Assembly: GCF_003432075.1 (NCBI RefSeq)
Contig: NZ_QWBU01000004.1
Location: forward strand, 310,001-374,000
Length of the DNA: 64,000 nt
Reading direction: 5' to 3'
DNA from: Shinella sp. WSJ-2
GTDB taxonomy: Bacteria > Pseudomonadota > Alphaproteobacteria > Rhizobiales > Rhizobiaceae
Shown one piece after another: positions 1 to 64,000 of the stretch (the stretch's first letter is position 1; each line of letters opens with the position of its first letter). Both the position numbers and the translations under genes were made by a program. Below the pieces are notes generated by a model, which saw nothing but the letters and a program-made list of their open reading frames with translations, searched no databases and was not told the DNA's origin.

Positions 1-65
1 CCGCTTGAATCATGCGCAAATTACATGTTTAGATACCCATCATTCCGATTTTCGATGGAGGCATC

Positions 66-923
66 GTGCTCGATCCGCGCCTGCTCCGGGCCTTCGTGGC
101 GGTCGCCGATGCAGGCAGCTTCACCGCCGCCGCCGACCGCCTGCATATGACCCAGTCGACGATGAGCCAGCAGATCGCCCGTCTCGAGGAGGCGATCGGC
201 CGCGACCTCGTCGATCGCGCCGCCCGCCCCGTACGCCTGACGGTGACGGGCGAGCGCCTGCTCGGCCATGCCCGGCGCATCCTCACGCTACAAAGCGAGG
301 CGCTGACGCTGGTGGCCGAGACCTCAGGCACGACCTCGGTGCGCATCGGCATGCCCGACGACATCGCGACCCCTGAAATGGCCCGCGTCTTCGCCGCCTT
401 CACCAAGCGCCACAGGCAAGCCCGGCTCGACGTCACCACCGGCCTGCGCTCCGACCTGACGCGGCGCTACCGGGCCGGCGAACTCGACATCGTGGTCTTG
501 AAGGAGGACACGCCGACCGCCGACGCCTGGGCGAGCTTTGCCGAGCCGATCGCCTGGTACACGGCCGTGGACGCGGCGAGCGACCTTCCCGATCCCGTTC
601 CGCTCGTCACCTTCCCGCCTGGCGGGCTCTATCGTGACGCGATGTTCGAGCGGCTGGAGCGCGAGCGGCGACGCTGGTACGTCGCCTTCACGTCCGCCAG
701 CCTGCGCAACGTGCTGATGGCCATCGAAGCCGGGCTCGGGCTCTCCATGCTGCCGATCGACGCCGCCAAGGGATGGCGCATCAAGCCGCTGGCCGATTTC
801 GCGCCGGAACCGCCCGTCGTCGCCTCGCTCTATTCCTGGGAACGGGGCGGCATCGTTGGCGAGCTTGCAACCGAGGTGCTCGATATCCTGCGGCGACATT
901 TCGCCTACGATCAGGCCTTGTAG
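66..923 (+). CDS. LysR-family transcriptional regulator
   Basis: This is a 285-aa LysR-type regulator. The first ~60 residues form the winged helix-turn-helix (SFTAAADRLHMTQSTMSQQI, about residues 18-37). The rest matches the periplasmic-binding-like effector domain, and the length is normal for the family. The GTG start is supported by a GGAGG 4-5 bases upstream. LysR proteins usually control a divergent neighbour, but here the upstream neighbour lies outside the window. Its 3' end overlaps the convergent matB by 13 bp, so control of matB would not be the standard divergent arrangement. The target is unknown. Confidence 0.9.
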   Translation: MLDPRLLRAFVAVADAGSFTAAADRLHMTQSTMSQQIARLEEAIGRDLVDRAARPVRLTVTGERLLGHARRILTLQSEALTLVAETSGTTSVRIGMPDDIATPEMARVFAAFTKRHRQARLDVTTGLRSDLTRRYRAGELDIVVLKEDTPTADAWASFAEPIAWYTAVDAASDLPDPVPLVTFPPGGLYRDAMFERLERERRRWYVAFTSASLRNVLMAIEAGLGLSMLPIDAAKGWRIKPLADFAPEPPVVASLYSWERGGIVGELATEVLDILRRHFAYDQAL

Positions 924-2422
924 AGATCCTCATAGGTCTGGCGCAGCACGTTCTTCTGAACCTTGCCCATCGTGTTGCGCGGCAGGTCGTCGACGAAAAG
1001 CACGCGCTTGGGCTGCTTGTAGCGCGCCAGCCGGTCCTTCAGGCCGTCCAGCACCGCCTTCTCGTCCAGCGCCGCGTCCTTCTCACGCACCACCACCGCC
1101 GTCACGCCTTCACCGAAATCCGGATGCGGCACGCCGATGACGGCGCTCTCGATCACGCCTGGCATGGCGTCGATCTCGGTCTCGACTTCCTTCGGATAGA
1201 TGTTGTAGCCGCCCGAAATGACGAGGTCCTTGCCGCGTCCAACGATATGCACATAGCCGCGCGCGTCGATCTTGCCGAGATCGCCCGTGATGAAGAAGCC
1301 GTCGGCGCGGAATTCCGCCGCCGTCTTTTCCGGCATGCGCCAATAGCCCTTGAAGACATTCGGCCCCTTCACCTCGATCATGCCCGTCTCGCCATCCGGC
1401 ACGGGCGCGCCGCTCTCAGGTTCGGTGACGCGCAGCGAAACGCCCGGCAACGGGAAGCCCACCGTGCCGGCGATACGATCGCCGTCATAGGGGTTTGAGG
1501 TGTTCATGTTCGTCTCGGTCATGCCGTAGCGCTCGAGCAGGGCATGGTCGGTCTTTTCGGAAAAGGCGCGGTGCGTTTCAGCCAGAAGCGGCGCGGAGCC
1601 GGAAACGAAGAGCCGCATCTTGGCGGTCGCCTCATGGGTCAGGCCGGGATGCTGCACGAGCCGGACATAAAAGGTCGGCACGCCCATCAACACGGTCGCC
1701 GTATCCATCAGACCGAGGACTTCGTCCGCATCGAATTTTGGCAATAGATACATCGACGCGCCAGAGAGCAGCGTGACGTTCGAAGCGACGAAAAGGCCGT
1801 GCGTGTGAAAGATCGGCAGCGCGTGGATCAGCCGGTCGGCGCTGGTGAAGCGCCAATGATCGCGCAGCGTCTGCGCATTCGAAAGCAGGTTGTCGTGCGT
1901 CAGCATCGCGCCCTTGGAGCGGCCGGTCGTGCCCGATGTATAGAGGATCGCCGCCAGATCGTCCGGCCCGCGCTCGACATCGGCGAAATCGGGGCTCTCA
2001 TCCGTGGCGCGCTCGGTGAGACTGCCATGGCCTGCGGCATCGAGCGTCTCGACGCGACTGCCATGGGCCCTGGCGATCGCCTCGACACCTTCGCGCGCTT
2101 TCGGCCCGACGACCACGAGCGCGGGCTCGGCGTCACCGATGAAATAATCGAGTTCCGCCAGCGTATAGGCGGTGTTGAGCGGCAGATAGACCGCGCCCGC
2201 CCTGATGCAGGCAAGATAGAGCATCAGGGCTTCGGGGCTCTTTTCCACCTGTACGGCGACACGGTCACCCGGCCGGACGCCGAGCGTCCGAAGTGTTGTC
2301 GCCAGCCGGCCAGAGAGAGCAATCATGTCGCCATAGGTCCATCGCCGGCCATCGGCCGTCTCGATGAAAACGGCGTCCGGTTTGGCGACCGCCCGGATCG
2401 CGTCGAAAAGATGATTGCCCAT
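911..2422 (-). CDS. matB: Malonyl-CoA synthetase (acyl-CoA ligase, ANL superfamily)
   Basis: A 503-aa AMP-forming acyl-CoA ligase that should convert malonate, ATP and CoA to malonyl-CoA in the cytoplasm. The ANL P-loop YTSGTTGRSKGA is at about residues 161-172. The adenylate-binding YGMTETNM, the hinge region after GRGKDLVISGGYNIYPKEVE and the C-terminal catalytic lysine in PRNTMGKVQ are all present. Overall sequence and length match rhizobial MatB. The open frame runs much further upstream, but the ATG at 2420-2422 starts exactly where the family does. The usual partners matA (decarboxylase) and matC (transporter) are not adjacent, so it appears here as a single gene. Confidence 0.9.
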   Translation of the reverse strand: MGNHLFDAIRAVAKPDAVFIETADGRRWTYGDMIALSGRLATTLRTLGVRPGDRVAVQVEKSPEALMLYLACIRAGAVYLPLNTAYTLAELDYFIGDAEPALVVVGPKAREGVEAIARAHGSRVETLDAAGHGSLTERATDESPDFADVERGPDDLAAILYTSGTTGRSKGAMLTHDNLLSNAQTLRDHWRFTSADRLIHALPIFHTHGLFVASNVTLLSGASMYLLPKFDADEVLGLMDTATVLMGVPTFYVRLVQHPGLTHEATAKMRLFVSGSAPLLAETHRAFSEKTDHALLERYGMTETNMNTSNPYDGDRIAGTVGFPLPGVSLRVTEPESGAPVPDGETGMIEVKGPNVFKGYWRMPEKTAAEFRADGFFITGDLGKIDARGYVHIVGRGKDLVISGGYNIYPKEVETEIDAMPGVIESAVIGVPHPDFGEGVTAVVVREKDAALDEKAVLDGLKDRLARYKQPKRVLFVDDLPRNTMGKVQKNVLRQTYEDLYKA

Positions 2423-2590
2423 GGATGTGTCCTCTCCCTGCTGCCTGCACCTTGTCACATCGTGCGCGGGGCACGCCAGTGGGAACCTTGGCCACGGAGG
2501 CACCGTCCCCAAGCTCCCGCCGGCGCCGTTTGGAACAAAACCGGTGGATCTGCGTTTTGAAGCGGGCTTTCCTCGCATCTTCTGGGCTTT

Positions 2591-5191
2591 ATGACCTCTC
2601 CTCGCTCTACCTACCGCCTGCAGTTCCGCAATGGCATGGACTTCGCACGGGCACAGCAACTGGTTCCCTACCTCAAGCAATTGGGAATCAGCCATCTCTA
2701 CGCTTCGCCTCTGATGACCGCCGTCAGCGGCTCGACGCATGGCTATGACGTCACGAACCCGAACGAGATCGACCCCGCTCTTGGTGGCCTTGACGGGCTG
2801 CGCCGGCTGGCGGATACGCTGCACACCCACGATATGGGCCTCCTTCTCGACATCGTGCCCAACCACATGGCGGCAAGTCTTGAAAATCCATGGTGGCGCA
2901 GTGTCGTAGCTTGGGGTGCCGAAAGCGTCTTCGCCCGCCATTTCGATATCGACTGGTCGCAAAAACTCACGCTGCCCTTTCTCGGCAAGGGGTTTGCGGA
3001 GGAACTGGCGGACGAGACGATCCGCCTCACCATCGACCCGCAGCACGATACGATCGCGCTTGCCTATCATGACACCTTCTATCCCCTGCATCCCAGCACT
3101 TCCCAGGCGCTTTTGCAGGAGGCTGGCATCATAGCCACCCCTTCTTCTCCGGCTATGGACCCGCAAGGTAACGCTGCTTTTTCAACGGCGCTGTCTGATT
3201 CTGCTGCTCGCAGCACCCTGGAAAACCATCTCAACACCCTCTCCGCACAGCCGGACCGGATCACGGCCATCCATGCGGCGCAACCCTGGAAACTGATGGA
3301 CTGGAAGACGGCGAGCCGGCATCTCAGCTATCGGCGCTTCTTCGAGATCGCCGGGCTGGCAGGCCTGCGCGTCGAAGACCCCGCCGTCTTTGACGACAGT
3401 CATAGGCTGACGCTCGACCTTGTCCGCGCCGGTATCGTCGATGGCCTGCGCATCGATCATGTCGATGGCCTTGCCGATCCCGCCGGCTATCTGGGGCGCC
3501 TGCGCGCCGCCGTGGGGCCTGATGTATACATCGTCGTGGAAAAGATTCTCGAGAAAAACGAGCCCTTCGCTGCGGACTGGCCGGTAGCGGGGGCGACGGG
3601 CTACGAATTCATCGCCTCACTTGCCGATGCGCTTGCCGACAACATGGAAGGCGGGCGGCTCGCGGCGGCTTTCCTTCCTCTAAAGGACAAGGAGCATCGC
3701 GGTAGCTATACCGAAGAGGCCAAGGCCAGCAAGCAGCAGATGCTCACCGACAATTTCGAGGGCGAGATGCACCGCCTCGCCGCACTGGCGAAGGGCGTTG
3801 CCGACCTTTCCCAAGCCGACTTTTCGCGCAGCGTGCTGACCGAAGCGATCCGCGCCATCATAATCGCACTGCCCGTTTATCGCACCTATATCACGCCCGC
3901 AGGGGTCACGGAGCGTGACCGCCAGCTTCTCGCAGCCGCGCGGCAGGCCGCACAGGGAACCACCCAGCCCGAAGCACACGAGGCGATCGACCTCATCTGG
4001 GAAATCCTCGTCGACGATTGCGTCGCCGGCGCCTATGAAGCCTGCGCCGAATTCCGAAGCCGCTTCCAGCAGCTGAGTGGCCCGATTATGGCCAAGGCGT
4101 TGGAAGACACGCTTTTCTATCGCGAAAACGCGTTCATTGCGGCCAATGAGGTCGGCGGCAATCCCGGCGAACCGGCTAGCGGGCCGGCCGCTTTCCACGC
4201 CGCAATGCGGGTACGGCTGGAGACCATGCCACGCGGCCTCTCGGCGACATCGACCCACGACACGAAACGCGGCGAGGACGCGCGAGCACGCCTTTATACG
4301 CTGAGCGAAGCGCCCAACCTCTGGATCGCTGGGGTAGGGCGCTGGAAAACCCTCAACGGCCGTTTCCGCCAGCCGCATGACGGGCGGTCCGTTCCGGAGC
4401 CGGATGTCGAGTGGCTGATCTATCAGGCGCTTGGAGGCGTCTGGCCGATATCCGGCCGTGCGCATCTCGGCAAACGCATGACCGCCTATGTAGAGAAGGC
4501 GCTGCGCGAGGCCAAGATCGACACGAATTGGAACCAGCCCGATGTCCACTATGAGCAGAAGGTCATGCGCTTCGTCGAGGAAATCCTGCGACACGAGGCC
4601 TTCCTCTCCGATTTCGAGAAAACGCTGTCGCCGTTCATCGATGCCGGGCTTCTGAATTCGTTGTCGCAGACGCTGATCAAGCTGACGGCACCGGGTATTC
4701 CCGACATCTACCAGGGCAGCGAGCGTAGCGACTTTTCCCTCGTTGATCCGGACAACCGGCCGCTGCTGGATGTTGCCTCGCTGACGGTTCCCAAGCAATC
4801 GCACGCCCTTCGCGAAGTCTTCGCCGACTACAAGCAATGGCTCACCGCAACCGTGCTTGCCACGCGCAACGCCGCACCCCAGCTGTTCGATGGCCCTTAT
4901 CGCCCGCTGGAGCTTTCCGATGGTGGCCGGCAAGCCATCGCCTTTCTGCGCGGCACGCCGGAGGCCTTCGCGATCACGATCGTGCCCCGGCTTGCCTTTG
5001 GCAGGACAGCGCATGGGCGCATGTGCCTGCGCGATGAGGCGATGCAGGATATTTCGATAACCATCCCGGTCGAATACGAAGGACGTAGCGTGCGGTCCGC
5101 ACTTGATGGCCGCACGATTAAACTCGGCGGCGCACTCCCGCTTACGGACGCCCTCTCGGGCGCGCCCGTCGCACTGCTGCTCGGCGTTTAG
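2591..5191 (+). CDS. treY: Maltooligosyl trehalose synthase
   Basis: An 866-aa GH13 enzyme that isomerises the reducing end of maltodextrins or glycogen chains to a trehalosyl group. This is step one of the TreY/TreZ trehalose pathway. It starts with the TreY-typical STYRLQFRNGMDF. GH13 regions are visible: DIVPNH (about 87-92), GLRIDHVDGL with the nucleophile Asp (about 285), an acid Glu in VVEKIL (about 316) and STHDTKRGEDAR (about 554). The C-terminal PGIPDIYQGSE is also TreY-like. No TreZ hydrolase or glycogen debranching gene is in the window. The 3' end overlaps the convergent kinase by 4 bp. Confidence 0.95.
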   Translation: MTSPRSTYRLQFRNGMDFARAQQLVPYLKQLGISHLYASPLMTAVSGSTHGYDVTNPNEIDPALGGLDGLRRLADTLHTHDMGLLLDIVPNHMAASLENPWWRSVVAWGAESVFARHFDIDWSQKLTLPFLGKGFAEELADETIRLTIDPQHDTIALAYHDTFYPLHPSTSQALLQEAGIIATPSSPAMDPQGNAAFSTALSDSAARSTLENHLNTLSAQPDRITAIHAAQPWKLMDWKTASRHLSYRRFFEIAGLAGLRVEDPAVFDDSHRLTLDLVRAGIVDGLRIDHVDGLADPAGYLGRLRAAVGPDVYIVVEKILEKNEPFAADWPVAGATGYEFIASLADALADNMEGGRLAAAFLPLKDKEHRGSYTEEAKASKQQMLTDNFEGEMHRLAALAKGVADLSQADFSRSVLTEAIRAIIIALPVYRTYITPAGVTERDRQLLAAARQAAQGTTQPEAHEAIDLIWEILVDDCVAGAYEACAEFRSRFQQLSGPIMAKALEDTLFYRENAFIAANEVGGNPGEPASGPAAFHAAMRVRLETMPRGLSATSTHDTKRGEDARARLYTLSEAPNLWIAGVGRWKTLNGRFRQPHDGRSVPEPDVEWLIYQALGGVWPISGRAHLGKRMTAYVEKALREAKIDTNWNQPDVHYEQKVMRFVEEILRHEAFLSDFEKTLSPFIDAGLLNSLSQTLIKLTAPGIPDIYQGSERSDFSLVDPDNRPLLDVASLTVPKQSHALREVFADYKQWLTATVLATRNAAPQLFDGPYRPLELSDGGRQAIAFLRGTPEAFAITIVPRLAFGRTAHGRMCLRDEAMQDISITIPVEYEGRSVRSALDGRTIKLGGALPLTDALSGAPVALLLGV

Positions 5192-6819
5192 CGGATATCC
5201 CGGGCCAGATCCTGCAAACGCCGGAAGGCATCGTAACGCTGCGCGTGCAAGGCCTCGGTTTCCTCGCCCGCCGGGTGGTAGGTACGATCGACAGCCGAAA
5301 GAGCAGCCATGGCTTTCCGCACATCCGGGAAGGCGCCGCCCGCGACACTGCCGAGGATGGCCGCGCCGAGGAGCACCGGCTCTTCTGCCCGCGTGGAAAG
5401 CAGGGGCTTGCCTGTGGCATCCGCCAGAAGCTGGCGCACGAGATCGAGCTGGCCGGCGCCGCCGCTGATGATGATCTTGTCGACCGGCGCCCCCGCCGCA
5501 GCCTGCGCCTCGATGATCTGGCGCAGACCGTAACCGATGCCGCAGAGGCCGGCGATGTAGAGCGCGACGAGATTGTCGAGATCGCTCTCCATGCCGAGGC
5601 CGACAATGGCGGCGCGGGCATGGGGATCGGCAAACGGCGCGCGGTTGCCGAGAAATTCCGGCACGACATGCAGGCCGTCTGCAAGCCTTGCGGCTTTGGA
5701 AAGCGTGTCTGCCTTCTCTGACGCCAGCTCCGCCAGCAGAACCGGCAGGGAAAGGCCGCGCTTCTGAGCAAGCGCCTTCGCCTCGACCGCCGCCGGATGG
5801 AGAGAAAGGAGCTGCTCGATCGCGGCCCCCGCCGCCGACTGGCCCCCCTCGTTCAGCCACATGCCCGGAACCATGGCGGAGAAATACGGCCCCCATACGC
5901 CAGGTACGAAGACCGGCTCGTGCGTCGAGGTCATGGTGCAGGAGGATGTGCCGAAGACGTAACCGAGATTGTTTTCCGGCGGGCCATCGACACCCACTGT
6001 GCCGATACCGCCCGCATGGGCATCGATCATACCGGCGCCGACCGGGATGCCCGCGACGAGGCCGAGTTCGGCGGCCGCCGTCTCGGTCAGGCCATGGCCA
6101 AGCGGCGTGCCGGGCTCGACGACGCGCTGGCCGATACGCGCAAAATCTTCATCCGCGAGAACACCGAGACCGATGCCGTGGAAATAGCCGGGATCCCAGC
6201 GTTTCTCATGCGCCAGATAGGTCCATTTGCAGGTGACGGTACAAGTGGAGCGGGCAAGATCGCCGGTCGCGCGCCAGGTCAGGAAATCGGCGAGATCGAA
6301 GAACTGCCAGGCGGCATCGAAAACCGCGGGACGGTTTTCCTTCAGCCATAGCAGTTTCGGCGTCTCCATTTCCGGCGAGATGATGCCGCCGACATAGCGC
6401 AGCACATCATAGCCCCCGGCGTTGATGCGCTCGACCTGATCCACCGCACGGTGATCCATCCAGACGATGATGTCTCGTTCCGGGTTCTCGGAGGGGCCGA
6501 CGGGCAGCGGCTTGCCCGCTTCCCCGAGCACGACCAGCGAGCAGGTGGCATCGAAGCCGATACCTGCAACGTTTTTCGGTGCGACACCCGCCTTTTCAAC
6601 CGCCTCGCGCACCGAGGCGCAGACGGCAGCCCAGATTTCCGTGCTCGACTGCTCGACCATCGCGCCCGGTTCGCGAAACAGCGAAATGTCGCGTTTTGCC
6701 GAGGCGAGCATGCGGCCGGAGAGATCGAAGAGTCCGGCTCTGGCGCTGCCCGTGCCGACATCGACGCCGATAAGGTAGCGTTCGCCGCCCGGGGGCTGCG
6801 CGGAGGAAGGAGTGTTCAT
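5188..6819 (-). CDS. FGGY-family pentulose kinase, probable D-ribulokinase
   Basis: A 543-aa sugar kinase of the FGGY family. The N-terminal phosphate-binding loop GVDVGTGSARAGLFD is at about residues 18-32. The second ATPase domain carries GGAGQLDLVRQLLAD and LGAAILG near the C-terminus. Size and features fit the ribulokinase branch. It follows a ribitol 2-dehydrogenase in the same operon. The dehydrogenase produces D-ribulose, so the inferred reaction is ATP plus D-ribulose to D-ribulose 5-phosphate, feeding the pentose phosphate pathway. The ATG at 6817-6819 was chosen over one 12 codons upstream because it has a purine-rich stretch before it. Confidence 0.85.
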   Translation of the reverse strand: MNTPSSAQPPGGERYLIGVDVGTGSARAGLFDLSGRMLASAKRDISLFREPGAMVEQSSTEIWAAVCASVREAVEKAGVAPKNVAGIGFDATCSLVVLGEAGKPLPVGPSENPERDIIVWMDHRAVDQVERINAGGYDVLRYVGGIISPEMETPKLLWLKENRPAVFDAAWQFFDLADFLTWRATGDLARSTCTVTCKWTYLAHEKRWDPGYFHGIGLGVLADEDFARIGQRVVEPGTPLGHGLTETAAAELGLVAGIPVGAGMIDAHAGGIGTVGVDGPPENNLGYVFGTSSCTMTSTHEPVFVPGVWGPYFSAMVPGMWLNEGGQSAAGAAIEQLLSLHPAAVEAKALAQKRGLSLPVLLAELASEKADTLSKAARLADGLHVVPEFLGNRAPFADPHARAAIVGLGMESDLDNLVALYIAGLCGIGYGLRQIIEAQAAAGAPVDKIIISGGAGQLDLVRQLLADATGKPLLSTRAEEPVLLGAAILGSVAGGAFPDVRKAMAALSAVDRTYHPAGEETEALHAQRYDAFRRLQDLARDIR

Positions 6820-6881
6820 GGGTCTACCGCCTGCAATCAGGAATTCTTGGAGCAAGCGGCGTCATGCCGCTTGCCGCTCGC

Positions 6882-7610
6882 TTAGAGATCGACGCTGTTG
6901 GGCAGGATGACCAGGTCGCGGATCGTGACATTGCGCGGCCGCGTGAGCATGAAGAGCACGGCATCGGCCACTTCCTTCGGCTGCATCAGGCTGCCGTTCG
7001 CCAGCGCCTCGTCCATCTTCTCCTTGGGCCAGTCGTCGAGCAGCGCTGTGACGACCGGACCCGGCAGGACCGCGCCGACGCGCACGCCATGCTGGGCCAC
7101 CTGCCGGCGCGTGGAATGCACGAAAGCCTGCACGGCAAATTTGGACGCCGTATAGATCGGTTCCCAGATGACGGGCACGACACCGGCGATCGATGAGGTG
7201 AACAGGATGTCGCCAGTCTTCTTTTCGATCATGTAGGGTAGAACCGCGTGAACCGAGCGGAAGGCCGCGTTGATGTTGAGGTTCAGCATGCGGTCCCAGG
7301 CGTCCGGATCGCCCTCCGCCACCGGCCCGCCGATATAGGCGCCGGCATTGGCGTGGAAGACATCCAGTCCGCCTGCGATGTCGAGGATGCGCGGCAGCAT
7401 GCCGGAGACGTCTGATGGCGTCAGCAGGTCGACGACGAGCGGCAGCGCATTCGGCCCGAGCTCCTTGCAGAGTTGCTCCAGCTTGTCCTTGGCGCGGTCG
7501 ACGAGCACCACTTTCGCCCCCTCGGCCAGGAGGGTCCTGGCGCATTCGAGGCCGATGCCGGAGGCGGCACCAGTGATGGCGGCGATCTTGCCCTTCATGA
7601 GGTCAGCCAT
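6882..7610 (-). CDS. rbtD: Ribitol 2-dehydrogenase (SDR family)
   Basis: A 242-aa short-chain dehydrogenase. It has the NAD-binding TGAASGIG (13-20), HANAG (86-90) and the catalytic Ser139/140, Tyr153 and Lys157 in YTASK. The body is very close, from memory, to enterobacterial ribitol dehydrogenase: blocks such as [33 protein letters not shown] and VILPNSVDL are the family's own. It should oxidise ribitol (adonitol) to D-ribulose with NAD+. It lies between the ABC permease (26 bp away) and the kinase (62 bp) in one leftward operon, which gives a complete uptake-oxidation-phosphorylation route. Confidence 0.9.
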
Positions 7611-7636
7611 GATCTAAAACTCCATTCCAGTATTCG

Positions 7637-8881
7637 TTAGGCGCGGCCGTGGCTGACGCGGGAGCGACGGGCGAGCGAGTCGACGATGACGGCGATGGCG
7701 AGAACGCCACCGGTGATCATGTAGCGCAGCGAGGACGACAGATTGAGCAGCGTCAGTCCGTTCGAGATCGCCTGGATGACGATGATGCCGAGCAGGGCCG
7801 AATAGGCGCTGCCGCGTCCGCCGAAGAGGCTGGTGCCGCCGATGACGGCTGCGGCGATGGCATTGAGGTTGACGTCACCCGTGCCGGCCTGCTGGCTGGA
7901 AGAGGCAAGACGCGAGGCCGAGAGGATGCCGCCGAGGGCCGCGAGTGTCGAGCAGAGCATGAAGGCGCTCATATAGATACGGCGCACATTGATGCCCGAG
8001 CGGCGCGCGGCTTCCTTGTTGCCGCCGACGGCGAACATCGAGCGGCCCCATTTCGTGCGCGTCAGCGCGTAGTTGAGGATGATGGCGAGCCCGACGAAAA
8101 GGGCGAACATCCACGGAATGCCACGGCCGAGATTGAGATAGAAGACAGCGGCTTCCAGCGCAACCGTCAGCACGGCGGCCTTGAGGATCAGCGCGCGCAT
8201 CGGCTGCGCCGAGAGATTGGCGGCGAGGCGCTGGGTGCGGGTGCGCAGACCGCGCCCGATCATCACGAGGCCGGGCACCAGCGCCAGCGTATAAGATAGC
8301 CAGTCGGGCATGATCAGGATCTGGCCGAAGCGCACCAATGCGGAGGCGTAAGGCAGATTGATCGAGCCGGTCGGGCCGAGAATGTAGAGCTGCAGGCCAA
8401 GCAGCGCGAGCAGGCCGGCCAGCGTGGCGACGAAGCTCGGCATGCCCAGGCGATTGTAAAGCGTCGCATAGAGCAGGCCGACGCCCGCACCGACGACGAG
8501 GGCGGCCAGGATGGCACCGGCGATCGGCCAGCCCTGGTTGACCCAGAGCACGCCGACCATGGCCGAGGCGAGGCCGCTCATCGAACCGACCGACAGGTCG
8601 ATTTCGCCAAGCACCAGCACGCAGACGATGCCGAGCGAGATGACGCCGACCGTGGCACAGTCGAACAGCAGGTTCACGAGGTTGTTCGGCGCCAGGAAGA
8701 TCGGGTTCAGCGCGGAAAAGACGAAGGAGATAACGACGAGCCCGACGGCAACGGGCAGCATGCCGAGGTCGCCCGAGCGCACGCGGTCGATGAAACCCTT
8801 GGCCATGGCCGCGAGGCTGTCGTCGTGGCGTACGCGCTCGTCGCTGCGGTCCAGCATGGGCTGGGATGAATTCTGGCTCAT
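7637..8881 (-). CDS. Ribose-type ABC transporter permease
   Basis: A 414-aa inner-membrane permease of the RbsC/XylH type (carbohydrate uptake transporter-2 family). It is strongly hydrophobic with about ten membrane segments. It carries the family signatures VLVLGEIDLSVGSM in the first third and GTSLFGGRGSAYSALLG near the C-terminus. The N-terminal ~40 residues are hydrophilic and probably cytoplasmic. Its start overlaps the stop of the ATPase gene (ATGA), so the two are translationally coupled. By context it imports ribitol. Confidence 0.93.
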   Translation of the reverse strand: MSQNSSQPMLDRSDERVRHDDSLAAMAKGFIDRVRSGDLGMLPVAVGLVVISFVFSALNPIFLAPNNLVNLLFDCATVGVISLGIVCVLVLGEIDLSVGSMSGLASAMVGVLWVNQGWPIAGAILAALVVGAGVGLLYATLYNRLGMPSFVATLAGLLALLGLQLYILGPTGSINLPYASALVRFGQILIMPDWLSYTLALVPGLVMIGRGLRTRTQRLAANLSAQPMRALILKAAVLTVALEAAVFYLNLGRGIPWMFALFVGLAIILNYALTRTKWGRSMFAVGGNKEAARRSGINVRRIYMSAFMLCSTLAALGGILSASRLASSSQQAGTGDVNLNAIAAAVIGGTSLFGGRGSAYSALLGIIVIQAISNGLTLLNLSSSLRYMITGGVLAIAVIVDSLARRSRVSHGRA

Positions 8882-9696
8882 GCTGCTCCCCCGTGATGGT
8901 CCTGGGCTTCGCCGGCCTTGCGGTCGGCACGGCGCGAGACGGAATTGTCCGTGGCGCCGGTAATCGCGGAAATGAGGTCCTGGTTGGAGGATTCGGGCGT
9001 AAAGATGCCGTTGTTCTTGCCGAGACGCAGCACGACGATGCGGTCCGCTACGGCGCGCACGTCCTCCATGTTGTGGCTGATGATGATGACACCGAGACCG
9101 CGGTCGCGCACACGCTCGATGAGGTTCAGCACCTCCGCCGTCTGCGCCACGCCGAGCGCCGCCGTCGGCTCGTCCAGCATGATTAGCTTGGGGTTGAGCA
9201 GCAGCGAGCGGGCGATGGCAACCGTCTGGCGCTGGCCGCCGGAGAGCGAGGCGATGGGTTCGCGGACGGAGGGTATGCGCGCGGCAAGCTCGCGCAGCAG
9301 CGTCCAGGCGCGCACTTCCATCGCCACTTCATCGAGCGCCCAAGGCGACATTTCGTGGCCGAGGAAGAGATTGGCGACGACGTCGAGGTTTTCGCAGAGC
9401 GCGAGGTCCTGGAAGACGGTGGCGATACCCATGTCCAGCGCCTTGGCGGGAGTGTCGAGCGACACCTGCTGGCCGCAGAATTCGATCGTGCCGGACGAGG
9501 GCTGGTGCACGCCGGCGAGCACCTTGACCAGCGTCGACTTGCCGGCGCCGTTATCGCCAACCAGCGCGACGACTTCGCCGGCCTTCACGTCGAGTTCGAT
9601 ATCCGTCAGCGCGGAGACGGCGCCGAAATTCTTGGATACGCCGCTGAGACGTATTACCGATTGCCCCTTGGCGGGAAGACTGTGCGTGGCTGTCAT
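8878..9696 (-). CDS. Sugar ABC transporter ATP-binding protein
   Basis: A 272-aa single-domain ABC ATPase. It has Walker A GDNGAGKSTL, signature LSGGQRQTVAIARSLL, Walker B LIMLDEPTAALG and a switch histidine in IIIISHNMED. Ribose-type importers often use a double-length ATPase (about 500 aa); this is the half-length version that works as a homodimer. The ATG at 9694-9696 was chosen because the upstream extension is proline- and arginine-rich and crosses the hairpin downstream of the binding-protein gene. It energises the permease whose gene overlaps its 3' end. Confidence 0.92.
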   Translation of the reverse strand: MTATHSLPAKGQSVIRLSGVSKNFGAVSALTDIELDVKAGEVVALVGDNGAGKSTLVKVLAGVHQPSSGTIEFCGQQVSLDTPAKALDMGIATVFQDLALCENLDVVANLFLGHEMSPWALDEVAMEVRAWTLLRELAARIPSVREPIASLSGGQRQTVAIARSLLLNPKLIMLDEPTAALGVAQTAEVLNLIERVRDRGLGVIIISHNMEDVRAVADRIVVLRLGKNNGIFTPESSNQDLISAITGATDNSVSRRADRKAGEAQDHHGGAA

Positions 9697-9734
9697 GGCC
9701 CCTAGAACCTTCAGAAAGACCTTCGACTGATGGA

Positions 9735-9764
9735 TATCCGGCCGCGGGAGGCCACGGCCGGATA
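9735..9764 (-). promoter_or_regulatory. Intercistronic hairpin after the binding-protein gene
   Basis: A perfect 10-bp inverted repeat (TATCCGGCCG at 9735-9744 and CGGCCGGATA at 9755-9764) with a 10-nt loop, placed 13 nt downstream of the binding-protein stop and before the ATPase gene. There is no T-run. Such hairpins in ABC importer operons usually stabilise the binding-protein message or partly terminate transcription, so that more binding protein is made than membrane components. That role is inferred here. Confidence 0.6.
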
Positions 9765-9776
9765 CGCTGGGCTGAA

Positions 9777-10823
9777 TTAGTTGATGATGCCGAGTTTGCG
9801 GCAACCTTCAACATATTCGCCCGTGCAGACTTCTTCCGGCTTGTTGATGCCCTTGTCGAAGATTTCGGCCTTGATGTTCTCCGCCGTCACGACCGCCGGA
9901 ACGAACAGCTGCGAAGGCGTTTCGTAGAGCTTGTGGGTGGCCTCCGGGGTCTCGCCCTTGAGCAGCTTGACGGCGACGCCGGCGGCAGCGGCAGCCACGA
10001 TTTCCGACGGCTTGGAGATCGTGTTGTACTGGTCGCCCGAGATGATCAACTGGAGGGCGGCGATCGTCGCGTCGTTGCCGGTTACCGGCGGCATTTCCTT
10101 GACGCCGGCGGCCTTGAGAGCCGCGATCGCACCACCGCCCGTGCCGTCATTGGCCGCCACGATGCCCTTGATCTCGTCGCCGAAACGGGTGATCTGGCCG
10201 GCAGCCCATTCCTGCGCCTTCGGCGGCGCCCATTCCGGCGTGTCGAATTCGGCAAGCGTCTTGTAGGGCGAAGCCGAGAGCGCCTCGTGGATACCATCGC
10301 GGATCAGGCCGGCGGCCGCATCGGTCGGCGAACCGTTGATCTCGAGCACGCCGGCACCATCGGGAACGCCCTTGGCCTTCAGATGCTCAACCAGCGACTG
10401 AGCGATGGCCTTGCCGATGCCCTGATTGTCGAAAGAGACGTAGTAGTCGGCCGGCTTGTCGGGGATCGGGCGATCATAGGCGATGACCTTGACGTCTTGC
10501 GACTGGGCGATTTCGACCAGCGCGGCGGCGGCGGCGGAATCGACCGGGTCGAGCACGATGACCTTCGCGCCCTGCGCGATCACCGAGTTGAACTGCTGCT
10601 GTTGGAGCGCGACATCGGCATTGGCGTTCTGGTAGATCACCGTGCAGGTGGCGCAAAGCTTTTCCATTTCGGCTTTGAAGCCGGGATAGTCGTGCTGCTC
10701 GTAGCGGGTCGAGGCCTGGTCGGGCATCAGGAAGGCGACGGTCGCGTTTTCCTGGGCAAGGGCGGCGCTGCCGAGCGACAGGGCAAGGCCGGTCGAGGCG
10801 AGCAGGATGTTAAGCGTCTTCAT
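9777..10823 (-). CDS. Sugar/polyol ABC transporter substrate-binding protein
   Basis: A 348-aa periplasmic binding protein of the ribose/galactose type (Peripla_BP_4). A clear signal peptide spans residues 1-24 and ends ALAQ. Family landmarks follow: VAFLMPDQASTRYEQHDYPGF, VIVLDPVDS, VIAYDRPIP and GTGGGAIAALKAAG. Two cysteine pairs are visible, one near the N-terminus (CATC) and one near the C-terminus. It is the first gene of the leftward ribitol operon and has a strong GGAGGAA ribosome-binding site. The ligand is inferred to be ribitol from the dehydrogenase and kinase downstream. Confidence 0.93.
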   Translation of the reverse strand: MKTLNILLASTGLALSLGSAALAQENATVAFLMPDQASTRYEQHDYPGFKAEMEKLCATCTVIYQNANADVALQQQQFNSVIAQGAKVIVLDPVDSAAAAALVEIAQSQDVKVIAYDRPIPDKPADYYVSFDNQGIGKAIAQSLVEHLKAKGVPDGAGVLEINGSPTDAAAGLIRDGIHEALSASPYKTLAEFDTPEWAPPKAQEWAAGQITRFGDEIKGIVAANDGTGGGAIAALKAAGVKEMPPVTGNDATIAALQLIISGDQYNTISKPSEIVAAAAAGVAVKLLKGETPEATHKLYETPSQLFVPAVVTAENIKAEIFDKGINKPEEVCTGEYVEGCRKLGIIN

Positions 10824-11010
10824 AGGGTTCCTCCACAGTTGATGTTCAGTTCGTTCGCCGGCGACCTCAAGCCGCCAAGGGCGACAAAGCCCGACCGCCA
10901 CCACACGCCGAAAGCGCGCAGATCATCGTTCGCTGCAGCGATGCCGCAACGTCCGGTTCGTCGATGCTCCGTCTGACTCCTCCCTTGGGTCAGCCTTGCT
11001 GTTCAGGCAA

Positions 11011-11046
11011 CTTCATCGATGGAGCATGCTTGCTCAATCGATGAAG
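11011..11046. promoter_or_regulatory. 36-bp palindromic operator of the ribitol operon
   Basis: A near-perfect 36-bp palindrome with outer arms CTTCATCGAT and ATCGATGAAG and inner arms GAGCA and TGCTC. Sixteen of 18 half-site positions are symmetric. It can also be read as two ATCGATG(G/A)AGCA boxes whose starts are 22 bp (two helix turns) apart, the second extending to 11048. LacI-family operators are short palindromes centred on CG, as in ATCGAT here. The position between the repressor gene and the operon it faces makes it the likely binding site for the divergent LacI-type regulator. Confidence 0.7.
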
Positions 11047-11104
11047 CAAGAATTGTCACCAAACGGGATTGGTGTCAAGGTGGCTTTCGAAATGGAGATG
11101 ACAT

Positions 11105-12124
11105 GTGAATCGCACATCGCCCGCAAAAAGGACGACCATCTATGATCTGGCAGAGCTGGCAGGCACATCCGCCAGCGCCGTGAGCGCCGTTCTCAACGGA
11201 AACTGGAAGAAGCGGCGCATCAGCGCTAGGCTTGCGGAAAAGATCACGAAGCTGGCCGAAGAACAGGGCTATGCGGTCAATATGCAGGCGAGCGTGCTGC
11301 GCCGCGAGCGGTCGAAGATCATCGGCATGATCGTGCCAAAATACGACAACCGCTATTTCGGCTCCATCGTCGAACAATTCGAAAATCTGGCCCGCGAGCG
11401 CGGCCTTTTCCCGATCATCACCTGCACGCGGCGCGATCCGGCGCTGGAGGTGGAGGCGGCGCGCGCCATGCTGTCCTACCAGGTCGACTGCCTGATCGCG
11501 ACCGGCGCCACCGATCCCGACCGCATCGTCGATCTTTGCGCCAGCGCCGGCGTGCGCACGATCAACCTTGATCTGCCCGGCTCGCGTGCCCCGTCCGTTA
11601 TTTCAGACAATTATGGTGGCGCGCTGGAGCTGACGCGGCGGGTGCTGGCCAATTGCGAGCGGGAATATGGCGAAAAGGCCCCTCTCCTCTTCGTCGGCGG
11701 CCGCGGCACGGATCACAACACGATGGAGCGCGTGCGCGGTTTCCGCGACGCCCATGCGGAGGCCGGCGTGCCCGTCGACGAAGCGCTGGTACAGACCTGC
11801 GGCTATGCGCCCGAAAAGGCCGAGACCGTCATGAAACAGCTTGCCGAGCGCACGAGTTCGCTGCCGCGCGGCATGTTCGTCAACTCGACGATTTCGCTGG
11901 AAGGCGTGATGCGCTGGATCCGCCGTTCCGGCCACTATGCCGAGCGTATGCCGCATCTCGGCTGCTTCGACTGGGACCCCTTCGTCGCCATGCTCGGCGA
12001 CCATATCGAGATGGTGCGGCAGGACGTGCCGAAAATGCTGGAAGCCGTCTTCGGCATCATCGATTCCGGTGCGACGGACATCACGGTCGTGCAGATACCG
12101 CCCATCGTGGAAAAGATCGGCTAG
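11105..12124 (+). CDS. LacI-family transcriptional repressor of the ribitol operon
   Basis: A 339-aa LacI-type regulator. The N-terminal helix-turn-helix is TTIYDLAELAGTSASAVSAV (residues 9-28), followed by the hinge region and a sugar-binding domain (KIIGMIVPKYDNRYFGSIVE onwards). Translation must start at the GTG at 11105, because the overlapping ATG is immediately followed by a stop. A GGAG lies 7 bp upstream. It is divergent from the ribitol transport operon with a long palindrome between, which supports local repression relieved by the substrate. Its stop codon shares the palindrome CTAG with the stop of convergent kdpE. Confidence 0.92.
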   Translation: MNRTSPAKRTTIYDLAELAGTSASAVSAVLNGNWKKRRISARLAEKITKLAEEQGYAVNMQASVLRRERSKIIGMIVPKYDNRYFGSIVEQFENLARERGLFPIITCTRRDPALEVEAARAMLSYQVDCLIATGATDPDRIVDLCASAGVRTINLDLPGSRAPSVISDNYGGALELTRRVLANCEREYGEKAPLLFVGGRGTDHNTMERVRGFRDAHAEAGVPVDEALVQTCGYAPEKAETVMKQLAERTSSLPRGMFVNSTISLEGVMRWIRRSGHYAERMPHLGCFDWDPFVAMLGDHIEMVRQDVPKMLEAVFGIIDSGATDITVVQIPPIVEKIG

Positions 12125-12807
12125 AGATCGATGACCAGCCGATAGCCGACGCCAGGCTCCGTGCGCACGATGGCCGGCTGCGTCGGGTCCCGCTCGATCT
12201 TCTGGCGAAGCTGGCCGATGAAGACGCGCAGGTAATGCAGGTCCTCGCCATGCGCTGGCCCCCAGACCGAGGTGAGCAGCGTCTTGTGCGTGACGACGCG
12301 GCCCGCGTGGCGCGCCAGCAATGTCAGCAGATCGTATTCCTTCGGCGTCAGCCGCACCGCCTCCTCGCCGCGCGTTACCAGACGCCTGACCGTATCGATC
12401 ACCAGGCCGTCGGTGGTGATGACCGCAGGCCCCGCTGCGGCTCGCTCGCGATGGCGCAGCGCCGTGCGGATGCGGGCGGTGAGTTCGCCGATGCCGAAGG
12501 GCTTTTCGATATAGTCGTCCGCACCAAGATCGAGGGCGGCGATCTTCTCGCTCTCGCGTTCGCGGGCAGAGAGGATGATGACGGGGATCGTCGTCCAGCC
12601 GCGCAGGCTGGTAAGGACGTCCTTGCCGTCCATGTCGGGCAGGCCGAGATCGAGGATGACGAGATCGGGTGCTGCCGTCGCCACGGCCTTCAGCGCCTCG
12701 CTGCCGGTCGCCGCCTCCACCACGTCGTAACCCGCCGCCTTGAGGGCGGGTTTGAGGAACCGTTGGATCTGCGGCTCGTCATCCACGACGAGGATGCGTT
12801 CGCTCAT
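12121..12807 (-). CDS. kdpE: KdpE response regulator of K+ limitation
   Basis: A 228-aa OmpR/PhoB-type regulator. The receiver domain has the phospho-acceptor Asp in LVILDLGLPDMDG (about residue 53), followed by IILSARERE and DYIEKPF. The winged-helix domain includes RLVTRGEEAVRLTPKEYDLL and VGYRLVIDL at the end. It is the last gene of the kdp operon. Its start overlaps the stop of kdpD (ATGA), as is typical of this pair. When phosphorylated by KdpD it activates kdpFABC. Confidence 0.97.
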   Translation of the reverse strand: MSERILVVDDEPQIQRFLKPALKAAGYDVVEAATGSEALKAVATAAPDLVILDLGLPDMDGKDVLTSLRGWTTIPVIILSARERESEKIAALDLGADDYIEKPFGIGELTARIRTALRHRERAAAGPAVITTDGLVIDTVRRLVTRGEEAVRLTPKEYDLLTLLARHAGRVVTHKTLLTSVWGPAHGEDLHYLRVFIGQLRQKIERDPTQPAIVRTEPGVGYRLVIDL

Positions 12808-15500
12808 CCCTTCGCCTTTTCAGCCTTTGCCGCCTCGCCCGCCGGGAAGCGGATGACGATGCGCGTGCCGCGTTTCTTCACAGCCGGGCTTTCCGCCTGG
12901 ATCTTGCCACCCATCGCCTCGACGAAGCCGCGGGCGATGGAAAGGCCAAGCCCCGTACCCGGCGAACGCCCGTCCGGCTTGCCGCGCCGGTAGAATTTTT
13001 CGAAGACACGGTCGATCTCAGCCGGCGGAATGCCCTTGCCGAGGTCGGTAACAGAGATCAGTACATCCTGCCCGTCGCGCCGCGCATAGACATTGACCGG
13101 CTCCTCGCCGCCGAATTTCACGGCATTGTCGAGCAGGTTGAACAGCACCTGGCCGAGCAGCACGCTGTCGCCCTCGACCAATGGCAGGTCTGGCGCGATG
13201 CCCGTCTCGATCACCGTGCCCGGGAAATATTTGCGCGCCCGCTCGACGGCGGAATGAATGACGTCGGAGACGTCGATCCAGTCGCTTTTCGGCTTCAGCG
13301 TGCCGGCCTCGATGCGCGTCATGTCGAGCAGGTTGGAAACGAAGCGGCTCATGCGGCCGCCCTCCTCCTCGATCGATTCCAACAGGTCGTCGCGGCTTTC
13401 CGGCTCCATCTTGTCGCCGAGCTGGCGAAGGCTGGTGACGGCGCCCATGATGGTGGCGAGCGGCGTGCGCAGGTCGTGCGAAATCGAGGATAGAAGGGCT
13501 TCGCGATATCGCTCGCCCTCCAGCCGCGCCGCCTGCTGCAGGCTTTCCTCCGAAAGGCGCGCGCGGTCGAGCGCAATCGCGGTCTGGTCGAGGATGGCCG
13601 ACAGCGCGCGTTCGGCATTGGGGCCAAGCTGCTCTTCGCTCTGCTGGATGCCGCAGACACCGACGAGGCCGTGCGGCCCCATCAGGGGACGGAACTCGAA
13701 ACGGCTGTTCGGCAGCGTGCCGGTGCCGGCACCCGCCACCTCCTGCTTGTCGCGCGTCCAGCGCGCCGCGGTGAAATCGGTGACGTCAAGTTCGGTATCC
13801 GGCGGCCAGACGGCGGCGACCCGGAGGTCGCTCTTGTCGGGCAGGAGCAGCACGATATTGCGCTTGAGGCTCGCCTGGAGATGGGAGACCGCCAGCCAGA
13901 TCGCGTCGTCCGACTTGCCCGCCGTCGAGAGCTTGCGCGAGAACTCGTAGAGCGACTGCAAGGCGGTGGCGCGCACGCGGGCAACCTCCGCCTGCTCCTT
14001 GATGCGCGACGCAAAGCCCCCGGCAATGATCGCCACCGACAGGAAGACGATCAGTGCGAAGACTTCGTGCGGCGCGGTGATCGTGAAGGTGTGCAGCGGA
14101 TCGATGAAGAGAAAATTATAGGCAAGCGCCGAAAGCACCGCAGCGATAAAGGCCGAGACATAGCCGCCAAGCACCGCGGCACCGAGAACGGCAAGCAGGA
14201 ACAGCAGCGAGATATTGGGCAATTCGGCAAAGACATAGACGAGCTTGCCGACAGCCGCCGTGGCCGCGCTGAGCGCCACGGCAATCAGCACCGACTGCTT
14301 GTAGGACGCAATGCCCGGCAAAGCGAAGCGGGCGGGTGCCGGCGGCTTTTCCGTCTTGTCGGGTGTCACGAAATACACGCCGAGGCCGGCGGCCTTGCGC
14401 GACAGGGCATCCGGCAGCGACGGCAGCAGGAATTTCCGCCAGCCACGATTACGCCGCGCGCCGATGACGATCTGCGTCGCATGCTCGCGGCGGGCGAGCT
14501 TCAGGATTTCCTCAACGAAGTCGTTGCCGACGACCCGGCGCGTTTCGGCGCCGAGCTGTTCGGCGAGCCGGAAGAGCGCTTCCATGCGCTGCAGGCGCTC
14601 GGTCGTCTCGACCTCCCGGTCCGCGCGCTCGATGGAAACGACGATCCAGGGCGCATTGAGGCCTGACGCAAGGCGGCTTGCGACGCGCACGACCTTTTCC
14701 GAGAGATCATCCGGACCGACGCAGACCAGCAACCGCTCGCCGCTCGCCCAAGGGCCTTCAATAGCGTTCTGCTTGAGGTAATCGACCACCTGCTCGTCGA
14801 CACGGTCGGCGGTGCGGCGCAGGGCCAGTTCTCGCAGTGCGGTCAGGTTGCCGAGGCGGAAGAAACGGTCCACGGCGCGGCTGGCGCTTTCGGGCAGATA
14901 GACCTTGCCCTCCTTCAGTCGCTCGATCAGTTCGGTCGGCGGCAGGTCGACAAGCAGAACCTCGTCGGCCTTTTTCAGCACGACATCCGGCACCCGCTCG
15001 CGGACCGTCACGCCGGTTATCTGCGCCACGACATCGGACAGGCTTTCGAGATGCTGGATATTGAGCGCGGTCCAGACATCGATGCCGGCGGCGATCAGCT
15101 CCTCGATATCCTGATAACGCTTGGGATGGCGGCTTCCCTCGGGATTGGAATGGGCAAGCTCATCGACCAGCACGATCTTCGGACGCCGGGCGAGCGCGCC
15201 GTCAAGGTCGAACTCCTCGAGCACCTTGCCGCGATGCTCGATGCGGGCGCGCGGCAGCACTTCGAGCCCGTCGACCAAGGCAGCGGTCTCGCCGCGCCCA
15301 TGGGTTTCGACAAGACCGACGACAACATCCACGCCCTCGGCCTTCAGCCGGCCGGCGCGCGTCAGCATCGCATAGGTCTTGCCGACACCGGGAGCAGCCC
15401 CCAGGAAAACAGTCAGCTTGCCCCGGCGGTCTTTCTCCGCCAGGGCAAGCAATGCATCGGGATCGGGCCTCAGACTGTCGTCTCGCTCGTTTTCCGTCAT
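12804..15500 (-). CDS. kdpD: KdpD osmosensitive K+-sensing histidine kinase
   Basis: An 898-aa sensor kinase with the full KdpD layout. First comes an N-terminal KdpD domain with Walker-like GAAPGVGKTYAML and VDELAHSNPEGSRHPKRYQD, then a universal-stress-like domain. Four membrane segments follow (LIAVALSAATAAVGKLVYVF onwards), then a GAF-like region, a HisKA box with the phospho-His in SSISHDLRTPLATIMG, and an HATPase with GTGLGLSIARG. The ATG at 15498-15500 sits 8 bp after the kdpC stop; a TTG four codons earlier would overlap kdpC. It controls KdpE phosphorylation according to K+ supply. Confidence 0.97.
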   Translation of the reverse strand: MTENERDDSLRPDPDALLALAEKDRRGKLTVFLGAAPGVGKTYAMLTRAGRLKAEGVDVVVGLVETHGRGETAALVDGLEVLPRARIEHRGKVLEEFDLDGALARRPKIVLVDELAHSNPEGSRHPKRYQDIEELIAAGIDVWTALNIQHLESLSDVVAQITGVTVRERVPDVVLKKADEVLLVDLPPTELIERLKEGKVYLPESASRAVDRFFRLGNLTALRELALRRTADRVDEQVVDYLKQNAIEGPWASGERLLVCVGPDDLSEKVVRVASRLASGLNAPWIVVSIERADREVETTERLQRMEALFRLAEQLGAETRRVVGNDFVEEILKLARREHATQIVIGARRNRGWRKFLLPSLPDALSRKAAGLGVYFVTPDKTEKPPAPARFALPGIASYKQSVLIAVALSAATAAVGKLVYVFAELPNISLLFLLAVLGAAVLGGYVSAFIAAVLSALAYNFLFIDPLHTFTITAPHEVFALIVFLSVAIIAGGFASRIKEQAEVARVRATALQSLYEFSRKLSTAGKSDDAIWLAVSHLQASLKRNIVLLLPDKSDLRVAAVWPPDTELDVTDFTAARWTRDKQEVAGAGTGTLPNSRFEFRPLMGPHGLVGVCGIQQSEEQLGPNAERALSAILDQTAIALDRARLSEESLQQAARLEGERYREALLSSISHDLRTPLATIMGAVTSLRQLGDKMEPESRDDLLESIEEEGGRMSRFVSNLLDMTRIEAGTLKPKSDWIDVSDVIHSAVERARKYFPGTVIETGIAPDLPLVEGDSVLLGQVLFNLLDNAVKFGGEEPVNVYARRDGQDVLISVTDLGKGIPPAEIDRVFEKFYRRGKPDGRSPGTGLGLSIARGFVEAMGGKIQAESPAVKKRGTRIVIRFPAGEAAKAEKAKG

Positions 15501-15508
15501 TCTCACTC

Positions 15509-16078
15509 TCAAGGTCCGCGCGCATCGAGCGCGAGGTTCAGCTGTAGCACGTTCACCCGCGGTTCGCCGATGACTCCGAAAAGACGGCTTTCTATACGAC
15601 TTTCGACAAGGTTCGCTATCTCCGTTTCCGAAAGTCCCCGCGCCTTTGCGACACGCGTGACCTGCGCGCGGGCGAAAGCCGGGGAAATATGCGGATCAAG
15701 GCCCGAGCCGGAGGTTGTCACCGCATCGGCCGGCACCGGGGTGGCAAGGCCCGACGCCTTGAGCCTTTCGACATCGGTCGCGATGCGATCCCTCAGTTTC
15801 GCCGAGGTCGTGCCGAGGTTCGAGCCGGAGGAAGCCGCAGCATTATAGGCATCCGGTCCGGTCGCGGAGGGGCGCGGCCAGAAATACCGGTCCGTAGTGA
15901 AGGCCTGGCCGACCAGGTCGGAGCCGACGACGGCGCCGTTCCGTTCGATCAGCGAGCCGTTGGCCGCGGCGGGCATCACGGCCTGCGCGACGCCGGTCAC
16001 GGCGAGCGGATAGAGGAGCCCGAGCAGCGCGGTCAGAGCGAGGATAAGGGTGATGGCGGGGCGAAGATGGTTCAACAT
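15509..16078 (-). CDS. kdpC: K+-transporting ATPase subunit C
   Basis: A 189-aa KdpC with one N-terminal membrane anchor ([21 protein letters not shown]) and a periplasmic domain containing the family motifs [27 protein letters not shown] and [14 protein letters not shown]. It stabilises the KdpFABC complex at the periplasmic face. It lies 2 bp downstream of kdpB and shares the operon message. Confidence 0.97.
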
Positions 16079-16080
16079 GG

Positions 16081-18117
16081 TTACACCAGATGTAGGGCGC
16101 TGACGGCAAGGTCGATAGCCTTGATGCCCGCAAAGGGTAGGATGAGGCCGCCGAGGCCATAGACGAGGAGGTTGCGGCGCAGCAGGGCTGCGGCACCTGC
16201 CGGGCGATAGGCCACGCCGCGCAGCGCCAGCGGAATGAGCGCCACGATGATCAGCGCATTGAAGATGACGGCCGAGAGGATGGCCGATTGCGGCGAGGCG
16301 AGGTTCATGATGTTGAGCGCGGCCAGCGCCGGATAGGTCGCGACGAACAGCGCCGGGATGATCGCGAAATATTTCGCGACGTCGTTGGCGATCGAGAAGG
16401 TGGTGAGCGAGCCGCGCGTCATGAGGAGCTGCTTGCCGATCTCGACGATCTCGATAAGCTTCGTCGGGCTGGAATCGAGGTCCACCATATTGGCCGCCTC
16501 GCGCGCCGCCTGCGTACCGGTCTGCATGGCGACGCCGACATCGGCCTGGGCAAGCGCCGGCGCATCATTGGTGCCGTCGCCGCACATCGCGATCAGCCGG
16601 CCGCCCTGCTGCTCGCGCCGGATATAGGCGAGCTTGTCCTCCGGAGTGGCCTGGGCGAGGAAATCGTCGACGCCGGCTTCCGAGGCGATGGCCGCGGCGG
16701 TGACGGGATTGTCGCCCGTCACCATGACGGTGCGGATGCCCATGGCGCGCAGCGCCGCGAAGCGATCCTTGATGCCGGGCTTCACCACATCCTTGAGATG
16801 GATGACGCCGAGCAGGCGCGTGCCATCGGCAACGGCGAGCGGCGTGCCGCCGCTGCGGGCGACCATCTCGACGGCTTGCCGGAATTCGTCCGGCGCATCA
16901 CCTTCGGCCACGCCGGCAAAGCGTAGCACTGCGTCGACAGCCCCCTTGCGCAGCTTCCGGCCGGCGATATCGACGCCGGAAAGGCGGGTTTCTGCGGTGA
17001 ACGTGATGATAGCGTCGAAGCGGGCTTCCGGCTGGACGACACCGAATTCGCCTGTCGCAAGCGCGACCACGGAACGGCCTTCCGGCGTCTCGTCGGAGAG
17101 GCTGGCGATCAGGGCTGCCTCGGCGAGTTCCTTCTGCGCCACACCGGGGGCGGCCAGAAAATCGCTTGCCATGCGGTTGCCGAAGGTGATCGTGCCGGTC
17201 TTGTCGAGGAGAAGCGTATCGACGTCGCCGGCAGCCTCCACTGCGCGGCCAGAGGTGGCGATGACGTTGAAGCGCACGAGGCGATCCATGCCGGCAATGC
17301 CGATGGCCGAGAGCAGGCCGCCGATGGTGGTCGGGATGAGTGTGACGAGCAACGCCGCCAGCACCGTCACCGTCAGCACCGTGCCGGAATAGCCGGCCAG
17401 GCCCCAGATGGCGACGCAGACGAAGAGGAAGATCAGCGTGAGACCGGATAGCAGGATCGACAGCGCGATCTCGTTCGGCGTCTTCTGGCGTTGCGCGCCT
17501 TCGATGAGCGCGATCATGCGGTCGACGAAAGACGAGCCGGGCGCGACTGTGATCTTCACCTTGATCTCGTCGGACAGTACCTGCGTGCCGCCGGTCACTG
17601 CCGAGCGGTCGCCTCCGGATTCGCGGATGACGGGGGCGGATTCGCCGGTGATGGCGCTTTCGTTGACCGAGGCGACCCCCTCTATCACCTCGCCGTCGCC
17701 CGGAATGAGTTCGCCGGCCGCGACGAGCACGATATCGCCGACGACGAGGTTTGGCGCGGCGACGGTTTCTGTCTCGCCCGAAGCGGTGAGCCGGCGGGCG
17801 ACGAGTTCCGATTTGGTGCGCTTCAGGCTATCGGCCTGCGCGCGGCCGCGCCCCTCGGCGACGGCCTCCGCGAAGGTCGCGAAAAGCACGGTGAACCACA
17901 GCCAGGCGGCGATCTGGCCGGAGAAGCCCGCCTCGGCGCTGCCCGTGAAGAGGTCGCGCAGGAAGAGCACCGTGACGACGACGGCGACAGCTTCGGTGAC
18001 GAAGATCACGGGGTTGCGCACGAGCTGGCGCGGATCGAGCTTGACGAAGGCGTCGCGCGCTGCGGGCAGCAGGATCGCCGGATCGAGCAGGCTTACGGCG
18101 TGATGGTCCTTTGACAT
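16081..18117 (-). CDS. kdpB: K+-transporting P-type ATPase subunit B
   Basis: A 678-aa catalytic subunit. It has the actuator TGES, the phosphorylation motif [11 protein letters not shown] and the hinge [19 protein letters not shown], plus the KdpB-specific [18 protein letters not shown] near the C-terminus. It hydrolyses ATP to drive K+ through KdpA. The open frame extends upstream into kdpA sequence, but the ATG at 18115-18117, 10 bp after kdpA, gives the usual KdpB start. Length is normal and no key residue is missing. Confidence 0.97.
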
Positions 18118-18127
18118 GGAAATATCC

Positions 18128-19837
18128 TTAGAAGGTCTGGCCGGCGAGCATGGCGAAGTGCTCGACGATGGGACCGAGGGCGAGGGCCGGGAAGAATTGC
18201 AGGCCGCCGAGGATGAGGATGATGCCGATGAGCAGGCCGACGAAGAGCGGGCCGTCCGTCGGGAAGGTGCCGGAGGATGGCGGGGCCTTGACCTTGGCGG
18301 AAAGGGATCCCGCGATCGCCATGACCGGCACGACATAGGCGAAGCGACCGAGCAACATAGCGATGCCGAGCGTCGTGTTGTACCAGACGGTATTGCCCGT
18401 CAGCCCGCCGAAGGCCGAGCCGTTGTTGGCGGCCGCCGAGGTATAGGCATAGAGGATTTCCGACAGGCCGTGCGGACCGGACGTACCGATGCTGGCGACG
18501 GCGAAGGGAAACAGGGCCGAGACCGCGGTGAAGCCGAGAATGGCGAGCGGCAGCACGAGCACGGCGAGCATGGCATATTTCATCTCGCGGCCCTCAATCT
18601 TCTTGCCGAGGAATTCCGGCGTGCGGCCGACCATCAGGCCGGAGACGAAGACGGAGAGCAGGGCGAAGACCAGCATGCCGTAGAGGCCGGAACCGACGCC
18701 GCCCGGCAGCACTTCGCCGAGCTGCATCAGGAACATCGGCACGAGGCCGCCAAGCCCGGTGAAGGAACCGTGCATGCCATTGACGCCACCATCCGAAAGA
18801 CCGGTCGTGACGGCGGCATAGAGCGCGGTCATCGCCTGGCCGAAGCGGACTTCCTTGCCCTCCATGTTGCCCAGCGCCGGATCGACGCCAAGCGCGGTCA
18901 GGATCGGATTGCCGGCGGCTTCAGCCCAGTAGATCACGGCGACGCCAGCGATCAGCAGGACAGCCATGGCGCTGATGATCGCCCAGCCCTGCCGGCGGTT
19001 ACCGACGAGTTCACCGAACGTGTAAACAAGCGCGGCCGAGATCGACAGCATGGCGAAGATATTGAGATAATTGGCGAAAGCCGTCGGGTTTTCGAAGGGG
19101 TGCGCGGCATTGACGTTGAAGAAGCCGCCGCCATTGGTGCCGAGCTGCTTGATCGCCTCCTGGCTGGCGACCGGGCCGAGCGAGATCGTCTGGTTCACGC
19201 CTTCCAGCGTCGTTGCCGTGACGGAAGCATCCAGCGTCTGCGGCAGGCCCATGGCGACAAAGGCGAGTGCCACGACCACGGCCATCGGCAGCAGCACATA
19301 GAGCGTCGCCCTTGTCATATCGACCCAAAAGTTGCCGAGCGTCGATATCCTGGATCGGGCCAGCGCCCGCGTCAGCGCGATAGCCAGTGCCATGCCGGTC
19401 GCGGCGGAGAGAAAGTTCTGCACCGTCAGGCCAGCCATCTGGCTGAAATGGCTGAGGGTCGTTTCCCCGCCGTAGTTCTGCCAGTTGGTGTTGGTGACGA
19501 ACGAAACCGCCGTATTGAAGGCGAGGTCCGGTGCCATGCCGGCAAAACCCTGCGGGTTGAGCGGCAGGTAGGCTTGCAGGCGCAGGATCGCGTAGAGCGC
19601 GACGAAGCCGGCGATGGAAAAGGCAAGCATCGAGAGCGTATAGGCCAGCCAGCCCTGCTCCTTGCCCGGCGAGATGCCGGAAATGCGGTATAGGTCTGCC
19701 TCGAGGCGCCCCAGCACCGGCGACAGCGCGGTGCGCTCGCCGGCGAAGACTCGGGCCATATAGAGGCCGAGCGGCTTGATGGTGACGAGCACCACGAGGA
19801 AGAAGAGGGCTATCTGCAGCCACCCGATCATGGTCAT
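18128..19837 (-). CDS. kdpA: K+-transporting ATPase subunit A
   Basis: A 569-aa potassium-channel-like subunit with about ten membrane segments. One selectivity-filter loop is [20 protein letters not shown]; another is [12 protein letters not shown]. It binds and translocates K+ in the KdpFABC complex. The ATG at 19835-19837 has an AGGAGAAC site immediately upstream; the longer open frame would run over kdpF. It is 16 nt downstream of kdpF. Confidence 0.97.
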
Positions 19838-19853
19838 GAAGTTCTCCTGGAAA

Positions 19854-19943
19854 TCAGAAGCGTTCGGGTCGCAGCAGCGTGACCACGAGATAGACGCCAA
19901 GTGCGACGGCGACGAGAAGGCCGAAAAGCGGTTCGAGCATCAT
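19854..19943 (-). CDS. kdpF: KdpF small subunit of the K+-transporting ATPase
   Basis: A 29-aa single-span membrane peptide beginning [19 protein letters not shown] and ending LLRPERF. That is the KdpF pattern: a hydrophobic helix followed by a short basic tail with RPE(R/K)F. It has a GGGAGG ribosome-binding site and sits directly before kdpA, the position KdpF always takes. KdpF stabilises the KdpABC complex in the membrane. It is short enough to be missed by gene callers. An ATG one codon downstream is an equal alternative start. Confidence 0.92.
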
Positions 19944-19951
19944 CGCCTCCC

Positions 19952-20035
19952 TCACAGCCGGTCGAGCGCGCGGGCATAGGCGGCGAAGACGAGGAAGGTG
20001 CCGCAGCCGAGCGCGAGAAATATGAAATCGGACAT
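19952..20035 (-). CDS. 27-aa membrane peptide leading the kdp operon
   Basis: A short reading frame encoding 27 residues (MSDFIFLALGCGTFLVFAAY, then ARALDRL). It is a single hydrophobic helix with a short charged tail. An AGGAGAAC site lies upstream of the ATG, and its stop is 8 nt before kdpF, so it should be the first cistron of kdpFABCDE. I recall similar uncharacterised short membrane ORFs in front of kdpF in other proteobacteria, but no function is known to me. It may be an extra small KdpFABC subunit or a leader peptide. Coding status is inferred from ribosome-binding site, spacing and hydrophobic pattern. Confidence 0.7.
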   Translation of the reverse strand: MSDFIFLALGCGTFLVFAAYARALDRL

Positions 20036-20235
20036 GTCCGTTCTCCTGTTTATGCGGAGAACAGACTAGGCGCGGCGCGGGTCAGGTTTCGATTGGGAAG
20101 GCGGGCTGGCGGCATAAGGAAAAGATAAAGACGCCTGCTCCGCATTTTTTCGCGGAACGATGGAATAATCGCGGGATGACCGGTGTCTTGACATCGGCGG
20201 CACGGAAAAAGTCGCCGTAACGATGGGAGACGACC

Positions 20236-20610
20236 ATGAAGCTGCTGATCCTTTTGCCACTCGCCGTTGCCGCTTTCGCTGGCAGCGCTTTTGCCGCCGA
20301 ACCTTTCAAGACGGTCAAGACCGACAAGGGCGAGGTTCTCGCCGGGGACAAGGGCATGACGCTCTATACGTTCAAGAAGGACGAGAAGGGCGAATCCTAC
20401 TGCTACGACAAATGCGCCGCCAACTGGCCGCCGGCCATCGCCGCTTCCGATGCGAAGGCGGAAGGCGCATACTCGCTCGTCACCCGCAAGGATGGCGCCA
20501 AACAATGGGCCAAGGATGGCATGCCGCTCTACTACTGGATCAAGGATAAGAAGCAAGGCGACGCGACCGGCGACGGCATGAACGGCGTCTGGAATGTCGC
20601 CAAGCCCTGA
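20236..20610 (+). CDS. Small secreted protein, COG4315 / PF03640 repeat family
   Basis: A 124-aa exported protein with a signal peptide at residues 1-20 (cleavage after FAA). The mature part holds two copies of the PF03640 'secreted repeat' pattern: GMTLYTFKKDEKGESYCYDKCAANWPP and, later, GMPLYYWIKDKKQGDATGDG, each joining a hydrophobic-aromatic strand to a charged turn. The two cysteines of CYDKC are typical. Function of the family is unknown. Its end overlaps the ECF sigma gene by 17 bp, so the two are probably co-translated, and the protein may be an effector or target of that sigma/anti-sigma pair. Confidence 0.85.
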   Translation: MKLLILLPLAVAAFAGSAFAAEPFKTVKTDKGEVLAGDKGMTLYTFKKDEKGESYCYDKCAANWPPAIAASDAKAEGAYSLVTRKDGAKQWAKDGMPLYYWIKDKKQGDATGDGMNGVWNVAKP

Positions 20611-21160
20611 CCAGCCGCAGAAGCCCGAGGATAGCAGGCGGGAAGGCATCGCCTTCCCGCCGCTGTCCTTCGACGCCCAGATCCTGGCGCTCCTGCCGCA
20701 GCTCCGGCGCTATTCGCGCAGCCTGACGCGCTCGGATGCCGAGAGCGAAGACCTGTTGCAGGACTGCGTCGAGAAGGCGCTCGTCAACCGCGCGCAATGG
20801 CGTGGCGCCAATATTCGCGCTTGGGCCTATCGCATCATGACCAACCTTCATCTCAACGCACGCCGCGCCATTGCCCGCCGTCCCTCCGTCGGCATCGAAG
20901 CGGCGGAGGGTATCGCGTCGAACACGCCTCCGGCCGATCCGCTGGAGCGCAACCGGCTGGTGCGGGCGCTGGAAGACCTGCCCAATGATGCGCGGGCGGT
21001 GTTGATGCTGGTGACGGTGGAAGGGCATTCCTATCAGGAGGTCGCCGATATCATGGATATCCCGCTCGGCACCGTCATGTCGCGCCTGTCGCGCGCGCGC
21101 CAGATGCTGCGGCAGAAGTTGCAGGAGGAAAACGTGATCCAGTTGCGGAGCCCGAGATGA
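20594..21160 (+). CDS. ECF RNA polymerase sigma factor
   Basis: A 188-aa group-4 sigma factor. Region 2 spans about residues 32-95 (LLPQLRRYSRSLTRSDAESE, DLLQDCVEKAL, AWAYRIMTNLHLN). Region 4 has the helix-turn-helix SYQEVADIMDIPLGTVMSRL (about 145-164). The start ATG lies inside the end of the COG4315 gene and its stop overlaps the anti-sigma start (ATGA), so three genes form one tightly coupled rightward operon. It should direct polymerase to a small stress regulon, probably including its own promoter. Confidence 0.93.
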   Translation: MSPSPDQPQKPEDSRREGIAFPPLSFDAQILALLPQLRRYSRSLTRSDAESEDLLQDCVEKALVNRAQWRGANIRAWAYRIMTNLHLNARRAIARRPSVGIEAAEGIASNTPPADPLERNRLVRALEDLPNDARAVLMLVTVEGHSYQEVADIMDIPLGTVMSRLSRARQMLRQKLQEENVIQLRSPR

Positions 21161-21930
21161 GCGAGATGCATCCCGTTGCCGAAGCCGACCTGCACGCCTA
21201 TGCCGACGGCCTGCTCGATGAGGCCGGGCGCAAACGCGTGGAAGCCCATCTCGCCGAATACCCGGAAGCGGCGCGCATGGTCGCCGACTGGCAGGCGCAG
21301 AACGACGGGCTGCGCAATGCCTTTGCCAGCTATGCCACCACGCGGCCGTCCGATCTCCAGCTCGTCGCGGGTGCGAAAACCGCCAGCCCGCCGCGCCGCC
21401 TTGCCATGACGGCCGCCGCCGTGCTGGTCTTCGCGCTCGGCGGCCTCGCCGGCCATTTCGGGCCATCGCTTTTCGGAAAGCCCATGGCGCGGACGGCGAT
21501 AGAGGCGCTGCCGCAGGAAGCGCGCAACGCCTATCTGATCTATGCAAGCGAAGTGCGCCACCCCGTCGAGGTCTTCGCCGATCAGGAAGCGCATCTGGCG
21601 ACGTGGCTCGGAAAACGTCTCGCCATCGACGACATGAAGGTGCCGAACCTCCAGGCGCTCGGTTTCAAGCTCGTCGGCGGCCGCCTGCTGCCCGTCGCGG
21701 ACAAGCCGGGCGCGATGTTCATGTACGAAAACGAGACCGGCCAGCGCATCACCGTGCTGGTGGGGCGCAACGAGGACAACCGGGAAACCAGCTTCCGCTT
21801 CGCCTCGGCGGACAATGTCGAAACCTTCTACTGGATCGACGGCGCGCTCGGTTATGCCGTGACCGGCGACATTCCCCGCAACCTGCTTCAGCAGATCGCC
21901 GAGGAATGTTACCGGCAATTCCCGACCTGA
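21157..21930 (+). CDS. Anti-sigma factor, transmembrane
   Basis: A 257-aa protein. Its N-terminal cytoplasmic part (EADLHAYADGLLDEAGRKRV and a helical stretch to about residue 60) is the usual anti-sigma binding domain. One membrane helix follows at about 88-105 (LAMTAAAVLVFALGGLAGHF) and then a periplasmic sensor domain. It lacks the zinc-binding HxxxCxxC motif, so it is not a ZAS-type anti-sigma. Overlap with the sigma gene (ATGA) supports the partnership: it would hold the ECF sigma factor at the membrane until a periplasmic signal arrives. Confidence 0.88.
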   Translation: MSEMHPVAEADLHAYADGLLDEAGRKRVEAHLAEYPEAARMVADWQAQNDGLRNAFASYATTRPSDLQLVAGAKTASPPRRLAMTAAAVLVFALGGLAGHFGPSLFGKPMARTAIEALPQEARNAYLIYASEVRHPVEVFADQEAHLATWLGKRLAIDDMKVPNLQALGFKLVGGRLLPVADKPGAMFMYENETGQRITVLVGRNEDNRETSFRFASADNVETFYWIDGALGYAVTGDIPRNLLQQIAEECYRQFPT

Positions 21931-21934
21931 GAGG

Positions 21935-21957
21935 GGCGCTCCCCCTTCGGGAGCGCC
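21935..21957. terminator. Bidirectional hairpin between convergent operons
   Basis: A perfect 9-bp stem (GGCGCTCCC at 21935-21943 with GGGAGCGCC at 21949-21957) closed by a CCTTC loop. It starts 4 bp after the anti-sigma stop and lies just before the convergent L-fuconate dehydratase stop. There is no strong T-tract, so it may act as a weak bidirectional terminator or 3' end stabiliser. Confidence 0.65.
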
Positions 21958-21963
21958 GATCGC

Positions 21964-23241
21964 TTACGGCCGGAACGTATAGGTCGCAATCGACTCCGGC
22001 TTCATCTCGATGGAGAAGCCCGGCAGAGACGGCGGCATATAGGCGGCATTCTCGATGCGGCAGGGATCGAGGAAATGCTCGTGCAGGTGGTCGACATATT
22101 CGATCACGCGACCGTCCTTGGTGCCCGACACGGCGATATAGTCGATCATCGAGAGATGCTGGACATATTCGCAGAGCCCGACGCCGCCGGCATGGGGCCA
22201 GACCGGCAGGCCGTATTTCGCGGCCATCAGCAGCACGGCCAGCACCTCGTTGAGACCGCCCATGCGACAGGAATCGATCTGCACGATGTCGATCGCGCCA
22301 CCGGCGATCATCTGCTTGAAGACGATGCGGTTCTGGCACATTTCGCCGGTCGCCACCTTTACGGGATGGATCGCGTTACGGATCGCCTTGTGGCCGGCAA
22401 TATCGTCCGGGCTCGTCGGCTCCTCGATGAAGAACGGCTTGTAGGGCTGCAATTCCTTCACCCAGTCGATCGCCTGGCCGACCTCCCAGATCTGGTTGGC
22501 GTCGATCATCATGGTGCGGTCGTCGCCGATCACCTCGCGGGCGATGCGCAGGCGCCGTTTGTCGTCTTCGAGGTCACGGCCGACCTTCATCTTGATATGG
22601 GTAAAACCCTGATCGACCGCCTCCTGGCAGAGACGGCGCAGCTTCTCGTCGTCATAGCCGAGCCAGCCGGCCGAGGTCGTGTAGCAGGCGTAACCTTCCT
22701 TCTCGAGCGTCGCGATGCGCGCCGCTTTTCCCGCTTCGGCCTTCTTCAGGATGGCCAGCGCCTCCTCCGGCGTCAGCGCGTCGGTGAGGTAACGGAAGTC
22801 GATGATATCGAGGATTTCCTCCGCGCTCATCTCGGCGACGAGGCGCCAGACCGGCTTGCCGGCCTGCTTGGCGAGCAGGTCCCAGACCGCATTGACCACC
22901 GCGCCGGTCGCGAGATGCATGGCGCCCTTATCCGGGCCGATCCAGCGCAGCTGGCTGTCACTCGTCACATGGCGCCAGAAGCGGCCGGGATTTTCGCGCA
23001 CCCAGTCCAGATCGAGGCCGACGACGAGATGTTTCATCGCATCGATCGCCGCGCAGCAGATCTCGTTGCCACGACCGATGGTGAAGGTGAGGCCGTGGCC
23101 CTCCAGCCCCGCCTCATCCGTGCCGAGCACGACATAGGCGGCCGAATAATCCGGATCGGGGTTCATGGCATCCGAGCCGTCGAGGCTCTGCGAGGTGGGA
23201 AAGCGCAGGTCGATGGAGCGGAGGCTGGTGATCTTGGTCAT
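21964..23241 (-). CDS. L-fuconate dehydratase (enolase superfamily)
   Basis: A 425-aa mandelate-racemase-type enzyme expected to dehydrate L-fuconate to 2-keto-3-deoxy-L-fuconate. The N-terminal capping domain (SLDGSDAMNPDPDYSAAYVV, GHGLTFTIGRGNEICCAAID) is characteristic of fuconate dehydratase. In the barrel, the KxK base is in HIKMKVG, metal ligands are in MIDANQIW, FFIEEPTSPDD and VATGEMCQNR, and the His base is in VWPHAGGVGLCEYVQH. It is the last gene of the ten-gene operon that starts with the binding protein at 31360. Related sugar acids are possible substrates. Confidence 0.9.
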   Translation of the reverse strand: MTKITSLRSIDLRFPTSQSLDGSDAMNPDPDYSAAYVVLGTDEAGLEGHGLTFTIGRGNEICCAAIDAMKHLVVGLDLDWVRENPGRFWRHVTSDSQLRWIGPDKGAMHLATGAVVNAVWDLLAKQAGKPVWRLVAEMSAEEILDIIDFRYLTDALTPEEALAILKKAEAGKAARIATLEKEGYACYTTSAGWLGYDDEKLRRLCQEAVDQGFTHIKMKVGRDLEDDKRRLRIAREVIGDDRTMMIDANQIWEVGQAIDWVKELQPYKPFFIEEPTSPDDIAGHKAIRNAIHPVKVATGEMCQNRIVFKQMIAGGAIDIVQIDSCRMGGLNEVLAVLLMAAKYGLPVWPHAGGVGLCEYVQHLSMIDYIAVSGTKDGRVIEYVDHLHEHFLDPCRIENAAYMPPSLPGFSIEMKPESIATYTFRP

Positions 23242-23303
23242 GGAAGCGGCCCTTGGAAATGGTCGGATTGGCCGTCGACGCAAGGACGACGGCCGTTGAT
23301 CGG

Positions 23304-24038
23304 TCAGATGGTCCAGCCGCCGTCGATGGCGTAGGCCTGGCCCGTCGTATAGGTGGCGCCGGCGAGATAGACGGCGAGGTCGGCGATTTCTTCCGGCGTG
23401 CCGATCCGGCCGATCGGCTGGCGGGCGATGAAGGCGGCGCGTGCGGTCTCGAAATCGCCCTGCGCGCGCAGGCGGTCCTGCAGCGAGGGGCTTTCGACCG
23501 TGCCGGGGCAGATCGCGTTGCAGCGGATGCCCTGGGCGACATAGTCGGCGGCGACGGACTTTGTGAGGCCGACGACGGCCGCCTTGGTGATCGTGTAGGC
23601 GGCGCGGTTCGGCACGCCCTTCATGCTGGAAGCGACGGAGGCCATGTTGATGATGGCGCCGTCCTTCTTCTCCAGCATCGCGGGCAGCACGGCGCGGATC
23701 ATGCGCACCATCGCGCGCACATTGAGATCGAAGGCGAAGTCGAGATCCTTGTCCGCCATCTCGAGGATCGAGCCGGCATGCACGAAGCCCGCGCAGTTGA
23801 ACAGCACGTCAAACGGTCCGGTCGCGGAGACCACGCGGTTGACGGCGTCCGCATCGAGCACGTCGAGCACGTAGGTTTCGATATTGGCCTCGGTCGCGAG
23901 GCTCTTCAGCGCTTCGGCATTGATGTCAGTCGCAATGACCTTGGCGCCGGCGCGGGCGAAGGCCAGCGCGCTCGCCCGGCCGATCCCCTGGCCGGCGGCG
24001 GTGAGGAGGACACGCTTGTTTTCGAGGGAAAGGCTCAT
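23304..24038 (-). CDS. SDR dehydrogenase, probable 2-keto-3-deoxy-L-fuconate dehydrogenase
   Basis: A 244-aa short-chain dehydrogenase. It has TAAGQGIGRA near residues 13-22, NCAGFVHAGSILEM, catalytic Ser in NMASVASSMKG, Tyr/Lys in RAAYTITKAA, and the tail YTTGQAYAIDGGWTI. The sequence style (GVPNRAAYTITKAAVVGLTKSVAADYV, GIRCNAICPGTVESPSL) is that of the BDH2/KDF-dehydrogenase group. Placed 62 bp before L-fuconate dehydratase, it should oxidise 2-keto-3-deoxy-L-fuconate to the 2,4-diketo acid with NAD+. A hydrolase for the last step is not seen in the window. Confidence 0.85.
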   Translation of the reverse strand: MSLSLENKRVLLTAAGQGIGRASALAFARAGAKVIATDINAEALKSLATEANIETYVLDVLDADAVNRVVSATGPFDVLFNCAGFVHAGSILEMADKDLDFAFDLNVRAMVRMIRAVLPAMLEKKDGAIINMASVASSMKGVPNRAAYTITKAAVVGLTKSVAADYVAQGIRCNAICPGTVESPSLQDRLRAQGDFETARAAFIARQPIGRIGTPEEIADLAVYLAGATYTTGQAYAIDGGWTI

Positions 24039-24059
24039 GGTTGCTCCTTGCGTAGGGCG

Positions 24060-24509
24060 TCAGGCGCTCGGACGGCGCTCGACGACATAGATATGGTCGG
24101 CGGCGAGGACGACCTCGCCCTTCTGGTTGATGACCTCGGTGCGCTCGATGACGCGACCGGAGCCAGCGCGTTTCGGATCGTCCTCCTTGGCCGATATCGT
24201 CACGCGGGTGTGAATCGTATCGCCAATGAAGACGGGTCTGACAAAACGCATCCTGTCATAGCCGTAGGAAAAGGCGACCGGATTGATGACGCTCGCCGTC
24301 AGGCCGACGCCGATGGAAAAGACCATGGTGCCGTGCGCGATGCGCTGGCCGAACGGCTGCGTCTTCATGAACTCGGCATCCATGTGGTGCGGGAAGAAAT
24401 CACCGGTATGGCCGGCATGCACGACGAAATCCGTCTCGGTGATCGTGCGCCCGCTCGTCCTGCGCCCCTCACCGATCTCGTAGTCCTCGAAATATTTGAC
24501 CTGTTCCAT
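24060..24509 (-). CDS. MaoC-family dehydratase (first copy)
   Basis: A 149-aa single hot-dog-fold protein of the MaoC/R-specific enoyl-CoA hydratase group. The catalytic region [20 protein letters not shown] holds the expected Asp and His. [13 protein letters not shown] and [19 protein letters not shown] are family features. It closely resembles a second MaoC protein at 32373, sharing the block FSYGYDR(M/L)RF(V/I)(R/K)PVFIGDTI. MaoC proteins act on CoA thioesters, which is not part of textbook L-fucose oxidation, so its presence inside this operon suggests an unusual step. It may act on a non-CoA substrate instead. Confidence 0.85.
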
Positions 24510-24522
24510 CTGCTGTTCCTGT

Positions 24523-25593
24523 TCAGGGTCGCACGGCAAGCGGTGTGACGGGGGCAGCACTGGAGACATAGGCGGCCTCGACGAGCGCCATGGTCATCCA
24601 GGCATCCTCGACCGAGGAGACAAGTTCGGCGTCTTCGCCGGCAACGAAACGCTGGAGATTGGCCATGCGGCCGACAAAGGCATCCGGGAACCACGTGCCC
24701 TGAAGCGGCACCGCCACCCAGCCTTCGCCGCCCTTCGGGTAGATTTCGAGAATATCCGGCTCGCCACGCGGATAGTCGAGATTGACGCCGAGCTGAAGAT
24801 AGGCCGCACCCTCGGTGCCCGAAACGCGGAACTCGCAGGCCTGATGACGGCGGCCGAATTTGTGGTCGTGGTTGATCGACAGCGCACAGCGAACGCGGTC
24901 GCCGTAGTCGAGAATCGCGGTGGTGCGCGTCTGCGCCATCTTGTGGTTCGGATGGCCGATCGACTTGGCATGCACGCCCTGAGGATCGCCGAGTATCTGG
25001 CGGATGGCGTCGAGATAGTGGATGGAGTGCATGGCGATCTCGATGCGCGGCAGGCCTTCGAGGAAGGACCAGAGTTCCCACGGCGTATCGAGCGCCAGAT
25101 AGACGTCAAAATCGACGACCTCGCCGAGCAGGCCCTTGGCGATCGCATCCTTCAATGCCAATAGCATCGGCGCGAAGCGCAGCTGGAAATTGACGGCCGC
25201 CTTGAGTTTCTTGTCACGGCAGATGCGCAGGATTTCCGTCGCTGCGGCAAGATCGGAGCCCATCGGTTTTTGGATCAACGCCGCCGCACCGTCCGGGAGA
25301 GCAGCTAGCACTTTCGCATGGGCCGCCGGCGGCGTGGCAAGATCGAAGATCGCGCCTTCGACCGACGCTGCTTCCTCGACGGTGCGATAGGCTGCGACGC
25401 CCCATTTTTCGGCCAATGCCTTGGCCTTGTCGTGATCGGGATCATAGACCCCGGCAATCGGGAAACCGCCCTTGCGATAGGCCGGATAATGCGCGTCGCC
25501 GACAATCGAACCGGCGCCGAAGGTGACGATCGGGCGGGGATTTGACGGGAGGGGCCAGGACTGGGCCAGTGATGTCGGGGCGAAATCAGGCAT
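24523..25593 (-). CDS. Gfo/Idh/MocA-family oxidoreductase
   Basis: A 356-aa NAD(P)-dependent sugar dehydrogenase. The Rossmann N-terminus reads [20 protein letters not shown] (about 22-41). The family EKP motif appears as [11 protein letters not shown], with Gln instead of Glu before the Lys. The C-terminal substrate domain carries a [13 protein letters not shown] helix with the likely catalytic His. It could be the missing sugar dehydrogenase that makes the aldonolactone or aldonate. The first 8 bp overlap the mutarotase end, so the two are translationally coupled. Confidence 0.85.
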
Positions 25594-25915
25594 GGAAAAA
25601 GACCTCTTCCATGCCGGCCCACCACTCGCCTTCCTTGCGGGTCTCAAGCGGCGCCTGGCAGGGCATGCAGACGGCCCACCATTCCTGCGTCTTCGGGTCG
25701 GCGGCCATCTTCGCCATATCGGCGGCATAGTCGGTGCCGTGATATTCGAAGAAGGAGAACAGCAGGTTCTCCGGTTCCTTCAGGAAGATCGAATAGTTCC
25801 GGATATTGCACGCCGAAATCATCGACAGCACGTCCGGCCAGACCGCGGCATGCAGCCGCTTGTACTCTTCGATCTTTTCCGGCTTGACGCCGATGACCAT
25901 GCCGATGCGCTGCAT
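25586..25915 (-). CDS. L-rhamnose/L-fucose mutarotase family protein
   Basis: A 109-aa protein of the RhaM/FucM family (PF05336). It opens with RIGMVIGVKPEKIEEYKRLH, containing the active-site His in RLHAAVWPDVL. ISACNIRNYSIFLKEPENLLF follows, and it ends with [13 protein letters not shown]. These enzymes interconvert the alpha and beta anomers of 6-deoxy-hexoses, so this gene is good evidence that the operon handles a 6-deoxy sugar such as L-fucose or L-rhamnose. It sits 3 nt after the MR/MLE gene and overlaps the oxidoreductase gene. Confidence 0.88.
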   Translation of the reverse strand: MQRIGMVIGVKPEKIEEYKRLHAAVWPDVLSMISACNIRNYSIFLKEPENLLFSFFEYHGTDYAADMAKMAADPKTQEWWAVCMPCQAPLETRKEGEWWAGMEEVFFHA

Positions 25916-25918
25916 GTC

Positions 25919-27037
25919 TCAGGCTCCCTTGCGGATTTCGCGCTCGAACTCGCCAATCGAGCGGGCGCGGATGGCGTCCCAGTCCCAATCAATGCCGAGG
26001 CCCGGCACCGTCGGCGCGAGCGCCATGCCGTTCTCGATCTTCAGGCGCGAGGTGGTGATGTCGTCGAGCTGCGGGATGTATTCGACATATTTGCCGTTCT
26101 GCACCGCACAGGTCAGGCTGACATGCAGCTCCATCAGGAAATGCGGGCAGACCGGCATGTCGAAGGCCTCCGCCGCATGCGCCACCTTGAGCCAGGGCGT
26201 GATGCCGCCGATACGGCCAGCATCGACCTGCACGATGGAGCAGGCGCCCTTCTGCATATATTCGCGGAAATGACGGATCGAATAGAGGGATTCTCCGATA
26301 GCGATCGGCGTCGATGTGGACTGGTTGAGGCGCACATGGCCGTCGATGTCGTCGGCCGGCAGCGGCTCCTCGATCCAGCCGAGATCGAGATCGCGCAGGC
26401 GCTCCGCCCGGCGGATCGCCTCGTCGATGGTAAAACCCTGGTTGGCGTCGGTCATGATCTCATAGCCATCGCCGACCGCCTTGCGGACGGCCGAGAGGCG
26501 CGCAACATCCTCGGAACCATGCGGCTTGCCGATCTTCACCTTCGATCCGGTAAAGCCTTGTGCCTTGGCGGCCAGCGCATCCTCGACCAGCGCTTCGACC
26601 GGAATATGCAACCAGCCGCCCTCGGTCGTGTAGAGCGGGCAGCGGTCCTTGGCCCCGCCGGCGAGCTTCCAGAGCGGCAGGTTCTGCTTGCGGGCGCGCA
26701 GGTCCCAAAGTGCTGTATCGATGGCGGCCAGCGCAATCGAGGTGATGGCGCCGATCGTCGTGGCGTGGGTTGAGAATTCCAACTCGTGCCAGATCGCCTC
26801 GATCCGGTCGGCATCGCGGCCGATGATACGGGGCACGAGATGGTCGGCAAGCAGCCGCATCACGGATGAACCGCCCGTGCCGATCGTATAGCTGTAGCCC
26901 GTGCCGACAGCACCGTCGCTGTCGGTGATGATGACAAGCGGCGTTTCCTGCGAAACGAAACTCTGGATGGCATCGGTGCGCTCGACCTTCGGGCGAAGGT
27001 CGACCATTTTCAGTTCGACGCGTTCGATCTTCGCCAT
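25919..27037 (-). CDS. Mandelate racemase/muconate lactonizing enzyme family protein
   Basis: A 372-aa enolase-superfamily enzyme distinct from the fuconate dehydratase in this operon. It has the capping domain, a KxK base in GSKVKIGK, metal ligands in IMTDANQGF, LGWIEEPLPADD and IAIGESLYS, and a His base in VCPHFLMELHV. It therefore keeps the mandelate-racemase subgroup catalytic set. The substrate is not clear; acid-sugar dehydration or epimerisation is expected. Two different MR-group enzymes in one operon suggest that more than one sugar acid is processed. Confidence 0.85.
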   Translation of the reverse strand: MAKIERVELKMVDLRPKVERTDAIQSFVSQETPLVIITDSDGAVGTGYSYTIGTGGSSVMRLLADHLVPRIIGRDADRIEAIWHELEFSTHATTIGAITSIALAAIDTALWDLRARKQNLPLWKLAGGAKDRCPLYTTEGGWLHIPVEALVEDALAAKAQGFTGSKVKIGKPHGSEDVARLSAVRKAVGDGYEIMTDANQGFTIDEAIRRAERLRDLDLGWIEEPLPADDIDGHVRLNQSTSTPIAIGESLYSIRHFREYMQKGACSIVQVDAGRIGGITPWLKVAHAAEAFDMPVCPHFLMELHVSLTCAVQNGKYVEYIPQLDDITTSRLKIENGMALAPTVPGLGIDWDWDAIRARSIGEFEREIRKGA

Positions 27038-27038
27038 G

Positions 27039-28136
27039 TCAGCCCCTCAGCGTGCGGCCGCTTTCGCGGTCGAAGAGATGCGCCTGGGACAGGTCGAAGC
27101 AGAAGGGCAGCGCCTCGCCCGGTGAGAGCCGTCGCGGATTCAGCATGCGGCCCACCCATTCGGCACCAGCAAAATCGGAGAAGACAAGTGTTTCATTGCC
27201 GAGCGGTTCCGTCAGGATGACGCGCAGGTCCTGCTTGTGCACATCGGCGTCTTCGCCGGAATGAATGCCATGACCGGCGGGGTAGAGATCGTCCGGACGC
27301 AGGCCGAAGGTCACCTTCTGACCCGCCGTCACGCGGTCCCTGAAGCGGGCCGGCAGCGGCAGGCGGTCACCGTTGGCAAAAACCACCTGACCATCCGCAA
27401 TCTCGGCATCCTTGAGGTTCATCGGCGGCGAACCAATGAAGCCGGCGACGAATTTCGACTTGGGCCGCTGGAAGACATCCTCCGGTGTGCCGACCTGCTC
27501 GATATAACCATCGCGCATGATGACGATGCGGTCGGCGAGCGTCATCGCCTCGACCTGGTCGTGCGTGACATAGATGACGGTCGATTGCACCTTGGCATGC
27601 AGCTTCTTGATCTCGACGCGCATCTGGGTTCGCAGTTTTGCATCGAGGTTCGACAGCGGCTCGTCGAACAGGAAGACATCCGGCTGGCGCACGATGGCGC
27701 GGCCCATGGCGACGCGCTGGCGCTGGCCGCCGGAAAGCTGCGAGGGACGGCGGTCGAGCAGATGCGTGAGGTCGAGCGTCTTGGCCGCCTCTTCCACCTG
27801 TGGCGCGATATCCTCCGGCTTCTGGCCCGCGATCTTCAGCGAGAAGCCCATGTTCTCGCGCACCGTCATATGCGGATAGAGCGCATAGGACTGGAACACC
27901 ATGGCGAGGTTGCGGGCACGCGGCGGCAGATCGTTGACCACGCGGCCGCCGATCTTGATGTTGCCGTCGGAGACAGGCTCGAGGCCGGCGATCATGCGCA
28001 GCGTCGTCGACTTGCCGCAGCCGGAAGGGCCGACGAGCGCGATGAATTCGCGGTCCGCCACTTCGAGATCGATGCCGTGCACCACTTCGACCGCGCCGTA
28101 GCGCTTCACCAGTTTTTCAAGGGAAACGGTTGCCAT
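27039..28136 (-). CDS. UgpC/MalK-type ABC transporter ATP-binding protein
   Basis: A 365-aa ABC ATPase of the carbohydrate uptake transporter-1 family. It has Walker [14 protein letters not shown], signature [14 protein letters not shown], Walker [14 protein letters not shown] and switch His in [12 protein letters not shown]-terminal TOBE regulatory domain follows ([12 protein letters not shown]). It powers the two permeases encoded immediately upstream in the same operon; a 1-nt gap separates it from the MR/MLE gene. Confidence 0.95.
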
Positions 28137-28139
28137 GGA

Positions 28140-29006
28140 TTATCCTTTGACTGCGCCGGAGGTGAGGCCGGAAACGAGATGCTTCTGCACGATGAAGGTC
28201 AGGACGAGGGCCGGAATGATCATGATTACCGCCAGCGCGCACATGCCGCGCCAGTCGATGGTGAATTCCGACGTGTAGTCGAGCAGGCCGACCGGCAGGG
28301 TCTTGGAGGTGACGGAACGGGTGAGCTGCGAGGCGAGCGCGAACTCGTTCCACGAGGTGAGGAAGGCGAAGATGCCAGCGGATGCGATGCCGGGGCCGGC
28401 GAGCGGAAACTCCACTTGCCAGAAGGCCTGCCAGCGCGTGCAGCCGTCGATCTGCGCGGCCTCGGCCAAATCCTTCGGCACCTGCCGGAAGAAGCCGTCG
28501 ATCAGCCAGATGGTGAAGGGCACGTTGAGCGCCACATAGGCGGTGATCAGGCCGAAATGCGTGTCGATGATGCCGAGCTTCGAATAGACGAAGAACAGCG
28601 GCAGCGAGAGCGCAATGCCGGGCACCGTGCGCGTCAGCATCAGGCCGAGGAAGATCGACGACTTCGCCTTGAAGCGGAAGCGCGCAAAAGCATACCCGCC
28701 CGCCATGCCAATGGCCAGCGCGATCGCCGTCGAGGTGACCGAGATGATCAGCGAATTACGGAAATATTCGATGATCGGGATACCGCCCTGCCCGACGCCG
28801 GAAAACATCGCGACATAGGCATCGAAGGACAGGTCCTGCGGGATCCAGACCGGCGGCTTCGCCATGATCTCGACCGTCGGGCGGAAGGAGGCGAGCACGA
28901 TCCACAGGCCCGGCAGGCAGATGACCGTCATCGCCAGGAAGAGTCCGATCTTGTGGGCGGCGGAAAGGAGGAGGCCGTTGAAACGGGCTTTAGCGTTCTC
29001 GTTCAT
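28140..29006 (-). CDS. Carbohydrate ABC transporter permease (MalG type)
   Basis: A 288-aa inner-membrane permease with about six membrane helices. The EAA coupling loop reads DLAEAAQIDGCTRWQAFWQVEFPLAGPG, typical of MalG-like subunits. The start at 29004-29006 follows the partner permease by 13 nt; the longer open frame upstream overlaps that gene and is basic and proline-rich. It forms the import channel together with the permease at 29020. Confidence 0.94.
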   Translation of the reverse strand: MNENAKARFNGLLLSAAHKIGLFLAMTVICLPGLWIVLASFRPTVEIMAKPPVWIPQDLSFDAYVAMFSGVGQGGIPIIEYFRNSLIISVTSTAIALAIGMAGGYAFARFRFKAKSSIFLGLMLTRTVPGIALSLPLFFVYSKLGIIDTHFGLITAYVALNVPFTIWLIDGFFRQVPKDLAEAAQIDGCTRWQAFWQVEFPLAGPGIASAGIFAFLTSWNEFALASQLTRSVTSKTLPVGLLDYTSEFTIDWRGMCALAVIMIIPALVLTFIVQKHLVSGLTSGAVKG

Positions 29007-29019
29007 CTGACCACTCCTC

Positions 29020-29916
29020 CTACCATTCGGCGGCGATCTGGGTCCGCGCGGCCGAAAGCTTGCGGAAGAAATAGACGGTGAAGAGTATGGAGAGCAGGAT
29101 CGCGACATAGGCCATAGCATTGGCGAGACCCATGCGGGCATCGGCATAGGCTGTGCGCGAGACGAGCGTCCACAGCAGTTCCGTGCGCTTGGCCGGGCCG
29201 CCATCCGTCATGATCTTCACGATGTCATAGGCGCGGGCGACATCGAGCGATCGAATCGTCATCGCGATATAGGCGAAGGGCATGATGAAGGGCCAGGTGA
29301 CGTAGCGGAACGTCTGCCAGGGCGTGCAGCCGTCGACGCGCGCTGCCTCGATCGGCTCCTTCGGCATGGCAAGCAGGCCGGCGAGGATGAGGATGGCGAA
29401 GACGGAGGTGGACGACCAGATTTCCGCGACGAGGATCGCAAAGAAGGCAAGCGACCCGTCGATCAGCCACGGGATCGCCTGATCCGTGAGGCCGAGCGAT
29501 TGCAGCGCGTTGTTGACGAGGCCGATATTGTCATTGAACATGAACTTGAACTGGAAGCCGACGAGGATCGGCGAGAACATCATGGGGAACATCATGATGG
29601 TGCGCAGCAGCCGCTGACCGCGCGTTGCCTTCTCCACCAGCATGGCAAGGCCAAGGCCGAGCAGCATTTCGACATTCAGCGCCACGGTGAGCAGCAGCAC
29701 GGTTCGGCCGAAGGCCGTCCAGAACTCGATGTCCGTCAGGATGCGCGCATAGTTGCGGAAGCCGATCAGCGTGAAGAGCGATGCCGGCTGCGTCAGTCGG
29801 AACGGTGTGAAGCTCGAATAGAGCGACAGGATGAGCGGAATGATGACGACGGCTGCAAGCACCAGAATGGCGGGCAGCAGAAGCAGAAACGGTGCCGGTG
29901 GCCTCCAGCCTTTCAT
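29020..29916 (-). CDS. Carbohydrate ABC transporter permease (MalF type)
   Basis: A 298-aa inner-membrane permease with six predicted helices, starting with FLLLLPAILVLAAVVIIPLI. The EAA loop EPIEAARVDGCTPWQTFRYVTWPFIMP couples to the ATPase. An AGGAG site precedes the ATG at 29914-29916. It pairs with the next permease in the same operon. Confidence 0.94.
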   Translation of the reverse strand: MKGWRPPAPFLLLLPAILVLAAVVIIPLILSLYSSFTPFRLTQPASLFTLIGFRNYARILTDIEFWTAFGRTVLLLTVALNVEMLLGLGLAMLVEKATRGQRLLRTIMMFPMMFSPILVGFQFKFMFNDNIGLVNNALQSLGLTDQAIPWLIDGSLAFFAILVAEIWSSTSVFAILILAGLLAMPKEPIEAARVDGCTPWQTFRYVTWPFIMPFAYIAMTIRSLDVARAYDIVKIMTDGGPAKRTELLWTLVSRTAYADARMGLANAMAYVAILLSILFTVYFFRKLSAARTQIAAEW

Positions 29917-30011
29917 ATCGGCTTCTCCTGTCTTCACGAATGCAAGGAAAACCGCGCCTGCCGAAATCGGCGGCGTTCTCTCGTTTTCCGAAATGTCACT
30001 AGGGGTGGCAA

Positions 30012-30034
30012 GTGGCGCCGCAACGCGGCGCCAC
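30012..30034 (-). promoter_or_regulatory. Intercistronic hairpin after the binding-protein gene
   Basis: A perfect 10-bp stem (GTGGCGCCGC at 30012-30021, GCGGCGCCAC at 30025-30034) with a 3-nt loop. It lies 9 nt after the binding-protein stop, in the only long gap (127 bp) of the operon. No T-run follows. It mirrors the hairpin at 9735-9764 in the ribitol operon, so it probably protects the binding-protein message or attenuates transcription into the membrane genes. Confidence 0.65.
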
Positions 30035-30043
30035 CGGATAGGC

Positions 30044-31360
30044 TCAGAGCGAGCCGGCGTCTTCGAGAATCTGCGTCGCTTTGGCAGCGGCGGCATCCAG
30101 CGCCTCCTTGGAGGTCTTGTCGCCGAGGATGGCGGCTTGAAGCTCAGGATAGACGGCGTTGGAGATTTCGATCCACGATGCCGTCTGCGGCACCGCGAAG
30201 GCGTGCTTTGCGGCTTCCTGGAAGGCGCTCAGGACTTCCTTGCGATAGGGATCGCTTTCAGCCTGCTTGATGTTGTATTCCCAAACGGCCGTGCGCGTCG
30301 GCAGCGGACCTGCGGCGGATTCCAGCTTCTGACTGTCCTCGTTGGTGAGGAACCAGACGAGCGAGGCCGCCGCCTCCTTGTTGGCGCAGCTTTCCGTGAC
30401 CGAGAAGCCGTGATGACCCGACCAGCCGGTGCGCTTGCCGGAAGAGCCGGCCGGCTGCACCTTCACGCCGACATTGCCGGCGACCTTGGACGACTTCGGA
30501 TCGTTGAAGAAGCTCGCCCAGCCAGGCCAGTCGAGATTGACCGCGATGGTGCCCGAGGCGAACCCCTGGCCGAGGTCGTCCCAGAGATAGTTGGTCGTGC
30601 CGGCCGGAACGGCCTTCGCCTTATAAAGGTTCACGAACCAGTCGAGCGCGCGCACACCGGCTTCCGAATTGAAGGCGGGCTTGCCGTCGGCATCGAGATA
30701 TTCGCCGCCTTCGGCGACCAGCATCTCATAGAAGCGGCCGTTGATCGCCTCTTCCTTGCCGGCATATTGCGTGCCGTAGAAATCCGGCGGGCTGGAGAAG
30801 AAGATCGCCTGGTCGGTGACCTGCTGCCAGGTGTCCGGCGGCGCGAGATCGTAGCCGTACTTTTCCTTGAACGCCGCCTTCTTGGCATCGTCCTGATAGA
30901 GGCTCTTCTGGTAGTAGAGCGCCGATACGTCGAACTGCGCGCGCGGCAGCATGACCAGCTTGCCGCCGAGCGTCGAGGACGCGATGTTGGCTGGCACGAA
31001 GGCGTCGATCTCTTCCTTCGGCAGGAGCGCGTTCAGATCGGTGTAGATATCCGGGTACTGCGGGGCGAAGGACGAATGATTCGATCCGACGCACCAGGTG
31101 ATGTTGCCGGTCGCGATGTCCGACTTGATCTCCTTGTCCAGCTCGAAATGGTTCTTCTTCGAGAGAACGTTCACCTTCGCGCCGGTCGCCTTTTCCCAAT
31201 CGGCAATGCGCGCGTAGAGCGCCTCGTACTGCTGACCGCCGATGAGCTTCGCATCGATGGTGACGCCATCGAACTTGCCGGGCAGATCGGCTGCGAGCGC
31301 AGACCCCGCCCACGCGCAGATCACGGCACCGGCGGCAACGCCGGCTAGAAATCTCGTCAT
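30044..31360 (-). CDS. Carbohydrate ABC transporter substrate-binding protein
   Basis: A 438-aa extracellular solute-binding protein (family 1). The signal peptide MTRFLAGVAAGAVICAWAGS continues to ALAA, with cleavage near residue 23. The mature domain includes NHFELDKEIKSDIATGNITW, a hinge region and LDWPGWASFFNDP. The ATG at 31358-31360 has an excellent GGAGGAG site. As first gene of the leftward operon, it should capture the sugar or sugar acid degraded by the downstream enzymes. Its promoter region is shared with the divergent IclR regulator. Confidence 0.94.
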   Translation of the reverse strand: MTRFLAGVAAGAVICAWAGSALAADLPGKFDGVTIDAKLIGGQQYEALYARIADWEKATGAKVNVLSKKNHFELDKEIKSDIATGNITWCVGSNHSSFAPQYPDIYTDLNALLPKEEIDAFVPANIASSTLGGKLVMLPRAQFDVSALYYQKSLYQDDAKKAAFKEKYGYDLAPPDTWQQVTDQAIFFSSPPDFYGTQYAGKEEAINGRFYEMLVAEGGEYLDADGKPAFNSEAGVRALDWFVNLYKAKAVPAGTTNYLWDDLGQGFASGTIAVNLDWPGWASFFNDPKSSKVAGNVGVKVQPAGSSGKRTGWSGHHGFSVTESCANKEAAASLVWFLTNEDSQKLESAAGPLPTRTAVWEYNIKQAESDPYRKEVLSAFQEAAKHAFAVPQTASWIEISNAVYPELQAAILGDKTSKEALDAAAAKATQILEDAGSL

Positions 31361-31408
31361 CTTCTCCTCCCAAGTGGCTTTTCGCCAGCCCTTACCAATA
31401 AGAGCTTC

Positions 31409-31422
31409 ATTCATATACAAAC
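31409..31422. promoter_or_regulatory. Possible IclR operator half-conserved site (sugar-acid operon promoter)
   Basis: ATTCATATACAAAC fits the left half and centre of the ATTC-N2-AT-N2-GAAT pattern found at three other places in this locus, with two mismatches in the right arm. It lies about 50 bp upstream of the binding-protein ATG, in the divergent promoter region. Confidence 0.4.
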
Positions 31423-31480
31423 CATTTATTCATCCGTCGTCAAGTGATAACTGAAAACTCCCAATTGTCATGTGTGACTT

Positions 31481-31494
31481 ATGCGTATATGAAA
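31481..31494. promoter_or_regulatory. Possible IclR operator upstream of iclR
   Basis: ATGCGTATATGAAA matches ATTC-N2-AT-N2-GAAT with one mismatch per arm. It ends 24 bp before the proposed GTG start of the IclR gene, which is a good position for autoregulation. Confidence 0.45.
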
Positions 31495-31518
31495 TTGCTT
31501 ATTCACAGGGGATGGCGC

Positions 31519-32310
31519 GTGTCAGAAGACGAAAACGATCGCTACAGGGCGCCGGCGCTCGACAAGGGCCTGGATATCCTCGAACTTCTCGCCGCCGTGG
31601 ATGGCGGGTTGACCCAGGCAGAGATTGCCAAGCGGCTCGACCGCAGCCCGAACGAATTCTACCGGATGCTCGATCGCCTGGTGAAACGTGGCTATGTCAC
31701 GCGCATCGACGGCGACCGTTTTTCGCTCACGCTCAAGCTCTTCGGCCTCGCCCAGCTCCATGCCCCGGTGCGACGCCTCGTCTCCTTCGCGGTTCCCCTG
31801 ATGCGCGAGCTTGCTGAGACCTCGCGGCAGGCCAACCAGCTCGTCGTGTTCGACCGCGGCAATCCCGTCGTCATCGCCCAGCAGGAAGCGCCCGGTTACT
31901 GGGGCATTTCCATCCGCGTCGGCTCACGCATCAGTCTATTCGAAACCGGCTCCGGCCACGCTTTGCTGGCCTTCCGGTCGCCGCAGGAGCGCATGCGCAT
32001 GATCGCCGAAAATGTCGGCAGCGGCGGCGAGGATGGACGCGTGACGCCGGAATTCCTGGCGCGCCTCGACCTCATTCGCGCGCGCGGTTACGAGATGATG
32101 CCGAGCGCCCAGACGGCCGGCGTCATCAACCTCTCGGCCCCGGTTCTCGGCGCCGATGGCACTGCAATCGCCGCGCTTACCGTGCCCTATATCACGCTGA
32201 TCAATGCGCCGGCGGCGCCGGATATCTCCACGACGATCCAACTGATCAGCGAAACCACCAGCAAGCTTTCCGAAATGACCGGCGCCGACTTCAAGCCGAG
32301 CGACGAGTAA
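31519..32310 (+). CDS. IclR-family transcriptional regulator
   Basis: A 263-aa IclR-type regulator. The N-terminal winged helix starts RAPALDKGLDILELLAAVDG and includes LTQAEIAKRLDRSPNEFYRML. The effector domain follows (GNPVVIAQQEAPG, GSGHALLAF, SAQTAGVINLSAPVLGADGT). The GTG at 31519 was chosen because AGGGGA precedes it by about 7 bp and the protein then begins at the usual distance from the HTH. Upstream in-frame codons lack a ribosome-binding site and would cross the putative operator. It is divergent from the sugar-acid operon and probably its local regulator. Confidence 0.9.
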   Translation: MSEDENDRYRAPALDKGLDILELLAAVDGGLTQAEIAKRLDRSPNEFYRMLDRLVKRGYVTRIDGDRFSLTLKLFGLAQLHAPVRRLVSFAVPLMRELAETSRQANQLVVFDRGNPVVIAQQEAPGYWGISIRVGSRISLFETGSGHALLAFRSPQERMRMIAENVGSGGEDGRVTPEFLARLDLIRARGYEMMPSAQTAGVINLSAPVLGADGTAIAALTVPYITLINAPAAPDISTTIQLISETTSKLSEMTGADFKPSDE

Positions 32311-32324
32311 ATTCGTATTTGAAT
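32311..32324. promoter_or_regulatory. Putative IclR operator before the second maoC gene
   Basis: ATTCGTATTTGAAT is a palindrome of form ATTC-N2-AT-N2-GAAT, located directly after the iclR stop and about 50 bp before the MaoC start. The same pattern occurs at 35228-35241. Exact symmetry of both 4-bp arms supports a dimer-binding site. Confidence 0.55.
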
Positions 32325-32372
32325 AGATCATTCTTATGAGGCATGCTCTCCTCGTTAAGAGGAGCCAGCATC

Positions 32373-32897
32373 ATGTCGACCGTCGGAATCGAAAGCACCC
32401 ATCCCAAAACCATGCCGGAGTCGCATGCGGCACTACCGGTGTGGAATTCGGAAAACTGGTTTTACGAGGATTTCGCGGTCGGCCATAAGATACGCTCGCT
32501 GCGCCGCACGATCTCCGAAGGCGAATCGATGCAGTTCAACGCGCTGGTACTCGACATGCACCCCTATGTCGGCGACCAGATCTTCGCCGAGACGGAGGGC
32601 ATGTTCGGCCGCCGCCTCGTGGCGGGTGCCTTCGTGTTTTCGGCCGGGCTCGGACTTGTGGCGACCAACTGCGTCAACGCCTTTTCATATGGCTATGACC
32701 GCCTGCGCTTCATCAAGCCGGTCTTCATCGGCGACACGATTTACACGATCCGCACCAATCTCGACAAACAGCCGAAATATGACGAACTCGGCCTCATCCG
32801 CGCGAGCTATGAGGTCTTCAAGGGCGAAGGCGAACTGGTGCTCTATTGCGAGCACATCCAGACCGTCAAATACCGGGACGGCAAACCGCAGGCGTAG
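32373..32897 (+). CDS. MaoC-family dehydratase (second copy)
   Basis: A 174-aa hot-dog-fold protein related to the MaoC protein at 24060. Shared blocks include [20 protein letters not shown]. This copy has a ~30-residue N-terminal extension and [16 protein letters not shown] where the first copy has [16 protein letters not shown], so the catalytic Asp/His arrangement looks altered. An AGGAG site supports the ATG at 32373; an earlier ATG at 32343 lacks one. It follows iclR after 62 bp and a putative operator, and its end lies 9 bp from the convergent binding-protein-like gene. Confidence 0.85.
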
Positions 32898-32906
32898 GAG
32901 CGCGCC

Positions 32907-34043
32907 CTACCGAAAGCTCTTCACGAAGAGATTGTTGAGATCGGCGACGGCTTTCGCGGCCGGCTCCTGACTCGTCAAGGCCTGGTTTATGCGTTGCGAC
33001 GCTGCCTCCTGGAACGGCATGTATCCGTCATGGCGTGGTCGCAGCCAGGCGCCTTCCAACGTATTGCGGGTGTTTCGGTAGAAGCCGAGCGTGGCGGCGT
33101 TGGCCGCCTCGTCCTCCCACCCTGCGGCATGACCCGGCTGGCCGCCGGAGCGCCAATAGCGATCAGCCTGCACCGCCCCGCCGGCAATCCAGTACGCAAA
33201 ATCGATGGCGGCCTCGCGGTTTTCCGAGAAGGCAGAGACGGCGATGCCCGTACCGCCAAGCGCCGAGCCTACAGGTCCGCCCGCGCCGGCGACCGGCATG
33301 TCGGCAAAGGCGACACGGTTTGCCCGGAAGTCCTGCAGGGAATAGCTGACATAGCCATAGATCAGTGGCGAGACGGTATAGGGCGAACCCGCCTCGCCCA
33401 TACGGTCCAGCACGACGATCGGGTCCATGCCGATGCATGCGGGCTCGACGAGCGCGGCCAGCTCCCGGATCATCTCGATCGCCTGCACGCCGGTTTCAGC
33501 GTCGACGAACGGTCGGTCCCGCTCCACCGAACACGGCCGGCCGAGATTACCGCACAGCGAAAACAGACACATCAGCGAATGCGGCGGGCGTAGCGGCAAC
33601 AGCACCTCCCCGGCTTTTGCCAGGTCGAGGACTTCCGCCCAGGTCGTCGGCGGCGCGGCGAGCCGGTCCGGCCGGAAGGCCAGAACCTGGGTTGCCGCAT
33701 CGATTGGAAAAGCCCATTGGCGGCCCTGCCAATTGTAGCTTGGGAACGATTTGCCAACAGAGCCCTTGGCCAAAGCCGAAAAGCCGGCTTCGCGGCCTGC
33801 CACGTCGAGCGGCGCAAGGCAGTTCTCCGCCGTGATCTGGCCGACATGCGGATGGTCGATCACGATGAGATCGTAGCGGCGGGCAAGCTCCTCGACAGGA
33901 AAGCTCTCGAAATCCTGCAGCGAGCGCTTGTCCCATTCGACGCGAACGCCTGTCCTCTCCAGCCAATCCTCGGAGCATGCGACCATCGGATCGTAACCGC
34001 GCGGATGGCTCCAGGTCATGCCCTTCAGCGTGATGCCGCTCAT
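32907..34043 (-). CDS. Extracellular-solute-binding-protein fold without signal peptide
   Basis: A 378-aa protein resembling family-1 ABC binding proteins (YDLIVIDHPHVGQITAE, QWAFPIDAATQVLAFRPDRL, PPTTWAEVLDLAKAG, FSENREAAIDFAYWIAGG). It begins directly with the first strand (MSGITLKGMTWSHPRGYDP) and has no signal sequence or lipobox. Its start overlaps the stop of the CoA-transferase gene (ATGA), so an upstream exported start is not available without leaving the frame. No permease or ATPase gene is adjacent. It may be a cytoplasmic ligand-binding protein; the function is unknown. Confidence 0.8.
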   Translation of the reverse strand: MSGITLKGMTWSHPRGYDPMVACSEDWLERTGVRVEWDKRSLQDFESFPVEELARRYDLIVIDHPHVGQITAENCLAPLDVAGREAGFSALAKGSVGKSFPSYNWQGRQWAFPIDAATQVLAFRPDRLAAPPTTWAEVLDLAKAGEVLLPLRPPHSLMCLFSLCGNLGRPCSVERDRPFVDAETGVQAIEMIRELAALVEPACIGMDPIVVLDRMGEAGSPYTVSPLIYGYVSYSLQDFRANRVAFADMPVAGAGGPVGSALGGTGIAVSAFSENREAAIDFAYWIAGGAVQADRYWRSGGQPGHAAGWEDEAANAATLGFYRNTRNTLEGAWLRPRHDGYMPFQEAASQRINQALTSQEPAAKAVADLNNLFVKSFR

Positions 34044-35191
34044 GCGAATTCCTCCCGGATGCGCGCGGTATGCTCGCCGATGCGCGGCGCGGCACGGCCG
34101 CCGGACGGCCGCGCACCATCAACGCGGATCGGGCAGCGGGTCGTGCCGATGGTGACATCGTCCTCCCGCGTCACCGTCTGCAGCATGTCGAGGATCTGGA
34201 AGCCTTCGTTCGTCAAAAGCTCCGGCCATTCCAGCACCTTCGAGCACCAGATATCGGCAGGCTCGAGGATGGAGAGCCAATGGTCGACCGTCTCGGTGGC
34301 GATGCGCGCCGCAATGATCTGCTTGATCGTATCGCGCTCGGTAAACCAGGCCTTGGCATCATCGCGGTAGATAGCGAGCGCCTCGAGACCCAGCAGGTCC
34401 TGCAAGCGGCCGATCGGCGTCATGGCGATGGCGAGATAGCCGTCCTTGGCCGGATAGACGCCATAAGGCGCCGAAAGATAGGCGTGCGCGCTGCGGAAAC
34501 CGGAGCGCTTCGGCCGGCGGCCGCCGTCGTTCAGATGCGTGGTCAGCACCTCGAACTGGAAATCGACGAGGCTTTCCAGCAGACTGGTCTGGATATGCGC
34601 ACCCTTGCCCGAAATACCCCGGCGCACGAGCGCAGCGAGGATGCCCTGGCAGGTATTGGCGCCGGCCAGCATGTCGGCAACCGCGAGACCGAAGGGCACC
34701 GGGCCCTGCTGCTCGTCGCCGTTCAGCCACATCAGCCCGGAGCGGGCCTGCGCGAGAAGGTCTTGCCCCGGCCGCATGACCCAGGGCCCTTCCTCACCGT
34801 AACCGCTGATCGAGGCATAGACGATAGCCGGATTGATCGCCTTCACCGCCTCATAATCGAGGCCAAGCCGCTCGATGACGCCGGGCCGGAAATTCTGGAT
34901 AACGACATCCGCAGCACCGATCAGCTTGCGCAGGAAAGCCAGATCCTCGGCATTCTTCAGGTCGATTCCCAGACTTTCCTTGCCGCGATTGATAGCGTGG
35001 AACAGCGTCGAGTCCCCGCCCACTTCGGTATCGCTGAGATAAAGCCGCCGCGAAAGATCGCCGCCGTCGGGCCGCTCGATCTTGATGACGCGGGCGCCAA
35101 GATCGAGCAGCCGCAGCGAGCAATAGGGCCCCGACAGGAACTGGCTCATATCGACGACGGTCAGGCCGGCCAACAGTCCGTTGTCGTCCAT
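34040..35191 (-). CDS. CaiB/BaiF-family CoA-transferase
   Basis: A 383-aa family-III CoA-transferase. It starts with LLAGLTVVDMSQFLSGPYCS and has VIKIERPDGGDLSRR and the catalytic Asp in RPGQDLLAQARSGLMW (about residue 140). GISGKGAHIQTSLLESLVDF and GYLAIAMTPIGRL follow. These enzymes move CoA between acyl-CoA and free carboxylates through an aspartyl-CoA anhydride. It heads a two-gene leftward operon with the signal-less binding protein, and its promoter contains a copy of the palindrome found near iclR. Confidence 0.93.
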   Translation of the reverse strand: MDDNGLLAGLTVVDMSQFLSGPYCSLRLLDLGARVIKIERPDGGDLSRRLYLSDTEVGGDSTLFHAINRGKESLGIDLKNAEDLAFLRKLIGAADVVIQNFRPGVIERLGLDYEAVKAINPAIVYASISGYGEEGPWVMRPGQDLLAQARSGLMWLNGDEQQGPVPFGLAVADMLAGANTCQGILAALVRRGISGKGAHIQTSLLESLVDFQFEVLTTHLNDGGRRPKRSGFRSAHAYLSAPYGVYPAKDGYLAIAMTPIGRLQDLLGLEALAIYRDDAKAWFTERDTIKQIIAARIATETVDHWLSILEPADIWCSKVLEWPELLTNEGFQILDMLQTVTREDDVTIGTTRCPIRVDGARPSGGRAAPRIGEHTARIREEFA

Positions 35192-35226
35192 TTTCTCCCC
35201 CCGCGCCGAACCGAAAAGCGCTATAT

Positions 35227-35242
35227 AATTCCTATGTGAATT
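35227..35242. promoter_or_regulatory. Putative IclR operator upstream of the CoA-transferase operon
   Basis: AATTCCTATGTGAATT is a 16-bp palindrome (AATTC-N2-AT-N2-GAATT), the most symmetric of four related sites in 31.4-35.2 kb. It lies about 36 bp upstream of the CoA-transferase start, overlapping an AT-rich stretch likely to be the promoter. Confidence 0.6.
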
Positions 35243-35526
35243 TTTCCTTTATATATGAGGCAAAATTGAACCCTGTCAAGGCGCTCGCGCTGAACCGTAG
35301 ACAGAACAACCTGATGTCTTGCTGACACGGCGTCGCTGAGACTGATCTTGAAACCGAAAAGCTCCTACACGACCTTCGCCAGGCACAAACCCGTAGAAGT
35401 TTTATGCCGGCGGTTCAGTCTTAAAGGCCGTCATCACTCAAGCGCGAGAGTGGACATAAGCGGACTGCGGTGCATCCTTTTCGCGATTACCGCGAGAGAA
35501 TTGCAAGGAAAGGCGCAACAGCCTAT
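35243..35526. other. Intergenic region, no gene seen
   Basis: With the promoter before it, this forms the 335-bp gap upstream of the CoA-transferase gene. It starts AT-rich and then shows no codon structure, hairpin or repeat that I can support. Its short open frames lack ribosome-binding sites. Confidence 0.5.
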
Positions 35527-36159
35527 CTAGTACATCGTCTTCCTGTAGTCGTCCTCCAAGCCTGCATCGATCACCCGCATCTCCTCCTCGCTTGGTGCAC
35601 CAGTCGTTTCATCGAGGATCATCCTAATCAACGACGGCATTTGGCTGCGATCCTGGCGTTGACTTGGATCCCAAAGCTGCGAACGCTTGAGAGCCTTTGC
35701 ACAATGCAGAAAGACCTGTTTGACCTGCACAACAATTGCGAGTACCGGGGCTCGATTGTTGACCGTCATCGTCTCCAGAAGTTTCGGGTCGGTAACCAAT
35801 CTGGCAGCCCCGTTGACCCGAAGGGTGTCTTCAAAGCCAGGTATCATGAACAATAGCCCAACCGCCGGATTTGCTATGATGTTGGACAGGCTATCCAATC
35901 TGTTGTTTCCGGGACGATCGGGGATAACCAGCGTTTTGCTGTCCAAGATTTTCACGAAGCCGGGCGGATCGCCGCGCGGGCTCACATCGGCGCGACCATT
36001 CAGGTCCTGAGTACCCAAACAAAGAAACGGTGAACGCCGGATGAATTCCTGGGCATGCATGCCAAGAGTTGCCTGCATCTTCTGAACCGCAAGATCATGC
36101 GTCGCTGGATATAGTTCCCGCAGTGTCTGCTCGTCGTTGATCACAAATCTCTCTTCCAT
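35527..36159 (-). CDS. FMN-dependent pyridoxamine-phosphate-oxidase-fold (PPOX) protein
   Basis: A 210-aa split-barrel flavoprotein of the group annotated as MSMEG_1061-like PPOX proteins. Conserved stretches include FIRRSPFLCLGTQDLNGRAD, SPRGDPPGFVKILDSKTLVI and PDRPGNNRLDSLSNIIANPA, which make the FMN-binding barrel. A pairing helix at the C-terminus contains HCAKALKRSQLWDPS. The likely role is an FMN- or F420-linked reduction of small molecules. An AGGAGGGG site supports the start. It stands alone, with a 16-bp palindrome 31 bp upstream. Confidence 0.87.
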   Translation of the reverse strand: MEERFVINDEQTLRELYPATHDLAVQKMQATLGMHAQEFIRRSPFLCLGTQDLNGRADVSPRGDPPGFVKILDSKTLVIPDRPGNNRLDSLSNIIANPAVGLLFMIPGFEDTLRVNGAARLVTDPKLLETMTVNNRAPVLAIVVQVKQVFLHCAKALKRSQLWDPSQRQDRSQMPSLIRMILDETTGAPSEEEMRVIDAGLEDDYRKTMY

Positions 36160-36190
36160 AGATTTCCCCTCCTGAGAACAAACCCCTCAT

Positions 36191-36206
36191 TGATGTACGT
36201 ACCTCA
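36191..36206. promoter_or_regulatory. Palindromic operator upstream of the PPOX gene
   Basis: TGATGTACGTACCTCA is a 16-bp palindrome with a single asymmetric pair and a GTACGTAC core. It is 31 bp upstream of the PPOX start. Cores of this kind are common in TetR-family operators, but no TetR gene is in the neighbourhood, so the regulator is unknown. Confidence 0.5.
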
Positions 36207-36541
36207 TATTGTCAAGAGTCTCCCGCTGCATCGGCGTCAGATGGGCGCGCCAACTCGAAACTGCGGGCCAAACTCGGGCCACATCGCCAAACGTTTTTTG
36301 GATGGCGGCTCTTACGGCGCCCGGATATCACACAGGTTTCAATGCTTAGTATCGAGCGGACCTGCCGTGTAGCCAGCGTGCTGGAGCCGTCGTGAACGCG
36401 TCGCGCTCGAGAAACGCGCATGATATCCTCATGCGTCGAGAACCCTAGCCCCAGTCAGCCCTGACATGCATCGTCCCGTTTCGGGTTCGCTGGCGCTCCA
36501 ACAGGGATGAAGGAAGGCACTTAAAACGACCAGAACGCCGC
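36207..36541. other. Intergenic region, no gene seen
   Basis: About 335 bp between the PPOX operator and the GNAT gene end. Short open frames on both strands lack recognisable similarity and ribosome-binding sites. It may contain decayed sequence, but nothing specific can be named. Confidence 0.45.
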
Positions 36542-36976
36542 TTAGTTTTGGTGTCCAGACCGCGTTACGCGATACGCCATCCCCAATGATCTCGGAGCCG
36601 TTTCCTTGAAACCGAATTTCTCATAGAGCTTATTTGCGGGAACATCCGCGATGAGGCTTACATAAGACGAGATAGGTAATTCTCGCGCGACATATGCCAT
36701 GATCGCCTCCATGATCGCTTTTCCAAGCCCTCGCCCTTGGTGATCAGGATGTACGGCGATATCGACAACCTGAAAAAAGCAGCCTCCATCGCCAATTAAC
36801 CGACCCATTCCGACAGCTGCGTCGCGATACATCACAACGATTGAATAGAGCGTTCCTGCCAGCCCTAAGCGGGCCGCGTTTTCAGAGAACGCGCTGAGGC
36901 CGGCGGCGGCACGAAGGTGCAGATACTCTTCCACCGTCACAGGCCTGGAGATGGTGCAGTATTCAGAACTCTTCAT
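36542..36976 (-). CDS. GNAT-family N-acetyltransferase
   Basis: A 144-aa acetyltransferase with the acetyl-CoA-binding motif A in VVDIAVHPDHQGRGLGKAIM (Q/RxxGxG/A as QGRGLG) and motif B near LYEKFGFKET. Size is normal for a single GNAT domain. The substrate cannot be deduced. It is transcribed alone; the ribosome-binding site is weak. Confidence 0.87.
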   Translation of the reverse strand: MKSSEYCTISRPVTVEEYLHLRAAAGLSAFSENAARLGLAGTLYSIVVMYRDAAVGMGRLIGDGGCFFQVVDIAVHPDHQGRGLGKAIMEAIMAYVARELPISSYVSLIADVPANKLYEKFGFKETAPRSLGMAYRVTRSGHQN

Positions 36977-37127
36977 TTAGAAAGGTCGCCTTCGGTTGAA
37001 TGCCTAAATAGCAGGCTTCCCACTTCAAGCCAGGTGATTTGTCAATGGCGATCCAAAGCTGACAGCAGATCTCGGGCTTGTGTTCGCGCCGCGTCATTCC
37101 ACAGAGCCCGCCCTTAATGCGATTTTG

Positions 37128-37847
37128 CTACTGTCCGCTCAAGGTCATCTTCGACGTTTCCGGTGCGCCTGCATTCAGAACGGCGACAAAATCCCTGAGC
37201 ATCGGCACCCGGCGCGGGCGGAAACTCTCCTCCGTCATGCGGATATCGACGATGCGGTCGACGCGGAACTTACGGTAATCCTGCCTGAGGCAACACCAGG
37301 CAAGCAGCACCAACATCCGCTCCAGATAGACGATCGCCAACGGTAGCACTTGCCGGTCGGTCCGTTGTTGCCCCGCGTCCAAATAACCTATCACTACGGC
37401 GCGCTCCTGCCAGCACGCTTCGCGCAGAAGGCCGATATCGGCAACCGGCGGATCGCGGCGTTCGAAGCGATAAACATGTGAGGCGGCGTGCAGCGCCTGG
37501 CGTTGTAGTCGATCGGGCAGCGTTGCCGTTATCTTCGAAAGGACCGCACCTGCCGCCGTCGCAAGAGCCGGCTCCCCCATATGTTTCACCTCCGCGAGGC
37601 CGAGCACCAAAGCTTCAATCTCAAGACGTGTAAACATCTGCGGCGGCAAGGCGATGTCTTCCGTCAGCCGGTAACCGAAGCCGCGCTCGCCATCGATGAC
37701 GGCACCGGCAGTACGCAGGCCGTCGATGTCCCGATAGACTGAGCGCAAGGACACGCCAGTCTCCTCGGAAAGGCGCGCGGCCGTGACCGGGGAGTGAAGG
37801 GTACGAAGCGCCTGGAGCAGGCGGAAGAGGCGATCACTGCGAGGCAT
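37128..37847 (-). CDS. YafY-type transcriptional regulator (HTH_11 and WYL domains)
   Basis: A 239-aa regulator. The N-terminal HTH (RLFRLLQALRTLHSPVTAAR, ETGVSLRSVYRDIDGLRTAG) is followed by a WYL-type effector domain (AVVIGYLDAGQQRTDRQVLP, LERMLVLLAWCCLRQDYRKF, RVDRIVDI). The open frame extends upstream, but the ATG at 37845-37847 gives the normal family start MPRSDRLFRLLQ. It is divergent from a glutathione S-transferase gene with a palindrome between them, so it is probably the local regulator of that gene. Confidence 0.9.
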   Translation of the reverse strand: MPRSDRLFRLLQALRTLHSPVTAARLSEETGVSLRSVYRDIDGLRTAGAVIDGERGFGYRLTEDIALPPQMFTRLEIEALVLGLAEVKHMGEPALATAAGAVLSKITATLPDRLQRQALHAASHVYRFERRDPPVADIGLLREACWQERAVVIGYLDAGQQRTDRQVLPLAIVYLERMLVLLAWCCLRQDYRKFRVDRIVDIRMTEESFRPRRVPMLRDFVAVLNAGAPETSKMTLSGQ

Positions 37848-37886
37848 GGCTTTGGAAAATAGAGGACGCCTACTGACGAAAAATGG

Positions 37887-37900
37887 CAGTTGGCCGACTG
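37887..37900. promoter_or_regulatory. Palindrome between the WYL regulator and the GST gene
   Basis: CAGTTGGCCGACTG is a 14-bp palindrome with one asymmetric pair (CAGT-N-GGCC-N-ACTG). It is in the middle of the 94-bp divergent promoter region, a likely site for the neighbouring regulator. Confidence 0.45.
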
Positions 37901-37941
37901 TACAAGATCCGCATTGCCAAACGCAACCGAGGATCCAGACC

Positions 37942-38553
37942 ATGCTGACGCTCTTTCATTCGCCCCACTCGCGCTCGTCGCGTATCGTCACCCTGCTTCG
38001 CGAACTCGACGCCCTCGACAAGGTCGCGATCCAGATCGTCGATATCACCCGCGGCGATGGCAGCGGCCGCAAGGATCCGGAAAACCCACATCCTGAAGGT
38101 AAGGTGCCGCTGCTCATACACGACGACATCGTGATCTGGGAGAGCATCGCGATAATTCAGTACCTGACGGATCTCTTCCAGAACAAAAATATGGCGCCGA
38201 GCGCGGGCGATTCACAGCGCGGTCGGTATCTCAGCTGGCTCGCCTGGTATGCTGGCGTGGTCGAGCCCGTGCTGATAATGCAGGCAGCCGGAATCTCGCA
38301 TCCTTTCGTTGATTTTACTTTCCGCAGCCCGGCGGAGATGGCCACACGCCTTGAGACCACACTCAAGGACAGCCCCTATCTGCTGGGAGAGCGATACACA
38401 GCTGTCGATCTGCTGCTGCATTCACCCTTCGCCTGGTATCCAGCAGCGACACCGAACAGTGACGTGGTCAAGACCTGGATACGGCGGTGCGGCGAGCGGC
38501 CATCGTTGAAATGGACCACCGACTACGATGACCGCATCGCGGCTGCGGCCTGA
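37942..38553 (+). CDS. Glutathione S-transferase family protein
   Basis: A 203-aa GST. The thioredoxin-like N-terminal domain opens MLTLFHSPHSRSSRIVTLLR with the likely glutathione-activating Ser, then PEGKVPLLIHDDIVIWESIA (cis-Pro and the ES pair that holds glutathione). The helical C-terminal domain includes SPYLLGERYTAVDLLLHSPF. The ATG at 37942 matches the family start; earlier in-frame codons overlap the promoter region. It probably conjugates or isomerises electrophiles under control of the divergent WYL regulator. Confidence 0.9.
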   Translation: MLTLFHSPHSRSSRIVTLLRELDALDKVAIQIVDITRGDGSGRKDPENPHPEGKVPLLIHDDIVIWESIAIIQYLTDLFQNKNMAPSAGDSQRGRYLSWLAWYAGVVEPVLIMQAAGISHPFVDFTFRSPAEMATRLETTLKDSPYLLGERYTAVDLLLHSPFAWYPAATPNSDVVKTWIRRCGERPSLKWTTDYDDRIAAAA

Positions 38554-38867
38554 TCGCGAGTACAGACCGCTCCAACCGGGCGGCCCCGCGCGAGAAGATC
38601 AGCTTGCGTGCGCAGGGTTGTGCGTCGTATCGAGGCTTATCGCCCGCCGCTGCGTGTTGTGGCGCCTGCCGAATAGGCAACGTCATAGCGCGAACTCAAG
38701 ACGGATGGTGGGGTGGGCAAGCAGCGGAGGGAGAATAAGCCCCATAGGCTGAGCGCTGCTATACGCGCCGTCTCCTCCATCATCTTCATCGCGCAATAAG
38801 CCAGCGCTGCGATCCAGACAATCACGAGCCCATGCAGGCGTAAGCCGCGCGGTTGTCTCGGACCGTT
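38554..38867. other. Intergenic region, probable decayed sequence
   Basis: About 314 bp between the GST gene and the AraC remnant. No open frame with recognisable protein similarity was found. Since it borders a truncated AraC gene, it may be scar sequence from a deletion or insertion. Confidence 0.4.
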
Positions 38868-39014
38868 TCACCGCACCGCTCTCGGGCTGCATCCGAACCG
38901 TTTTCTGAAGCATCGATTGAAATAGGAGATGTCGCTGAACCCGACTTCAAGCGCGATATCGCCGATGCGTTCAGGTTTCGCAGGGACGCTTCCGCGAAGG
39001 GCATTCAACGCCAT
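38868..39014 (-). pseudogene. Truncated AraC-family regulator, C-terminal HTH only
   Basis: On the minus strand a 48-codon frame reads as the last helix-turn-helix of an AraC regulator: RIGDIALEVGFSDISYFNRC followed by FRKRFGCSPRAVR and a stop. This is the classic AraC signature ending, but the first HTH and the effector domain are absent. The frame runs straight up to the stop of the COG4705 gene, so the 5' part has been lost. It is too short for an active regulator. Confidence 0.75.
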
Positions 39015-39015
39015 A

Positions 39016-39786
39016 TCATGCTGAGCAGGTCGGATCCTCGCGACGAAGGCTCATCGATCCGACGATCACGCTGATTGCGCCAAGAAACAAAGCGCTGGTG
39101 ATGACGGTGCCCAGACCAAGCCCGCCATATTGCGCGGGCTGCGACAGAAGATCCCCGAAGGATGCGCCGAGTGGACGGGTCAAGATGTACACCAGCCAGA
39201 AGCCGAGGATTGCATCGAGGCCTAACAGGAAGTAGCCGAGTGCGAGCGAGGCGATGATCATGCCGAACAGGATGCCGGTTGAGAGATAGCCGAGACCGAA
39301 CTGCTCGGCCACCAGATCGCCGGCGGCCGTGCCAAGCGCAAAGGTGAACAGGATCGCCAGCCAGTAATAGACTTCACGCCGGGTCGTGAAGATCGCATGG
39401 ATCGAAAGCGTCCCCTCGGAAAGGAACCAGAGAAGGAATGTCGCTGCGAGTGCGGCGGTGAAGAAGATGGTCGTGACGATGAGCGGCACGCCGAAATTGT
39501 CCACCAGATTGTCGGTGATCAGCGTGCCGACGATGCTGATCAATACGACGGCCAGCCAGTAGCTCCAGGGTACATAACGTTTCTGCCCGAATTGCAGAGC
39601 GAGCGCCCAGATTAGGACCGCTGTCATGACCAGCGACGTCGCCGCCAGGCCGAAGCCGAGATTGACCGCGAGATAGTCTGCGGCGGTTTCCCCCATGGTG
39701 ACTGCCATCAGCTTGATCAGCCAGAAATTCAGTGTCACCTCCGGCACACGATTTACGGCGGAGGAAGCGGACCTTGCCGGGCTCAT
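39016..39786 (-). CDS. COG4705 membrane protein with DUF347 repeats
   Basis: A 256-aa integral membrane protein with about eight helices. It contains repeated DUF347-type units: VTLNFWLIKLMAVTMGETAA, EVYYWLAILFTFALGTAAGD and LGFWLVYILTRPLGASFGDL, each with a polar GxxxxD/E element inside a helix. Function is uncharacterised; a transporter or sensor role is possible. The ATG at 39784-39786 is preferred because the longer frame reads antisense-like, Arg-rich sequence. It overlaps the end of the upstream exported-protein gene by 4 bp and is divergent from a two-component system. Confidence 0.82.
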   Translation of the reverse strand: MSPARSASSAVNRVPEVTLNFWLIKLMAVTMGETAADYLAVNLGFGLAATSLVMTAVLIWALALQFGQKRYVPWSYWLAVVLISIVGTLITDNLVDNFGVPLIVTTIFFTAALAATFLLWFLSEGTLSIHAIFTTRREVYYWLAILFTFALGTAAGDLVAEQFGLGYLSTGILFGMIIASLALGYFLLGLDAILGFWLVYILTRPLGASFGDLLSQPAQYGGLGLGTVITSALFLGAISVIVGSMSLRREDPTCSA

Positions 39787-40184
39787 TGCGTCACCGCCTT
39801 CCCGTCGATCAAAGCGGCCTGCAACGCCGCAAGCGTTCCCTTGACCGCTGCTGGATCCGCGGCCTTGGCGCGAAGTGCCGATAGCGCAACGTCGGCGGCC
39901 TCGTCTATCGTGCTCCAGCGGGCGGGGTCCATCGGCCTCAGTCCCGCCTCGGCGTCGTCCCAGGCGATCTCGAAATCCTTTATCCGGCTCTTTGCACCCG
40001 GCAGGTCGCCTGTGCCGGCGATCTTTTGCACGTCCGTGACGATGGAATTGAATGCCGAGAGATCGCCTAGACCGGAGGCGGTGACACCTGCGGCGGCGTT
40101 CGCCCGGCTCTGATAGACCTGAAAGCCAGTGAAAGCGGCGACTGGCACCGCGATCAAAACCGTGGCCAGGAGAAACTGTTTCAT
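39783..40184 (-). CDS. Small exported protein of unknown function
   Basis: A 133-aa protein with an N-terminal membrane or signal segment (MKQFLLATVLIAVPVAAFTG), followed by a small soluble helical domain rich in Ala, Asp and Lys (FNSIVTDVQKIAGTGDLPGA, DFEIAWDDAEAGLRPMDPAR). No named family was recognised. It starts just before a divergent response-regulator gene and is coupled by a 4-bp overlap to the COG4705 membrane protein, so the two probably act together in the periplasm and inner membrane. Confidence 0.75.
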   Translation of the reverse strand: MKQFLLATVLIAVPVAAFTGFQVYQSRANAAAGVTASGLGDLSAFNSIVTDVQKIAGTGDLPGAKSRIKDFEIAWDDAEAGLRPMDPARWSTIDEAADVALSALRAKAADPAAVKGTLAALQAALIDGKAVTQ

Positions 40185-40327
40185 GAAGGTGCTCCGGTAG
40201 AAAGATGTTTTTCCTGGCCACGGTTTAAACACACCACCATCCACCCAGCTTTCAACCGGATTACAGATTTGTATAGTGGGCGAGAACCCGGCGTGAAGCA
40301 GTTCCCCGATCCTAGGAACAACCCTTC

Positions 40328-41029
40328 ATGCTTGAGCCACCGAAAGCACCTATGCGTATCCTGCTGATCGAGGATGATCCTTCCGTTTCCGCCTACGTCG
40401 GGCGCGGCCTTTCCGAACAGGGCCATGTCTGTGATGTTTTAGCGGACGGCACGGACGGCCTGTTTCAGGCGACGCGCGAGACCTATGACGTGCTGGTGGT
40501 CGACCGGATGTTGCCGGGGCTGGACGGGCTGTCGCTCGTTCGGGCCTTGCGCGCCGCGGGCCGCAAGACCCCTGTTCTGTTCCTGACGGCGCTCGGCGGC
40601 ATCGACGACCGGGTCGACGGGCTGGAAGCAGGCGCCGACGATTATCTGACCAAGCCCTTCGCCTTCGCCGAGTTGATGGCGCGCGTCAATGCACTCGCCC
40701 GCCGCCCGCCAGTGCAGGAGGTAAAAACCGTGCTGCGCGTCGCCGATCTGGAGCTTGACCTGATGCGTCGGACCGCCTTTCGCGCCGGGCAGCCGATCGA
40801 CCTCCTGCCCCGGGAGTTCACGCTGCTCGAAGTGCTGATGCGCAACGAGGGACGAGTGGTGACGCGAACAATGCTGCTGGAGCGCGTCTGGGATTTCCAC
40901 TTCGATCCCAAGACCTCTGTGGTCGAGACCCATGTCAGCCGCCTGCGAGCCAAGATCGACAAACCCTTCGAGACCGCTTTGCTGCACACTGTCAAAAATA
41001 TGGGCTATTCGCTCCATGCGGCCCGCTGA
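40328..41029 (+). CDS. OmpR-family response regulator
   Basis: A 233-aa regulator with a receiver domain (RILLIEDDPSVSAYVGRGLS; phospho-Asp in DVLVVDRMLPGLDGL; LTALGG; YLTKPFAFAEL) and a C-terminal winged helix (FRAGQPIDLLPREFTLLEVL, ETHVSRLRAKIDKPF, GYSLHAAR). The ATG at 40328 has AGGA about 10 bp upstream; an ATG eight codons later is the alternative. Its end overlaps the sensor kinase gene by 14 bp. It probably controls the divergent COG4705 operon. Confidence 0.92.
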   Translation: MLEPPKAPMRILLIEDDPSVSAYVGRGLSEQGHVCDVLADGTDGLFQATRETYDVLVVDRMLPGLDGLSLVRALRAAGRKTPVLFLTALGGIDDRVDGLEAGADDYLTKPFAFAELMARVNALARRPPVQEVKTVLRVADLELDLMRRTAFRAGQPIDLLPREFTLLEVLMRNEGRVVTRTMLLERVWDFHFDPKTSVVETHVSRLRAKIDKPFETALLHTVKNMGYSLHAAR

Positions 41030-42377
41030 CCTGTGGCGGCACAGTTCGTTCCGGCTGGCGCTGGGCGTAACCTTGCTGGTGCTGACCACGCTGATCCTTG
41101 CCGGCGCCATTGGCTACGGCCTGATGCGGGAGCGACTGGCGGCGCGGCAAGATGCCCGCGTGACCGAGATTTTTAACGCGATTGCAGAGACGAGCCTCCT
41201 CGATGACCGGATCGACCTGATAGAAGCCGTCACCACCCGCATCAAAGCCAGTCCCGACCGGTCGACCGCCTATCTGCTGACGGACGGCAAGGGCGAGGTG
41301 CTAGCCGGCAATATCAAAAACGTGACCCTGCCGCCAGGCTGGTCCACCCTCCCCGCCGCAGGACTGGGCATTTCTACGGGTTATTTCTACCGGGTGTTTT
41401 CAGGCTCGGCTGGACGATACCGCCTTGCCGTGGGCCTCACGGATGCCGATCAGGAGGAATTGCAGACCATCGTTCTCGGCGCCTTCGGTTGGGCGGCCCT
41501 TGTTGCCGGGTTGGCGACCGTTGCGGCCGGCGCGATCCTCGCGGCGCGGGTTCAGAATCGGCTCTCCCGCGCCGAAGCCGCCGTCGCCCTGTTGGCGCAT
41601 GGGGATTTGTCCGCGCGCCTGCCGGTCTCCGGGAAGGGCGATGATCTCGACCGCATCTCCTCGGCGATCAATGTTAGCCTCGTCCGGCTCGAAGGCTACG
41701 TCGAGGCGATGCGGCAAGTCAGTGCTGACATCGCCCACGATCTGCGCACCCCCCTCAACCGACTGCGGATCAAGATCGAGAACGCCGCTACGAGACGTGC
41801 GGACGGCCTGTCCATCGAAGATGATCTGGTGGAGGCGATTGCCGAGAGCGACAGGATCAACGAGACGTTCTCCGCCTTGCTCCGTATCGCCCAGATCGAG
41901 ACCGGCGCCCGGCGTTCGCAATTCACAGCGGTGGATTTGGCCGCCCTGATGCGGACCATGGCGGAGATTTACGCCGATGTGGCTGCCGATGGGGGCCATA
42001 CCCTTTACCTCGATGTCACCGGCTCGGCCTTCGTAGATGGCGACAGGGAGTTGCTGACGCAAACTTTAGCCAACCTCATCGAGAACTCGATCCGCCATTG
42101 CACACCGGGCACGCAAATCACCTGTGCCGTGCGCGGAACCGCCGAGCGGGTAATCGCTTCGGTGAGCGACACCGGACCGGGCATCCCAGCCGATGAGCGC
42201 GAAAAAGTGCTGCGCCGTCTCTATCGGCTCGAAAAGAGCCGCAGCACCGAAGGCACCGGACTGGGGCTTGCCCTGGTAAAGGCGGTGGCTGACCTTCACA
42301 ACGTCGACCTCGTCCTAGCTGATGCAGGGCCTGGGCTACGGATCGATCTGACTTTTCAAAGAAGCGTCAGGGCGTGA
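41016..42377 (+). CDS. Sensor histidine kinase
   Basis: A 453-aa membrane kinase. The first membrane helix is LALGVTLLVLTTLILAGAIG, followed by a short periplasmic sensor region and a second helix (FGWAALVAGLATVAAGAILA). A HAMP domain follows, then HisKA with the phospho-His in SADIAHDLRTPLNRLRIKIE and an HATPase with NLIENSIRHC, DTGPGIPADE and GTGLGLALVKA. It starts inside the end of the response-regulator gene, so the two are co-translated and form a cognate pair. Confidence 0.93.
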   Translation: MRPADLWRHSSFRLALGVTLLVLTTLILAGAIGYGLMRERLAARQDARVTEIFNAIAETSLLDDRIDLIEAVTTRIKASPDRSTAYLLTDGKGEVLAGNIKNVTLPPGWSTLPAAGLGISTGYFYRVFSGSAGRYRLAVGLTDADQEELQTIVLGAFGWAALVAGLATVAAGAILAARVQNRLSRAEAAVALLAHGDLSARLPVSGKGDDLDRISSAINVSLVRLEGYVEAMRQVSADIAHDLRTPLNRLRIKIENAATRRADGLSIEDDLVEAIAESDRINETFSALLRIAQIETGARRSQFTAVDLAALMRTMAEIYADVAADGGHTLYLDVTGSAFVDGDRELLTQTLANLIENSIRHCTPGTQITCAVRGTAERVIASVSDTGPGIPADEREKVLRRLYRLEKSRSTEGTGLGLALVKAVADLHNVDLVLADAGPGLRIDLTFQRSVRA

Positions 42378-42658
42378 CGTCATCGACAGATATGAGCGTC
42401 GCGAAAATTTCTATGCACAGCAAGGATAGGGCCGCATCGATAAGGCCCCCATTACTTTCACGACGAACGGGTCGTTTTCCCTCTGTAAAAGCGCAGGCCC
42501 AACGACGCGCAGAGGGGCATCTGGCCGCGGAGGAGGTAATCGACGTTAGGCCATTATCGACTCTTGGAGTAAACCGTCGATGGACAGGAGATACGGCACC
42601 TCGCCATTCTAAGCACCGGCAGATCGACCAAAAGCGGAGCCTGGTATCTAGCCTCTCT

Positions 42659-43825
42659 TCAGTTGACAGCCATCCCAGCGCGCGAATTATGGCCAACGGG
42701 TCGAACGCAATCTCGTCCGTCAGCCTTGGCCTGGTAAAGCGCGCGGTCGGCACGATCCATTAGAGCTTCGAGGCGCTCACCCTCCTGCGCAATTGCAATT
42801 CCGAAGCTGGCCGTCGGGCGTGCTTCTCCCGAAACGATACCCGGTGCGACCTCTTTGAATGTCTTCCGCGCCTCTTCCGCTAACAGGTGCGCAGTAGTGG
42901 CCTTGCCGGGTGGCAGCACCACCGCAAATTCCTCGCCGCCAAGGCGGGTTATGATCGCATCACGCGGGGCTTTTTCTTTGAGCACTTCTGAGAAACTCTG
43001 GATAATCCTGTCGCCGCCGACGTGCCCAAAGCGATCGTTGATCGATTTAAAGTGATCGAGGTCACTCAGGATCACTGCGACCGGGGCGCTGGCGGTCTGT
43101 CGCGCCAGCGCGTCGCGCGCCCGAGGTTCGAAACCCCTGCGATTGAGTAACCCGGACAAAGCGTCAACTTGAGCGTCCGATTTTATCCCCTCCATGACGT
43201 CGCTCGCGATCACCGCGAATATGCCCACTGCTGTCATCGCGCAGATAAGGGCATCCGAGATGGAGACGACCAGCCAATAACTTCCTTCGAACTGCCCGAC
43301 TTCGACACCGGACGCGAGTAAATACAGGGGTCTCAGCAGGAACCCCGCACACGAAATGATTATAAGGCCGAATAGCACTTGTTCGACAGGAGTTCGCTGT
43401 GACAGCTTTGCAACGTCAAGCAGCATGACGAAGCCGACCGCAGCGAGTCCGCAATTGAGATAAATAACGCGCGCAAGCAGGCTGACCGCTACGAACTGAT
43501 GGTAATAGAGCGCTCCCAGCGCTATTGCAGCTATAGCCACTAGGACCTGATAGCGAGGCCTTTGTCCGCGCCGATTAGACAACCCGGCGGACAACAATAT
43601 CATTGCCAACATCAGGAATACGTTAGCCACCAGCCGCAAGACTGGGTTCTCCAACGCAAAGGCAAAATAGAATATGCCAAAGCAAAGAACCCTTATCGCA
43701 TAAGAAAGAACTAATATTCCGATATAATTAAGGTGACTATGGTGGCGCCACAGAGCGAACAGCGACACGCAAAATATTGCCGACATGCTTGTATTTAGCA
43801 GTCCGATGACGCTCTGATAGCTCAT
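42659..43825 (-). CDS. Membrane-bound diguanylate cyclase (GGDEF)
   Basis: A 388-aa protein with about six N-terminal membrane helices and a C-terminal GGDEF domain from about residue 215. The active site is RLGGEEFAVVLP, preceded by ILSDLDHFKSINDRFGHVGG. GGEEF is a catalytically competent variant, so it should make cyclic di-GMP. The RxxD inhibitory site that normally lies five residues before the motif is not present, so product inhibition may be weak. No EAL domain is attached. It is a single gene. Confidence 0.92.
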   Translation of the reverse strand: MSYQSVIGLLNTSMSAIFCVSLFALWRHHSHLNYIGILVLSYAIRVLCFGIFYFAFALENPVLRLVANVFLMLAMILLSAGLSNRRGQRPRYQVLVAIAAIALGALYYHQFVAVSLLARVIYLNCGLAAVGFVMLLDVAKLSQRTPVEQVLFGLIIISCAGFLLRPLYLLASGVEVGQFEGSYWLVVSISDALICAMTAVGIFAVIASDVMEGIKSDAQVDALSGLLNRRGFEPRARDALARQTASAPVAVILSDLDHFKSINDRFGHVGGDRIIQSFSEVLKEKAPRDAIITRLGGEEFAVVLPPGKATTAHLLAEEARKTFKEVAPGIVSGEARPTASFGIAIAQEGERLEALMDRADRALYQAKADGRDCVRPVGHNSRAGMAVN

Positions 43826-44314
43826 ATGTCACCCACGTCGAGATAAACTCTTGCCTTTCGTCCATCCGCAGAGAGTGTGATTACCCTGTCTGCGTAAATA
43901 TCAGGTGAAGCGCGTCTATAAAGGACCACCTTTCCTTGCGCGCTTCATAGCCTAACAAGCATGGGATTTAAGTTCCGCCACGATCAGAAGGGCCAGTGGT
44001 GACCCGCCGTCAGCACTGGCGCGACTTCCGCCAAGCGACGGCAAACTCGGTCAGACTAAAGGTGACGACATCAGTGCGATGCCAGTCGAGACGCCGGGCA
44101 AAAGTAGATCCATAGGGCGACGATGAAAAGGATAGATGATGGATGGCCACATTCGGTCGCCGCCGGAAGCAACAGCTCCGCCGGGTCGCCAATGCTTCCT
44201 ACGTCATCGAAGCTCAAGGTAGCGATGTCGTCACTTGCGGGACGGACAGACCCTAAAAAGATGGGCGTCGGTCATCGGTGATGATCGCTGCTTTTTCGCA
44301 ACGGCAACGTCAAT
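43826..44314. other. Intergenic region, no gene seen
   Basis: About 490 bp upstream of the diguanylate cyclase and downstream of the autotransporter terminator. Its promoter-proximal part is AT-rich. Short open frames exist on both strands but show no recognisable similarity or ribosome-binding site. Confidence 0.45.
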
Positions 44315-44339
44315 GAAAAAGGCTACTGGAGCCTTTTTC
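44315..44339 (-). terminator. Rho-independent terminator of the autotransporter gene
   Basis: A perfect 10-bp stem (GAAAAAGGCT at 44315-44324, AGCCTTTTTC at 44330-44339) with a 5-nt loop. It is about 55 bp downstream of the autotransporter stop. A-rich and T-rich flanks on the two sides let it work in both directions. Confidence 0.8.
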
Positions 44340-44393
44340 TTTCAATATAGCCGCTTAAGAGATTTTATCTCCGTGCCGAGCCATATTGGCAGC

Positions 44394-47300
44394 CTAGAAT
44401 TTGACATTCAGACCCATTCTCCCTGTCAGAGTATGGGTATGCCCGAAATTATTCAGACTCGTATCGACCGTGGCTTCGCCATAGATGGCGTATTTATCAT
44501 CGCCCCAACTGTATGTGCCCCCTAAACCGAGCCCACCCCAGAGTGCCTCCTGCTCGGTCATGAACTTGACACCGGAAACCCGGACATCCGAGTTCGACTG
44601 TAAGTCGTAGTAGAGGTTCGCAACGCCATAGGCATGGAGACGACGTGTCTGGCCGTTTCGATCGGCCCAGCTGTTCTCGTAGTCGGCAGACATGCCAAGG
44701 CGCCCTCTGAGCCTATGCGCGTCCTTCAGTGAAACCGCACCGCCGAAGGGATCGGTGAAGTCGTCGTAGTCGATTCTCGAATAGGTCAACTGCGCCTGCG
44801 GGGTCACTGACCAATTGGCGCCAAGCGCAATCTGTTGTCCTGCCTCCAGTCCGAATGCATAGCCGAAGCCATCATTGCCCGAGATCCGGCCGCTAGCCAC
44901 AGCGGAAGAAGTAAGGTCGCTGTCGTACCAGGTGGCGTTCGCTTGGGCATCCACATAAAGGCCGGATGTCCCGTACCAGGTCATCGACCCATCAAGACCA
45001 AAACCGGTACTTGTGATCGAGCCGTCGCCGAAAGTCGAAGACACATCGGCGGAGACTGTGCCGTAGCGCCCGGAAAAACCGAGGACCAGATCACCTGCAT
45101 CTCCAGAGTAGAGCTCGCCATCGGCCCCGCCCTGCAATTGCCAGATGTCTACATCATAATTCGCGCCTGTAGTCGACCGTCTTGGGTCGATACTAACCTG
45201 TCGCCCGAGGATCCGCCCCCACATGCCGCGTCCCGCACCGTCGGCATTGGCCGCCGAGGTCGCCACGGTGGTGCCGCTTGACCATGAGCGGTTGCCAAGG
45301 CGCTGTTGCAGCGTATCAAGTTGGTTGAAACTCTGCAGCACGTCTGCATAGACCTCGTAGATCGGAGTGAGCGGCTGGTAGAGAGGAGTTTCGGCATCCA
45401 GGACCGAGCGCAGATACCAATCACCGTCGGTGGGTGTGCTCCCGCCGCCCTGGTAAAGGCGATACGCGTAGGCACCCGCTATCACCGCCTGGTCGCCCTC
45501 GAACACATAGTTCCCGAGAAGCGTGAAGCTGCCGTCCGACACGCCGGCGACATCGATGATCTTGATGCCTTCGGAGGTTTGTGCCCCGACACCGGCGAGG
45601 TTGGTCACGTGCACATTTGTGTTGCCCGACGTATTGCCGGTAACGATCAGTTTGTCGGTGGCGGAACTGTCATCGCCAAGTACGGTCTCGATTTCCAGCG
45701 TGCCCCCGCGGCCGACATAATCGCCGGCGACGGTGAGCATGCCGATCGAATCTCCGGGTGCAATCGTGCCTCCGGCAAAGTTCGTGGTTTCTCCCACCTG
45801 TCCGATGCCCTGAAGTCTCCCGCCTTTGACCGCCATCGATCCGCCCAGAACGCCGTTGACCGATAGAACTCCCTTTTGGACCTGGGAACTGCCAGTCAGG
45901 GCAGAACTGTCGCCCGTGAGAATGGTGGTTCCCATGCCGATCTGGTCAATGCCGCCGGTTCCGGTAATTGCACCGTCGAATGTCACAACATCCGTGCGAT
46001 TGAAGGCCAGAGTGCCGTTGTTGGTCACGTCGCCCAGAAGCGAGCCCGTCGTGCCACCGTCTCCGAGTTCCAAGGTGCCGTCGGCAATCGTTGTCCCGCC
46101 AGTATAAGTGTTGTCGGCAGTGAGAACGGTCTTCCCGCTGCCGGTCTGGTGGACACGCCCTACCCCCGAGATGACGCCGTCGAATGTCACGGCATCCGCG
46201 CGGTTGAACGCCAGAATTCCGTTGTTGGTGACGTTGCCGCGGATCGAGCCCGAGGTGCCGCCGTTGCCGAGTTCCAGCGTGCCGTTGGCGATCCTGGTCC
46301 CGCCGCTATAGCGGCTGTCGCCGGTCAGAGTAGTTGTACCCGAACCAAGCTTGTTGAGAGAACCGCTACCGGTGATCGTGCCATTGAAGGTAATGTCGTC
46401 GGAGCGGTTGAACGCCAGGATACCGTTGTTCGTAACGTTACCCTCGAGGCTGCCCGAGGTGGCACCATTGCCCACCTGCAGCGTTCCGGCGGTGATCGTC
46501 GTGCCGCCGGTCTGCGTTGCATTGCCGGAGATGACGAGGTTTCCCGCCCCATCCTTGATCAGGGAACCCACGCCGCTCACACTGCCGGTGAGCGTCGCCG
46601 TCGTGCCTGCGCCGGTCCGGAATGTACCTGCGCCAGCCAGATCCACGTTGCGGCCGGAGGTGATGTCGGCGGTGGTGTTGAGCGTACCGCCATCGAACGA
46701 CAAACCACCCGTGGCCGCGCCAAGATTGGCGTCGGAGGCGATCTGCACCGTGCCGCCGTTAATCGCCGTGCCGCCGGTATAGGTGTTCGTGCCGCGCAGC
46801 ACGAGCGTGCCGAGATCGGTCTTGACGAGCTGGCTGGTGCCGGTCAGGTCCGCGTCGATGGTGGCGGTATACCCCGCACCTGTCGCCGTCCCGTCGCCGA
46901 CGCGAACCGTCGCCTGCGGCCCGACGAGCGTCAGCGCATCGCCAGTGACCGCATAGCCATCGGTGGCAAACTGCATGCCCGCAACCTTCACAGCACCGTC
47001 GCTATTGTCCACCGTCACCGTGCCGGACGCACCGGCAAAGACGGCGAAGCTGCCGTTCTCATAGGGCGCATTGATCGTCCCGGTCGCCTCGGTCCAATTG
47101 TCGTCGGCGCCACCAACATGCCAGACGCCGTCGCCACCGTTGATCGTCCCGTCATTCTTGAGACCGGCACCACCGTCCCAGAAACTCAGGTCCAGCCCTG
47201 CCGTATTGATCAGGTTTACCTGGTGGTTCACCGCCGTCTGCAGGATGGTGTCGCTGCCAAACGGCATCGTACCGAGTTCAAGTCCGTTGTCGGTCAGCGT

Positions 47301-49583
47301 GCCGTCGTAGTTGAACACGCGGTAAATGCCGCTGCCGAAAGTGCCGCCGGACGATACGGACACATTGAGCGTCCCGTCCAGGATCAGGTCACCGCCGACA
47401 TTGACCAAATCGTTGAGGGCGCCGCCGACCACGCCTGCTTCGCCGAACTGGTAGTTCAATGTCGCGCCGCTGGCGAGCGACAGGTCGCCGTTGATCGTCA
47501 AGGTGCCCGGACTGTTGCCCGGCGCCAGGACCGCACCGTCAGCAATCGTTACGTCGCCGCCCAGCGTGCCGCTGCCGCCGAGCGTGGCGCCGCTGTTGAC
47601 CGTGGTCAATCCGGTCGCCGCACTCTGGTCGCCGTTGACCAAAAGCGTACCGCTATTCACGGCAGTGGCGCCGAGATAGCTGTTGTTCGCGGTCAGTTCC
47701 AGCACACCGGCGCCGTTCTTGACCATCGTTCCGCCGCCCGAGATGACGCCGTCGAACACTAAGGTGTTGGACCGATCAAAGATCAGTGTACCGTTGTTTG
47801 TAACATTCCCGGCGACGGAGCCCGTGGTGCCGCCGTTGCCCAGTTGTAACGTGCCGCGTGCAATCGTGGTGTTGCCTGCAGAGGTATTGTCAGCGGTCAG
47901 CGTCGTCTTGCCGGTGCCGGCCTGTTCAATGCCGCCGTTGCCCGAGATCAGGCCAGAAAAAATCACATTGTCCGAGCGGTTGAACGCCAGGATGCCGTTG
48001 TTGGCGACGTCTCCGAGGATGCTACCGGTCGTGTTGCCATCGCCCAGCTGGAGCGTGCCGGCCGTAATCGTCGTGCCGCCGGTATAGCTGTTGCCTGCCG
48101 TCAGGATCGTGGTACCCAAACCGGCTTTTTCAACCGCGCCATTGCCCGAGATGACGCCGTCGAATGTCACTGAATCCGCGCGGTTGAAGGCCAGAATACC
48201 GTTATTGGTAACGTCGCCAAGGATCGAACCTGTCGTCCCCCCGTTACCAAGCCGCAGGATGCCTTCGACGATTGTGGTACCGCCACCGAAAGTGTTCTCA
48301 CCGGTGAGAGTCAGTGTACCCAGGCCGTCCTTGGTCAAGCCGCCCACGCCGGCGATTACAGGAGCAATGCGGATATTGTAACCATTTGTGTCGATGATTC
48401 CACCGCCGGCGCCAAGGTTGACCTGCTGACTGCCGTAATCGTAAAAGAACCAGGCGTTATCAGTGATGGCACGCACAATACCGCCATCAATTGTCAGATC
48501 CGCAATTCCGATGCCGCCGCTGAACCCACTCGTTTCCAGAATCCCGCGAGCCCCAGGCGTGCCGTTGATGTTCAGCGTCCCGCTCGCATCTGTCGCTGAA
48601 ACACCGAGGTCAATGCCCCCCTGTGCGAAAACGCGCGCCCCGTCTTCGATCGTCATCGAACCTACACCGAAATTACCCAGGTTGAGGTTGAAGTCCGTCA
48701 CCTCCCAGCTCGAATTGCTTCCCGTCACTGTAACGGTTCCGACGCTGCCGGCACCTGCTCCCACATAGCCTTGGGAACTCGTGACGGTGGCGCCGTCTTC
48801 GACAAGCAAGGTACCTATGCCGTAACTGCCGACGGTAAGTTGTCCGGAATTGACCCATGTCGAGGCTCCGCCGGTGACAACCGCATCCGCGACATTCAAG
48901 TCGCCGATGATAGCCAGGGTATTTGAGACACGCCCGCCATCCTCAATCCGCAAACTTCCATTATCGATGGTCAGCCGTCCTGTATTTTCCCAGGATGAAC
49001 CGGTCCCGGAAACCAGCGCGCCGCCGTGGAAAAATAGCCCAAGATAGGCATCCGTGTTTACGAGAACCTTGCCGCCATTGAGGATATTCAGTGAGCCAGT
49101 GGCGCTTTCACCAACCACGAAATAGCTGTTGTTGATCCAGGTCGAGGCGTTCCCGCCACCATCATCTCCCGACACCGTGGCAACGCCGTCGACAAAGCCG
49201 TAGCTGTTGGAGACCAGGCCGCCGTTTTCGATATTGAAAGCCCCGCCATCCGCACGGGTTTCCGTGGTCGTCAGTGTCGACCCCGCCCCCGTCACGGTCA
49301 AAGTGCCGCCAGACCCTATGGTTACAGTGTCCCCTTTAGCAGCGTTGCCTGAGATGACGGCGTCGCCAGGGTTCACCTCTATAGACGTCGACGCATCCGG
49401 CACGGCCGAAGTATTCCAGTTTCCGGCGTCGAACCAGTCGTCGTTCCCCGATGCTCCGGTCCAGGCAGTCTGCGCCAATACAGGGTGTGCGGTGCCAGCC
49501 ATTAGGCAACCAAGCAATGCAACGCGAGGCAGCAATAAATTGCGCCATCCGGCTACTGGATCGTATCCAGTTCGCACCGGCAT
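44394..49583 (-). CDS. Giant autotransporter (type Va secretion) with PATR-type repeats
   Basis: A 1,729-aa surface protein. After a long signal region (LLLPRVALLGCLMAGTAHPV, then LAQ), the passenger begins with T5SS/PEP-CTERM-type repeats (patterns like STWVNSGQLTVGSYGIGTLL). It continues with six copies of a ~70-aa unit built on V(T/A)NNG.LAFNR and G(T/N)T(T/I)..GTLQLG, typical of beta-helix passengers. The last ~270 residues are an outer-membrane beta-barrel starting near GRGMWGRILGRQ and ending with Phe (GRMGLNVKF), as autotransporters do. An open frame extends to 49730 with other possible starts. It probably mediates adhesion or aggregation. Confidence 0.92.
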   Translation of the reverse strand: MPVRTGYDPVAGWRNLLLPRVALLGCLMAGTAHPVLAQTAWTGASGNDDWFDAGNWNTSAVPDASTSIEVNPGDAVISGNAAKGDTVTIGSGGTLTVTGAGSTLTTTETRADGGAFNIENGGLVSNSYGFVDGVATVSGDDGGGNASTWINNSYFVVGESATGSLNILNGGKVLVNTDAYLGLFFHGGALVSGTGSSWENTGRLTIDNGSLRIEDGGRVSNTLAIIGDLNVADAVVTGGASTWVNSGQLTVGSYGIGTLLVEDGATVTSSQGYVGAGAGSVGTVTVTGSNSSWEVTDFNLNLGNFGVGSMTIEDGARVFAQGGIDLGVSATDASGTLNINGTPGARGILETSGFSGGIGIADLTIDGGIVRAITDNAWFFYDYGSQQVNLGAGGGIIDTNGYNIRIAPVIAGVGGLTKDGLGTLTLTGENTFGGGTTIVEGILRLGNGGTTGSILGDVTNNGILAFNRADSVTFDGVISGNGAVEKAGLGTTILTAGNSYTGGTTITAGTLQLGDGNTTGSILGDVANNGILAFNRSDNVIFSGLISGNGGIEQAGTGKTTLTADNTSAGNTTIARGTLQLGNGGTTGSVAGNVTNNGTLIFDRSNTLVFDGVISGGGTMVKNGAGVLELTANNSYLGATAVNSGTLLVNGDQSAATGLTTVNSGATLGGSGTLGGDVTIADGAVLAPGNSPGTLTINGDLSLASGATLNYQFGEAGVVGGALNDLVNVGGDLILDGTLNVSVSSGGTFGSGIYRVFNYDGTLTDNGLELGTMPFGSDTILQTAVNHQVNLINTAGLDLSFWDGGAGLKNDGTINGGDGVWHVGGADDNWTEATGTINAPYENGSFAVFAGASGTVTVDNSDGAVKVAGMQFATDGYAVTGDALTLVGPQATVRVGDGTATGAGYTATIDADLTGTSQLVKTDLGTLVLRGTNTYTGGTAINGGTVQIASDANLGAATGGLSFDGGTLNTTADITSGRNVDLAGAGTFRTGAGTTATLTGSVSGVGSLIKDGAGNLVISGNATQTGGTTITAGTLQVGNGATSGSLEGNVTNNGILAFNRSDDITFNGTITGSGSLNKLGSGTTTLTGDSRYSGGTRIANGTLELGNGGTSGSIRGNVTNNGILAFNRADAVTFDGVISGVGRVHQTGSGKTVLTADNTYTGGTTIADGTLELGDGGTTGSLLGDVTNNGTLAFNRTDVVTFDGAITGTGGIDQIGMGTTILTGDSSALTGSSQVQKGVLSVNGVLGGSMAVKGGRLQGIGQVGETTNFAGGTIAPGDSIGMLTVAGDYVGRGGTLEIETVLGDDSSATDKLIVTGNTSGNTNVHVTNLAGVGAQTSEGIKIIDVAGVSDGSFTLLGNYVFEGDQAVIAGAYAYRLYQGGGSTPTDGDWYLRSVLDAETPLYQPLTPIYEVYADVLQSFNQLDTLQQRLGNRSWSSGTTVATSAANADGAGRGMWGRILGRQVSIDPRRSTTGANYDVDIWQLQGGADGELYSGDAGDLVLGFSGRYGTVSADVSSTFGDGSITSTGFGLDGSMTWYGTSGLYVDAQANATWYDSDLTSSAVASGRISGNDGFGYAFGLEAGQQIALGANWSVTPQAQLTYSRIDYDDFTDPFGGAVSLKDAHRLRGRLGMSADYENSWADRNGQTRRLHAYGVANLYYDLQSNSDVRVSGVKFMTEQEALWGGLGLGGTYSWGDDKYAIYGEATVDTSLNNFGHTHTLTGRMGLNVKF
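45960..46500 (-). repeat. Repeat block in the autotransporter passenger (copies 4-6)
   Basis: Three tandem units with a period of about 204-210 bp, each encoding V.NNG.LAFNR.D and GGT(T/R)I..GTLELG. The conserved cores lie near 45,976, 46,186 and 46,390. The DNA is similar enough between units to allow recombination. Confidence 0.75.
47755..48260 (-). repeat. Repeat block in the autotransporter passenger (copies 1-3)
   Basis: Three more units of the same ~70-aa repeat, with cores near 47,755, 47,965 and 48,166. They are separated from the downstream block by about 1.3 kb of non-repetitive passenger sequence. Units 1 and 5 are especially alike (NNGILAFNRAD.VTFDGVIS). Confidence 0.75.
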
Positions 49584-49955
49584 GGATGAGTTTGACGACA
49601 AGAACTGCGTTCCACCTGCTCGGATCGGCGATGGATGAAAAGAAAACCCGCAAATCGGGGCTACCGAAAGGAATTCTGGGCTTCTCGTCGAACCCTGCAA
49701 TTTGCGCATCGTCCTTGTCCATATTAACAAGCTGAAAAGGACGCAAAACCAGACCTATCCAAAGAAGACCATTTTTTGGTTAATCGATGGTAAATGGAAG
49801 TTGTACTTACATCCGATGGCACAATGAAAAGCACATCACGTTATCGATGGGCTCACGCAGTCCCAGCCAAGCTAACCCTATAAAATGGTTCAGCTTTTAT
49901 CCGCATCTCCCGGCTTGCATATTTCCCTTTTCATCCTTGTCCAGAAAGACGCCAT

Positions 49956-50954
49956 CTAAAGCGTCGGGAAGTGGCAGGCGACCTTGCGATCAGCGCCGAA
50001 GGAATGCGGCTCGGGGCGCTCGGTGCGGCAGCGATCCCGAGCAATCGGACAGCGTGGATGGAAGCGGCAGCCAGAGGGCGGGTTGAGCGGGCTCGGCACA
50101 TCACCGGTCAGGAGGATGCGCTTGCGCGACCCGCCGGGCGTCGTCTCCACTACGGGTACGGCCGAGATCAGCGCCTGGCTGTAGGGATGGGCAGGCGCTG
50201 AAAACACCGCTTCGGCGGGACCTTCCTCGACCACCGACCCCAGATACATCACCGCGATGCGCGTCGAGACCTGCCGCACCACCGAGAGGTCATGGGCGAT
50301 GAAGATATAGGTGAGGCCGAGCTTTTCCTGGAGATCGGCGAGCAGGTTGACGATCTGCGCCTGCACCGACACATCGAGCGCCGAGACCGGCTCGTCCAGC
50401 ACCACCAGATCCGGATTGAGCGCGATGGCGCGGGCAATGCCGACACGCTGGCGCTGACCGCCGGAAAATTCATGCGGATAGCGCGCGACGTGGTCCGGCA
50501 GCAGGCCGACGATATCGAAGAGTTCGGCGACGCGCCTGTCGATTTCGGCCGCGGAAAGCTTGGTGTGGATGCGCAGCGGCTCGGCGACGAGATCGCCGAC
50601 GCGGCGGCGCGGATTGAGCGAGGCGGAGGGGTCCTGGAACACCATCTGCAGACGGCGGCGCAGCGGCCGCATCTCGCGCAGCGACTTGCCGGTGATGTCG
50701 TCGCCCTCGAAGAACAGCTTGCCGCCGGTGATGTCGTAAAGCCGGACGAGGCAGCGGGCGAGAGTCGACTTTCCGCAGCCGGATTCGCCAACGAGCCCGA
50801 GCGTTTCGCCGCGCCGCACCGTCAGCGAGACATTGTCGACGGCATGCACGGTCCGCCGGCCCTCCGCCGAAAAACGGGTGCCGATGGAAAACCGCTTCAT
50901 CAGCGCGCGGGTTTCGAGGATGGGGCCTTCCGTTGTGGTCATCGTGTCGCTCAT
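49956..50954 (-). CDS. Oligopeptide ABC transporter ATP-binding protein (DppF type)
   Basis: A 332-aa ATPase with Walker A GESGCGKSTLARC, signature [14 protein letters not shown], Walker B LVVLDEPVSALDVSVQAQ and the C-terminal oligopeptide-type Cys cluster (CRFHPRCPIARDRC), which matches a [4Fe-4S]-like motif of Dpp/Opp ATPases. It is the last gene of the peptide operon and overlaps its partner ATPase (ATGA). Confidence 0.93.
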   Translation of the reverse strand: MSDTMTTTEGPILETRALMKRFSIGTRFSAEGRRTVHAVDNVSLTVRRGETLGLVGESGCGKSTLARCLVRLYDITGGKLFFEGDDITGKSLREMRPLRRRLQMVFQDPSASLNPRRRVGDLVAEPLRIHTKLSAAEIDRRVAELFDIVGLLPDHVARYPHEFSGGQRQRVGIARAIALNPDLVVLDEPVSALDVSVQAQIVNLLADLQEKLGLTYIFIAHDLSVVRQVSTRIAVMYLGSVVEEGPAEAVFSAPAHPYSQALISAVPVVETTPGGSRKRILLTGDVPSPLNPPSGCRFHPRCPIARDRCRTERPEPHSFGADRKVACHFPTL

Positions 50955-51910
50955 GCTTGCGCCTCCAGAAGACAGGCGGCGGCGTGGGGGCCATCCCCGA
51001 GGGCAGGTTTCTCTGCGGCGCAGGCGTCGTAACGCAGCGGACAGCGTGGACCGAAGGCGCAGCCCTGCGGCAGGCGCAGAAGCGACGGCGGGGAGCCGGG
51101 AATGGCCGGCAGGCGGCGCGGCTTCTCGCCGGTTAGCGGCGGAATCGAGCCGAGCAGCGCGCGGGTGTAGGGGTGGCGCGGATCGGCAAACAGCGCGGAT
51201 CGGCTGCCGCGCTCCACCACCCGGCCGGCATACATGACCATCACCCGGTCGGCGAGTTCGGAGACCACGCCCATGTCATGCGTGATGAAGACGACGGCCG
51301 AATTGTGGGTGGCGCGCAGCTTGCGCACGAGATCGAGAATGCCGGCCTGCACGGTGACGTCGAGCGCCGTCGTCGGTTCGTCGGCGACAAGTAGCGCCGG
51401 GTTGCAGGAAAGCGCCATGGCGATGACGGCACGCTGGCGCATGCCGCCGGACAGCTGGTGCGGATACCGCGACATGGCCTCACGCGGATTGGGGAAGTTC
51501 ACCTCCGCCAGAAGCTCCTCCACCCGGTCCAGCGCCTTCGCCTTGCTGATATTCTGGTGGGCGCGGATCTGCTCGGCGATCTGCCAACCGATCGTATAGA
51601 CCGGCGTCAACGCCGTCATCGGGTCCTGGAAGATCATGGCGATCTCGTTGCCGCGCAGGCGGCGCAACTCCTTCGCCGGCAGGCCGACCAGCTCACGGCC
51701 CTTGTAGCGGATCGAGCCTTCGATCGTCGCATTGGGATCGGTGATCAATCCCATGACGGCGAGCAGCGAGACGGTCTTGCCGGAGCCAGATTCGCCGACG
51801 ACACCGAGGATTTCGCCCTCGTCGAGATCGAAGGAGACGCCGTCGATGGCCCACACAAGGCCGTCTTCGGTGCGGAACGAGACTTTCAGGTCACGCACGG
51901 AGAGCATCAT
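50951..51910 (-). CDS. Oligopeptide ABC transporter ATP-binding protein (DppD type)
   Basis: A 319-aa ATPase with Walker A GESGSGKTVSLLAVMGL, signature LSGGMRQRAVIAMAL, Walker B LLVADEPTTALDVTVQAG and the C-terminal Cys motif CAFGPRCPLRYDAC. It forms a heterodimer with the DppF-type ATPase. Its start overlaps the stop of the upstream permease gene, so the four transport genes are translated together. Confidence 0.93.
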   Translation of the reverse strand: MMLSVRDLKVSFRTEDGLVWAIDGVSFDLDEGEILGVVGESGSGKTVSLLAVMGLITDPNATIEGSIRYKGRELVGLPAKELRRLRGNEIAMIFQDPMTALTPVYTIGWQIAEQIRAHQNISKAKALDRVEELLAEVNFPNPREAMSRYPHQLSGGMRQRAVIAMALSCNPALLVADEPTTALDVTVQAGILDLVRKLRATHNSAVVFITHDMGVVSELADRVMVMYAGRVVERGSRSALFADPRHPYTRALLGSIPPLTGEKPRRLPAIPGSPPSLLRLPQGCAFGPRCPLRYDACAAEKPALGDGPHAAACLLEAQA

Positions 51911-52878
51911 GACGTCCTCACGCGGGGATCGAGAAGGATATAGACGAAATCGACCACCGCATTGGCGATAACCACGAACATCGAGGCATACATCACCGTG
52001 GCCATGATCATCGGCAGGTCGAGGTTCTGCATCGCGTCATAGGTGAGCTTGCCGATGCCGTTGAGGCCGAAGACCACCTCGGTCAACAGTGCCGAACCGC
52101 CGACGAGCGCGCCGAAATCGAGGCCGAACAGGGTGACGAAGGCGATCAGCGAGGTGCGCAGCGCATGGCGCAGCAGGATGCGCGTCTCCGAGAGACCCTT
52201 CGCCCGCGCCGTGCGGATGAAGTCCTCTTGCATGGATTCGATGATCGCGGCGCGCAGCACGCGGCCATAGATGCCGATATAGAGCACGGCGAGCGTGATC
52301 CACGGAATGACCAGCGTCAGGAACCAGCCCTTCGGATCGCTCATCAGCGGCTTGTAGCCGAGCGGCGGCACCCAGGAGAACAGCCAGGTATCGTGATAAC
52401 GGCTCTGGGTGATGAGGTTCATCACCTCGCCGAGCCAGTAGACCGGCATGGAAATGCCGATCAGGCCGAGCGCCATCAGCAGTTTGTCCAGCCAGCTGTC
52501 GCGCGTGGCCGCCGCGACAATGCCGATGATCACGGAGACCACGACCCAGAGGATCGCCGCGCCGAAGACCAGGGACAGCGTGACCGGGATGGCGTCGAGC
52601 ACGGCCGGCACGACCTTCCAGCCGCGATTGACGAAGGAGGTGAGATCGCCTGTCACAAAGATCTTCTGCATCATCAGGCCGTACTGCACATAGAGCGGCC
52701 GGTCGAAGCCGAAGGAGTGGCGCACGGCTTCCAGCACCTCGGGCGAGGCGTTGCGGCCGGCGATGCGTGCGGCGGGATCGGAGCCGGGCGTGGCGAAGAA
52801 TATCAGGAAGACGATGACGGAAATGCCGAACATCACGAACAGCATTTGACCGAAGCGGCGCAGGATGGCGTAGATCAT
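51907..52878 (-). CDS. Oligopeptide ABC transporter permease (DppB type)
   Basis: A 323-aa inner-membrane protein with six helices. It opens like DppB/OppB (ILRRFGQMLFVMFGISVIVF) and has the long periplasmic loop with FGFDRPLYVQYGL and the coupling loop RTARAKGLSETRILLRHALR. Start and stop overlap both neighbours by 1-4 bp. It forms the peptide channel with the next permease. Confidence 0.93.
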   Translation of the reverse strand: MIYAILRRFGQMLFVMFGISVIVFLIFFATPGSDPAARIAGRNASPEVLEAVRHSFGFDRPLYVQYGLMMQKIFVTGDLTSFVNRGWKVVPAVLDAIPVTLSLVFGAAILWVVVSVIIGIVAAATRDSWLDKLLMALGLIGISMPVYWLGEVMNLITQSRYHDTWLFSWVPPLGYKPLMSDPKGWFLTLVIPWITLAVLYIGIYGRVLRAAIIESMQEDFIRTARAKGLSETRILLRHALRTSLIAFVTLFGLDFGALVGGSALLTEVVFGLNGIGKLTYDAMQNLDLPMIMATVMYASMFVVIANAVVDFVYILLDPRVRTS

Positions 52879-53894
52879 CAGGTGCGCCCCAGTTGAACCT
52901 TCGAGCGCGGGTCGAGCGCATCGCGCAGACCGTCGCCGAAGACGTTGAGCGCCATTACGGCCAGTGCAATGGCGATACCCGGCGCGAGCGCCACGAGCGG
53001 ACGGGTGTAGAGCAGCGCCTGTCCGTCCTGGATGATCGTGCCCCAGCTCGCGGCCGGCGGCTGCACGCCGATCGACAGGAAGGACAGAGCCGATTCCGTC
53101 AGCATGTTCAGCGCCATCATCAGCGGCACGAAGACGATGAGCGTCGTCGTGATGTTCGGCTGGATGTCGCGCCAGAGGATGTGCCAGCCGGGCACGCCGA
53201 GATTGATGGCGGCCAGCACGAATTCGCTGTTGCGCAGCGACAGAACCTGGCCGCGGATGGGCCGCGCCACATAGGGCACATAGACGATGCCGATGATGAT
53301 GACGGGCAGCCAGAGACTGCCGGATTCAATTGTGATCGGGCCGATGGAAATGCCGGCGGTGATGGTGACGATGGAAAGCGAGATCGCCAGAAGATAGATC
53401 GGGAAGGCCCAGAGGATATCGAGCAGCCGCGACAGGACCGTGTCCGTGACGCCACCGAAATAGCCGGCGACGAGGCCGGCCGTGGTGCCGACGATCAGCG
53501 TGAAGACCGTGGCGGCGGCCGCGATCATCAGCGAGCTCAGCCCGCCATAGAGCAGGCGCGCCATGACGTCCCGCCCCTGGTTGTCGGCGCCGAGGAAGTA
53601 GTTGCCGAGCTCCCAGGTCGGGCCGATCGGCGTGTAGCCAAGGCCGAGACCTTCGGTGGAGGCCTCCATCACCGGCACTTCGACGCCATCGATATGGATG
53701 ACGGCATCAAGCGTCGATGTGAACGGGTCCACGCCCGCCCAGCGCGCATAAAGCGGCGCGCTGAGACAAGAAAGGACGATGACGACGACGATGGCCAGGG
53801 ACGCCATGGCGGCCCTGTTGCGTCTCAGGCGCGCGAAAGCGAGGGCCCAAGGCCCTCGCGTCCGGCGCTGCACAGCAACGGCTTCATTCGACAC
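52878..53894 (-). CDS. Oligopeptide ABC transporter permease (DppC type)
   Basis: A 338-aa inner-membrane permease. It has the DppC-type N-terminus (LAFARLRRNRAAMASLAIVV), a large periplasmic loop containing FLGADNQGRDVMARLLYGG, and the coupling loop around LAAINLGVPGWHILWRDIQP. The GTG at 53892-53894 is preceded by GGAGGGG; upstream frames overlap the binding-protein gene. It is 20 nt downstream of that gene. Confidence 0.92.
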   Translation of the reverse strand: MSNEAVAVQRRTRGPWALAFARLRRNRAAMASLAIVVVIVLSCLSAPLYARWAGVDPFTSTLDAVIHIDGVEVPVMEASTEGLGLGYTPIGPTWELGNYFLGADNQGRDVMARLLYGGLSSLMIAAAATVFTLIVGTTAGLVAGYFGGVTDTVLSRLLDILWAFPIYLLAISLSIVTITAGISIGPITIESGSLWLPVIIIGIVYVPYVARPIRGQVLSLRNSEFVLAAINLGVPGWHILWRDIQPNITTTLIVFVPLMMALNMLTESALSFLSIGVQPPAASWGTIIQDGQALLYTRPLVALAPGIAIALAVMALNVFGDGLRDALDPRSKVQLGRT

Positions 53895-53914
53895 GCAAAC
53901 CCCTCCGACGGGTA

Positions 53915-55576
53915 TTACTGCACCCAGGACTGGGTGATCATCCAGTTGAACTGACGGTTGAACTGGAAATTGCCGAGGCGCTTGCTGACGAAGTCGAGGC
54001 GCTTGGGCGTGAAGAGGCCGACGGCCGGCGCCTGGTCGGTCACTTCGCGGTCGATCTCGGCCCACATCGCATCCGCAGCAACCTGGTCAGTCACACCAAG
54101 GTCCAGCGCCTTCTGCATCTTCTCATCGATCTTCGCATCGCAGAAGCCGGCAATGTTGATCGAGGCGTCCGAACCCTCGCGGAACGAGGCGCAGCCGAAC
54201 AGGATATGCAGGAAGTCGGAGGCCGCCGGATAATCCTTGTACCACTGCGTCACCGACATCTGCACCTTGTTGTTGGTGTTCTGGATATAGGTGAACTGGA
54301 TGTTGGCGGAAATCGGCTTGACGTCGGCGACATAGCCGATGCTCGTCAGCACGCTCTGCAGATAGACGCCGATCGAACGGGAAACCGCGGTGTCCTCGAC
54401 GATGATCGTGACCTTCTGGCCCTTCGTGCCGGATTCTTCGACCAGCTGCTTGGCCTTTTCGAGGTCAGGTGCCGACCACTTGGCGCCCGGATTCTTCGTA
54501 TAGGGGCAATAGTCGACATGGCCGGGGAAGTCCGGCGGCAGTACCTGGCAAACCGGCGAGGCAAGCACTTTGCCGCCGAAGAGCTTGACCAGCGTGTTGC
54601 GGTCGATGGCGAAAGCGACCGCCTGGCGGGCCTTGACGTTGTCGAAGGGCGCAAGGCGCGTGTTGAGCGGCGCATACCACCAGGCCGAGAGCGGCGCGAT
54701 GTGCAGCTGGTCCTTGTACTTGGTGCCGAGTTCAGCGAGGCGATCGCTCGGCAGCGCGTCGAACATCCAGTCGGCTTCGCCGTTCTGGATCGCCGTCACG
54801 GCCGCTTCCTCCGAAAGGCCGAAATCGTACTGCACCACGTCGGGGTAGCCGTCCGGCTGGGCTTCGGCGCTCCACTGCTTGTAATGCGGGTTGCGCGAGA
54901 CGGTCATGCCCTTGTTGGGGTCGAAGGCTGAGATCATGTAGGGGCCAGTGCTCGGGATCGGCACGGAGCCCGCGTCCTCGGCCGGCGTATCGGCCGGCAG
55001 CGTCACGGCATGCGGCAGCGCGAGCTTGTAGAGGAACTCGGCATCCGGCTTGACGATGTTGATCGTCACCGTACCGGCGGCCTCGTCCCCCACGACGCCG
55101 CCTTCCAGCGTGCAGCTCTTGGTGTCAGCAAGGCATTTGTCGGCGCCAACGATGCCGGCATAGAAGGTGCCGGAGGTCGGGCCGGAGACCTTGAAGATGC
55201 GCTGGAACGAGGCGACCACGTCCTTCACGCCGACCTCCTGGCCGGTGGAGAACATCACGCCCTTGCGCAGCTTGAAGGTGAACGTCTTGCCGTCGTTGGA
55301 GACTTCGGGAAGCGCCTCGGCGAGATCGGGAACGATGGTGAAGCCGTCCATGCCCTCGGCCTTGCGGAAGGCGACGAGGCCGTCATAGATCGGCTGGTAC
55401 ATCTGCCAGCCCTGGTCGGTGTAGTTGATATGCGGATCGAGCGTGCCGGCCGCCGAGCGGGCAAGCAGGCGCATGGTGCCGCCGCGGTGTTCCTGAAGGT
55501 ATTCGGCCTTGGCCGGGGCGAGCGATGCGCTGGCCAGGAGGGTGACGGCGGAGGCCGTCAAAAGCAGTTTCTTCAT
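53915..55576 (-). CDS. Oligopeptide ABC transporter substrate-binding protein
   Basis: A 553-aa periplasmic binding protein of family 5. It has a signal peptide (MKKLLLTASAVTLLASASLA, then PAKA). Landmarks are RSAAGTLDPHINYTDQGWQM, PDLAEALPEVSNDGKTFTF, LRKGVMFSTGQEVGVKDVV and the ligand region near VKARQAVAFAIDRNTL. The promoter of this operon must lie upstream of the M17 aminopeptidase at 58023, because the hydrolase genes precede it with gaps of only 14 and 21 nt. Confidence 0.94.
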   Translation of the reverse strand: MKKLLLTASAVTLLASASLAPAKAEYLQEHRGGTMRLLARSAAGTLDPHINYTDQGWQMYQPIYDGLVAFRKAEGMDGFTIVPDLAEALPEVSNDGKTFTFKLRKGVMFSTGQEVGVKDVVASFQRIFKVSGPTSGTFYAGIVGADKCLADTKSCTLEGGVVGDEAAGTVTINIVKPDAEFLYKLALPHAVTLPADTPAEDAGSVPIPSTGPYMISAFDPNKGMTVSRNPHYKQWSAEAQPDGYPDVVQYDFGLSEEAAVTAIQNGEADWMFDALPSDRLAELGTKYKDQLHIAPLSAWWYAPLNTRLAPFDNVKARQAVAFAIDRNTLVKLFGGKVLASPVCQVLPPDFPGHVDYCPYTKNPGAKWSAPDLEKAKQLVEESGTKGQKVTIIVEDTAVSRSIGVYLQSVLTSIGYVADVKPISANIQFTYIQNTNNKVQMSVTQWYKDYPAASDFLHILFGCASFREGSDASINIAGFCDAKIDEKMQKALDLGVTDQVAADAMWAEIDREVTDQAPAVGLFTPKRLDFVSKRLGNFQFNRQFNWMITQSWVQ

Positions 55577-55590
55577 ATCTGTCCCCTTTT

Positions 55591-56496
55591 CTATTGATCG
55601 TTCTGATTGAGGAAGTCGCCGACGACGCGCATGCAGTCTTCCTGCTCCTCGACATGCGGCATATGGCTGGACTGTTCGAATATCTCCCAGCGCGCGCCCC
55701 TGATGCCGTCCTTGAAGGGCTGCACCGTCGCGGGCGTCGCTTCATCGTAGCGTCCGGAAATGATGAGCGTGGGCACATCGATCGCAGACAGGCGATCGAT
55801 GACGCTCCAGGTCTTCAGCGTGCCGATGACGTGGAATTCGTTCGGCCCGTTCATCAGCGTATAGACGGTGGGATTGCGCGCCGCCTGCTCGAAGCTTGCT
55901 GTCACCTCCGGCGGGAACGGCACGACGCGACAGACATGCTGCTCGTAGAAGACCATGGTCGCCGCCTGATAGTCGGCATGATCGGTCGTACCGGCCGTCT
56001 CATGCCGCGTCAGCGTGTCCTGCACGTCCTGCGGCAGGTCAGCGCGCAGGCGGTTCGCCTCCTCGACCCAGAGCTTCATGGACGCCGGCGAATTGGCGAT
56101 GGTCAGCGAGGCGAAGCCCACCGGCTGCAGGACTGCATATTCGGCGCCCAGCATGCCGCCCCAGCTCTGGCCGAGCACATGGAAGCCGCCGCGAATACCG
56201 AGATGGTCGACGAGGTTTTCCAGCTCGTCGATGAAGAGCTGTGGCGTCCAGAACTCGGCGCCCTTTTCCGGCAGCAAAGTGGAATTGCCGCAGCCGAGCT
56301 GATCGTAGTGGATGACGGCGCGGCCATCGCGCGCGAGCAGCCTGTAGGCATCGACATAATTATGCGCGACGCCGGGACCGCCATGCAGGATCACCACCGG
56401 CAGCTTGCCGCTGCCGAGATCGCCGCTCACGCGATACCAGGTTTCATAGCCGCGGAAGGGTGCGCGTCCCTCGATGCTGGTGATGTCAGCCGCCAT
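55591..56496 (-). CDS. Proline iminopeptidase-like alpha/beta hydrolase
   Basis: A 301-aa hydrolase of the S33 family. The oxyanion-hole motif is HGGPGVAHNYVD, the nucleophile elbow is GQSWGGMLGAEY, and the late acid and base are near SGRYDEATP and SSHMPHVEE. These features fit proline iminopeptidases, which release N-terminal proline from short peptides. There is no signal peptide, so it acts in the cytoplasm on imported peptides. GGGAGGA before the ATG at 56494-56496 fixes the start. Confidence 0.88.
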   Translation of the reverse strand: MAADITSIEGRAPFRGYETWYRVSGDLGSGKLPVVILHGGPGVAHNYVDAYRLLARDGRAVIHYDQLGCGNSTLLPEKGAEFWTPQLFIDELENLVDHLGIRGGFHVLGQSWGGMLGAEYAVLQPVGFASLTIANSPASMKLWVEEANRLRADLPQDVQDTLTRHETAGTTDHADYQAATMVFYEQHVCRVVPFPPEVTASFEQAARNPTVYTLMNGPNEFHVIGTLKTWSVIDRLSAIDVPTLIISGRYDEATPATVQPFKDGIRGARWEIFEQSSHMPHVEEQEDCMRVVGDFLNQNDQ

Positions 56497-56517
56497 GTTC
56501 TGTCCTCCCATGGCCGC

Positions 56518-58023
56518 CTAGGCGCCCAGTCTGTTCGTCGTCACCCATTCCTCCAGCATCTGCACGCCGAAGGCGGTGGCACCTTCCCGGCCGAGCGGAC
56601 GATCCTCCGGGAAAAGCTCCTTGCCGGCAATATCGAGATGCACCCAGGGGCGGTCCTCCGTGAAATGGCGCAGGAACGCCGCCGCATAGGGCGCGTCGCC
56701 GTCTTCCATGTCCTTGGCATGATGGCGCAGATCGGCGAGCGGCGATTTCAGGCCCTCATCGTAGGCCGGGTCGAGCGGCAGGCGCCAGAAGCGTTCGCCG
56801 ACGACCTCGCCGGCCGTAATCATCTGGGCGGCAATGGCGTCATCGGTGCTGAACAGGCCGGCGAAGATCGAGCCGAGACCGCGCATGACCGAATAGGTCA
56901 GCGTCGCGAGATCGACGATGGCCGAGGGCTCGAAGCGGGTTGCGGTGTAATAGAGGCAATCCGCAAGGATCAACCGTCCCTCCGCGTCGGTATCGAACAC
57001 CTCTACCGTCTGGCCCGAGCCGGTGGCGATGATCTCGCGTGGCTTCAGCGCCGTGCCGGAGGGCAGGTTCTCGGCGATGCCGAGAACGCCGACGACATGA
57101 ACCGGGCTCTTCTGCCGTGCCAGAGACAGGAGGAGGCCGACGACGGCGGCGGCGCCCCCCATATCGGCCTTCATATCGAACATCTGCGCGCCGCCCTTGA
57201 TGCACAGGCCACCGGAATCGAAGCAGACCCCCTTGCCGACGAAGGCGAGCGGCGGCTCGCCCGATCCCTCGCCGCGATAACGCAGAACCGCGATCTTCGG
57301 CGCCCGCACGGAACCCGAACCGACCGCCAGGATCGCGTTCATGCCGAGATCCTTGAGTTGGTCGGCGTCCAGAACCTCGACCTCGATGCCGGCTGCGCGC
57401 AGCGGTTCGAGATGCTCGGCGAAACTGTCGGGGTGGAGATGGTTGGGCGGCAGGTTGACGAGGGTGCGGGCATATTCGACGCCCTCACCCACCGCATTGG
57501 CGCGGACCAGCGCGGCTTCAAGCGCAGTCTTGTCCGCGCCCACCAGCTGGATTTTCCAGGCCTTGTCGTCGGCCGCGATCGGCCGCTTGTTGCGCAGGTC
57601 GAAGCGATAGCGCCGTAGCCGCATGCCAAGCGCGACACGGGCGAGGATTTCGGCTTCCGAAAGGCCGGCACCGGCGATGGGATCGAGGACCAGCGTCGCC
57701 GCAGCCTCGCCCTTGTCTTCCAGATCCGCGGCAAGGCTGCCGCCGGCTTTCGCCAGCGAAAGCGCGCTAATGGCCTCGGCCTTGCCGAGCGAAAGCACGA
57801 TAATGCGGTGAGCCGCGACACCCTGCGGCGGAACGAGGTCGATGCAGGTGCCGGCATCGGCAGCGGTGGAACAGGCGCGCAAGACGATCCCGCCGGCTGT
57901 GGCATCGAGCTCTGCGGCGCGCGGGCCAAGGCCCTGTCCGTCGGCTTTCAGGATGACAATGACGGGAGCATCCTTGGCGATGGCGTCAGTCGCTTCGAAG
58001 ACCGGGACGGGCGATTGGGGCAT
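56518..58023 (-). CDS. M17 leucyl aminopeptidase family protein
   Basis: A 501-aa cytosolic metallo-aminopeptidase. The catalytic domain has GKGVCFDSGGLCIKGGAQMF followed by DMKADMGGAAAV, and the family signature as DTDAEGRLILAD (the usual first residue is Asn). The metal-binding Lys, Asp and Glu residues are otherwise present. The N-terminal domain is less conserved, as normal. It is the first gene of the leftward peptide operon: hydrolase genes followed by importer genes, which suggests import and stepwise breakdown of peptides. Confidence 0.92.
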   Translation of the reverse strand: MPQSPVPVFEATDAIAKDAPVIVILKADGQGLGPRAAELDATAGGIVLRACSTAADAGTCIDLVPPQGVAAHRIIVLSLGKAEAISALSLAKAGGSLAADLEDKGEAAATLVLDPIAGAGLSEAEILARVALGMRLRRYRFDLRNKRPIAADDKAWKIQLVGADKTALEAALVRANAVGEGVEYARTLVNLPPNHLHPDSFAEHLEPLRAAGIEVEVLDADQLKDLGMNAILAVGSGSVRAPKIAVLRYRGEGSGEPPLAFVGKGVCFDSGGLCIKGGAQMFDMKADMGGAAAVVGLLLSLARQKSPVHVVGVLGIAENLPSGTALKPREIIATGSGQTVEVFDTDAEGRLILADCLYYTATRFEPSAIVDLATLTYSVMRGLGSIFAGLFSTDDAIAAQMITAGEVVGERFWRLPLDPAYDEGLKSPLADLRHHAKDMEDGDAPYAAAFLRHFTEDRPWVHLDIAGKELFPEDRPLGREGATAFGVQMLEEWVTTNRLGA

Positions 58024-58291
58024 GAAGGCTACTTCCTGTTACAGCAACGCAAGGCTGGCTGCACGGACATGTCCCACCGCGCGGGCGATGTATCTCGCCG
58101 GTCCGCAAACGATGGCCGTGCCGGAAACCAGCCATCACCGATGGCGAATGGGTGCCAGAGTAAATAAACGTTTTCTCATGGCGACTTAGAGGCTCGGTTC
58201 AAATCGGTAACGCTGAACGGGGCGGGCGTTCAAGCGTCAATTTCGACCATATCGATTGACAAAAACTCAGGTGATAATCCATGGTCCGGTA

Positions 58292-59194
58292 ATGGCTTTA
58301 CCTTCACTCAACGGCATGCGCGCTTTCGAGGCCGCGGCACGCCTCGGCAGCATCAAGGACGCGGCGGAAGAGCTGCATCTGACGCCCTCGGCGGTCAGCC
58401 GGCATATCCGCACGCTGGAGAAGACGCTGGGCCAGGAACTGTTCGAACGCGGCTTCCGGCAGGTGACGCCGACGATGCGTGGCTCCTACTATGCCCGCAC
58501 GCTTTCGGAAGCCTTCGAGACGATCTGGCGCGCGACGGAGGATGTGAGCCTTCAGGATGGGCCGCGCAGCCACAAGGCGCAGCGCGTCAAGCTGATGTGC
58601 GAGCCGACCTTCCTCAATCTGTGGCTCGCCGACCGCCTGCCGAACTTCCGCCGCCAGCATCCGAACGTCGACCTGGAAATCTCCACCTCGGGCAAACGCA
58701 CCAATGTCGATCTCGCCATTATCGACGAATTCGTCTACAAGGCCGGCCCGGCACTGTCCCTGATGATCCCGCTGCTTTTGACGCCGGTCTGCGCACCCTC
58801 CCTGCTCGAGGGGCCGGTACCGCTTCGCTCACCCGCCGATCTCGTGCATCATCACCTCATCCACGAATGCGAGACGACGCGCTGGAAACAATGGCTGGAG
58901 CAGGAAGGCGTTTCCGACGCCGGCGTTCCCGCGAGTTCCACCCTGCACGATTGCACACTCATCATGCGCGAGGCGATGAACGGTGCGGGCGTGGCGCTGG
59001 CCGATACGATCATGGCGGAAGACCTGTTGCGGCAGGGCAAGCTCGTCGCCCCCTTCGCCGCCCGCCATGCCTATCCGGCCGGCTACTATCTCCAGCAGCG
59101 CCGCAGCGTCGGCAACAAGGCCGGCGCCAGCGTCTTCCAGGACTGGCTGCTTGCCGAGGTCGCCGAACACAAGCGCGCGATGCATATCGAATAG
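58292..59194 (+). CDS. LysR-family regulator (GcvA-like), divergent from the peptide operon
   Basis: A 300-aa regulator starting LPSLNGMRAFEAAARLGSIK, with the HTH AAEELHLTPSAVSRHIRTLE. The GcvA-type extended pattern (GFRQVTPTMRGSYYARTLSE) follows, and then an effector domain. The ATG at 58292 gives the usual start; a TTG 12 codons upstream is the alternative, and neither ribosome-binding site is strong. It is divergent from the M17/peptide operon with 268 bp between, the standard arrangement for a LysR activator of that operon. Confidence 0.9.
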   Translation: MALPSLNGMRAFEAAARLGSIKDAAEELHLTPSAVSRHIRTLEKTLGQELFERGFRQVTPTMRGSYYARTLSEAFETIWRATEDVSLQDGPRSHKAQRVKLMCEPTFLNLWLADRLPNFRRQHPNVDLEISTSGKRTNVDLAIIDEFVYKAGPALSLMIPLLLTPVCAPSLLEGPVPLRSPADLVHHHLIHECETTRWKQWLEQEGVSDAGVPASSTLHDCTLIMREAMNGAGVALADTIMAEDLLRQGKLVAPFAARHAYPAGYYLQQRRSVGNKAGASVFQDWLLAEVAEHKRAMHIE

Positions 59195-59219
59195 CACGGC
59201 ACCGGCGACGGCCTCGCGC

Positions 59220-60977
59220 TTATCCCTTGAGCTGGAACGGATGCACCGACCCGCCCTCGCTTTGGGCCGCCTGGAGATCGCGATAGCGACCGTTCTTCTT
59301 CGCGATGAGATCGGCATGGTTGCCGCTCTCGACGATGCGTCCATCGTCGACAACGAGAATGCGGTCGGCATTGGCGATCGTGGCAAGGCGGTGGGCAATG
59401 ACCAGCGTCGTGCGGCCGGACGAAAGCTCTGCCAGCGACTGCTGGATCGCCCGCTCCGTCTCCGTGTCGAGCGCCGATGTCGCCTCGTCGAGAATGAGGA
59501 TCGGCGGGTTCTTCAGGAAGATGCGGGCGATGGCGAGGCGCTGTTTCTGGCCGCCCGAGAGCTTCACGCCGCGCTCGCCGATAATGGTGTCGAGCCCGTC
59601 GGCCAGATTGGCGATCACGTCGTCAAGGCGCGCACGCCGGGCCGCATCCAGGATTTCCGCTTCCGTGGCATCGAGCCGGCCATAGGCGATGTTTTCGCGC
59701 ACCGAACCGGCAAAGAGGAAGACATCCTGTTGAACGATGCCGATATTGGAGCGCAGCGACCGGAGCGTCATGTCCCTGATGTCGATGCCATCGATGGCGA
59801 TCGTGCCTGATGTGATCTCGTAGAAGCGCGGCAGGAGCGAGCAGATCGTCGTCTTGCCGGCACCGGAGGGGCCAACAAAAGCGATGGTCTCGCCGGCCTT
59901 GATCGATAGGTTCAGCCCGTCGAACACAACCTTGTCGGCGCTGTAGCCGAAGCCGACATTGCGATATTCGATATCGCCGTTGAGACGGTTCACGTCCTTT
60001 GCACCCGCGCGGTCACGGATATCGGGCTCGGTATCGAGGAACTTCGTGTAGCGCTCAAAGCCGGCAATGCCCTTCGGATAGGTCTCGATGATCGAGTTGA
60101 TCTTGTCGATCGGCCGGAAGAACACGTTGATCAGCAGCAGGAAGCCGACGAAGCCGCCGGCCGAAAGCTCACCATGCACCACGAACCAGGCGCCTGCCAG
60201 CATCACGACGACCTGTACGAAGCGCATAGAGAGGTAGGACAGCGAGGCGGACGCCGCCATCACCTTGTAGGCTTGCATCTTGGTCGTGAGATAATTGTTG
60301 TTGCTCTCGGCGAACAGTTTTCGCTCGTGATCCTCGTTGGCGAAGGCCTGCACGACGCGGATGCCGCCGACATTCTCCTCGATGCGTGCGTTAAAGTCCG
60401 CCACGCGGCCATAGAGCGCGTGCCAGGTCGCCGTCATGCGCGCGCCGTAATGCGTGGTGACCCAGGCCGTCAGCGGCACGATCACCGCGGTGATCAGCGC
60501 CAGCGGCACATGCACCCAGAGCATCAGGATGAAGGCGCCGATCAGCGTCATGATGGCGATGAAGAGGTCTTCCGGCCCGTGATGGGCGACCTCGCCGATC
60601 TCCTCGAGATCCTTGGTCAGCCGCGCCACGAGATGGCCGGTCTTCTGGTTGTCGAAATAACCGAAGGAGAGCTTTTGCAGGTGGTCGAAGGCTTTGCGGC
60701 GCATCTCGGCCTCGATGCGCACGCCCAGCATGTGGCCCCAATAGGTAACGATGACCTGCAGGCCCGCATTGAAGAGATAGATGAGAAACAGACCGACGGC
60801 GGCAAGCGCGATCACATCGAGTTGGCCGGTCGGCAGGAGGCGGTCGATGAAAAGCGTTACCGCAACCGGAAAGGCAAGCTCCAGCAAACCAGCCGCAACG
60901 GCGGACGTGAAATCCAGCGCAAACAGGCCACGGTGCGGGCTATAATAGCCGGCAAAACGCTTCAAAAGGTCAGACAT
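59220..60977 (-). CDS. ABC exporter, fused permease and ATP-binding protein
   Basis: A 585-aa half-transporter of the MsbA/LmrA type. Six membrane helices lie in the first ~310 residues. The ATPase follows with Walker A GPSGAGKTTICSLL, Q-loop QQDVFLFAGSV, signature LSGGQKQRLAIARIFL, Walker B ILILDEATSALDTETE and switch AHRLATIAN. It should work as a homodimer exporting lipids or drugs; the substrate cannot be deduced. The ATG at 60975-60977 was chosen; the codon before it is a TTG. Monocistronic. Confidence 0.93.
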   Translation of the reverse strand: MSDLLKRFAGYYSPHRGLFALDFTSAVAAGLLELAFPVAVTLFIDRLLPTGQLDVIALAAVGLFLIYLFNAGLQVIVTYWGHMLGVRIEAEMRRKAFDHLQKLSFGYFDNQKTGHLVARLTKDLEEIGEVAHHGPEDLFIAIMTLIGAFILMLWVHVPLALITAVIVPLTAWVTTHYGARMTATWHALYGRVADFNARIEENVGGIRVVQAFANEDHERKLFAESNNNYLTTKMQAYKVMAASASLSYLSMRFVQVVVMLAGAWFVVHGELSAGGFVGFLLLINVFFRPIDKINSIIETYPKGIAGFERYTKFLDTEPDIRDRAGAKDVNRLNGDIEYRNVGFGYSADKVVFDGLNLSIKAGETIAFVGPSGAGKTTICSLLPRFYEITSGTIAIDGIDIRDMTLRSLRSNIGIVQQDVFLFAGSVRENIAYGRLDATEAEILDAARRARLDDVIANLADGLDTIIGERGVKLSGGQKQRLAIARIFLKNPPILILDEATSALDTETERAIQQSLAELSSGRTTLVIAHRLATIANADRILVVDDGRIVESGNHADLIAKKNGRYRDLQAAQSEGGSVHPFQLKG

Positions 60978-61296
60978 CAATCAGGCTTTCAGTATCGGCA
61001 CTGCGACTATGACGATTAACTACCCCGTCTCTTCCACATCCGCGACAAAATTTTGTCCGGGGGGAACGGGTTTTTTGCGCGCAGCGTGCCTAATTCCGGG
61101 AAGTCTCGGTCCGGCCAGAGTAGCGAGTGAGAGAAATTTTGCGCAGACATGCCGCCGGGTTGAACACAGGCCCACGAGCAGAAATCAATCGCCCGGCATT
61201 AGCCAAAAGATGTCATCTGAAAATAAACGCAGCGCGCGATGAGCGCCTCTGTCGCTCCGGCTGGCGCTGCTGCTTGCTAAACCGGATTAGGGTCGA
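60978..61296. other. Intergenic region, no gene seen
   Basis: About 319 bp upstream of the ABC exporter and downstream of the small membrane protein. It contains a GGAAC-N17-CGTG sequence (61063-61088, rightward) that loosely resembles an EcfG stress promoter, but no gene follows it on that strand. A small RNA is possible; nothing else supports it. Confidence 0.4.
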
Positions 61297-61458
61297 TCAG
61301 CCGACGAAGCCGAAAATCACGGCGCTGACGAAGAGAAAAGCGCCGACGACGGCGATGTTGCTGACGAGGATCTGCCGCTCGGCGCGGCGTGCACGACGAT
61401 CATTGATGGCGCCAAGTGCGCCATAGGTGGAACGGCCGTCGAGTTTCGCATTGCTCAT
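61297..61458 (-). CDS. 53-aa small membrane protein
   Basis: A short frame beginning MSNAKLDGRSTYGALGAIND, then a strongly basic stretch (RRARRAERQ) and one C-terminal hydrophobic helix (ILVSNIAVVGAFLFVSAVIF, then GFVG). An AAGGGA lies about 11 bp before the ATG. It is uncharacterised. The layout suggests a tail-anchored protein with a positively charged cytoplasmic face. It has its own promoter region containing a 15-bp palindrome. No relation to the flanking exporter or aldehyde dehydrogenase is evident. Confidence 0.65.
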   Translation of the reverse strand: MSNAKLDGRSTYGALGAINDRRARRAERQILVSNIAVVGAFLFVSAVIFGFVG

Positions 61459-61542
61459 TCGCCATCATCCCTTCTTGAAGGCCGTTTCCCGGTCCTCCGG
61501 AGGCGTGCAGTCATGCCCGCCTCTTTCTCTGAAAGGAAGTTA

Positions 61543-61557
61543 TATAGGATCCCTATA
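61543..61557. promoter_or_regulatory. Palindrome upstream of the 53-aa protein gene
   Basis: TATAGGATCCCTATA has perfect 6-bp arms (TATAGG and CCTATA) around a 3-bp spacer, and a further related half-site (TAGGGTA) follows within about 15 bp. It lies 85 bp upstream of the small membrane protein in an AT-rich promoter-like region. An operator is likely; the protein that binds it is unknown. Confidence 0.4.
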
Positions 61558-61740
61558 AGTTTAGTAGGGTATTTATTCTCATTTTCGCCACAGTCGTAAA
61601 TTCGCGTTTCATTGTTCCGTCATGTGGCAGGCTTCACGATACGAAATTTCCACGTTTTGCGTTTGAAAGCCCGGATTGCAACCGAAAAGGCCTTTTTGAA
61701 GAAAAGAACCGGCACGTCGCCACGCTCCAGGCACAGCCCA

Positions 61741-63246
61741 TCAAACGTGCTTGCGCCCGCCTTCCTCATAGAACCACTCATCCGGATAGGGATACCACCA
61801 GCCCTGGATCACCGGCTTATGATCGATGATGACCATTTTCGAGCGGCGGAAGGCATCGAGACCAAGCTTCGACAGCTCGCGCCCGAGCCCGGATTTCTTC
61901 CAGCCACCGAAGGGCAGCGCGTCGTTGTCGATCAGCGGATTGTTGACCCAGACCATGCCGGCCTCCAGCCGGTCCGCCGCCTCCATCGCCTCTTCGAGCG
62001 AGGTGGTGAAGACGGAAGCGCCGAGGCCGAATTCACTGTCATTGGCCCGCTCGATCGCCTCGTCGAAATCCTTCACCCGCATGACGGCGGCGACAGGGCC
62101 GAAACATTCCTCGCGCAGGATCGCCATGTCGGGCGTGCAGTTGATGAGAATGGTCGGCTCGTAGAACCAGCCCGTCGGCTCGCTGTCCGGGATCTTTCCG
62201 CCCAGCACGACCGTCGCGCCCTTGGCCTTGGCGTCTTCCACCAGCCGGACGACCTTGGCCCGCGCCGCCTCGCTGACCAGCGGGCCGATCTCGGCACGGC
62301 CGAGGCCGTTGCCGATGCGCAGGCGCCGCGCTTCGGCGGCAAACTTCTCGATGAAAGCATCATGCACGGCATCGACGACGAAGAACCGTTCCGCCGAAGT
62401 GCAGACCTGGCCGGACATGTGGAAGGCGGCGGTGACGGCACCGGCAGCCGCCACATCGAGCGGTGCATTTGCGGTGATGATCATCGGGTCGGAGCCACCC
62501 GCTTCGATGACGGCCGGCTTCATCTGCGCTGCGGCGGCCATCGCCACCGCCTTGCCGGCGGCGACGGAGCCAGTGAAGGCGACCGCATGGGTTTTGGGAG
62601 AGGCTATCAAGGCGCTGCCGAGCTCGATGCCACCCGGCAGGCAGGCGATCAGGCCTTCGGGCAACGCCTCGAAAACCGGCATGAACGCCAGGGTCGAAAG
62701 CGTCGTCGCCGGGGCCGGCTTGATGATGCAGGCATTGCCGGAAGCGAGCGACGCCGCGACCGTCCAGCACATCAGCAGGATCGGGAAATTGAACGGCATG
62801 ATGTGGACGCTGGTGCCGAGGGCTTCGTAGCGTGCGTGCTGGAACGAGCCGGCCTGTGTCGTGCCCGCCACTTTGCCGCCGTCGTCGCGAGCCATTTCCG
62901 CGAAATAGCGGAAAGCGCCGGCGCAGTTCGCCACCTCGCCGATCGCCTCCGGATAGGGTTTGCCCATCTCGCGCGACATCAGTTCCGCGCAGCGCCGCAT
63001 GTCGGTCGCCTCGATGCGGTTGGCGATGCGGTGCAGGATCGTCGCCCGCGTCTTGGCGTCGAGCCGTTTCCAGTCGCGCTGCGCCGCGGCAGCGGCGTCG
63101 AGCACGGCCTCCATGTCCTCCAGCGTCGTATCGGCGATGGTGCCAACAGTGGCGAGCGTAGCGGGGTCGATCACCTGATGGCGGACGCCCTGGCTCGGGA
63201 GATAGGCCGGATGCCGGTAGAACACGGGTTCGGCGGGGTTGAACAT
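61741..63246 (-). CDS. NAD(P)-dependent aldehyde dehydrogenase
   Basis: A 501-aa aldehyde dehydrogenase of the succinate-semialdehyde dehydrogenase-like group. It has the NAD-binding region around PFNFPILLMCWTVAASLASG and AFTGSVAAGKAVAM, the general-base Glu in VIEAGGSDPM and the nucleophile Cys in MSGQVCTSAERFF. Cofactor-binding EECFGPV and the C-terminal PFGGWKKSGLGRELSKLG are present. Succinate semialdehyde is the closest guess by sequence style. The C-terminal tail GWWYPYPDEWFYEEGGRKHV is unusual. It lies 151 bp from the cupin genes on the same strand and may share their operon. Confidence 0.9.
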   Translation of the reverse strand: MFNPAEPVFYRHPAYLPSQGVRHQVIDPATLATVGTIADTTLEDMEAVLDAAAAAQRDWKRLDAKTRATILHRIANRIEATDMRRCAELMSREMGKPYPEAIGEVANCAGAFRYFAEMARDDGGKVAGTTQAGSFQHARYEALGTSVHIMPFNFPILLMCWTVAASLASGNACIIKPAPATTLSTLAFMPVFEALPEGLIACLPGGIELGSALIASPKTHAVAFTGSVAAGKAVAMAAAAQMKPAVIEAGGSDPMIITANAPLDVAAAGAVTAAFHMSGQVCTSAERFFVVDAVHDAFIEKFAAEARRLRIGNGLGRAEIGPLVSEAARAKVVRLVEDAKAKGATVVLGGKIPDSEPTGWFYEPTILINCTPDMAILREECFGPVAAVMRVKDFDEAIERANDSEFGLGASVFTTSLEEAMEAADRLEAGMVWVNNPLIDNDALPFGGWKKSGLGRELSKLGLDAFRRSKMVIIDHKPVIQGWWYPYPDEWFYEEGGRKHV

Positions 63247-63291
63247 GGCGATATTTCCTTGACGTTCTGCGGATCGGAACGGCGCTTTACC

Positions 63292-63384
63292 CTCTCGCCG
63301 CAAGCGGGGCGAGGGAGACGAGAGGTTGCGGCAAGTCCCTTCTCCCCGCCTGCGGGGAGAAGGTGCCGGCGGGCGGATGAGGAG
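63292..63384. repeat. Rhizobial-type REP palindromic repeat
   Basis: A GC-rich block containing a perfect 12-bp inverted repeat (CCTTCTCCCCGC at 63338-63349, GCGGGGAGAAGG at 63352-63363) with a 2-nt loop, followed by GTGCCGGCGGGCGGATGAGG. A weaker palindrome (CCCTCTCGCC...GGGGCGAGGG) precedes it. The same family of intergenic palindromes is scattered through Rhizobiales genomes. It lies between the cupin and aldehyde dehydrogenase genes and may act on message stability. Confidence 0.75.
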
Positions 63385-63397
63385 CCGAGGCCGTGTC

Positions 63398-63745
63398 TCA
63401 GCGGATCATGTAGACCTTCTTCACCGTCTCATGGACGGTGCATTCGCCCTTCCAGTCCTTCGGGAAGAAGGCGGCGGTGTCGGGGGTGATTTCGATCACC
63501 TCGCCGCTCTCGTGCACATAGGTGCAGCGCCCTTCGAGGAAGTGGCAGAACTCGTCGCTGGTGACATGGCAAAACCATTTGCCGGGCGTGCAGATCCACA
63601 GGCCGCATTCGGACTGGCCGTTCGGGCCTTTGTGGATGACCTTGCCGGAGGTTCGGCTTTCGCCCTCGATCATGGTGGGGATGATGCCCCAGTCCTTGAG
63701 GTCGGTTTCTTCCAGCGGCTTGCGCATCAGGGGTGTCGCGGTCAT
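63398..63745 (-). CDS. Cupin-domain protein
   Basis: A 115-aa single-cupin protein of the Cupin_3 type. It carries SECGLWICTPGKWFCHVTSD, then EFCHFLEGRCTYVHESGEVI and TAAFFPKDWKGECTVHETVK. The two beta-barrel motifs are present but with fewer His ligands than a classic metal cupin. The start at 63743-63745 is supported by AGGAAA. It is a close paralogue of the cupin immediately upstream, and the pair may be one functional unit with the aldehyde dehydrogenase. Confidence 0.87.
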   Translation of the reverse strand: MTATPLMRKPLEETDLKDWGIIPTMIEGESRTSGKVIHKGPNGQSECGLWICTPGKWFCHVTSDEFCHFLEGRCTYVHESGEVIEITPDTAAFFPKDWKGECTVHETVKKVYMIR

Positions 63746-63778
63746 GGGATGTTTCCTTTCATTCATTGTCTTTGTGCG

Positions 63779-64000
63779 TCAGACCAGCATGTAGATGTTG
63801 CGCATGGTCTCGATGACGGTGCATTCGCCGGTCCAACCGCCGGGGAACATGACGACGGTGCCGGCCTCGACCTCGATCACCTCGCCCTCATCCGAGCGAT
63901 AGACCGCCCGTCCGGCCACGAAATGGCAGAATTCGTCGCGCGGGATCGACAGGCGCCAGCGGCCCGGCGTGCAGACCCAGATGCCAGATTCCGGCTGGTT
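63779..64000 (-). CDS. Cupin-domain protein, partial at window end
   Basis: The last 73 codons of a second cupin gene, cut by the window edge. It reads SGIWVCTPGRWRLSIPRDEF, then CHFVAGRAVYRSDEGEVIEV and FPGGWTGECTVIETMRNIYM. It matches the neighbouring cupin block by block (CTPG.W, EFCHF..GR, GE.IE, F...W.GECTV.ET), so the two arose by tandem duplication. Its 5' end lies beyond the window. Confidence 0.85.
   Translation of the reverse strand, partial: NQPESGIWVCTPGRWRLSIPRDEFCHFVAGRAVYRSDEGEVIEVEAGTVVMFPGGWTGECTVIETMRNIYMLV

What the first reader, a model, noticed from the sequence alone, without database searches (positions are those of the whole stretch)
21964..35242. Sugar-acid operon wired to CoA chemistry as one putative IclR regulon
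The leftward operon looks like oxidative 6-deoxy-sugar catabolism (mutarotase, L-fuconate dehydratase, KDF dehydrogenase, a second MR-group enzyme). But it also contains a MaoC protein. The adjoining units add a second MaoC paralogue, a CaiB/BaiF CoA-transferase and a signal-less binding protein. Known L-fucose oxidation uses no CoA thioester. No lactonase or 2,4-diketo-3-deoxy-fuconate hydrolase is seen in the window. The set may define a different ending to the pathway through an acyl-CoA.
Basis: partly seen in the sequence, partly recalled or inferred. Interest (0 to 1): 0.7.

Follow-up and report, generated by a model that had tools for sequence, protein, structure and literature searches.

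The report
CoA module in sugar catabolism cluster
A soil bacterium's deoxy-sugar breakdown genes travel with a tightly conserved trio (a CoA-transferase, a sugar-binding-type protein that stays inside the cell, and a CoA hydratase), which suggests that some sugar acids are processed as CoA thioesters although the final steps of the pathway look ordinary.

Summary
In detail: 21964-35191 encodes a divergent sugar-acid cluster with two MaoC proteins, a family III CoA-transferase (CaiB) and a signal-less binding protein (SBPc). The co-occurrence test passes: in 121 sampled family members CaiB and SBPc orthologues share 26 genomes, none has CaiB alone, one has SBPc alone; MaoC1 follows nearly the same set. 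Two genomes without them keep truncated MaoC1. The motif TATRTGAA occurs three times in the window, all at this cluster's two promoters, which fits one regulon. The 'different ending' is not supported: lactonase and/or FAH-hydrolase genes lie in 18 of 25 orthologous clusters and homologues of both elsewhere in this genome. What is unexplained is the module itself: CaiB + cytosolic SBP-fold protein + CoA hydratase (MaoC or crotonase), recurring in varied sugar clusters; ten keyword searches gave me no description of it. At least two crotonase-type operons show no recognised aldonate dehydratase. Best reading: carnitine-type chemistry on a sugar acid, CoA transfer then dehydration or hydration at C2-C3, with SBPc as substrate-binding partner. 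Chemistry and substrate are inferred, not shown.

The parts
21964..23241 (-). FucD: L-fuconate-dehydratase-type enolase-superfamily enzyme (FucC of the non-phosphorylating route)
   Evidence: Pfam MR_MLE; PDB 4ip4 725 bits, 2hne L-fuconate dehydratase 582 bits
23304..24038 (-). SDR, probable 2-keto-3-deoxy-fuconate 4-dehydrogenase (FucF)
   Evidence: adh_short_C2; role inferred from position beside FAH/FucD and the pathway in PMC11199699 (passages)
24060..24509 (-). MaoC1, CoA hydratase with intact hydratase-2 dyad (GDFFPHHMD)
   Evidence: Pfam MaoC; PDB 4ffu 271 bits; D/H dyad in 86 of 86 matches (>=60% identity) that cover it, 1 more did not
24523..25593 (-). Gfo/Idh/MocA dehydrogenase, candidate sugar 1-dehydrogenase
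   Evidence: Pfam GFO_IDH_MocA; present in 25 of 25 module clusters
25586..25915 (-). L-rhamnose/L-fucose-type mutarotase
   Evidence: ORF found; relatives annotated L-rhamnose mutarotase
25919..27037 (-). MR1: second MR-group enzyme; best solved matches 3,6-anhydro-L-galactonate cycloisomerase (255 bits) and L-talarate/galactarate dehydratase (218 bits)
27039..28136 (-). UgpC/MalK-type ABC ATPase
28140..29006 (-). CUT1 permease (MalG-like)
29020..29916 (-). CUT1 permease (MalF-like)
   Evidence: BPD_transp_1; synteny
30044..31360 (-). SBP1: periplasmic sugar-binding protein with signal peptide
   Evidence: no Pfam hit at E<=0.001; N-terminus read; relatives annotated sugar ABC transporter substrate-binding protein
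31410..31417 (-). putative IclR operator half-site TATATGAA
   Evidence: TATRTGAA in 68 of 89 IclR/SBP1 intergenic regions
31486..31493 (+). putative IclR operator half-site TATATGAA
31444..32310 (+). IclR-family regulator (true start uncertain, perhaps 31489 or 31519)
   Evidence: IclR_C and HTH_IclR
32373..32897 (+). MaoC2: MaoC paralogue whose catalytic-position His is Val (DMHPYVGD)
   Evidence: Pfam; D/H/V pattern in 76 of 76 matches (>=60% identity) that cover it, 4 more did not
32907..34043 (-). SBPc: cytosolic (signal-less) maltose-type binding-protein fold
   Evidence: SBP_bac_8; fold match to sugar-binding SBPs; 13 annotated homologues all start within 10 residues of the first motif
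34040..35191 (-). CaiB/BaiF family III CoA-transferase
   Evidence: CoA_transf_3 333 bits; Asp173 in 137 of 137 matches (>=34% identity) that cover it, 2 more did not
35233..35240 (+). putative IclR operator TATGTGAA upstream of CaiB-SBPc
   Evidence: TATRTGAA in 91 of 106 regions upstream of CaiB or of MaoC2-CaiB

Best explanation
The cluster is a two-part catabolic locus. Part one is the known non-phosphorylating L-fucose/L-fuconate route (mutarotase, dehydrogenase, lactonase, FucD, SDR, FAH hydrolase); homologues of the lactonase and hydrolase sit elsewhere in this genome. Part two is a CoA module (CaiB, SBPc, MaoC1, optionally MaoC2) that in the 25 clusters counted always comes with the Gfo enzyme and nearly always with the CUT1 transporter and mutarotase. 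Proposed working: a sugar taken up by the CUT1 transporter is oxidised to its acid; SBPc, which stays in the cytosol, holds the sugar acid for CaiB; CaiB moves CoA onto it from another acyl-CoA; MaoC1 eliminates (or adds) water across C2-C3 of the 3-hydroxyacyl-CoA, made easy by the thioester; CaiB then passes the CoA to the next molecule. The product joins the 2-keto-3-deoxy-acid route. This is the CaiB/CaiD carnitine logic (recalled) applied to a sugar acid. Shown: the genes, conserved catalytic residues of MaoC1 and CaiB, near-strict co-inheritance, absence of a signal peptide, the shared promoter motif. Inferred: substrate, direction, SBPc-CaiB contact, product.
For: Co-inheritance in 121 genomes: CaiB/SBPc 26 together, 0 CaiB-only, 1 SBPc-only, 94 neither; CaiB/MaoC1 25/1/1/94. 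CaiB, SBPc, MaoC1 and Gfo are each in 25 of 25 clusters of genomes with a full CaiB orthologue. G071 and G016, without CaiB and SBPc orthologues, keep 76-82-residue MaoC1 remnants between IclR and the SDR. CaiB lies within 400 bp of SBPc in 128 of 132 SBPc places and a CoA hydratase is on the locus in 124 of 132. The hydratase is MaoC in some clusters and crotonase, a different fold, in others, with the same CaiB-SBPc pair, so the constant is CoA-hydratase chemistry, not one protein family. Crotonase-type operons L065 and L175 have no unassigned stretch over 450 bp and no match to my MR, GD_AH or UxuA references, yet encode dehydrogenases and an FAH-family enzyme with weak similarity (73 bits) to 2-keto-3-deoxy-arabinonate dehydratase. 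MaoC1 dyad 86/86, CaiB Asp 137/137.
Against: In fucose-type clusters a conventional dehydratase (FucD, or SAF+GD_AH in G046) is present, so L-fuconate itself does not need the module; it must serve another sugar acid or step. Seven of 26 CaiB genomes lack FucD and 26 of 45 FucD genomes lack CaiB, so the link to fuconate is loose. Other crotonase-type loci do have a dehydratase-family gene near: an MR gene on the other strand in L183, MR-like genes in L185 and L188, a mannonate-dehydratase-like gene beside SBPc in L192. One SBPc (L181, 33% identity) sits in a sugar cluster with no CaiB and no hydratase found, so SBPc may act without CoA chemistry. Two genomes without the module (G033, G066) have MaoC proteins 51-54% identical to MaoC1. 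No CoA ligase, thiolase or lyase was found among the cluster's genes. The SBPc model is moderate (pLDDT 70.7; best PDB matches TM about 0.6-0.67, rmsd 7-9 A).
Confidence: 0.45

Rival explanations
1. One reading: the pathway ends differently, with CoA-transferase and MaoC replacing the lactonase/hydrolase end.
For: No lactonase or FAH homologue in the 64 kb window; CoA genes linked to the cluster. Seven of 25 orthologous clusters, this one included, show neither gene in the stretch I held.
Against: Lactonase in 17, FAH in 12, at least one in 18 and both in 11 of 25 orthologous clusters, beside the CoA module. This genome has FAH at C2:10444-11277 (67% identity) and the lactonase homologue at C25:356065-356895 (62%). 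FAH homologues are common (107 of 121 genomes at E<=1e-60), so presence of FAH alone is weak evidence; the lactonase is more specific (>=56% identity in 24 of 25 module genomes and 13 of the other 96, counted by hand).
Confidence: 0.06
2. The CoA module handles an acyl group or side product (for example the acid esterified to a plant deoxy-sugar conjugate, or a lactate-related acid), not the sugar acid; SBPc is a cytosolic sensor or trap.
For: The closest characterised CaiB models act on dicarboxylates: succinate-glutarate and mesaconate CoA-transferase at 218 and 209 bits, both far below their cut-offs. SBPc also occurs without CaiB.
Against: The module recurs with sugar oxidation genes and different sugar transporters across several families; I saw no constant esterase, ligase or lyase. 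SBPc resembles sugar-binding proteins. CaiB is within 400 bp of SBPc in 128 of 132 places.
Confidence: 0.25
3. The CoA module epimerises a sugar acid at C2/C3 (dehydration and rehydration through the CoA ester), turning a non-fuco 6-deoxy acid into L-fuconate for FucD.
For: Explains why FucD and the module coexist; two MaoC paralogues in 14 of 121 genomes; MR1 is related to talarate/galactarate enzymes.
Against: MaoC2 lacks the hydratase His and is absent from 12 of 26 CaiB genomes. Does not explain the crotonase-type operons without an aldonate dehydratase.
Confidence: 0.15
4. CaiB, SBPc and MaoC belong to an unrelated pathway that merely sits next door and is co-inherited by linkage.
For: Linked genes on plasmids are co-inherited; 145 plasmid records match SBPc.
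Against: MaoC1 lies inside the sugar operon while CaiB-SBPc is a separate unit, on another contig in G050 (L049 and L050), yet they share the same genomes. Order is rearranged among loci (L041, L045, L046 put mutarotase, Gfo, CaiB, SBPc and MaoC1 on one strand in that order). Both units carry the same promoter motif.
Confidence: 0.09

Closest known systems
Non-phosphorylating L-fucose pathway, route 3 (FucM, A, B, C, F, G; passages of PMC11199699 seen)
   Same: FucD, SDR and mutarotase in the window; lactonase and FAH families in relatives' clusters and elsewhere in this genome
   Different: Extra MR1, Gfo/Idh/MocA enzyme, CUT1 transporter and a CoA module that the passages I read do not mention
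Carnitine CaiB-CaiD (CoA-transferase plus crotonase dehydrating a 3-hydroxy acid as CoA ester; recalled)
   Same: Family III CoA-transferase with conserved Asp paired with a CoA hydratase in one locus
   Different: Substrate presumably a sugar acid; a cytosolic SBP-fold partner; MaoC in place of crotonase in many loci
4ffu_A (PDB molecule name 'oxidase'), a MaoC-family protein
   Same: MaoC1 is its close homologue (271 bits over 147 residues)
   Different: I saw only the entry name; no function is known to me
Maltose/trehalose/sulfoquinovoside-type solute-binding proteins (SBP_bac_1/8)
   Same: Predicted fold (4rya, 7qhv and 2gh9 are the three best matches)
   Different: No signal peptide, coupled to a CoA-transferase gene, own motifs TW..PRG, DHPHxG and RPR in the 12 aligned homologues (the last two are not found in L181)

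Membership tests
Non-phosphorylating L-fucose pathway | L-fuconate dehydratase (FucC) | tested here: met
   582 bits to L-fuconate dehydratase 2hne; activity untested
Non-phosphorylating L-fucose pathway | Mutarotase (FucM) | tested here: met
   25586-25915, relatives annotated L-rhamnose mutarotase
Non-phosphorylating L-fucose pathway | L-fucose 1-dehydrogenase (FucA) | tested here: inconclusive
   Only a Gfo/Idh/MocA candidate in the cluster; substrate unknown
Non-phosphorylating L-fucose pathway | L-fucono-1,5-lactonase (FucB, amidohydrolase) | tested here: inconclusive
   Not in the window; 62% homologue of the relatives' in-cluster gene at C25:356065-356895, not beside other cluster genes
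Non-phosphorylating L-fucose pathway | 2,4-diketo-3-deoxy-acid hydrolase (FucG, FAH) | tested here: inconclusive
   C2:10444-11277, 404 bits to NF053535, below its 500-bit cut-off; the in-cluster relative scores 425, also below
CaiB/BaiF family III CoA-transferase | Family match and catalytic Asp (its role recalled) | tested here: met
   333 bits, cut-off 23.3; Asp173 in 137 of 137 covering matches
CaiB/BaiF family III CoA-transferase | CoA transfer activity | not testable with these tools
   needs assay
MaoC hydratase-2 (MaoC1) | Asp/His dyad (recalled) | tested here: met
   86 of 86 covering matches
MaoC hydratase-2 (MaoC2) | Asp/His dyad (recalled) | tested here: not met
   His position is Val in 76 of 76 covering matches
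Periplasmic ABC solute-binding protein (SBPc) | SBP fold | tested here: met
   SBP_bac_8 match; Foldseek probability 1.00 to sugar SBPs, TM about 0.6; model pLDDT 70.7
Periplasmic ABC solute-binding protein (SBPc) | Export signal | tested here: not met
   start set by the overlap with CaiB; none in 13 annotated homologues
Carnitine-type CaiB-CaiD system | Crotonase partner dehydrating the CoA ester | tested here: inconclusive
   Crotonase present in paralogous loci; MaoC here; chemistry untested

The most novel reading that the evidence does not exclude
CaiB-SBPc-(MaoC or crotonase) is a new, widespread enzyme system: a CoA-dependent sugar-acid dehydratase (or epimerase) in which a solute-binding protein has been kept in the cytosol as the substrate-recruiting subunit of a CoA-transferase. 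In some crotonase-type operons it replaces the aldonate dehydratase altogether.
Probability: 0.35. Interest if true: 0.82.

Novelty: new variant of a known kind. Interest (0 to 1): 0.62.

Why it matters
Oxidative sugar catabolism is taught as CoA-free until pyruvate. A CoA-transferase, a cytosolic binding protein and a CoA hydratase that are inherited together with sugar operons would add a thioester strategy to it, give a function to an unexplained cytosolic binding-protein family, and fill missing dehydratase steps in some operons. It can be tested directly in the laboratory strain S. meliloti 1021, whose pSymB carries CaiB (82%) and SBPc (64%) orthologues near the IclR, lactonase and transporter genes (locus L017).

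Tried and rejected
Different pathway ending: rejected, see rivals. MaoC1/MaoC2 heterodimer as obligatory: rejected, MaoC2 is missing from 12 of 26 CaiB genomes. SBPc as a recent copy of the cluster's own SBP1: no meaningful similarity (E 0.053 over 13 residues). MR1 as a necessary partner: no MR1 in 5 of 25 clusters; G084 also lacks the CUT1 transporter and mutarotase. Literature, ten searches: 21, 27, 28, 43 and 93 returned no papers; others returned listings, none of which, nor the passages read, describes this module. Five of the ten (21, 27, 43, 92, 93) were aimed at it, and the library holds only open-licence papers. I recall that S. meliloti SM_b21103-SM_b21113 was assigned to L-fucose from mutant fitness data; searches did not let me verify it. 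PMC3454389 (passages) reports that another S. meliloti binding protein, SMc02774, binds L-fucose with nanomolar affinity, so this CUT1 transporter need not be for L-fucose.

Orthologue cut-offs (CaiB >=50%, SBPc >=45%, MaoC1 >=65%, MaoC2 >=64% identity) were set by me after seeing the lists. In one search MaoC2 shows 15 because a 45% cut-off there let one MaoC1 through; 14 is the right number. TATRTGAA was chosen after looking at the intergenic regions, so its enrichment is not an independent test; for the window alone 5 of 100 shuffles also had at least 3 matches, so the weight lies in the positions and the conservation. IlvD-type dehydratases were not among my tblastn references.
Full report
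WHAT IS THERE. The window belongs to a 5.14 Mb genome in 29 contigs of Rhizobiaceae type; its nearest named relatives by SBPc identity are Shinella lacus (90%) and Sinorhizobium sp. RAC02 (86%). The finding's genes are all present. The leftward operon runs from a periplasmic sugar-binding protein through two CUT1 permeases, an ATPase, MR1, a mutarotase, a Gfo/Idh/MocA enzyme, MaoC1 and an SDR to an L-fuconate-dehydratase-type enzyme. IclR and MaoC2 run rightward. A signal-less binding protein (SBPc) and a CaiB-type CoA-transferase run leftward again, overlapping by four bases.

THE SUGAR SIDE IS KNOWN CHEMISTRY. FucD scores 582 bits against solved L-fuconate dehydratase. The published non-phosphorylating L-fucose route needs mutarotase, dehydrogenase, lactonase, dehydratase, 4-dehydrogenase and hydrolase (PMC11199699, passages). 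Lactonase and FAH hydrolase are absent from the window. Of the 25 clusters whose genomes have a full CaiB orthologue (this one included), 17 hold a lactonase and 12 an FAH gene in the stretch I fetched; 18 hold at least one, 11 both, 7 neither. All 25 genomes have a homologue of each somewhere. For FAH that says little, since 107 of 121 genomes have one at E<=1e-60; for the lactonase it says more, since 24 of 25 module genomes and 13 of the other 96 have one at 56% identity or more (counted by hand). This genome has FAH at C2:10444-11277 (67% identity) and the lactonase homologue at C25:356065-356895 (62%). The FAH hit is below the curated cut-off of its model (404 against 500 bits), as is the in-cluster relative (425). 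Neither gene sits with other cluster genes here.

THE COA GENES ARE REALLY LINKED. Among 121 genomes of the family, SBPc at 45% identity or more is in 27 and CaiB at 50% or more in 25, plus a contig-edge fragment in G089. All 26 CaiB genomes have SBPc; one genome, G054, has SBPc with only a distant CaiB (36%) nearby. MaoC1 at 65% or more is in 26, of which 25 are CaiB genomes; G033 and G066 have MaoC proteins 51-54% identical without the module. FucD is in 45 genomes, 19 of them CaiB genomes. The trio is bound to itself more tightly than to fuconate dehydratase. Gfo is in 25 of 25 module clusters, mutarotase and CUT1 transporter in 24, MR1 in 20. G071 and G016 keep IclR, lactonase, SDR, FAH and FucD, but their locus lacks the transporter, MR1, mutarotase, Gfo and the front of MaoC1, and they have no CaiB or SBPc orthologue: the remnant suggests that MaoC1 was lost together with its partners. 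MaoC2 is in 14 of 121 genomes, all among the 26 with CaiB. In the 80 named loci returned by the genome scan (the best 80 of at least 540 relatives), CaiB is in 79, IclR in 72, lactonase in 66, MaoC2 in 59 and MaoC1 in 49; the 10-kb flanks cut many clusters short.

ACTIVE SITES. MaoC1 keeps the hydratase-2 Asp/His pair in 86 of 86 matches that cover it (1 more did not). MaoC2 has Val at the His position in 76 of 76 (4 more did not cover it) and carries another invariant His, so it is probably not an ordinary hydratase. CaiB keeps its Asp in 137 of 137 (2 did not cover it). The roles of these residues are recalled from the families.

A WIDER MODULE. In a spread sample of 398 genomes of the phylum, 18 have SBPc (9 of them in the window's own family, 3 outside the class), at 23 places; CaiB is on the 4-kb locus in 20 of 23 (once with a crotonase between), and in one of the other three, fetched with longer flanks, it lies 6.5 kb away. 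Over all 132 SBPc places for which I held flanking DNA, repeats included, CaiB is within 400 bp in 128 and a CoA hydratase on the locus in 124. Of the four without CaiB so close, three (L032, L048, L192) have one further off and L181 has none; of the eight without hydratase, three are short contigs (L031, L089, L139), L049 and L109 are one genome whose MaoC1 is on another contig, and L131, L144 and L181 are unexplained. The partners change: MaoC in fucose-type clusters and in Croceibacterium and Methylobacterium, crotonase in Pseudosulfitobacter, Sinorhizobium, Pararhizobium, and this genome's own second copy on contig C14. Two loci outside the class have SBPc-CaiB-CaiB-crotonase in a row (L185, L186). 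The Microvirga locus L181 has SBPc in a sugar cluster with neither CaiB nor hydratase, which counts against a purely CoA-linked role.

WHY A SUGAR-ACID REACTION. The companion genes are sugar dehydrogenases, lactonases, epimerases and sugar transporters. In the crotonase-type operons of L065 (to 17.1 kb) and L175 (to 12.0 kb; its upstream end is cut) every stretch over 450 bp is assigned and none matches my MR, GD_AH or UxuA references; IlvD was not among them, but no gap is large enough to hide one. L194 likewise has no such match between 0.6 and 16.4 kb. The genome's own C14 copy has a lactonase as well, though I did not fetch 2 kb of that locus. Their FAH-family enzyme's best solved match is an unnamed FAH protein (9kkt, 384 bits), and next a 2-keto-3-deoxy-D-arabinonate dehydratase (73 bits). 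Oxidation and later steps are thus present and the aldonate dehydratase is missing, where CoA-transferase plus hydratase would fit, as CaiB and CaiD dehydrate carnitine (recalled). Against this, L183, L185, L188 and L192 do have MR- or mannonate-dehydratase-like genes within the stretch, and in fucose-type clusters the conventional dehydratase is present or replaced by SAF+GD_AH (L028; L189, L191, L193). There the module probably serves a second sugar acid or another step. I could not decide which.

SBPc. All 13 annotated homologues checked start within ten residues of the first TW motif, so none, as annotated, carries a classical signal. The predicted fold (pLDDT 70.7, pTM 0.72) matches maltose-, trehalose- and sulfoquinovoside-binding proteins at a TM-score of about 0.6. 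Arg, Asp and His residues invariant among 12 homologues suggest an anionic, sugar-like ligand; that is inference, and L181 lacks two of the motifs.

REGULATION. The motif TATRTGAA occurs three times in 64 kb: twice between IclR and the transporter operon and once upstream of CaiB. Across loci it is in 68 of 89 and 91 of 106 of the two regions, against at most 3 in any of 100 shuffles, and in both regions of 63 of 86 loci. The motif was picked after inspection and the loci are related, so this supports but does not prove one regulon.

VERDICT. The interesting thing is the conserved CaiB-SBPc-hydratase module, for which I found no description in the searches listed under Tried and rejected.

Noticed in passing
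L053 (G000:C14:22001-42000), 9005-16785: Second CaiB-SBPc pair in the same genome, with a crotonase, a CUT2 sugar transporter and an FAH-family enzyme; a beta-propeller lactonase lies upstream (602-1753).
   Followed up: partly
L181 (Microvirga ossetica plasmid), 8992-10164: Signal-less SBP homologue (33% identity) beside two mannonate dehydratases, SMP-30 and SDR genes, with no CoA-transferase: may show the SBP's role without CoA chemistry.
   Followed up: no
window 12804-18336, minus strand: KdpD sensor kinase (Pfam) and a P-type ATPase, probably a kdp potassium-uptake region, next to the cluster.
   Followed up: no
window 20594-21930, plus strand: ECF-type sigma factor (sigma-70 region 2/4 and PhyR sigma-2 matches) overlapping a 257-aa protein with no Pfam hit, perhaps its anti-sigma factor.
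   Followed up: no
window 44394-49730, minus strand: 1778-aa autotransporter-like protein with passenger-associated repeats and an autochaperone domain.
   Followed up: no
L185 10880-13936 and L186 about 10700-13740: SBPc followed by two CaiB genes in tandem and a crotonase, outside the window's class; could be a two-subunit CoA-transferase.
   Followed up: partly
window 32373-32897; L038 14778-15341 and other MaoC2 genes: MaoC2 has a conserved D-x-H-P-Y-V motif in place of the hydratase-2 motif: a possible new activity or a non-catalytic subunit.
   Followed up: partly
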